From a virus, in the IMG/VR virus record IMGVR_UViG_3300031638_000319, positions 1 through 26,158 of that record: a stretch of DNA of 26,158 nt; one strand, given 5' to 3'. Shown piece by piece: positions 1 through 26,158 of the stretch. Both the position numbers and the translations under genes were made by a program. Numbering within the stretch: position 1 is the stretch's first letter; every line of letters begins with the position of its first letter. The notes under the pieces are model-generated. The model was not told where the DNA came from. It worked only from the letters and a program-made list of their open reading frames with translations, and made no database searches.

Positions 1-210
1 GCTGTACAAATAGCAGCAATGGAAGAAAGACTGGGTGGTAAATTAGACTCTCAACACGGAATCCTAGTAGCCTTGATAGACAGAATTCGTAGTTTAGATA
101 ACGAAATTATACGCCAAGACACCATGATAAAAACAATCTTAGGCGTACCGCAGCTTATTAATATTGATAAGATTGCAAAAGCAGATAGAGATGACCAAAG
201 AAAAGACTAA
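1..210 (+). CDS. Unknown small protein, 5' end outside window
   Basis: The reading frame is open from base 1 and stops at 208-210, so the gene probably starts before the window. An in-frame ATG at 19 has no Shine-Dalgarno-like sequence before it, which also favours an upstream start. The visible 69 residues are hydrophilic and look helical, with regularly spaced Leu/Ile in the first 45 residues, suggesting a short coiled coil. There is no signal peptide or membrane segment. The 3' end overlaps the csgF-like gene by 20 bases, so the two are probably co-transcribed and translationally coupled. I do not recognise the family; it does not resemble CsgE. Confidence 0.5.
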   Translation, partial: AVQIAAMEERLGGKLDSQHGILVALIDRIRSLDNEIIRQDTMIKTILGVPQLINIDKIAKADRDDQRKD

Positions 211-715
211 CAAAGATAAAATTGATGATTTATTGTTTGTCATCTCTTCAATAATAATAGTTACAGCCGTTGGCCTAGCGGTTATGTTGAGTGGCGCTTT
301 AGAAGGTTCGCCTATTACACATGAGTTTAAAAACCCTAGCTTCAGCGGTATAGGTGCATCAGCTCACTACCTCACAATAGACGAACAAGAAACAAAAAGA
401 CGTGACGAACTGGCAGAAGAAATACAATCTGCTTTAGAAGAAATCCAGAGAGATATAGACAACAGTACTCTAAATAAATTCTTATCCAATCTACAGAGTA
501 GGATATTTAGCAACCTATCCAGAGACATTAGCGACATGCTCTTTTCAGAAGATGGAGGGACAGGTGGTACGATAGATTTAGAAGGCAATCAAATATCGTT
601 TAGTAACGATGGCGAGTACATCACGTTAACTGTTATAGACGAAAATGGCACTATTACTGAAATAGTAATACCAATTGGGATATTTGGGGTATGTACCGCA
701 GATTGTGGAGTATAG
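191..715 (+). CDS. csgF: CsgF-like curli assembly factor
   Basis: This is a 174-aa protein resembling CsgF, which docks in the CsgG pore and links it to fibre nucleation at the cell surface. A TTG 27 bases upstream is also possible, but the ATG at 191 gives a sensible signal segment. Residues 1-13 are charged, 14-33 form a hydrophobic helix, and cleavage is likely around residues 36-39. The putative mature N-terminus carries HEFKNPSFSG (residues 45-53), matching E. coli CsgF FQFRNPNFGG, the segment that plugs into the CsgG barrel. A central helix LNKFLSNLQSRIFSNL (94-109) parallels CsgF LDNFTQAIQSQILGGL. The C-terminal strands (about 126-162) parallel CsgF's beta domain. Differences from E. 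coli: a longer charged helix at 65-90 and a C-terminal CTADC motif (168-172). The last 25 bases overlap csgG. The assignment rests on remembered E. coli sequence, not an alignment search. Confidence 0.8.
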   Translation: MTKEKTNKDKIDDLLFVISSIIIVTAVGLAVMLSGALEGSPITHEFKNPSFSGIGASAHYLTIDEQETKRRDELAEEIQSALEEIQRDIDNSTLNKFLSNLQSRIFSNLSRDISDMLFSEDGGTGGTIDLEGNQISFSNDGEYITLTVIDENGTITEIVIPIGIFGVCTADCGV

Positions 716-1524
716 CCTTGATAGGCTTAATTACAGGTTGTGCTTCTTTTGCGCCACCTAGAGCCGTTGATTGCCATTTACCAGGTCTTATTTGTCCAGA
801 AGAAGCCAGGATAGAAAGAGTTACGTTACAAAAACTATTGGATTTACCTCCGCCAAAACAAAAAGCTGTTATAGCGGTTTACGAATTTAAAGACCTAACA
901 GGGCAACGCAAGCCTTCTAATAAGATGGCTTTGTTTTCTACAGCAGTTACTCAGGGAGCAGAAAATTATTTAATTGAAGCGCTTAGTAACGCAGGGAATG
1001 GAAATTGGTTTGTTGTAGTTGAAAGAAGTGGCTTGGATCATTTAACAAAAGAACGTCAATTAATTAAAAACACTAGAAAAACCTACGATGGAGAAAAAGG
1101 CAACAAGCTGAAACCTATCTTGTTTGCAGGTATAATCTTAGAAGGTGGTATAGTTTCTTACGAGTCAGACATTATGACTGGAGGAAATGGTGCAAGATAT
1201 TTGGGTATTGGTAACACCAATCAATACAGAAAGGACGATGTGACTGTATCTATTAGAGCAGTATTGGTTCAAACGGGTGAAGTTATGTTAAACACTACAG
1301 TAAGTAAGACTATACTAAGTGCAGGTGTAAATAGAGATATTTTTAGATTTACAGAACTGGGTACGGAGTTAGTAGAAATAGAAACAGGTTACACAAGAAC
1401 AGAAGCCACAGGCTATGCAACGAGATCTGCTATCGAGACGGCAGTTTATTCGTTAATACAGGAAGGTCTTGACAAACAATTGTGGGATTTTGATTATTCG
1501 CTTTTAAGCGAGGAGGTAAAATGA
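691..1524 (+). CDS. csgG: CsgG, curli secretion pore lipoprotein
   Basis: This is a 277-aa outer-membrane lipoprotein, the same length as E. coli CsgG, which forms a nonameric beta-barrel channel for curli subunits. The signal peptide ends in lipobox LITGC with Cys17 as the lipidated residue. Conserved CsgG blocks are clear: ERSGLDHLTKERQ (111-123), GGNGARYLGIG (164-174), SKTILS (205-210), FRF (218-220), RSAIETAVYSLIQEGLDKQL (245-264). FSTAV (82-86) aligns with the E. coli constriction loop and keeps the Phe equivalent to mature Phe56. The Tyr51 and Asn55 positions appear replaced: there is no Tyr in the KPSNKMAL segment, and Leu81 sits at the Asn55 position. Extra cysteines lie at 28 and 35. 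The start lies inside the csgF end, and the stop overlaps the next ATG (ATGA). I am very sure of the family; a CsgG-like pore in a phage genome is unusual. Confidence 0.95.
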   Translation: MYRRLWSIALIGLITGCASFAPPRAVDCHLPGLICPEEARIERVTLQKLLDLPPPKQKAVIAVYEFKDLTGQRKPSNKMALFSTAVTQGAENYLIEALSNAGNGNWFVVVERSGLDHLTKERQLIKNTRKTYDGEKGNKLKPILFAGIILEGGIVSYESDIMTGGNGARYLGIGNTNQYRKDDVTVSIRAVLVQTGEVMLNTTVSKTILSAGVNRDIFRFTELGTELVEIETGYTRTEATGYATRSAIETAVYSLIQEGLDKQLWDFDYSLLSEEVK

Positions 1525-2207
1525 AAAATCTAATTAAAATATTGTTATTCTGTTTTATGTCGTTTACATACGCGGGCAACAATGACATCTATTTGACTCA
1601 AAGTGGTGGTGGAGACTTTACACTTCTTATTGACCAGATAGGAAATACCAACATTATAGGTACATCAGGAGCTAGGGTTATAATGGCAGGCAGTTCTTTA
1701 GATGCTAACTTTAAACAACAAGGTAACTCAAATACTTTGGCAGCTAGTATTCTACAAGGCAACGCTTCCAGTTGGACTATGTGGCAAATAGGAGACTCTA
1801 ATACATCAACTATTACAGCAGGCGGTAGTGGGTCAGTAGGTTCATCTGATTTTGACTACACCGCTACGGGTAACTCAAACGTACTTACCTGGTTGCAAGG
1901 CAGCTCAAGTGCAGCCACAGGTGGTAACTTTGATGCAGCCTTAACAGGTAACAGCAACGACCTAAACATCAGAAGTGAAGTAATTGGTGCAATCAACAAC
2001 TGGGATATTGATGGTAACTCAAATGATATAGACGTTACTCAAATAGGAACGGATGACAAAGCCATTACATTTACGCTAGTAGGTGACAGCAACGATATTG
2101 ATATTGACCAGACAACCGCAGCATCAGGAGTTACAGACACTATCAGCTTGGTAGCCAATTCAACAAGTGGCAGTATAAATATTGACCAATGTGCAAGTGG
2201 CTGTTAG
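1521..2207 (+). CDS. Curlin-repeat secreted protein 1 (CsgA/CsgB-like)
   Basis: This is a 228-aa secreted amyloid-type protein and a probable fibre subunit. Residues 1-18 are a classic signal peptide ending FTYA before GNN. The mature protein is rich in G, N, S, T, D and Q and carries at least seven G-[ND]-[ST]-N turns, at residues 41, 68, 91, 117, 143, 165 and 188. Several are preceded by Q-x-G (QIGNTN, QQGNSN, QIGDSN). The spacing is 22-27 residues, as in the Q-x-G-x-x-N curlin repeat that forms one beta-solenoid rung. It ends in DQCASGC, a Cys-x3-Cys tail. A strong ribosome site (GAGGAGGT) lies inside the csgG end, with a 4-base ATGA overlap. Whether it is the major subunit (CsgA) or the nucleator (CsgB) cannot be told. 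Confidence 0.85.
   Translation: MKNLIKILLFCFMSFTYAGNNDIYLTQSGGGDFTLLIDQIGNTNIIGTSGARVIMAGSSLDANFKQQGNSNTLAASILQGNASSWTMWQIGDSNTSTITAGGSGSVGSSDFDYTATGNSNVLTWLQGSSSAATGGNFDAALTGNSNDLNIRSEVIGAINNWDIDGNSNDIDVTQIGTDDKAITFTLVGDSNDIDIDQTTAASGVTDTISLVANSTSGSINIDQCASGC
1641..2093 (+). repeat. Seven degenerate curlin repeats
   Basis: Coding repeats with a 66-81 base period and the core G-[ND]-[ST]-N, often preceded by Q-x. DNA identity between units is low outside the core, so this is protein-level rather than simple-sequence repetition. Confidence 0.75.
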
Positions 2208-3256
2208 TAGCCTTATTATCTAGTACAACTTATGCAGATATAGGTTCTATATCAGAACTGCGAGGCAACGGAGAAGTCTTACGCAGTACAGAGGGAGATA
2301 AGCTATTGGCAGAACTGTCTTTAGGCATTCTTAGTAATGACGACGTAAGAACTGGAGATGGCCGTATGGCGATACAGTTTTTAGACGATTCGGTACTTAA
2401 ACTTACAGAGCATTCTAAAATTGTAGTTGATGAATACATCTTTGACCCTAATCCTAAAAAATCTAAGTTAGCTTTAAGGATGGCTAGTGGTACTGCTAGA
2501 TTCATAACAGGTAAACTGGGTAAGATAGATAAAAAGAATATATCCATTAAAACTCCTTCAGCAACCATCTCAGTTTTAGGAACGGATTTCACCACAACAG
2601 TAGACGAGGTAGGTCGTAGCCTTATTATTCTTTTGCCTAATGAAGATGGTACAAGTTCAGGACAAATAACAGTAGAGACTTCAGCAGGTGTAGAAATTCT
2701 TAATAAGCCATTTCAAGCGACTATGGTAAGCGTTTCTGAGTCACCTCCTACCAAACCAGTAACTTTAATCAATATGACGTTAGGATTGATTAATAACCTT
2801 TTAATAATTAATCAACCAAAAGAAGTGCAAAAAGCAGTAGAAGAGCAAAATATTAAAAGCACCAACGTTTTAGACGTAGACTTTTTAGAAGAAAACTTTG
2901 ACGAAGATGAGTTGGAAGAGGACGAACTGGAAATAGACAGATTGGATATAGATTTGTTGTCTGTAGACTTTTTAATAGATCTGTTGGCTTTTATTGAAGA
3001 TGATGATTCAGGTGTGCAAAAAATAGGCGATGTAACTATAGAAGGTATTAAAGTTGGCTACGATTCTAAAGCTCAAGTGTATTCTTTTGTAGAAGGAGAA
3101 ATGTTGACGTTCTTTAGAAGTGTAGACAACACAGTAGATCTACAAATAGCAAAAGAAAGTGCCTACGAAATAAGACTATTGGTAGGCGGTAAACTTATAG
3201 ACATCACAGTAAACGGAGGGGGAGATGGTGAAATATTTATTAATCAGTCTGATTAG
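2189..3256 (+). CDS. FecR-domain periplasmic protein with acidic pentad repeat
   Basis: This is a 355-aa secreted protein. Residues 1-16 (MCKWLLVALLSSTTYA) are a signal peptide encoded within the 3' end of the preceding curlin gene (19-base overlap). Residues about 17-185 form a FecR domain: NDDVRTGDGRMAIQFLDDS (50-68), then IKTPSATISVLGTDF (120-134). FecR domains are known as periplasmic signalling or scaffold domains and are often found beside CHASE2 cyclases in bacteria. Residues 222-266 hold a strict five-residue period of Ile/Val/Phe/Leu, with an acidic residue two positions before most of them, giving a very acidic stretch. A C-terminal beta-rich segment (275-350) follows. It lies between the two curlin genes, and its last 32 bases contain the start of the second curlin. 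A role as organiser or sensor of curli export is inferred. Confidence 0.88.
   Translation: MCKWLLVALLSSTTYADIGSISELRGNGEVLRSTEGDKLLAELSLGILSNDDVRTGDGRMAIQFLDDSVLKLTEHSKIVVDEYIFDPNPKKSKLALRMASGTARFITGKLGKIDKKNISIKTPSATISVLGTDFTTTVDEVGRSLIILLPNEDGTSSGQITVETSAGVEILNKPFQATMVSVSESPPTKPVTLINMTLGLINNLLIINQPKEVQKAVEEQNIKSTNVLDVDFLEENFDEDELEEDELEIDRLDIDLLSVDFLIDLLAFIEDDDSGVQKIGDVTIEGIKVGYDSKAQVYSFVEGEMLTFFRSVDNTVDLQIAKESAYEIRLLVGGKLIDITVNGGGDGEIFINQSD
2852..2986 (+). repeat. Acidic pentad repeat in the FecR protein
   Basis: Residues I222, V227, F232, F237, L242, L247, L252, L257 and L262 recur every five positions. From 237 on, the residue two places before is Glu or Asp (E235, D240, D245, D250, D255, D260). 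At DNA level this is a 15-base period. It resembles a pentapeptide (right-handed quadrilateral helix) pattern but with Asp where Ala is usual. Confidence 0.65.
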
Positions 3257-4013
3257 CTTTAGTTGTATTATAAGTTCTGCTAATAATACAATTACACTGC
3301 AACACAAAGGCAGTTCATCTGTTATTAACATCAAGCAAGTAGGATATACAAACAACGCTACTGTTTATTGCGGTCTTAGTAACGGAGTTTACTCTACCCA
3401 TACTTGTACTAGGGCAGTAATCAATTTGAACACCACAGGGCATGGAAACACTACTAAAGCTTATTCACAATGGTCCAATCACACAGATAACGTATTTACC
3501 ATTACACAAAATGGCGACAACAATTTAGGTTACTTAGATTTAGACAAGAATGACAACGTAGGTATTATAAATCAAAACGGCAACTCAAATACTGGCATAG
3601 TTCTGATGGCTGGAGACGACAACGCTTACACCATCACCCAAACTGGCAACTCAAAGTACGGAAAAATATACAGTTTTGGAGATGACTCTGACGCTACAAT
3701 TACTCAATCAGGAACAGGAGCGCACAATGGCTACGTCTACAATTACAATTACGCAGACAACAACTCAAGCACCATAACGCAGTCTGGGAGTGGTTCACAC
3801 GATGCAGATATTTGGTGGTATGCAGATGCAGACAATGGCGTGGCTTCTATAACGCAATCAGGTTCAGGAGATCATACTGCTAGGCTTAATTTCTACACCG
3901 ATGATTACAACGTAGGCGTTACTCAATCAGGAGCTAACGATAAGTCATTTACTGCTACTTATAATTGCGTGAGCAGTTGTACCAAGACAGTTACAATAAC
4001 TCAATATGATTAA
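3225..4013 (+). CDS. Curlin-repeat secreted protein 2 (CsgB/CsgA-like)
   Basis: This is a 262-aa secreted amyloid-type protein. The signal peptide covers residues 1-19 (ending IISSA). The repeats are more regular than in the first curlin: [IV]-[TN]-Q-x-G motifs at residues 93, 115, 137, 159, 184, 209 and 232, plus a terminal ITQ at 258. Spacing is 22, 22, 22, 25, 25, 23 and 26. Repeats 4-6 read ITQSG(T/S)G and carry aromatic-rich linkers (YVYNYNY, IWWYADA). Two cysteine pairs are present: C49/C61 near the N-terminus and C248-x3-C252 near the C-terminus. Ending on a curlin half-repeat (TVTITQYD) recalls CsgB, but which subunit it is remains open. The purine-rich GGAGGGGGAG directly before ATG 3225 lies in the FecR gene end. 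The stop region overlaps the cyclase start by 8 bases. Confidence 0.88.
   Translation: MVKYLLISLISFSCIISSANNTITLQHKGSSSVINIKQVGYTNNATVYCGLSNGVYSTHTCTRAVINLNTTGHGNTTKAYSQWSNHTDNVFTITQNGDNNLGYLDLDKNDNVGIINQNGNSNTGIVLMAGDDNAYTITQTGNSKYGKIYSFGDDSDATITQSGTGAHNGYVYNYNYADNNSSTITQSGSGSHDADIWWYADADNGVASITQSGSGDHTARLNFYTDDYNVGVTQSGANDKSFTATYNCVSSCTKTVTITQYD
3501..4004 (+). repeat. Eight curlin repeats, 22-26 residue period
   Basis: ITQxG-centred coding repeats with periods of 66, 66, 66, 75, 75, 69 and 78 bases. The three central units share ITQSG-[ST]-G. This is a protein repeat, not a CRISPR array. Confidence 0.8.
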
Positions 4014-5787
4014 ACGTTTAATACCATTATCACTCATACTTATATTAGGAGCGCCTTTAGTCTTTCAGTCTACATTTACTGAAATTTTAAAACTTAAAAT
4101 ATTTGATGCCTTAATACCAGAACAACAAGAAAGTGGTTATTTTACTGTACTTAACATTACAGATGATGATATAAATAGAGAGGGTGGCTATCCGTTATCC
4201 AGGCAAAGGCTCTCTGAAATACAAACGCAGATTATAGATAGAGGAGCAATAGGTGTTGGATGGGTTGTCACCTTTCCTAATAAAAACAGAATTACTCAAA
4301 ACGGCGATCAATTGTTCGCAGAAGCTTTATCTAAAGCACCCAGCGTACTTGCTATGTTTGAAAACGACAAAGGCATCTACCCTAAAACGACAGGCACAGT
4401 CATACTTGGTGAAGATCAAGGTGGCACTTTAGCTGCTGGCGTTACGCAAAACATTTCAATATTAGCAAACAACGCAAATCAAGGTATAGCTGTAGCTAGG
4501 CCAGAAGTAGACTCTTTGGTAAGAAGATTGCCACTTTTATTAAGAACTCCCGATGGTTGGGTGCCTGCTTACGGAACAGAAGTATTAAAAGTTTTAGCAG
4601 GAGCAGACACTTACGTTATAAAAACTAATGATAATGGTCTGGAAGAAATACGAGTAAGAGGCTTGCCTCCAGTTCCTGTAGATTCACTTGGGAGAAAATG
4701 GATCAGTTGGGTAGACACTCCTCAAACAAATTTATTAGAAATGAACGTAAAAGATAAATTTGTATTTGTTGGGTTTACTGCCAAAGGAATTATGCCTCAA
4801 TTATCTACACCCGTTGGATATTTAGAGCCTCATAAAATTCAAACTGCTTTAGCAGAGTCAATTCTTATAGAAAACAGTCCCTTTGTTCCTGATTACGCAA
4901 TTGCTGTAGAAATTTTAATTTTTCTATTTTTTGTCTCTCTCACGTGGATAGTATTAAATGTTCTTGGGGTAACTAATGGCATAGTGACAGCGATAGGCAT
5001 AATGGTTGTAACAGGCGTTTACGGAGCTTATACAATCAATCAAGGCATTTTGATTGATGTTTCTTGGACTTTTGTATCAGAATTTATAACTGGGACCGTT
5101 GCGTTCTATTTAAACTACCGAGAGCAGTATAAATTGCGTCAACAGATTAAAAAACAATTTGAACATTATTTAGATCCTCGCCAAGTTAAACGATTGCAAG
5201 AAAATCCTGAGTTATTAAAATTGGGAGGCGAAAAAAAATACGCTACTTTTCTTTTTACTGACGTTAGGGGTTTTACTTCAATGTCTGAAAAATTAGAACC
5301 AGAACAAGTTACTTACATAATGAACAGAGCCTTAACCGCGCAACAGACCGCAGTACAAAAAAACGATGGCATGGTAGATAAGTATATAGGTGATGCAATG
5401 ATGGCAATATTTAACGCACCGTTAAATTTAGATTTCCATGAAAACAAAGCTTTGGATTGCGCAATAGATATACAAAAAAACATGGAAGATTTAAACATAG
5501 AATTAGAAGAAAAAGGAATACCACCAGTTGCCATAGGTATAGGCATTAATACAGGATATGCAGTTATAGGTAATATGGGTAGCGACACTAGGTTTGACTT
5601 TACAGCTATAGGAGATGCAGTTAATACCGCAGCAAGGTTAGAATCAGGAACAAAAGAAGCTGGTGTAGATGTGTTAATTGGTTACAACACTGCCATAAAG
5701 ACCGATTATAAGTTAGAATTATTACAACCTTTAAAGGTAAAAGGCAAGGATAAACCGTTGGAAGTGTATACATGGGATTTAAATTAG
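4006..5787 (+). CDS. CHASE2-domain class III adenylate cyclase
   Basis: This is a 593-aa inner-membrane signalling enzyme predicted to make cAMP from ATP. Domain order: N-terminal membrane anchor (4-21); periplasmic CHASE2 sensor (about 28-290, with ITDDDINREGGYPLSRQRL and FVFVGFTAKG); three membrane helices (about 298-320, 325-345, 350-370); linker; cyclase domain (410-590). Catalytic residues are present: metal-binding Asp419 (FTDVRGF) and Asp463 (KYIGDAMMAIF), Lys459 and Asp531/Thr533 (FDFTAIGDAVNTAAR) of the type that selects adenine, and transition-state Asn540 and Arg544. Nothing required for catalysis looks missing. It overlaps the curlin gene upstream (8 bases) and the coiled-coil gene downstream (16 bases). 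FecR plus CHASE2-cyclase is a known bacterial pairing; its place inside a phage curli operon is the oddity. Confidence 0.95.
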   Translation: MIKRLIPLSLILILGAPLVFQSTFTEILKLKIFDALIPEQQESGYFTVLNITDDDINREGGYPLSRQRLSEIQTQIIDRGAIGVGWVVTFPNKNRITQNGDQLFAEALSKAPSVLAMFENDKGIYPKTTGTVILGEDQGGTLAAGVTQNISILANNANQGIAVARPEVDSLVRRLPLLLRTPDGWVPAYGTEVLKVLAGADTYVIKTNDNGLEEIRVRGLPPVPVDSLGRKWISWVDTPQTNLLEMNVKDKFVFVGFTAKGIMPQLSTPVGYLEPHKIQTALAESILIENSPFVPDYAIAVEILIFLFFVSLTWIVLNVLGVTNGIVTAIGIMVVTGVYGAYTINQGILIDVSWTFVSEFITGTVAFYLNYREQYKLRQQIKKQFEHYLDPRQVKRLQENPELLKLGGEKKYATFLFTDVRGFTSMSEKLEPEQVTYIMNRALTAQQTAVQKNDGMVDKYIGDAMMAIFNAPLNLDFHENKALDCAIDIQKNMEDLNIELEEKGIPPVAIGIGINTGYAVIGNMGSDTRFDFTAIGDAVNTAARLESGTKEAGVDVLIGYNTAIKTDYKLELLQPLKVKGKDKPLEVYTWDLN

Positions 5788-6176
5788 CATTAATATTAGG
5801 AAGCTTACTGTTGGTAAGCGCTTCTGGGTCTTTGTACTATATTGATCGTTTGAATGACAAAATCTCTACGCTTAAAGGTAATCAGATAATTTTGGAAACA
5901 GAGATACAAAAACAAAACGATTCTATAAAGCAATATTTAGAAAACCAAAAGAATCAACAATTACAATTGCAACAACTTGAAGCTGATAAACAAGCTGCCA
6001 TGCAAGACGTTAACAGGTTACGCAAAACATTTGCTAAACACGACCTAGACGAATTGGCGTTAGCCAAACCAGGTCTTTTGCAAAAAAGAGTAAACAAAGC
6101 GTCTACCAGAGTTATGACTACGCTTGAAAAATTAACCAACCCCAATCAGTTTGATGAAAAACCTAGCAATAATTAG
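5772..6176 (+). CDS. Membrane-anchored coiled-coil protein, candidate i-spanin
   Basis: This is a 134-aa protein with one N-terminal membrane helix (residues 4-23) followed by a Gln/Lys/Leu-rich coiled coil (about 25-90) and a hydrophilic tail. This is the layout of Rz-type inner-membrane spanins, which with an outer-membrane lipoprotein fuse the two membranes at the end of phage lysis. Support comes from context: the next gene is an outer-membrane lipoprotein and the endolysin follows within 1 kb. An alternative is a structural or accessory subunit for the cyclase, whose 3' end it overlaps by 16 bases. There is no sequence-level recognition of a named family. Confidence 0.6.
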   Translation: MGFKLALILGSLLLVSASGSLYYIDRLNDKISTLKGNQIILETEIQKQNDSIKQYLENQKNQQLQLQQLEADKQAAMQDVNRLRKTFAKHDLDELALAKPGLLQKRVNKASTRVMTTLEKLTNPNQFDEKPSNN

Positions 6177-6519
6177 TCTAAGCATATTTTTGGCAAGCTG
6201 TAGCTTGATGGATTCTGTAAAACCTGTAGAGGTTAGAAGCATACAAGAAAGAGCGCCTTTGTATCATCCCCCTTTGCCATACCCTATGAGCTTGTCAAAA
6301 GTAGATTGGGAAATAATTACACCAGAGTTAATGCAAGAATATCTTGATTTGGTAGAAAAAGGCGAAGCACCTAGAAAAGCTTATTACGCACTTTCAAGTA
6401 AAGAATACGAAAATTTAAGTATGGATATGGCTGAAATAACCAGATATACCAAAGATATACTGTCAATAATTAAGTATTATAGAGAATTAGATAAACCAAA
6501 AGAGAAAGATAATGAGTAA
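6154..6519 (+). CDS. Outer-membrane lipoprotein, candidate o-spanin
   Basis: This is a 121-aa lipoprotein. The ATG at 6154 is preferred over an adjoining TTG at 6151. The signal peptide ends in lipobox LASC (Cys16), and the residue after Cys is Ser, so outer-membrane sorting is expected. A proline-rich segment follows (HPPLPYPMSLSKVDW). The C-terminal half is helical and holds LSSKEYENLSMDMAEITRYT and IIKYYREL, a pattern I associate with small conserved proteins of marine T7-like and pelagic phages. It overlaps the coiled-coil gene by 23 bases; nested or overlapping start sites are common in spanin pairs. The spanin role is inferred from location and topology. Confidence 0.65.
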   Translation: MKNLAIISLSIFLASCSLMDSVKPVEVRSIQERAPLYHPPLPYPMSLSKVDWEIITPELMQEYLDLVEKGEAPRKAYYALSSKEYENLSMDMAEITRYTKDILSIIKYYRELDKPKEKDNE

Positions 6520-6907
6520 ATCACCAGATGAATTTGTATACAGAGCTACTTTGGATCGTATTGTTGATGGAGATACGTTTGATTGTATATTAGATCTTGG
6601 ATTTAACGTTAAGTTGCATAAACAAAGAGTTAGGCTTGCAGGAATAGATACACCAGAAAGCAGAACTAGAAACTTACCAGAAAAAGCACTTGGTTTAAAG
6701 GCCAAAGAAAGACTCAAAGAACTTTGCACTGGTACATTTAAACTTAAATCACTTGGGAAAGGTAAATATGGACGGATTCTTGGCATTCCTTATACAGAAG
6801 ATGGCAAAGATATTTGCGCCACTCTTATCAAAGAAAAACACGCAGTTGAATACTGGGGCGGAACTAAGACAGGAAAAATCTTGGAAGACGGAACTTGGGG
6901 AGAATAA
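6512..6907 (+). CDS. Staphylococcal-nuclease-like (thermonuclease) protein
   Basis: This is a 131-aa SNase-domain protein. DRIVDGDTFDC (15-25), VRLAGIDTPES (40-50) and GKYGRILG (84-91) are the three SNase signature blocks. Predicted catalytic or metal residues are Asp21, Arg41, Asp46 and Glu49, with Arg88 as the second catalytic Arg (equivalents of D21, R35, D40, E43 and R87 in nuclease A). No signal peptide is visible, so it should act in the cytoplasm, for example on host DNA or RNA. It overlaps the lipoprotein gene by 8 bases. Its last codons (GGAACTTGGGGAG) supply the ribosome site for the lysozyme. Confidence 0.9.
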   Translation: MSKSPDEFVYRATLDRIVDGDTFDCILDLGFNVKLHKQRVRLAGIDTPESRTRNLPEKALGLKAKERLKELCTGTFKLKSLGKGKYGRILGIPYTEDGKDICATLIKEKHAVEYWGGTKTGKILEDGTWGE

Positions 6908-6908
6908 T

Positions 6909-7352
6909 ATGAACGCATCAAAAGAAGGTATTGAATTAATTAAAAATTTTGAAGGGTGCGAACTAAAAGCATACCAAGACAGTGTAGGAGTTTGGACAAT
7001 TGGATACGGACACACCAAAGAAGTAAAGGAAGGTGATGAAATAAACCAAGAACACGCAGAGTTTATGCTTACCGAAGAAATGCCTGAGTACGAAGGTTAT
7101 ATAAATAGTATGGTTGAAGTACCTTTAGAACAACATCAGTTTGATGCTTTGTGTGCTTGGGTATACAACTTAGGCCCAACAAACTTAAAAAACTCTACTC
7201 TTTTACATGAGTTAAATTCTAGTAATTACAAAGAAGTTCCAAACCAAATAAAACGTTGGAATAAAGCAGGAGGCGAAGTTTTGCAAGGATTGGTAAGGAG
7301 AAGAGAAGCAGAAGCTTTGTTGTTTGAAAAAAAAGAATGGAGAAACGTATAA
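6909..7352 (+). CDS. Endolysin, T4-type lysozyme (GH24)
   Basis: This is a 147-aa lysozyme that cleaves the glycan strands of peptidoglycan. The ATG at 6909, one base after the nuclease stop, has GGGGAG six bases upstream; the longer frame back to 6753 merely overlaps the nuclease gene. Catalytic triad Glu15 (NFEGCELKAY), Asp24 and Thr30 fits the E-x8-D-x5-T spacing, with GYGHT at 32-36. CAWVYNLGP and the C-terminal RRREAEALLFE block are typical of the family. It has no signal peptide or signal-anchor, so it needs a holin or another route to the periplasm. Together with the two preceding envelope proteins it forms the lysis cassette. Confidence 0.95.
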   Translation: MNASKEGIELIKNFEGCELKAYQDSVGVWTIGYGHTKEVKEGDEINQEHAEFMLTEEMPEYEGYINSMVEVPLEQHQFDALCAWVYNLGPTNLKNSTLLHELNSSNYKEVPNQIKRWNKAGGEVLQGLVRRREAEALLFEKKEWRNV

Positions 7353-9218
7353 ATGGCATACACCAAATTAACACTAAGACCTGGAATAAACAGAGAAGGT
7401 ACGGCTTACGATAACGAGGGCGGTTGGTTTGACGGAAATTTAATTCGTTTTAGAAACGGACACGTAGAAAAATTTGGCGGTTGGGAAAAATTAAGTTCCA
7501 ATACTTTTTTAGGAACAACAAGAGCTTTACACAATTGGATGAGCTTGGGTAGCAATCTTTATTTAGGATTAGGCACTACTCTTAAATATTACGTAAAAGA
7601 AGGAGACGTTTACAACGACGTTACTCCTATACGTGCAACCACTACTAATGGTATTGTTTTTGCAGCGACTAATGGCTCTTCTATTTTAACTGTTACCGAC
7701 TCTTCGCATGGTGTTGTGGTAAATGATTTTGTAACCATATCAGGAGCTGCTACTTTAGGGGGTGTTGTAACCGCTGTTGTACTCAATCAAGAATATCAAG
7801 TTTCTTCAGTTACTTCAGCAAACGTTTATACAATAGTTGCTAAAGACACTAGCGGTGAAACAGTAACAGCCAACTCTAGCGACAGTGGTAACGGTGGTGC
7901 TGGTGTGGATGGTGCTTATCAAATAAACGTAGGATTAGATGCCTATGTACCTTCTGCTGGTTGGGGATCAGGGACTTGGGGATCAAGCACCTTTGGATCA
8001 ACAAGTGCTATTAGTGCTAGCGGACAGTTAAGACTTTGGACGCACGATAATTTTGGTGAAGACTTAATCATTAATCCGCGTGGCGGTGGTATCTACAAGT
8101 GGGTACAAAACGATGGAACCGATACAAGAGCAGTAGATTTATCTGGTATAAGCGGAGCCAATTTGGTACCGACACTTGGTTTGCAAGTAATTACATCAGA
8201 AGTTGACAGGCATTTAATAGTATTGGGAGCCGATCCTATTGTTGGCAGCTCAAGAACTGGATCTATAGACCCGATGCTTATTTCTTTTTCTGACCAAGAA
8301 AACGCATTAGAATTTGAACCATTAATAACAAATACCGCAGGATCTTTACGTTTATCAAGCGGTTCTAAAATTGTAGGAGCTGTTAAGTCCAGACAAGAAA
8401 TAGTTATATTTAGTGATACTTCTGTTTACAGCATGCAATTTGTAGGTCCTCCATTTACTTTTGCTGTTAATTTAATAAACGAAGCTACAGGTTTAATAGG
8501 GCCTAAAGCAGCCGTTACAGGGGACGCTGGCATATATTTTATGAGTTACGGAAGTTTTTATATTTACAACGGCAGTGTGCAAAAATTACCTTGTTCTGTA
8601 TTGGATTACGTATTTTCTGATTTTAACGTTGGACAAGCTTTTAAAATACATGCTTTTACCAATAGCGAAAATAATGAAGTGGGTTGGTTCTATCCTTCTT
8701 CTTCTTCAGATGAAATAGATCGTTACGTTATTTACAACACACAAGAACAAGTTTGGTATTACGGAAATTTAGAAAGACACGCTTGGTTAGATTCTGGAGT
8801 AGAAAACTTTCCACAAGCTACAAACGACAATTACGTTTACCAACACGAAATAGGTTTCAACGACGATGGTAGTGCTATGACCAATGTTTTTATAGAGTCT
8901 AGCGACTTTGATATAGGAGACGGCGATCAATTTTCGTCCATATCTTCTATCATACCTGACATACGTTTTTTACAAGACGTCAACTCAGGTTCAGTAAACG
9001 TAGTAACCAAAGTAAGGAACTATCCAGGCGAGTCTTTAACCACCAAAGCTACATCAGAAATTAGCTCCAATACAACAAAAGCCAATATTAGAGCCAGAGG
9101 CAGGCAGGCTGTTGTAAGAGTAGAATCAAATGACGACCAATCAAATAGTGGTAATGTTTCTTTGGGATGGCGATTGGGTGCTACTAGACTAGACGTAAAA
9201 ACCGATGGCAGAAGATGA
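7353..9218 (+). CDS. P22 gp10-like tail hub / packaged-DNA stabilisation protein
   Basis: This is a 621-aa virion protein that starts immediately after the lysozyme stop. The N-terminus (LTLRPGINREGTAYDNEGGW, FDGNLIRFRNGHVEKFGGW) is characteristic of the P22 gp10-like family, which closes the portal and bridges to the tail needle in short-tailed phages. Residues about 93-190 form a Thr/Ser/Val-rich insertion seen in marine-phage homologues. WGSGTWGSSTFGS (about 203-215) is a common family motif, and IFSDTSVYSMQFVGPPFTF lies in the propeller-like core. P22 gp10 is shorter, consistent with the insertion. The ATGA overlap (9215-9218) couples it to the next gene. Only the family-level role is supported. 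Confidence 0.85.
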   Translation: MAYTKLTLRPGINREGTAYDNEGGWFDGNLIRFRNGHVEKFGGWEKLSSNTFLGTTRALHNWMSLGSNLYLGLGTTLKYYVKEGDVYNDVTPIRATTTNGIVFAATNGSSILTVTDSSHGVVVNDFVTISGAATLGGVVTAVVLNQEYQVSSVTSANVYTIVAKDTSGETVTANSSDSGNGGAGVDGAYQINVGLDAYVPSAGWGSGTWGSSTFGSTSAISASGQLRLWTHDNFGEDLIINPRGGGIYKWVQNDGTDTRAVDLSGISGANLVPTLGLQVITSEVDRHLIVLGADPIVGSSRTGSIDPMLISFSDQENALEFEPLITNTAGSLRLSSGSKIVGAVKSRQEIVIFSDTSVYSMQFVGPPFTFAVNLINEATGLIGPKAAVTGDAGIYFMSYGSFYIYNGSVQKLPCSVLDYVFSDFNVGQAFKIHAFTNSENNEVGWFYPSSSSDEIDRYVIYNTQEQVWYYGNLERHAWLDSGVENFPQATNDNYVYQHEIGFNDDGSAMTNVFIESSDFDIGDGDQFSSISSIIPDIRFLQDVNSGSVNVVTKVRNYPGESLTTKATSEISSNTTKANIRARGRQAVVRVESNDDQSNSGNVSLGWRLGATRLDVKTDGRR

Positions 9219-9586
9219 GCAAACTGCTAGAAACTAGACTTCCTATTGAGTCTAATGAGTTTGCTAATCGAGACACTTTTAATCGTTTGGTTAGAATACT
9301 AGAAATTAATCTAGGAACTTTTGATCCCGACTCAACACCTCAATACAACGACCAACAAATCAGCACTTTGGCTTTTTCTACTGGTGATGTAATATGGAAC
9401 ACATCCATTGGTGTATTACAGGTTTATATAGGTAATAGGTGGATACAGCTACATACTCCAGCAAATCCGCAGGGGTACGAACTGCAAGCATCGGTAGGCT
9501 CTGTTTCTATTCAAACAAATGGAAACGTCACCGTAAGTTTAACTAGCTCCGTCTCAGGATGGAACATAGAAAATTGGTACTCATAG
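9215..9586 (+). CDS. Small putative tail-associated protein
   Basis: This is a 123-aa protein with no signal peptide. The N-terminal half is charged and alpha-helical. The C-terminal half is beta-rich with aromatic-Trp strands (VIWNTSIGVLQVYIGNRWIQ) and ends SGWNIENWYS. The region reads like a short tail-spike or fibre attachment segment. The start overlaps the gp10-like stop (ATGA), so the two are probably made together. I recognise no named family; virion function is inferred from position between tail-hub and internal-protein genes. Confidence 0.6.
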   Translation: MSKLLETRLPIESNEFANRDTFNRLVRILEINLGTFDPDSTPQYNDQQISTLAFSTGDVIWNTSIGVLQVYIGNRWIQLHTPANPQGYELQASVGSVSIQTNGNVTVSLTSSVSGWNIENWYS

Positions 9587-9590
9587 TAAT

Positions 9591-10346
9591 ATGCAAGCAG
9601 TTAAAAATGAACAATTTACAGAAAACTATCAAGTAAAGAATCTTTTACTTACGCAACCTGCTGATTGGTATATTGATGAAAATACCCTTAAAGCGGTTAA
9701 AGAATCTGAAAAAGATTTAAGTTTATTTTTTAAATCTGAAGGGCAAAAAGATTTACCTAATATGCCAATTAATAAATGTTTAACAGAACATTTTTCTGAT
9801 GTTTACAGCATACCGTTTTTTTCAGAAATATTTTGCGATATATTTAAGGATGAAATGAAAAATATGGAAAGTTATTTTAACTTTACTACTAATCCAGAAG
9901 AAGACGAACTTAGACAAATACCAGAAATGGTATTGCAAGAATGTGTTCCTGAAATATACAGGTCTTTAATGTATGTAGTTTTAACCATTTTAAATCCTAT
10001 TTTTATAGCTATTTGGGGCAGAACAATATCTGAGGGTGGTATTCAAGTAGCTAATTACAATTTAATAGACAAACAACAAGGTGCGTGGCACCACGATTCT
10101 AGTTCCGATATAAGTGTGGTAGTCCCTTTAAATACAGGCGATTACAAGGGTGGTGGGACAGAATTTTCAAAACGAGGAACTTTAAAACCTATACCTGTAG
10201 GTAACGCTTTAATGTTTCCAAGCTTTACCCACATGCACCGAGGAATGGCAGTAGAGTCTGGAAATAGATACCTATTGGTATTTTGGTTAGTAAATAAACA
10301 ATCAGAAGAAGACAAAAAAAACAATTTTAATTTCATTTATAATTAA
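9591..10346 (+). CDS. 2-oxoglutarate/Fe(II)-dependent oxygenase (prolyl-4-hydroxylase type)
   Basis: This is a 251-aa protein, probably a hydroxylase using 2-oxoglutarate and O2. The iron triad is visible: His167-x-Asp169 (AWHHDSSSDISVVVPLN) and distal His216 (HMHRGMAV). Arg226 (GNRYLLVFWL) lies ten residues on, the usual 2-oxoglutarate-binding position. A Gly-rich turn GDYKGGGTEF (183-192) before the second half is typical of the P4H fold. The first 140 residues are not recognised. Such oxygenases are frequent in marine phages, but their substrates are mostly unknown. Position among virion genes suggests it might modify a structural protein; this is inference. Confidence 0.85.
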   Translation: MQAVKNEQFTENYQVKNLLLTQPADWYIDENTLKAVKESEKDLSLFFKSEGQKDLPNMPINKCLTEHFSDVYSIPFFSEIFCDIFKDEMKNMESYFNFTTNPEEDELRQIPEMVLQECVPEIYRSLMYVVLTILNPIFIAIWGRTISEGGIQVANYNLIDKQQGAWHHDSSSDISVVVPLNTGDYKGGGTEFSKRGTLKPIPVGNALMFPSFTHMHRGMAVESGNRYLLVFWLVNKQSEEDKKNNFNFIYN

Positions 10347-10380
10347 CAGAAACCAATATAAAGGGTAAAATCAAAAGAAT

Positions 10381-12003
10381 ATGAACAGAATAGACAATAG
10401 CGGAACTGGAATAGCCGCACTAGGAAGAGACGAAGATCAATACATGGCTCACGTTGCTTTAGGGGAAATGGTTGTACCACCAGTTATTACGCCAGAAACT
10501 AGGCTGAGACTTTTGCAAGAAATGCAGGACGCTGGCCTTGATCCATCTGAGTATACCGTAGGGGATCGTATGTCCATCAATCCAATTACGGGTTTGCCTG
10601 AATTTGGATTTTTAAGCAAAGCTTGGAAAGGAATTAAAAAAGTTATTAAAGTTATAGCGCCTATAGCCGCTGTTATACCTGGACCTTGGCAATCATTTGC
10701 AGTTGTTTACAACAAAGCAAACGCCGTAAACAATATTGCGAAAGGAGACGGCGGATTAGGAGACATACTTACTTTAGGAGCTGGTGGATCGCAAAAATTG
10801 TTTGGAGATAGCGGAGCTATAAAAAATATTACATCTGGAGGTTTTAAAACAGCAGGGGGTGGTATTACAAATGCTTTTAAAAATATTGGACAAGTTGCCA
10901 AATTAGATAATTTAGGAAATGTTATAGAAGGAGAAACTGTATTTAATCCTTTTCAATACAGTAAAGAATTAGGAAAAACATACCTTGATGACCAAAAACA
11001 AGGATACGGAGGCTTCTTTAGTGATGTAGGAGGTGCTGATACAATTGGAGGACAGGCTTTCAATACCGTTACAAATACTGGAAATCCTATGAACGCTGCA
11101 TTCACTCCTGGTATGGAAGGCCAAATGTTACAAACTTCTGGACAACCATCAGCAGGAGGACAACCATCAGCAGAGGATAAACAAGCTTGGTTAACCAGTA
11201 ACTTTGATTTAGGAACAGAAAAAATAGTAAATGGACAATCGGTTATACAACATAAAGATGGTAACTTTTACACTCCAGAACAAGCTTTACAGATGTACAA
11301 TCAAACTATTAATCAAACTGCATCTTCTGGAGGCACCCCAGATTGGATAAAAGCTATTGGCGACAAATTTGGATTTGGTGGGCGCAGCGGTTTGAGAGAT
11401 GCTTATGGGGGAGATGGAAAAACACCTGGATTTATAAAAGGAATTGAAGACACTATAAAAGGTCAAACAGATCCTAACAGCAACAGTTTGTTTGCTGGCG
11501 GAGGTATGGGCGGTCTAGGTTCTTTAGGACTAGCAGGGTTCTTGGGTAAAATGGCTTACGACTCGGCTAAGAAAAAAGAAGGTGGAATATCTGAAACACC
11601 TAAAATAACAATGGATCAACTTGGCAGATACCAATTGGCATCCGATTTAGGGACTGGCGGTACTCGAAGTGAGTTTGGATTGGCCCCTGCACCTGTTAAA
11701 TTAACCGTAGCAAACGGAGGTCCAATAGACAACAGGATGTACTATGCCGAAGGCGGTATAGCCGAACTGGATATGCGTGAGGGTGGTGAATCAGAAGGAC
11801 CTGGAACGGGTACTTCAGACGACATACCAGCGATGCTATCCGATGGTGAGTTTGTAATGACAGCAGCAGCTACTAAAGGAGCAGGTTCTTTCAACGTAAA
11901 CAAAACCAAATCAGGTATTGAACTAATATCTGGCGGAAAGTCATCTAGAGACAAAGGCGTGGAAAACATGCGTGAATTAATGAACATATTTGAGGCAGTT
12001 TAA
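10381..12003 (+). CDS. Large Gly-rich virion-type protein (540 aa)
   Basis: The N-terminus carries a DEDQYMAHVALGEMVVPP segment and GDRMSINPITGLPEFGFLSK. A short amphipathic/hydrophobic region lies around 80-100 (KVIKVIAPIAAVIPGPWQSF). The middle is Gly/Asn-rich, and the C-terminus contains GTGTSDDIPAMLSDGEFVMT, a motif I know as recurrent in marine podovirus and pelagiphage structural proteins. No enzyme motif is seen. It is likely an internal virion or ejection protein. It contains an 18-base tandem duplication (SGQPSAGGQPSA). A 34-base gap separates it from the oxygenase with no clear Shine-Dalgarno close to the ATG. The stop overlaps the next start (TAATG). Confidence 0.7.
   Translation: MNRIDNSGTGIAALGRDEDQYMAHVALGEMVVPPVITPETRLRLLQEMQDAGLDPSEYTVGDRMSINPITGLPEFGFLSKAWKGIKKVIKVIAPIAAVIPGPWQSFAVVYNKANAVNNIAKGDGGLGDILTLGAGGSQKLFGDSGAIKNITSGGFKTAGGGITNAFKNIGQVAKLDNLGNVIEGETVFNPFQYSKELGKTYLDDQKQGYGGFFSDVGGADTIGGQAFNTVTNTGNPMNAAFTPGMEGQMLQTSGQPSAGGQPSAEDKQAWLTSNFDLGTEKIVNGQSVIQHKDGNFYTPEQALQMYNQTINQTASSGGTPDWIKAIGDKFGFGGRSGLRDAYGGDGKTPGFIKGIEDTIKGQTDPNSNSLFAGGGMGGLGSLGLAGFLGKMAYDSAKKKEGGISETPKITMDQLGRYQLASDLGTGGTRSEFGLAPAPVKLTVANGGPIDNRMYYAEGGIAELDMREGGESEGPGTGTSDDIPAMLSDGEFVMTAAATKGAGSFNVNKTKSGIELISGGKSSRDKGVENMRELMNIFEAV
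11140..11175 (+). repeat. 18-base tandem duplication in coding sequence
   Basis: GGACAACCATCAGCAGGA is followed at once by GGACAACCATCAGCAGAG (16 of 18 identical). In frame, it duplicates the hexapeptide core GQPSA. It is recent enough to be nearly identical. Confidence 0.85.
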
Positions 12004-13142
12004 TGGCAGAAGTACCAGCATCAATTGATCCTGTATTAACAAAAATAGACAGAAACGAATATCTTTCTGATCCTTTTGTACGTGAAGCGTATTTTGGGTC
12101 GCCTGACACTCCAGGTTTAATAGCTCAAGCCACTAGCGCTGCTAACAGAGCTTACGGACAGCCAGCTATTATGAGGCAGACCGCAGGTTTGTCGCCTTTA
12201 GAAAAAGCGGCGATGCAAGGTGCTTACGGAGGAATTGGATCTTACCAACCTTATACGGATGCTAATTTATTTGGCATACAAGAAGGTATGGGCATGTCCA
12301 GACGTGCTGGTGAATTGGCTCAACCTTATTTTTCTGGTCAAGAACAATATTTAGGAGCTGCTACCGATACTGCTCGTCAAGCCGCTGGTATGCAGTTTGA
12401 TCCAAACTTAACCAAACAATTTTACGATCCGTTTGAAAACAGAGTAGTACAACAAACAATAGACGACGCATTTAAAGGTGGTGAAATAGCCGACATATCG
12501 GCCAGAGCGCAAAACATAAGTAGCGGCGGAGAATCGGCTTTTGGTTCTAGAGCAAGACTGTCTGCCGACGAAAGAAGGGCAGCTTTAGGTAGGGGTATTG
12601 GAGAGTCATTAGCAGCAATACGTTCTGGAGGTTTCCAACAAGCGCAAAATACTGCACTAGGAGAATTTGGTAGGCAAGTGGGTGCCAGAGAAAGATTGGC
12701 AGGTAACTTATCAAGTTACGGTAATCAATTGGGTAATATCGGAGCAGCCAGATCAGGACTTGCAAGAGATATAGGTTCCGATGTTGCTGGATACGGCGGG
12801 CAAATAGGAAATCTAGGACGAACAGAATACGACTTGGCTTCTTCTCAAAGAAGAGAATTGTCAGACTTAGGAGGAATAGCAAGAGGTGTCAAAGAGACTG
12901 GACTTGGAAGACAATACGATCAAGCTCAACAGAATAGGTTTGCACCTACTCAAGCAGCCAGTTACGTACAAGGATTCTTGCCTCAATATCAAGGTGGTAA
13001 AACTCAAATCAATAAAACGTATGGCATGCCAATAGATCCTTACTCTCAAGGCATAGGAACGTTCTTAACTGCATACGGATCAATGAATCCTAATAGTGCA
13101 GCAGGAAATGCAGCAACTACAGTTGGTGGAGGATACACCTAG
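12003..13142 (+). CDS. Virion-associated protein (379 aa)
   Basis: This protein is rich in Gly, Ala, Arg, Gln and Ser with long predicted helices. Repeated G-x-x-x-Y-G-x-Q-(L/I)-G-N elements (SSYGNQLGNIGAA, AGYGGQIGNLGR) lie at about 237-265. The N-terminus has FVREAYFGSPDTPGLI, and the C-terminus has Q-G-F-L-P-Q-Y-Q-G-G. I have seen this layout in uncharacterised structural proteins next to ejection proteins in marine podoviruses. There is no enzymatic motif, signal peptide or membrane segment. It overlaps the preceding stop by one base and ends two bases before the next gene, so the three are co-translated in series. Confidence 0.65.
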   Translation: MAEVPASIDPVLTKIDRNEYLSDPFVREAYFGSPDTPGLIAQATSAANRAYGQPAIMRQTAGLSPLEKAAMQGAYGGIGSYQPYTDANLFGIQEGMGMSRRAGELAQPYFSGQEQYLGAATDTARQAAGMQFDPNLTKQFYDPFENRVVQQTIDDAFKGGEIADISARAQNISSGGESAFGSRARLSADERRAALGRGIGESLAAIRSGGFQQAQNTALGEFGRQVGARERLAGNLSSYGNQLGNIGAARSGLARDIGSDVAGYGGQIGNLGRTEYDLASSQRRELSDLGGIARGVKETGLGRQYDQAQQNRFAPTQAASYVQGFLPQYQGGKTQINKTYGMPIDPYSQGIGTFLTAYGSMNPNSAAGNAATTVGGGYT

Positions 13143-13144
13143 AA

Positions 13145-15250
13145 ATGAATATCTTACAAAGAAGAATGTTTGCTAATGGAGATGCGGTTAGTTCTCAACC
13201 AACAACTTTACGTAGAGCAGTTACTGATCCTTATGCTGAAATTGCAAATTACACTTTAAGTGGTTACGCGCCAATAGAAATATTTGAAATACTGCAAGCT
13301 GACTATTTGCAAAGAGGTATGGAAATACCTTTTGGAATGGCTACGATTGAAAGAATTTCACAAGAATTAGGAGGCTCAATGAAAGAGAATCCTAAGTTTA
13401 TTGGTCCAAAAATCCCTCAAGACCAAGCAAAATCTAGAATAATGGAAATTACACCAGAAACAGTCAACCCAAATTTATCGGCTGATCCTAGCTCTGAATT
13501 AGGCCGAAGATTAAGAGAATTAAATCCACAAATACAACCTGAAAGTCTTGATATTACAGAGCAACTCAATCAATTAGGAGCTGTAGAAAATCTTTCCAAT
13601 ACAGATGTTTCTAATGTTGAAGGCAAAACTTCTGGAATAGAAGGTTTTGAACTGTTACCAGAAGGCTCAAACGATGGTTTACCTGTTGTTGAAGAAACTG
13701 TTAGTAGTATAAAAGACAATCAAGTAATAATTGGCGACAGAACTTGGACGTTTAAAGATATAGATAAGTTTGAGCAAGATGTAAAAGATGGCATGTTGGA
13801 TGGAACGGACTTGTATCCTATTCTTAATGCTGATGGAGTACAACGTGGATCTGAAATACAAAGAATTTTAAATAAATTTGCAGAATTTGACGAACCAGAA
13901 ATAATGCCAGGTAGAGCAGCAGCAAATATAATGGGTACCGCACAAGAAGACAGAGCTGGCACTATCAGCGCTCCTGGAGATTTTGGATCTACTGCACAAA
14001 ACATAGCATTGGCTGGCGTAAGAGGTGGGCAAAGTTTAGCAAATGTAGGTATTGGAGGAATAAATTTATTAAATAAAGCTGGAGATTATGTATCTGATTT
14101 TTTTCAAGGACCTGATATACAAGGTGCAATTAAAGGACAGAGAGGTAGAGAAGCTGCTTTAGAAAGAGAAAATCCACCCGTTGAAAATGTTTTTGACTTT
14201 ATACCTTTAACAGAAAAAAGAGATATTGCTGCAATGCGTTTGGATCAAATGGTTGGTGTAGATAGCTCAGATACCATAGATAAATCTTTAGAAGATTTAT
14301 CTGAAGAGTTACAGCCAATACCTCCAAAATCTCAAGCTGAAATTGATACGGATCAACAAAAACAAGATGAAGAAGCTATAGAGAAAGATGTTAAAGATAA
14401 TTCTAAAGATCCTATTACTTCTAAAGAAAAAGAAGCAGTTGAAGAAGCGGCAGCGGTAGCAGTAGTTGCCGAAACACCTCAAGTAAAACAACAAAGAATG
14501 CTTAATAATCCTAACTTTACAAATTTGTTAAGAAATATTGGCATTAGTATGGTAGAAACAGGAGATATTGGTTACGGCATTTCTCAAGGTTCTGCTCAAA
14601 CTGCAAAAGATCAAATGGTTGCGGAAGAAGCAGAAAGGCAACTCAGACTAGAATCTGAATTAAGCGGTAGCGAGTTTGCAGAATGGTTAGCTAAAGAAGA
14701 TATAAAGAATGCTAATAAATTTAGAGACAACGAATCTAATTATGCTGAAGCACTAGGTCAAACTATATTTGAAATTGAATCTTCTGATGCAATTTTACTT
14801 GCAATTACTCAAGCTAAAGAATTAGTAGCAACTGGAGACGTAACTGGACTTTCGCCAGCTTTCCAACAATTAGTAAACAAAGCTGCAAGACAACTTGGTA
14901 TCAGCGTAAAACTTGCTCCAAGAGAAATTGCGCAAAACATAATTAACGATATTATAAATGGAAATATCAAAGAACTTACTGGAGAAAGTGGCAGAACCAT
15001 TTCTAACTTAGACCGAGAAGTAGCTAAAAATTTAGTTGGCGCTATTGATTGGAAAGCAGACAAAGAAAATGTTACGGCTAAATTAGATATGGCTTATAAC
15101 AGAGCAAAAAGTAAATACAATTCAAGTTACATGAGCTATCAATCTAAACTAAAACCTTATGAACGGTACGGCCTTACACCTCCTTTTAAATTAGGCACGC
15201 CAAATATAGGACCAGACGAAGAACGTATAAGATTAAAAATTACAAATTAA
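13145..15250 (+). CDS. Internal virion / ejection-type protein (701 aa)
   Basis: The N-terminus MNILQRRMFANGDAV resembles the short QRRMF-x-x-G tag seen at the start of many marine-phage virion proteins. Residues about 130-280 are acidic. A very charged low-complexity stretch (KDNSKDPITSKEKEAVEE, followed by an Ala/Val run) lies near 395-440. The C-terminal third begins with LLRNIGISMVETGDIGYGIS and is strongly helical. No catalytic motif is seen. It probably belongs to the set that leaves the capsid with DNA or forms an internal core. The role is inferred from position and composition. Confidence 0.65.
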   Translation: MNILQRRMFANGDAVSSQPTTLRRAVTDPYAEIANYTLSGYAPIEIFEILQADYLQRGMEIPFGMATIERISQELGGSMKENPKFIGPKIPQDQAKSRIMEITPETVNPNLSADPSSELGRRLRELNPQIQPESLDITEQLNQLGAVENLSNTDVSNVEGKTSGIEGFELLPEGSNDGLPVVEETVSSIKDNQVIIGDRTWTFKDIDKFEQDVKDGMLDGTDLYPILNADGVQRGSEIQRILNKFAEFDEPEIMPGRAAANIMGTAQEDRAGTISAPGDFGSTAQNIALAGVRGGQSLANVGIGGINLLNKAGDYVSDFFQGPDIQGAIKGQRGREAALERENPPVENVFDFIPLTEKRDIAAMRLDQMVGVDSSDTIDKSLEDLSEELQPIPPKSQAEIDTDQQKQDEEAIEKDVKDNSKDPITSKEKEAVEEAAAVAVVAETPQVKQQRMLNNPNFTNLLRNIGISMVETGDIGYGISQGSAQTAKDQMVAEEAERQLRLESELSGSEFAEWLAKEDIKNANKFRDNESNYAEALGQTIFEIESSDAILLAITQAKELVATGDVTGLSPAFQQLVNKAARQLGISVKLAPREIAQNIINDIINGNIKELTGESGRTISNLDREVAKNLVGAIDWKADKENVTAKLDMAYNRAKSKYNSSYMSYQSKLKPYERYGLTPPFKLGTPNIGPDEERIRLKITN

Positions 15251-15251
15251 A

Positions 15252-18200
15252 ATGATTTACGAAATTGAAACACCCGATGGAAGAATTATTGAAGTTGAAG
15301 GCGAGCCAGGTCAAGAAGAAAAAGCCATACAAACTGTAAAACAGTATTTAGCAAAAGATGCTGCGGGTAAAGTTTTTAACGAATCTAATTTTGATTACGA
15401 AACGGGAATAGACAATTTACTTTTGCGCGGTCAATTGGATATGGCCGAAACTCAAGAAGAAAAGGAAGGCGTGTTGCAAAAATACGTAGGATCTCAAGGT
15501 TTTATATACGATGCCAATGGGAAATTAGCCATTACTCCTGTAGGACAAAAAAGATTAAATTTAGAACCTTCTGATAAAAATATTATTGTTGACGAAGAAG
15601 GTATGTCAATTGGGGACTTTGCTGATTTTGCAGGGACAATTGGACCTATTGCTGGAGCAATAGCAGCTTTAACCCCACAAGGTAGAGCTTTTAAATTTTT
15701 AAAACCTTTTTTTAAAAATGATCGTTTGGTAAGGTCAGCAGCAGTTGCTTTAGGGTCTGCTGGCGGTAAAGGTGTTGAAGAAGCAAGTGAACTTTTACTT
15801 GGAACACAAAAACAAGAAGCTGATGAAATTGCAAAAGATTTAGCTATTGAAGGAGTTATTGGCGGATTGTCTCAAGGAATTTTTGAAGTTGCTGGAGCAG
15901 GATTTGTAGGAATGTTAGGAAGAAAGGCAGATGCAGGAGACATTGATATTATAAGAGCCATAGCTCAAGGGGCTGATCCTAAAGAAGTAGAATTTTTAGC
16001 AACACGTTTAGGAAGAGAACCTAGTTTTAAAGACATACTAAAAGCTCAACAAGAAGGAGTTATTAGCAGTTTTACTCCTGCTGCTGTTTCACAAAGCGGA
16101 TTAAAAAGAGCAATTGCTGGAAGAATACAAGCAGCGTCAGAAACAGTATTTGGAAGAACGGAAAGAGACAAACGTTTAATTCAATATGGAACGCAAAGAA
16201 TACAAAATTTTTTAAAAAAACAAGACGACGTAACTTTGTCTTTGGATGATTTTTCCCAAGCCATACAAACTGGTCGTTTAACAAAGGGCGAGATAGATGC
16301 CATTTTAGGGAATCTTTCTAAAACTTCTGTAAAATCAAATCAAGCTTTAAATGAATATATTAATAACGCCATCAAACTTATTGATGATGGAGCTTTTACG
16401 GCTGGCTCAGACAGAATTGCGGTAGGTCAAACTTTAAGAGATCAACTTAAAACATTGTACGACGCAAAATTTGCGTACACCGAAGTAAAAAACGCAGCAG
16501 GAGAGTTAGTTAAGGAACCAGGAGAGTTTGTAAAGAAAAGCCAATTAATAGATGATTTTTTAAATGCCAAAGGTTTGCAAGCTTGGAAAGGAAATGTAGG
16601 TTTAAAAGTAGACGATCTAATAGAATTTATAGATAAAGCAACAACCAAAGGACCTGGTTTAGAATTATTACAAGCTTTAGAGGGTGTTCAAGGGGGTTCT
16701 ATAACAACCATTAGAAGAATATTAAAAAACGTAGAAGAAGAAGGAATTTCTTTGGAGGCTTTAAATCAATTAAGAGGTACTTTTTTAACCATTGGTAGAG
16801 CTGCTCCAACACAATCAAAAGAAATTACCAGATTCATTAGTACCATTACTAAACAGATAGATGATATTTTTGATAAGCTAGAATCGGGTGTGGGTGTAGA
16901 TGAGATGATAGCTAAGTTCAATAGTTCCCCAAAACGTCCTTTCAACCCAAATCAAAAAAAGATTGATGCAGAGTCGCTTAAAGCTGCTGTAAAAATGATT
17001 AGAGGTTTTAATAAAAATTATCAAGAAGCTATGCAACCGTTTAACAATGTAATTGTTACGGACATAAGACAAGCAGCAAGAAGAGGTGCGTACGACGTAG
17101 ACGAAATATTTCAAAAAATAATTAAAAAAAATCAACCAAACATTTTAAGAGGTGTTTTAGATGCTATTCCTGGAGGGAACGCTAAAAATGCAATTAAAAA
17201 AGATTTACAAGAAACTTTTGTAAGAGAGGCATTGGAACACCCTAATGTAATTAACATAGAAACTGGACAAGTAAATCCTACTGCTTTTGCTAAATTTTTT
17301 AGAGATAAATTAGGCTCCACGCAAAAAGTATTGTTTGACGACATACCTGATTTACCTAGAATTTTGTCTGATTTCAATAAAATTAACAGAAGCTTTAAGC
17401 CTGAAAGATTGGAAAAAGTATTGGATAGCATTAAAGATAGAGGACTTAAAAATTCATTAGACGATTTTATAGAAGGTGAAAATGCTTTACACGCCGCTGA
17501 AGTAGATCAATTATTTAAAAGAATTAGATCGGCTGAACCTGATGAAATTATAAATTTAGTATTTAGAAACGGTCAAGCTACAAATATAGCAAAACTAAAA
17601 CAAACCCTAGACCCAAGCACGTTTAAAAATGTACAACAAGACAGTATGCGTGAATTGCTAAGAGTAGCAAAAGGTCCAGGTAAACGTGTTGATGAAGTTT
17701 TTAATCCAGAAGCTTTAGAAAGAGCTTTAAATTCTAAAGGTGATGACGCGCTAAGAGAAATGTTTAACGAACCTGGTAAGCCAGATACAGTAGCTGCTTT
17801 AAGAGATCTTGTTAGAGATTTGCGAGTAATGACAGTAAGTGAAGGAGGAGGAGCAGGTTCTTTAATAGCAGGAGCGGTTGCTGTAAATGCCTTTAATATA
17901 GCTATGTTCCCTACATTAATACAATTGGGTATTATGAAAACTATATTTATGCAACCAGCCGTTGTTAGGAGATTGGCAAAAGCCGATAAAGATAGTATTA
18001 ATATTGTGATGCAAGCCTTTAAAGATGCAGTTAGATTGGCGGGTCCTATAACTTTAGGTGAAGGCGTTGTAGACACAGCAGGAGAAGCTTCTAATTTTAT
18101 TGAAGAAAAAACTCAACAAACTTTAGAAGATAGCGGTATAGATTTAGGAGATGCAGCTCAAAAATTAAACCAAGATTTTAAAGAATTAAAAATTCCTAAT

Positions 18201-18350
18201 CAAACTTCTAATATAAGTTTACCTAAAATTAATTCCGTTACCCCGCCGCCAAGAACAGCAGGTGTCAGCAGAAGTCTACTAGGCGGATCTATTGCTAACG
18301 AAGATATAGCAAACCGTAGACAGAACCAAGGGATAGCAGGACTGGTTTAA
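15252..18350 (+). CDS. Very large internal virion / ejection protein (1032 aa)
   Basis: The N-terminus IETPDGRIIEVEGEPGQEEK is a small beta domain often found at the start of long phage internal virion proteins. Hydrophobic or glycine-rich segments occur at about 125-140 and 190-212, and a stronger one at about 866-900 (SLIAGAVAVNAFNIAMFPTL). These would suit insertion into a host membrane during DNA ejection. The middle is long and alpha-helical with many Lys/Asp/Glu. The C-terminus has a proline turn (TPPPRTAGVSRSLLGGS) and ends in IANRRQNQGIAGLV, another recurrent marine-phage tail sequence. It is the last gene of the 18-kb rightward block, and its stop codon overlaps that of the convergent nuclease gene. 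Confidence 0.7.
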   Translation: MIYEIETPDGRIIEVEGEPGQEEKAIQTVKQYLAKDAAGKVFNESNFDYETGIDNLLLRGQLDMAETQEEKEGVLQKYVGSQGFIYDANGKLAITPVGQKRLNLEPSDKNIIVDEEGMSIGDFADFAGTIGPIAGAIAALTPQGRAFKFLKPFFKNDRLVRSAAVALGSAGGKGVEEASELLLGTQKQEADEIAKDLAIEGVIGGLSQGIFEVAGAGFVGMLGRKADAGDIDIIRAIAQGADPKEVEFLATRLGREPSFKDILKAQQEGVISSFTPAAVSQSGLKRAIAGRIQAASETVFGRTERDKRLIQYGTQRIQNFLKKQDDVTLSLDDFSQAIQTGRLTKGEIDAILGNLSKTSVKSNQALNEYINNAIKLIDDGAFTAGSDRIAVGQTLRDQLKTLYDAKFAYTEVKNAAGELVKEPGEFVKKSQLIDDFLNAKGLQAWKGNVGLKVDDLIEFIDKATTKGPGLELLQALEGVQGGSITTIRRILKNVEEEGISLEALNQLRGTFLTIGRAAPTQSKEITRFISTITKQIDDIFDKLESGVGVDEMIAKFNSSPKRPFNPNQKKIDAESLKAAVKMIRGFNKNYQEAMQPFNNVIVTDIRQAARRGAYDVDEIFQKIIKKNQPNILRGVLDAIPGGNAKNAIKKDLQETFVREALEHPNVINIETGQVNPTAFAKFFRDKLGSTQKVLFDDIPDLPRILSDFNKINRSFKPERLEKVLDSIKDRGLKNSLDDFIEGENALHAAEVDQLFKRIRSAEPDEIINLVFRNGQATNIAKLKQTLDPSTFKNVQQDSMRELLRVAKGPGKRVDEVFNPEALERALNSKGDDALREMFNEPGKPDTVAALRDLVRDLRVMTVSEGGGAGSLIAGAVAVNAFNIAMFPTLIQLGIMKTIFMQPAVVRRLAKADKDSINIVMQAFKDAVRLAGPITLGEGVVDTAGEASNFIEEKTQQTLEDSGIDLGDAAQKLNQDFKELKIPNQTSNISLPKINSVTPPPRTAGVSRSLLGGSIANEDIANRRQNQGIAGLV

Positions 18351-18814
18351 GTTAACCCCAACTCTTCCCGATCAAATCCTAACGCGTGGTCTGACAGACA
18401 GACCAATTCATCTTTACTTAAATGTATGTATGGCTCTGAGTCCTCTGGCAGTTGCGGTTCAGCTATTGTACCGAAACGTACGTCGTAGACTTTGGTTCTG
18501 TCCCAAGTGTGTGAATACACGCTGTCCGTCATAGCAAACACCAGGACGAATGGTTGGTTGGTAGCCAAAGACAGAGCAGCTCCCATACGCAACTTGGATG
18601 CGCTCAGTAACAAAGTGTCGTACTTATTAATACCAAAGCTACGGCATTTAACTTCTAACCAGAACGAAGACTCCTTGCTCTCGCACCAATAATCTAGGCC
18701 GTAACTGACTGGTAGCTTATGACACCTTACGCCCCATAATCCTTCTATAAATCCAGCAACACGCTCTTCGCGCTTTTGATCGCTGATCGTTTCCATCTTC
18801 GGTTTCGCGTTCAT
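18347..18814 (-). CDS. PD-(D/E)XK nuclease-like protein
   Basis: The start is set by AAGGAG six bases before the ATG at 18814; an ATG 15 bases further upstream lies on the Shine-Dalgarno itself. The product is 155 aa. YGLDYWCE and FWLEVKC give the Asp (41) ... Glu-x-Lys (54-56) pattern of the PD-(D/E)XK fold, with Asp and Glu 13 residues apart. The C-terminal third is Glu/Leu-rich and unrecognised. It is the last gene of the leftward primase operon. The first 98 bases overlap the membrane-protein gene in another frame. Cellular role is unknown: possibly recombination, host-DNA attack or defence evasion. Confidence 0.75.
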   Translation of the reverse strand: MNAKPKMETISDQKREERVAGFIEGLWGVRCHKLPVSYGLDYWCESKESSFWLEVKCRSFGINKYDTLLLSASKLRMGAALSLATNQPFVLVFAMTDSVYSHTWDRTKVYDVRFGTIAEPQLPEDSEPYIHLSKDELVCLSDHALGFDREELGLT

Positions 18815-18965
18815 TTGTAACTCCTTCATAAATATGCTGAGTCAAACGATGCAGAACTACGAAAGGTATGGAGATTGCCGTTACCGACAACACCAAGATA
18901 CCTATAACCACATAAACCCACACCGTCATTAACTCATACATCATTTGTTTTGTTTCTTTAATCAT
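18717..18965 (-). CDS. Small single-pass membrane protein
   Basis: This is an 82-aa protein. Residues about 14-38 (TVWVYVVIGILVLSVTAISI and following) form a long membrane helix. The remainder is polar and then basic (ARRACCWIYRRIMGRKVS). The start codon overlaps the primase stop (ATGATTAA), so translation is coupled and no Shine-Dalgarno is needed. Its last 98 bases are also the 5' end of the nuclease gene in another frame, so one of the two C-terminal/N-terminal segments is overprinted. Function is unknown. A holin is possible by size and topology, but a single-helix protein in an early-type operon is weak evidence. Confidence 0.55.
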   Translation of the reverse strand: MIKETKQMMYELMTVWVYVVIGILVLSVTAISIPFVVLHRLTQHIYEGVTNERETEDGNDQRSKARRACCWIYRRIMGRKVS

Positions 18966-21078
18966 CGAAAAAATTAGGATCTATTGCGACTATTCTTTTC
19001 ATTGGTCGCCCTGTTTGTTTTACTCTGACGTCTTTTTCTTGTATCTCTCCCGCGTTCATTAAGCGAGTGATGATTTCTTTTACTTCAAAAGACTTCATTG
19101 ATCTGAACAATTCTCGTCTGTCTATATCTCGACGACTGATGCCCATTTCTCCTTGCGTCCTTATAAAGCTAAGAACTTGCTTGATACGGCTTTCCATTTC
19201 AGACCCTGCTACCTTGTCTTCACACGTAGCTACCATTATCTGATCGTAGTAATAGACGTAATCTATTGCCCACTTGGTTATATCTCCTCTTATCGTATTG
19301 GTGTGTGGATTGTCAGCTAGAGCGCCTATCAAAGCCAAACGCATCGCTTTCTCTCTTGTTCTGGAGAGCAGTACTTCTAGGCCGTCCTTTTCTAATTTGT
19401 TTTGTTGATCCACCAATTCGTAAGCCAACTTATCCAAAAGCTTTCTGGAATCGTCGTCGAACTTTACCACACGTTGTTTAAAATCTACCTCTGAGTTGTC
19501 TCTGGCTATCTGCTCCATTTCGTTATTGGTTTCCCTGACCTTACGCACCCATTCCAATATGGCGTGGGACGGTTCTACGAATGGCACCATTCTGCCTACC
19601 GTTCTTGGCAGTTTGGACTCAACAACAATAAAACGATTTAGAAATCCGTCCACAATTCGCCCTGTTGATAAAGCACCGTAAAAGTTTCTAGGAACGGACA
19701 TGCCAACCAAGGTTATTGCGGGTTTAATTGTTGAACGATCTAAAGCCTCTTGTTGCTGTTTTTGGGTCAGAGTCATCATAGAGTAATTGTCTGGTCTGAT
19801 CGTACCGTGGCAACGTCCCCACGTCTCCATAAGGACTTGTATGGCATCCTCTTTGTTGGAGTTGGAAGACTTAGATATACTTTCCAATCTTTTACCAAAT
19901 TCATCCATCACGGTTATGTGTGTTGGCTTGTGTCTTAGTAAGCTGTAAACCGCACCGCTTGACGTGTAACCGTCTCCCGCCATTATCTCTGCGTGTCCTG
20001 CACCATCTAGTACGGCTTCCATAACCGTCTTAACGTTTTCTTTACCCTGTCCAGATTTGGCAATACACATAAAGAACATGGAACTAAAATTGTTCATATC
20101 CGTTTTGTACATTCTACCCAAAGATACAGAACCAATCGCTAGGGCGGTTTGCATAGACAAAGCAGGTTGTTCTATCTGCGCTATGGTTTCTGAGTATTCG
20201 TATATGTCTTTTACAATACCTGGAGGGTTGTATAAATCGGTTGGTTCACTTACGTTGTACTTACGTTGTATGAAAGCAGGAGCTTGTTGGTTCTTCCTTT
20301 CATGTGTCTTTAATATAGAGTTAACCGTCGTAGATATTTCTGATCTTGGTAAAGGCGGTTTGTTTTGTTGATTCCAAGACTGAACAAAGAAATCAACCAT
20401 TTCTATACTTACGTCTTTTGCTATTAAGTTTCCTGCTAATCGAGCGGCGTTGTCGTTACGGCTACCCGCAACCACACCTTCCATTGAAAACGGTGAAGTA
20501 ATGGCCTTGCCATTTAACTTCTCAGCACCCGTAATCATTACCCAATGTTCTTTGGTTAAGTTTGGTAAATCGCTTGTGTCGTGCCAATCCCAACCGTCTA
20601 TGAACTTAGGTTCGTATATGGCTCCTGTTGCGTGAATGTTGTAAGGAGCAATAATTAAACCACCGCGTCCTCTTATGTCTATCAGTTTGGCAGGATCTGA
20701 GGTTTCAGTTCTTCTGGCAACAAACGTTGTGTAGTTTTCTGGGTTGTTGTAGTAATAGTGCATACCCTTGCCTGTAACTACTTTGCAAGGAGTGTTGGGT
20801 AGATTTTCTTCTGCCCATATACACGCTTCTGGTGTGTCTGCGTCCACCACAATAAAGTCTCCGCAGATTAAAGCCACGACCAAATCGTCGCGATTTTTAA
20901 ACCACCGAGTTATTTCTTTCGTCGTCGGTTGCCGCTCTTTGAACTGTTGCCAGCTCCCCAATTCTTTAGGGGGTACTTTATTATGTCTTAATAATGGTAC
21001 GGGACTGTAACCACTTTCTGCATAAGCAAGAGCAAGCTCCAACGCAGAATCTTGCGCAGTTGCTTTGACGTTTAACAC
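18958..21078 (-). CDS. Primase-polymerase / helicase fusion (PrimPol plus P-loop ATPase)
   Basis: This is a 706-aa replication protein starting with GTG, whose G is shared with the stop of the regulator gene (TAGTG). The N-terminal PrimPol domain (about 10-185) shows Asp79 and Asp81 in IVVDADT, GKGMHYYY with His107, and IRGRGGLIIAPYNIHATG (135-152). This domain makes primers and can polymerise DNA. The C-terminal ATPase resembles DUF3987/D5-type helicases: AKSGQGKENVK (340-350) is a Walker A variant with Glu in place of Ser/Thr after Lys, Walker B is ITVMDE (388-393), and FLNRFIVVES may hold an arginine finger. A winged-helix-like end (MGISRRDIDRRELFRSM) follows. It is probably the replication initiator of this phage. 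Confidence 0.88.
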   Translation of the reverse strand: MLNVKATAQDSALELALAYAESGYSPVPLLRHNKVPPKELGSWQQFKERQPTTKEITRWFKNRDDLVVALICGDFIVVDADTPEACIWAEENLPNTPCKVVTGKGMHYYYNNPENYTTFVARRTETSDPAKLIDIRGRGGLIIAPYNIHATGAIYEPKFIDGWDWHDTSDLPNLTKEHWVMITGAEKLNGKAITSPFSMEGVVAGSRNDNAARLAGNLIAKDVSIEMVDFFVQSWNQQNKPPLPRSEISTTVNSILKTHERKNQQAPAFIQRKYNVSEPTDLYNPPGIVKDIYEYSETIAQIEQPALSMQTALAIGSVSLGRMYKTDMNNFSSMFFMCIAKSGQGKENVKTVMEAVLDGAGHAEIMAGDGYTSSGAVYSLLRHKPTHITVMDEFGKRLESISKSSNSNKEDAIQVLMETWGRCHGTIRPDNYSMMTLTQKQQQEALDRSTIKPAITLVGMSVPRNFYGALSTGRIVDGFLNRFIVVESKLPRTVGRMVPFVEPSHAILEWVRKVRETNNEMEQIARDNSEVDFKQRVVKFDDDSRKLLDKLAYELVDQQNKLEKDGLEVLLSRTREKAMRLALIGALADNPHTNTIRGDITKWAIDYVYYYDQIMVATCEDKVAGSEMESRIKQVLSFIRTQGEMGISRRDIDRRELFRSMKSFEVKEIITRLMNAGEIQEKDVRVKQTGRPMKRIVAIDPNFFDD

Positions 21079-21431
21079 TAATCAACCGTCTTTTTGGCTT
21101 TAGCGGGTTGGTCAATGGGTCCAAAGATTGATTCAAAGTCTAACTTACCTTTGGTGGCTCTGATTATCTTTTTAGCTTGTTCTATAGAAGGCTGTCTAAG
21201 GCCGTATCTCCAAGCTTTTGTTGAGGCAGAGGAGCAATCAAAAAGCTCTGCTGCTGGGTCTATTCCTATAAATTCTATATACTGTTTTAATGTTATTCGT
21301 TCCACATCACGCTCCTTAAATTCTGGCTCAAGTCCTTCTGAATACAAATTCATAAGGTCCTTTTCACCAAGTTGTTGTTGACGGTAAAGGTAATTAATCT
21401 TCCATTGGTTCTTGTTTTTTTCTTTGTTCAT
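21078..21431 (-). CDS. HTH transcriptional regulator, Cro/YdaS-like
   Basis: This is a 117-aa protein. Residues 46-106 form a small helix-turn-helix domain: ITLKQYIEFIG, then AAELFDCSSASTKAWRYGLR with the recognition helix, then PSIEQAKKIIRATKGKLDFE. This is the Cro/YdaS-like layout (skip-helix, W-x-x-G-x-x-x-P, then A-x-x-I). The first 45 residues are charged and Gln/Lys-rich. It is the first gene of the leftward operon and faces the Sak4-like gene across a 74-base intergenic region full of dyad repeats, so autoregulation and control of the divergent operon are likely. Confidence 0.75.
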   Translation of the reverse strand: MNKEKNKNQWKINYLYRQQQLGEKDLMNLYSEGLEPEFKERDVERITLKQYIEFIGIDPAAELFDCSSASTKAWRYGLRQPSIEQAKKIIRATKGKLDFESIFGPIDQPAKAKKTVD

Positions 21432-21433
21432 TG

Positions 21434-21493
21434 TTACTATATGTTTAATGTTGTTTTCAACACATAGTAAACGAAAACAATTTTGTTATCAAC
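21434..21493. promoter_or_regulatory. Divergent operator region
   Basis: An imperfect inverted repeat has 15-base arms, TTACTATATGTTTAA (21434-21448) and TTCAACACATAGTAA (21456-21470), with 13 of 15 positions complementary. Inside it lies TGTTGttttCAACA (21449-21462). A second, similar TTG-N4-CAA site is at 21484-21492. TTGTTTTC (21451-21458) and GAAAACAA (21473-21480) form a further perfect 8-base dyad. The sites overlap a leftward promoter, so a DNA-binding protein here would control transcription of the regulator gene. The HTH protein is the obvious candidate. Confidence 0.7.
21464..21492 (-). promoter_or_regulatory. Leftward sigma70-like promoter
   Basis: On the minus strand, TTGATA (21492-21487) is separated by exactly 17 bases from TACTAT (21469-21464). 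This predicts a start near 21457, about 26 bases before the regulator ATG. The -10 matches only 4 of 6 consensus bases. It is embedded in the dyad repeats described for the operator. Confidence 0.55.
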
Positions 21494-21505
21494 TGGAGAA
21501 AGTAA

Positions 21506-22219
21506 ATGAACGATAAAATATTAAATCGTATCAAAAGTCCCAACGAGTTAGTAGAGCAGCAAGGCGCCAAGCTGTTGGTCTACGGCGAGAGTGGGGTCGG
21601 AAAAACTACCCTCTGTCAGACAGCACCAGGTAAGACCTTGGTTGTCAGTATGGAAAGTGGTTTGTTGTCTATCAAAGATGCTGAAAACTTGGATGCAATC
21701 GAAGTAAAAGAAGCGTCAGAGATAGAAGAGATTGCTCAACTCTTAGAGAATGGAACCTTAGACTACGATACCGTCTGCTTAGACAGTATCACTGAAATGT
21801 CTGAGATTTTGTTGTCTCAAGAGAAAGCAAAAAGTAAAGATCCTAGACGTGCGTACGGCGAGGTCATCGAAGTGATGATTAAGACGATGCGTAGATTTAG
21901 AGATCTGCCATTGCACGTGGTATTCATCGCCAAACAAAGTAGGGAACGCGATGAGTCTTCTGGCATGTTTCATTATCAACCGATGATGGTTGGGGCAAAG
22001 CTGCCCACTCAAATCCCATACTTCTTTGATGAAGTTATAGTGATGAGATCATTTGAAGATGAGAATGAAGAAGGTAAAAAAGTAACCGCTCGTTGGTTAC
22101 AAACGAGACTTGGGCAAGGATATACTGCCAAAGATCGTTCTGGTAAATTGGAAGAGTTTGAAAGTCCAAACTTGACTGATGTAATTAATAAACTTGGATT
22201 TGCAGGAGGTGCAGAATGA
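21506..22219 (+). CDS. Sak4-like RecA-fold ATPase, single-strand annealing/recombination
   Basis: This is a 237-aa P-loop ATPase. Walker A is GESGVGKT (27-34) and Walker B is YDTVCLDS (87-94, Asp93). LPLHVVFIAKQSRERDE and RWLQTRLGQGY are typical of the phage AAA_24/Sak4 group. Sak4 proteins bind single-stranded DNA and promote annealing with help from a phage SSB. The next gene is a DUF669-type ssDNA-binding candidate, which is the usual partner. A ribosome site GGAG lies seven bases before the ATG. It is the first gene of the short rightward operon from the divergent operator. Confidence 0.88.
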   Translation: MNDKILNRIKSPNELVEQQGAKLLVYGESGVGKTTLCQTAPGKTLVVSMESGLLSIKDAENLDAIEVKEASEIEEIAQLLENGTLDYDTVCLDSITEMSEILLSQEKAKSKDPRRAYGEVIEVMIKTMRRFRDLPLHVVFIAKQSRERDESSGMFHYQPMMVGAKLPTQIPYFFDEVIVMRSFEDENEEGKKVTARWLQTRLGQGYTAKDRSGKLEEFESPNLTDVINKLGFAGGAE

Positions 22220-22716
22220 ATGACTTTGAAGGATTTGATTTTAATGTAGACGATGCGGGTAGCGATAATACAGCTATCCCAAAAGGCGACTACCCTTGTG
22301 TGGTAACAACGTGTGAGAAAAAGAAATCTCAAGCGGGTAACGACATGATATGGCTAGAGCTAGAAGTAACGGGTGACGAATACGCAGGTTGGAATTTGCG
22401 TAAACCGTTTATGCTTTGGCAAGACAACCCAACGTATCTTGGGTATGCAAAAGCGGATTGGGCCAGATTGTGCAAAGCCATAGGCTTTGGTAACGACAAC
22501 CCACCTAAAAGCGCACACGATCTACACGGTAAAGCGTTTATTGTTTCGGTAGCAATAGAAGAAGCGGAAGCTGATTCTGACTACGGTGACAGCAATAAGA
22601 TCGTTGGTTATAAGTCACTAGAAAGAAAATCGGCTCCGAAAGCTGCTGATCTTCCACCTAGTATGGGTGAATCTCCCCAAAGTGAAACGTCTGCCCCAGG
22701 CAAACCTACACTTTAA
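22216..22716 (+). CDS. DUF669-like ssDNA-binding protein
   Basis: This is a 166-aa acidic protein. The N-terminus MNDFEGFDFNVDDA, then IPKGDYPCVVTTCEKKKSQA, a WLELEVTG strand, and GWNLRKPFMLW fit the DUF669 family. That family accompanies phage recombinases and is thought to bind ssDNA through an OB-like fold. AKADWARLCKAIGF and LHGKAFIVSVAIEEA are further matching segments. The last 30 residues are a flexible Pro/Ser/Ala tail. A perfect GGAGGT lies inside the Sak4 gene end, with an ATGA overlap. It is the probable SSB partner of the ATPase. Confidence 0.82.
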   Translation: MNDFEGFDFNVDDAGSDNTAIPKGDYPCVVTTCEKKKSQAGNDMIWLELEVTGDEYAGWNLRKPFMLWQDNPTYLGYAKADWARLCKAIGFGNDNPPKSAHDLHGKAFIVSVAIEEAEADSDYGDSNKIVGYKSLERKSAPKAADLPPSMGESPQSETSAPGKPTL

Positions 22717-22729
22717 AACCGTCGGCTAC

Positions 22730-22770
22730 GCTAGGAGTCGCTAAGAGCAAACGCTCAACCTAGCATTTTT
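22730..22770. terminator. Bidirectional stem-loop terminator between convergent genes
   Basis: GCTAGG (22730-22735) pairs with CCTAGC (22759-22764). Within the loop GAGC-aaac-GCTC (22745-22756) forms a second hairpin. ATTTTTATTT follows on the plus strand. It separates the rightward Sak4/DUF669 operon from the leftward nuclease operon and should end the former; the minus-strand T-tract is poor. Confidence 0.65.
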
Positions 22771-23179
22771 ATTTAGAGTACAGCTTCCAATTGGTCGCTA
22801 AGACCGACAAAAAATCATCCATAGACAATACGGCTACCTTAGAGTGGTCCTTTTGCCAATCCAAATTAATAGCCGATAGAGGAACGCAAACTCGAATGGG
22901 TCTGCGATTAAATTTGTAAATCAACGCGGGTATCTTGCCGTTACTAGCCTTGCAGACTTGTTCCCACCAGGCAGGACGCAAAAGATCGCCTTCTTTATAG
23001 AACTTACATTCTATTGCAAAGTACGGCATCTCCAAATCGCATTGATCCTTCTGTTGGTATTGATCCAGATTGCGTTTGGTCTGGTAATCAATACCCTCTT
23101 CAATAAAGAACTCATTTAGGATCTTAGCTATATCACGCTCAAACTGAGCGCCTTTGTTTCTTGAATTAATCTTGGCCAT
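22769..23179 (-). CDS. Resolvase-like PD-(D/E)XK nuclease
   Basis: This is a 136-aa protein. KGAQFERDIAKIL (9-21) with Glu14, QCDLEM (46-51) with Asp48, and FAIECKFYKEG (54-64) with Glu57 and Lys59 form the E...D...E-x-K constellation of Hjc-like Holliday-junction resolvases and related phage nucleases. WWEQVCKASNGKIPALIYKF is the typical following helix-strand. The 5' end overlaps the exonuclease stop by 14 bases. It is the last gene of the leftward recombination operon, ending at the shared terminator. Its likely job is branch resolution of replicating or recombining phage DNA. Confidence 0.8.
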   Translation of the reverse strand: MAKINSRNKGAQFERDIAKILNEFFIEEGIDYQTKRNLDQYQQKDQCDLEMPYFAIECKFYKEGDLLRPAWWEQVCKASNGKIPALIYKFNRRPIRVCVPLSAINLDWQKDHSKVAVLSMDDFLSVLATNWKLYSK

Positions 23180-24008
23180 CTAAATCAAGTGTAACAATAT
23201 TTGGACTGTTGTGAATGGTAGCTTTGGTTCCTTTAAGATACTTCTTATAAGACTCTAGGCTTGCAGACATTTCTATCCAGGCTTTGTCCATTTGCTCTTT
23301 GGTTATTACAAACACTTTACTCGCGTAAGGTTCTTTCTTTTCTTGCGCTACGAATACAAACTCTTTGACTCGGTAGCCTGCGGCTTCCAATCCTCTTCTG
23401 TACCAAGCGGCTTGTTGATCGTAGCCGTACTTCAATACAGACTCTAGAAACAATTCTGGACTGCAACTGAACGTGGTTTTGTAATCCACCGCTACAATCT
23501 CAAAGTCTTGGTGTGGTCCTTGAGGAGAACAGATAACGTCTGGTCTGCATTTGCAAAGCACGTCCTCCTCGTACCAATAGAAAGAGGCTTCTGGTATTTT
23601 GTTTTTGCCATTCAAATATATATCCGATTCTGGAATGATGTTGGATGCCATACCTTCTATAGCCAGGTAATCTCTTTCGTTGATAACCACCAAGCCACGA
23701 TCTATAAAGTCTTGCTTCAAATCCTTACTGACCTTTGTATAGGGAGATCCAACGATCACGCCGACGTTGTCGTTAAAGGTGGCCTCGCCTTCTACCAACA
23801 TATAATGAGCGGCAGTACCGAAGTTCATTGCGGGGGTTGTCTCAACCTCAGTCGATATTGCATGGAGTTGGCTGTCTGCAAACTTACGCACAAAACTGGA
23901 GCTGATTCCCACGTCTGAGTGATACACCTCGTTGGGTATCTCTCGTATGACAATGGCATCGCCTTTTTCTATCGGGTCGTAATTTTCTAATTCAGGTATC
24001 TGTTTCAT
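23166..24008 (-). CDS. RecE/exonuclease-VIII-like PD-(D/E)XK exonuclease
   Basis: This is a 280-aa protein. The order of motifs fits the RecE C-terminal / DUF3799 exonuclease: ISSSFVRKFADS, then FGTAAHYMLVEGE with His68, then CKCRPDVIC with Asp157, IVAVDYKTTF with Asp175 and Lys177, and YDQQAAWYRRGLEAAG with the motif-IV Gln/Tyr (198-203). Such enzymes chew 5' ends of duplex DNA to expose single strands for annealing by the Sak4 partner. GAGGAT five bases before the ATG lies inside the preceding 56-aa gene. A complete catalytic set is present. Confidence 0.9.
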   Translation of the reverse strand: MKQIPELENYDPIEKGDAIVIREIPNEVYHSDVGISSSFVRKFADSQLHAISTEVETTPAMNFGTAAHYMLVEGEATFNDNVGVIVGSPYTKVSKDLKQDFIDRGLVVINERDYLAIEGMASNIIPESDIYLNGKNKIPEASFYWYEEDVLCKCRPDVICSPQGPHQDFEIVAVDYKTTFSCSPELFLESVLKYGYDQQAAWYRRGLEAAGYRVKEFVFVAQEKKEPYASKVFVITKEQMDKAWIEMSASLESYKKYLKGTKATIHNSPNIVTLDLDGQD

Positions 24009-24162
24009 TTGTATCCTCTAATTCGTTAATAAACTCTACTACGTTTTTTTTTGAAAGTTTTGTAAGCGTGGATGCTATTAAGAACATCGCCAACTGTTTT
24101 CTTTCGTACTCTGGAAGAGGCAGTAACTTTTCCAAAAATTCTTTGTACATTGCTGTTTCCAT
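23992..24162 (-). CDS. Small helical protein of 56 aa, unknown
   Basis: ATG at 24162 is preceded by AGGAG with a six-base spacer, nine bases after the stop of the upstream gene. The frame reads 56 codons to TGA at 23994-23992 and overlaps the exonuclease start by 17 bases. The product begins METAMYKEFLEKLLPLPEYE, continues with an alpha-helical ...AMFLIASTLTKL... segment and ends NELEDTNETDT. The good ribosome site, tight spacing and absence of any other gene in this stretch make it real. No family is recognised; size suggests a small recombination accessory or inhibitor. Confidence 0.7.
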   Translation of the reverse strand: METAMYKEFLEKLLPLPEYERKQLAMFLIASTLTKLSKKNVVEFINELEDTNETDT

Positions 24163-24171
24163 ATTTATCTC

Positions 24172-24585
24172 CTAAAAGGGTACGTCGTCGTCTTCGTCCC
24201 ACGTTTTTTTATAGGCACGTTTTTTGCCTTTCGGTTCTTCTTGTTTAAGTTGAAAATCCTGTTGCATCTTAAAGTAATCCTGGATTACCTCTTTGGTTTC
24301 TTTTTCCTCGTATTCTAACAGAGCGGTTTGCACCACCTTGTCGCAGTTGATTGGTTCAGGCCAATAATCTCTCAGGTTTTTAAGATACACTAAGTTTTCC
24401 TGTACGGATTTACGAGGGTTGTATTTGGGTTTGCCTATCGCTCCCCAAAATTCTTTTATTGGTTGCAGTTCTTCGTCGTTGCCAACAAACGTCAAATCAA
24501 ACTCGGTTTTGTCGTAAGGCAAAAACATAAAGGTTCCGTCTTTTTTCTTAAACGGGTAACAACGCAGAGGTTTACCTATCGTCAT
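24172..24585 (-). CDS. Putative ssDNA-associated protein with SSB-like acidic tip
   Basis: The start at 24585 is chosen because AAAGGTG lies six bases upstream; earlier in-frame codons extend into the previous gene. The product is 137 aa. The N-terminal half is mixed beta/aromatic (GKPLRCYPFKKKDGTFMFLP, FDLTFVGNDEE), then KEFWGAIGKPKYNPRKS. The C-terminal third is charged and helical, ending KKTWDEDDDVPF. This last segment matches the conserved SSB C-terminal tip (DDDIPF), which recruits replication and repair enzymes. I cannot confirm an OB fold. It could be a second SSB or a mimic of the host SSB tip. It overlaps the preceding gene by 14 bases. Confidence 0.65.
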   Translation of the reverse strand: MTIGKPLRCYPFKKKDGTFMFLPYDKTEFDLTFVGNDEELQPIKEFWGAIGKPKYNPRKSVQENLVYLKNLRDYWPEPINCDKVVQTALLEYEEKETKEVIQDYFKMQQDFQLKQEEPKGKKRAYKKTWDEDDDVPF

Positions 24586-24781
24586 TTTTAAGCACCTTTT
24601 TGTAAGCGTCTTCAAAAACAACAGGATGATGTTGGCAGATGTAATTCATAGCTTCTGCTATTCTACCCAACCCTCTCATATCCTCTAACAGTTGCTCTAT
24701 ATGGTCTGGACCGTATATTTTTAATTTTTGTCTGGCGTCGTCGGTTAGGCTCTTTTCTATTAACAATTCTAAGTCATTCAT
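24572..24781 (-). CDS. Small helical acidic protein, unknown
   Basis: ATG at 24781 has GGAG six bases upstream and is preferred to a TTG 12 bases earlier. The product is 69 aa, helical throughout (MNDLELLIEKSLTDDARQKL, then HIEQLLEDMRGLGRI, then VVFEDAYKKVLKNDDR). No catalytic motif or membrane segment is visible. It is the first gene of the leftward recombination operon and reads out of the divergent region at 24782-24879. Function unknown. Confidence 0.65.
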   Translation of the reverse strand: MNDLELLIEKSLTDDARQKLKIYGPDHIEQLLEDMRGLGRIAEAMNYICQHHPVVFEDAYKKVLKNDDR

Positions 24782-24879
24782 ATCTTTCTCCAAAAGTTAT
24801 AAGACAATCGTACTTGAATTATTTGCTATTGTCTACACAAGAGTATAGACTAATTGTAAATTACTTAGGAGAAAGTGAA
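24782..24879. promoter_or_regulatory. Second divergent control region
   Basis: The stretch is AT-rich and lies between divergent operons. AGACAAT (24802-24808) and ATTGTCT (24828-24834) form a perfect 7-base inverted repeat; GTCTACA (24831-24837) and TATAGAC (24844-24850) form an overlapping one (6 of 7). TAGACTAATTGT (24846-24857) is a further similar box. A TATAAC on the minus strand (24801-24796) could be the leftward -10. The boxes differ from the TTG-N4-CAA sites at 21.4 kb, suggesting a different regulator. Confidence 0.5.
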
Positions 24880-25035
24880 ATGGCAAAGATAAAAATAGAT
24901 AAAAGAACTGAAGAGTGTGCGTTTATTGAAGTAGGAAGTGTAACAGTTTACGTTGACGATTCAACAGAAGAACAAATAGTAGAAGTTTCTAAAGACGGTA
25001 AAACTTTATACGATTCATTGGGAGAAAACATATGA
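24880..25035 (+). CDS. Small early-type protein of 51 aa
   Basis: The ATG at 24880 has AGGAG eight bases upstream; a longer frame back to 24814 would cover the control region. The product (MAKIKIDKRTEECAFIEVGS, then VTVYVDDSTEEQIVEVSKDG) is beta-rich and acidic, with no recognised family. It is the first gene of a run of five very small rightward genes and is joined to the next by an ATGA overlap. Confidence 0.6.
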   Translation: MAKIKIDKRTEECAFIEVGSVTVYVDDSTEEQIVEVSKDGKTLYDSLGENI

Positions 25036-25310
25036 ATATAAGTTTATATCAGTTTGAATTACAAGAAGCGATAGCTCTGTATTTAAAAAAAGAACACAAC
25101 GTTGTCATCGATACCGACGACATAGATTACACTTCCATTGAATACCAGGAGCGAGAACAAGTGTTTAAAAAACACAAAAATGGCAAAGTCATCAAGAATG
25201 AACACGGACACCCAGAGGTGGATTGGGAAAACTCACCTTACAAAACAAAGCACATAACGATGGGTGAAATAGACGAAATATGCCTCAGTATTGTTAGTCG
25301 AGGGGAATGA
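25032..25310 (+). CDS. Unknown protein of 92 aa
   Basis: The start overlaps the previous stop (ATGA). The protein is hydrophilic. A helical N-terminus (LYQFELQEAIALYLKKEH) is followed by an acidic DTDDIDY segment, a basic KKHKNGKVIKNEHGH stretch and a final helix. There is no signal peptide or enzyme motif. The family is not recognised; an early phage protein is likely from position. Confidence 0.65.
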   Translation: MNISLYQFELQEAIALYLKKEHNVVIDTDDIDYTSIEYQEREQVFKKHKNGKVIKNEHGHPEVDWENSPYKTKHITMGEIDEICLSIVSRGE

Positions 25311-25311
25311 A

Positions 25312-25509
25312 ATGAGTCAATACAAACAAAGAAGCTACGACGGTTATCAAGAGATCTTGGACTTGGTTAGAGAAATTGTTACACGCATCGCTCCAGAGTG
25401 GGCCGCTTCCGCTATCAATAAAGAGATAGACGCACGGCAAGAGGAAATAGAAGAAATCTTGTCAGGCAGAGCTGATATGGCAGAAGAAATGGAGTCCAAA
25501 GATGAGTGA
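25312..25509 (+). CDS. Small acidic helical protein of 65 aa
   Basis: The ATG at 25312 follows GAGGGGA and is preferred to a TTG at 25291 that overlaps the previous gene. The product is helical, ending in a Glu-rich region (KEIDARQEEIEEILSGRADM). No domain is recognised. The last bases overlap the next start by eight bases. Confidence 0.6.
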   Translation: MSQYKQRSYDGYQEILDLVREIVTRIAPEWAASAINKEIDARQEEIEEILSGRADMAEEMESKDE

Positions 25510-25621
25510 ACAGCTTATAATAAATATTGTTGCGGAATTCAAACGCTTGAGCGCAGAGGATCGCAGTTTTGTTTTAAAGACACTTAAAGAAATCCAGGAC
25601 AAAGATGCAGAAAGAAATTAA
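25502..25621 (+). CDS. Tiny helical protein of 39 aa
   Basis: ATG at 25502 lies within the end of the preceding gene and reads 39 codons to TAA: MSEQLIINIVAEFKRLSAED, then RSFVLKTLKEIQDKDAERN. The amphipathic helical pattern and the tight overlaps on both sides support a real, translationally coupled gene. Function unknown. Confidence 0.45.
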   Translation: MSEQLIINIVAEFKRLSAEDRSFVLKTLKEIQDKDAERN

Positions 25622-25709
25622 AACGTACAAGTGGGAAGTCACTTACGGAACGAACAAAGGCAAACCTTTTAAAAAATACACGAAAGTGGAAAGGAGTCGA
25701 CAGAGGTAA
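25605..25709 (+). CDS. Tiny basic protein of 34 aa
   Basis: ATG at 25605 overlaps the 39-aa gene by 17 bases in another frame. The product MQKEIKTYKWEVTYGTNKGK is followed by a basic tail (PFKKYTKVERSRQR). High basic charge would suit nucleic-acid binding. Evidence is only the open frame, overlap pattern and composition, so this is tentative. Confidence 0.35.
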   Translation: MQKEIKTYKWEVTYGTNKGKPFKKYTKVERSRQR

Positions 25710-25829
25710 TACATACGATCTCTATAATATAATAGATATGCAGTTGCACCCTTTCTCCGTAAGAAAGTAAACAAATGACTTGAGGCGCAGTCAGCAACGA
25801 AGCGTCTCACCTTACACTATAATAATAAT
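25710..25829 (+). promoter_or_regulatory. Structured leader of the methyltransferase gene
   Basis: This 120-base stretch holds no convincing gene. It contains a stem-loop CTTTCT-ccgta-AGAAAG (25751-25767) and a longer 8-bp stem TGAGGCGC / GCGTCTCA (25781-25788 with 25802-25809, one G-U pair, 13-base loop). TATAAT lies at 25818-25823, only six bases before the methyltransferase ATG, and no Shine-Dalgarno is present. A -10 so close would give a nearly leaderless transcript. A second TATAAT-rich tract is at 25724-25733. Confidence 0.4.
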
Positions 25830-26158
25830 ATGAATGTACTAAGTTTGTTTGATGGAATGAGTTGCGGGAGATTGGCTCTTGACCGCTTGGGTATCGAAGT
25901 TGATAACTATTATTCAGCAGAAATAGACAAGTACGCTATCCAGGTAAGTGAAGATAATTACCCAGACATCATACGTTTGGGAGACGTTTGCGACGTTAAG
26001 GCCAAAGATTTACCCAAGATAGATTTAATATTGGCTGGATCGCCTTGTCAGGGTTTTTCTTTTGCGGGCAAGCAGTTGGCGTTTGACGACCCAAGATCTG
26101 CTTTATTCTTTGAATTCGTTCGTATCTTGAAAGAATGTGAGCCTAAATACTTCTTACT
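25830..26158 (+). CDS. C5-cytosine DNA methyltransferase, 3' end outside window
   Basis: The frame from ATG 25830 is open to the window end (109 codons). Motif I, LSLFDGMSCGRLAL (4-17), binds S-adenosylmethionine. The motif II-like acidic YYSAEIDKYA follows. Motif IV, AGSPCQGFSFAG, carries the catalytic Cys73 in Pro-Cys-Gln. DDPRSALFFEFVRIL is the usual following block. The FDGMSCG form of motif I is common in phage and Dnmt3-like enzymes. It probably methylates phage DNA to resist host restriction. No partner restriction enzyme is visible. Motifs VI-X and the target-recognition domain lie outside. Confidence 0.9.
   Translation, partial: MNVLSLFDGMSCGRLALDRLGIEVDNYYSAEIDKYAIQVSEDNYPDIIRLGDVCDVKAKDLPKIDLILAGSPCQGFSFAGKQLAFDDPRSALFFEFVRILKECEPKYFL

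Follow-up and report, generated by a model that had tools for sequence, protein, structure and literature searches.

A putative curli export module with a proposed FecR-CHASE2 sensor pair in a phage genome

Described curli modules and the gene order of the phage locus

Type VIII secretion (T8SS, curli) modules have been reported in phages before. The part of Wittmers 2022 (PMC9599517) drawn on here reports the module from pelagimyophages as well as nine pelagipodophage genomes, in the order csgF-csgG-csgA/B-fecR-csgA/B-adenylate cyclase and headed by one or two histidine kinases. The same order from csgF to the cyclase is found in the window, by which we mean the whole 26,158-nucleotide stretch of viral record IMGVR_UViG_3300031638_000319 that was analyzed, whereas the position given for the kinases holds a short gene, orf0, and Pfam found no kinase domain in five complete relatives of it. 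The phage curli module is already known, and this phage is a further case. An earlier note on this DNA had proposed such a module and judged that the full set, signalling genes and both curlins included, seemed not to have been described functionally; the pore and fibre genes are supported, but the claim of novelty is wrong at the genomic level, since the set had been reported in Wittmers 2022.

The methylotroph phage with csgG/csgF-like genes that the note had mentioned is indeed on record, as Melnitz (PMC9004378). That paper states that csgA and csgB are missing and reports that clumping was not seen in cytograms or TEM; the Melnitz record (MZ577097) annotates two curlin-repeat proteins, a FecR protein and a cyclase. 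In this myophage and in HTVC008M (KC465899) the module genes are ordered as in the window, with 27-48% identity in CsgF, CsgG, the curlins, FecR and the cyclase and 50% identity over short stretches of orf0; neither record annotates a lysis gene beside the module, whereas the window has spanins and a lysozyme. The E. coli curli system shares CsgG, CsgF and curlin repeats with the window, but CsgC, CsgD and CsgE were not recognized by Pfam among the ten ORFs of 191-7352 (a diverged CsgE would escape such a search), and FecR and the cyclase are additions. A CHASE2 adenylate cyclase also adjoins a FecR-domain protein in Campylobacterota clusters (PMC9239204); these contain a phosphodiesterase and a TPR protein, and curli are not mentioned in the portion of that paper used here.

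The four curli genes named in the earlier note were all confirmed in place by Pfam matches, and so was their position in a one-strand phage gene run beside lysis and tail genes. The interval of 191-4013 that it had assigned to the module is nevertheless too short, because orf0 (1-210; phrog_18771, 2.8e-8), of which the window holds the 3′ part, the 5′ end lying outside, and the CHASE2-cyclase gene (4006-5787) also belong to it. The module genes touch one another on the plus strand and run on into an Rz-like spanin (5772-6176; phrog_739, 1.4e-11), an Rz1-like spanin (6151-6519; phrog_812, 5.4e-16), an SNase-like endonuclease (6512-6907; PF00565, 3.1e-12), a phage lysozyme (6753-7352; PF00959, 7e-49 from residue 64, the true start probably being the ATG near 6906) and a tail/stabilization protein (7353-9218; phrog_3287, 1.2e-62); no holin was recognized within 191-7352. 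Positions 1-18500 contain 6 terminator-like sites, below the 11.2 of shuffled sequence. Judged from these gene neighbours, the one-strand run into lysis and tail genes suggests late expression.

The carrier of the module is probably a podophage. Its tail protein has relatives in DSL-LC04 and HTVC023P and is 31-35% identical to those of the HTVC023P-type podophages; most other window genes, including the primase, Sak4, SSB, RusA and exonuclease, found no match when compared with HTVC023P, DSL-LC04 and 023Pt_psg01 beyond the first 15 kb of each. A megablast search of window positions 1-25000 returned no near-identical DNA among phage records, from which the window's own record was possibly excluded. 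A chimeric assembly of bacterial and phage DNA, which the earlier note had named as an outcome that would undo its reading, is unsupported and was rejected because a separate contig of 11.9 kb (L006) has the window's gene order throughout, at 62-91% identity: CsgF, CsgG, curlin, FecR, curlin, AC, Rz and Rz1, followed by SNase, lysozyme, tail, p9215, 2OG and tmp.

Secretion pore, curlins and the FecR-CHASE2 pair

CsgG, the outer-membrane lipoprotein pore (691-1524), matches PF03783 at 6.4e-53, with 179.6 bits against a cut-off of 20.8, and by eye its N-terminus carries a lipobox-like LITGC. Its family profile matches 3x2r_D, which we take to be the E. coli CsgG chain, at 9.7e-68; the protein has the same length as that chain, 277 aa, as the earlier note had held. 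CsgF (191-715) is recognized by PF10614 (1.9e-15; 57.6 bits, cut-off 25.8) and phrog_35372 (1.3e-41), and the note's view of it as CsgF-like stands. The NP-x-F segment is also visible, as FRNPNF compared to FKNPSF in solved CsgF, but at a profile E value of only 0.06, and as a single sequence the protein reaches only E 0.38 against the PDB. The FRNPNF stretch is presumably the CsgG-binding segment.

The two curlin-repeat proteins that the note had described as secreted were likewise found, with PF07012 above its cut-off in both curlin 1 (1521-2207; 4.8e-6, one repeat, signal-peptide-like start) and curlin 2 (3225-4013; 2.6e-9, four repeats). The motif [ILV]xQxGxx[NDH] occurs three times in curlin 1 and five times in curlin 2, compared to averages of 0.05 and 0.04 in shuffled sequences, none of 5000 shuffles reaching the observed count in either case. 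In a VIA comparison, the predicted model of curlin 1 (pLDDT 86.6) agrees best with the solved structure of Pontibacter CsgA, 8c50 (Z 18.9 over 192 residues, rmsd 8.5), and aligns to 8enq at Z 12.5; its family profile also matches 8c50 at 8.9e-6, while Foldseek alone gave no match at E 0.001. Curlin 2 had no match among PDB sequences up to E 1.

Between the curlins lies a FecR-domain protein (2189-3256; PF04773, 8.9e-13), whose model matches the PupR domain 6ovk at Z 16.4 over 138 residues with an rmsd of 2.4. In FecR anti-sigma regulators an N-terminal cytoplasmic anti-sigma domain precedes the membrane helix. Here a start that by eye resembles a signal peptide is followed directly by the FecR domain, without an anti-sigma part, so that a role as an anti-sigma or iron regulator is unsupported; Pfam found no sigma factor among the ten ORFs of 191-7352. 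From its sequence and model, the protein is predicted to be a secreted signalling domain, and this reading, together with its pairing with CHASE2, is new here. Across 150 genomes from the order that includes Hyphomonas TMED17, 15 of 20 places with a FecR-like gene have a CHASE2 gene no more than 3 kb away, where a rough formula expects about 0.1.

The CHASE2-class III adenylate cyclase (4006-5787; PF05226, 1.2e-22; PF00211, 3.3e-19) matches solved CyaB 3r5g at 4.1e-30 and has catalytic-type motifs at residues 417, 458 and 529, namely FTDVRGF (417), DKYIGD (458) and GDAVNTAARLE. Class III cyclases bind metal through two Asp and also use Lys, Asn and Arg in the active site; all of these residues are present in the window cyclase. 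In five loci (L002, L005, L010, L016 and L017), identity to the window's gene reaches 75-82% over the CHASE2 half and only 52-54% over the cyclase half, whereas sister contigs of these loci show 73-86% identity in both halves of the gene. The drop in the cyclase half alone indicates that the catalytic half was swapped in these five, and the swapped halves still hold the active-site Asp, Lys, Asp, Asn and Arg. Five myophage cyclases, including that of Melnitz, have Ser in place of the usual Asn, which may mean a weak cyclase output in these phages.

Conservation, orf0 and bacterial operons

Among the 28 of 47 phage loci that extend 6 kb beyond csgG, curlin 1, FecR and the cyclase are present in every one, and a loose motif picks out a further curlin-like ORF, placed between FecR and the cyclase, in 27 of the 28. 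All six genes from csgF to the cyclase are under purifying selection, with median dN/dS values of 0.131 for CsgF, 0.106 for CsgG, 0.107 for curlin 1, 0.098 for FecR, 0.043 for curlin 2 and 0.105 for the cyclase (pairs with pS of 0.05-0.60; median dS 0.65-0.91). Curlin 2 is thus the most constrained gene and curlin 1 is constrained like the CsgG pore, which a pore-only role does not predict.

In its complete relatives, among them L002 4247-4597, the product of orf0 is small, with a single hydrophobic helix at the N-terminus followed by a coiled-coil-like remainder. By its sequence it is a membrane protein, and among the modules only those of phages were seen to have it. In 46 of 46 phage loci, csgF is preceded by one or two copies, and orf0 was matched in 6 of 50,697 phage records, all six of which carry the module; the part within the window is 100% identical to L016. 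An upstream histidine kinase is not supported here, as Pfam found no kinase domain up to E 1 in five complete relatives. We propose, as a new point, that the published upstream 'histidine kinase' is probably orf0, an identification made from our own loci rather than from the published authors' ORFs. Four of nine relatives weakly resemble the holin family phrog_4898 (0.0002-0.06).

Three alphaproteobacterial contigs carry csgF-csgG-curlin-fecR-cyclase, contradicting a statement in the part of Wittmers 2022 (PMC9599517) used here, and these operons nest inside the phage tree beside a phage contig. Such bacterial fecR-cyclase curli operons, nested among phages, are new here. Of 422 CsgG relatives in genome contigs, 342 were not kept. 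The CsgG tree comprised 55 hand-chosen rows of 160, and the two-gene tree comprised the 46 of 48 chosen loci that have both genes (L072 and L073 were dropped); a csgG-like Salmonella record of 1.5 kb (OR851715) was excluded. Thirteen MAG-binned contigs (L053, L054, L056-L062, L064-L066 and L068) were counted as phage. Eleven of them have orf0, and eight have a PHROG or Melnitz/HTVC008M-like gene in their flanks, although some of these families are possibly cellular too; the flanks of L057 and L062 have neither, and L053, L060 and L066 are without a flank ORF to check. In a 33-row tree without these thirteen, phages as one clade are still rejected (p 5.3e-5). One and two transfers fit alike, since a single clade of the three alphaproteobacterial CsgG rows is not rejected (p 0.084). 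Within the order of Hyphomonas TMED17 (G002), presumably Caulobacterales, csgF occurs in 34 of 299 genomes, and neither fecR nor a cyclase lies beside it in any of the 33 loci other than that of G002 (stretches of 5-16 kb, some ended by the contig); a general link of fecR or the cyclase with bacterial curli was accordingly rejected for this order.

Possible functions of the module

From gene content and predicted structures, we consider that the phage probably carries a complete minimal curli exporter joined to a cAMP-linked envelope sensor. Late in infection, the curlins would exit the cell through CsgG, be seeded by CsgF and build amyloid on the surface of the infected cell, while periplasmic FecR would inform CHASE2 about the condition of the envelope or the progress of export, and the cyclase would adjust cAMP in response. 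Counting against this reading are the lack of clumping reported for the related Melnitz, the failure of Pfam to recognize a CsgE among the ten ORFs of 191-7352, the Ser found in five myophage cyclases and the missing Foldseek link between curlin 1 and a curlin. The likeliest benefit, held with lower confidence, is adhesion, which would keep infected cells together with debris, with virions and with hosts nearby. A wider version, which we offer tentatively and think doubtful, is that a secreted-amyloid device of seven parts, with an envelope sensor of its own, was put together and spread by phages, which then passed it to bacteria, with the phage-only orf0 serving as a late-infection control of export; within it, orf0 is possibly a holin-like switch between secretion and lysis. 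The handover to bacteria is suggested by the nesting of the three alphaproteobacterial operons within the phage radiation.

The same anatomy would serve superinfection exclusion, put forward in the part of Wittmers 2022 (PMC9599517) considered here, in which curli cover receptors on the infected cell and keep out competing phages; this is rather unlikely, since a one-strand run that leads to lysis and tail genes points to expression late in infection, a stage at which exclusion pays less. A lysis-timing role, proposed for Melnitz by Buchholz 2022, would make the module part of the lysis cassette, with CsgG-CsgF repurposed as a gated pore that helps to trigger release. The spanins directly after the cyclase fit this, as do a window-Rz-like gene after the cyclase in 15 of 44 viral loci, an endolysin (4.2e-27) with a weak holin match (0.001) downstream in L032, and the faint likeness of some orf0 relatives to holins. 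It is decidedly improbable all the same: the curlins are conserved and present wherever coverage allows, so that this is no pore without fibre genes; the window already owns spanins and a lysozyme, though no holin was recognized in 191-7352; L001, L008 and L009 have no window-like spanins or lysozyme in the 2.6 kb past the cyclase (by comparison with window genes only); and the two myophage records name no lysis gene at the module. Least probable is an uptake pore, an idea of Zaragoza-Solas 2020 and Wittmers 2022 (PMC9599517, in the part used here), in which an open CsgG admits nutrients or cofactors and the curlins are secondary; that no CsgE gate was recognized among the ten ORFs would agree with it, but it offers no account of CsgF, of two curlins that are conserved or of the pairing of FecR with the cyclase.

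If the exporter and its sensor work as proposed, a lytic phage would equip planktonic hosts with amyloid on their surface and with a cAMP sensor, which would affect how cells in the ocean aggregate, sink and meet phages. The proposed corrections, namely the identity of orf0, the FecR-CHASE2 pair in place of iron regulation and the nested bacterial operons, cast doubt on the published direction of transfer and would recast what has been a list of auxiliary genes as an export-and-sense circuit that can be tested.

Curli genes in a phage gene run

The window, a virus record of 26,158 bases, opens with a module (1-5787) encoding orf0 (a small one-helix protein of which only the 3′ part is present, 1-210), CsgF, CsgG, curlin 1, a FecR-domain protein, curlin 2 and a CHASE2-adenylate cyclase, followed by Rz, Rz1, SNase, lysozyme and a tail protein. 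All of these genes lie on the + strand with neighbours touching or overlapping, and the + strand run extends to 18,350. Farther along, there are genes for a possible tape-measure protein, a primase, Sak4, SSB, a resolvase, exonuclease VIII and a DNA methyltransferase, and the contig is therefore that of a phage; relatives of the tail protein suggest a podophage. A megablast of window positions 1-25000 against 50,697 phage records gave no match. The start of the methyltransferase gene (25830-26156) is 83% identical to one found 3′ of the module in two other contigs, L008 and L009.

The observation in the earlier note of curli export genes in a phage was confirmed, as CsgG, CsgF and both curlins exceeded the Pfam curated cut-offs. 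In curli systems, CsgG and CsgF form the pore and CsgF seeds the fibre. The CsgG family profile reached solved CsgG at 9.7e-68, and solved CsgF was matched weakly (0.06). The predicted model of curlin 1 (pLDDT 86.6) matched Pontibacter CsgA (8c50; Z 18.9, rmsd 8.5, 192 residues), but SufB/SufD-type entries came next at Z 16-17, which makes the fold by itself unspecific; 8c50 was also found by the curlin 1 sequence profile (8.9e-6). The concern that the contig might be a chimera joined at 6.5-7.3 kb was not borne out, since in L006, another contig of 11.9 kb, gene content and gene order are unchanged across this stretch (Rz1 82%, SNase 91%, lysozyme 62% and tail protein 83% identical to the window). 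Furthermore, an Rz gene resembling that of the window follows the cyclase in 15 of 44 viral loci.

Conservation, exchange and possible function

We compared 47 phage loci, comprising 44 viral contigs, HTVC008M, Melnitz and the window. Curlin 1, FecR and the cyclase were present in all 28 loci extending 6 kb past csgG, and FecR in all 40 extending 2.6 kb. Purifying selection was found on all six module genes in the usable pairs, although these figures are rough because dS is high. The sequence data show the parts of the module, their order and their conservation.

In five contigs (L002, L005, L010, L016 and L017), a different type of cyclase half, 52-54% identical to that of the window with its active-site motifs retained, follows a CHASE2 half that is 75-82% identical; similar exchange has perhaps occurred in L007-L009 and L011 (61% and 41%). 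The module proteins of L001, L008 and L009 are 74-88% identical to those of the window, except for the cyclase of L008 and L009 (54%), yet their flanks resemble DSL-LC04/HTVC023P-type replication genes, which indicates that the module moves between phage backgrounds. Thirteen further carriers (L053, L054, L056-L062, L064-L066 and L068), 11 of them with orf0, had been assigned to Flavobacteriaceae, Synechococcus, Pirellulales, Pelagibacter and other bins, and are probably phage contigs inside bacterial MAGs. A 1.5-kb record named as a Salmonella phage (OR851715.1) contains a csgG-like stretch and is unlikely to be a phage.

We propose that the module would be expressed late, along with the lysis and tail genes, that the curlins would be exported to form amyloid on the infected cell, that FecR-CHASE2 would feed back to cAMP, and that the phage would gain adhesion. 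The available text of Buchholz et al. (2022, PMC9004378) instead casts CsgG-CsgF as a lysis pore, which agrees with the neighbouring genes in the window but fits neither the loci without such neighbours nor the constraint on the curlins, and we consider it improbable. That text also describes Melnitz as being without csgA and csgB, in contradiction to the deposited record (MZ577097), where FecR and two curlin-repeat proteins are annotated (8689-11483).

orf0, FecR and the cyclase

In each of 46 phage loci, the 900 bases preceding csgF contain one or two copies of orf0 (best copy E <= 7e-10). Most copies are 80-116 residues long, a single hydrophobic helix at the N-terminus being followed by a charged stretch of coiled-coil-like character. 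With an E cut-off of 0.01, two orf0 queries matched just 6 of the 50,697 phage records, all of them module-bearing HTVC008M and Melnitz records. Wittmers et al. (2022, PMC9599517, available text) named the one or two upstream genes of the pelagiphage module histidine kinases, and position and number suggest that these correspond to orf0. A Pfam search up to E 1 found no kinase domain in five complete orf0 relatives; we found no account in the literature, subscription papers mostly excepted, that gives orf0 an identity other than a kinase.

The FecR-domain protein starts with what appears by eye to be a signal peptide. The predicted structure of this protein, with a mean pLDDT of 74 (below 50 at residues 224-273), matched the PupR cell-surface signalling domain at Z 16.4 and the cell-surface anchoring domain 5ix9 at Z 7.4, a range the tool rates as common. 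The window cyclase retains catalytic-type residues. In five myophage cyclases (L037, L039, L040, L041 and L049, the last being Melnitz), the usual catalytic Asn is replaced by Ser (VSTAARIE).

The same available text of Wittmers et al. (PMC9599517) treats FecR as an iron-dependent regulator and places FecR, kinase and cyclase outside bacterial T8SS operons. Two of our results contradict this view of FecR and the cyclase. One is the occurrence of csgF, csgG, curlin(s), fecR and cyclase in a row in two Caulobacteraceae MAGs (L051 and L052, 82 and 32 kb) and in Hyphomonas sp. TMED17 (L055, 705 kb). The other is that, in 150 genomes from the order of Hyphomonas TMED17, a CHASE2 gene lies within 3 kb of a FecR-like gene in 15 of 20 places, the Hyphomonas operon itself included, against ~0.1 expected. 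FecR and CHASE2 are likewise neighbours in Campylobacterota, where the available text suggests one pathway (PMC9239204), and in Sinorhizobium the cAMP regulator Clr counts a FecR-domain protein among its targets (PMC5498481, available text). The most plausible interpretation of the FecR-CHASE2 pair is therefore a cAMP unit that senses the envelope.

Bacterial operons and direction of transfer

Bacterial csg operons with fecR and cyclase are rare. Both genes occur in 11 of 80 kept loci, eight of which carry orf0 and are phage-like, leaving the three operons described; neither gene was found at 33 other csgF loci in the order of Hyphomonas TMED17 (0/33). The flanks of L051 and L055 were sampled at five genes, all of which encode ordinary bacterial enzymes, and orf0 was not found in the three operons at E 1e-5.

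Phage-type rows formed one clade in a CsgG tree and two CsgG+CsgF trees (97/95, 100/100 and 100/99), and the three bacterial operons sat within it, next to the phage contig L032 (100/98, 100/100 and 100/99). Trees in which the phage rows were forced into one clade were rejected (p 0.0007, 0.0017 and 5.3e-5, the last without the 13 MAG-binned contigs). These trees support a transfer from phage to bacterium, short of proof because the phage/bacterial grouping was named only after the first tree had been inspected and some end branches are long; several gains of the module by phages are the alternative. In L032, the phage row closest to the bacterial operons, the cyclase gene is present as two ORFs (3515-5581) with an endolysin downstream. 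Transfer from phage to bacterium differs from the published interpretation, in which the module originated in Alphaproteobacteria; we found no description of such operons or of their transfer in the literature, subscription papers mostly excepted. This kind of module is already known and the window is a new member, alongside which we propose three corrections to the published picture.
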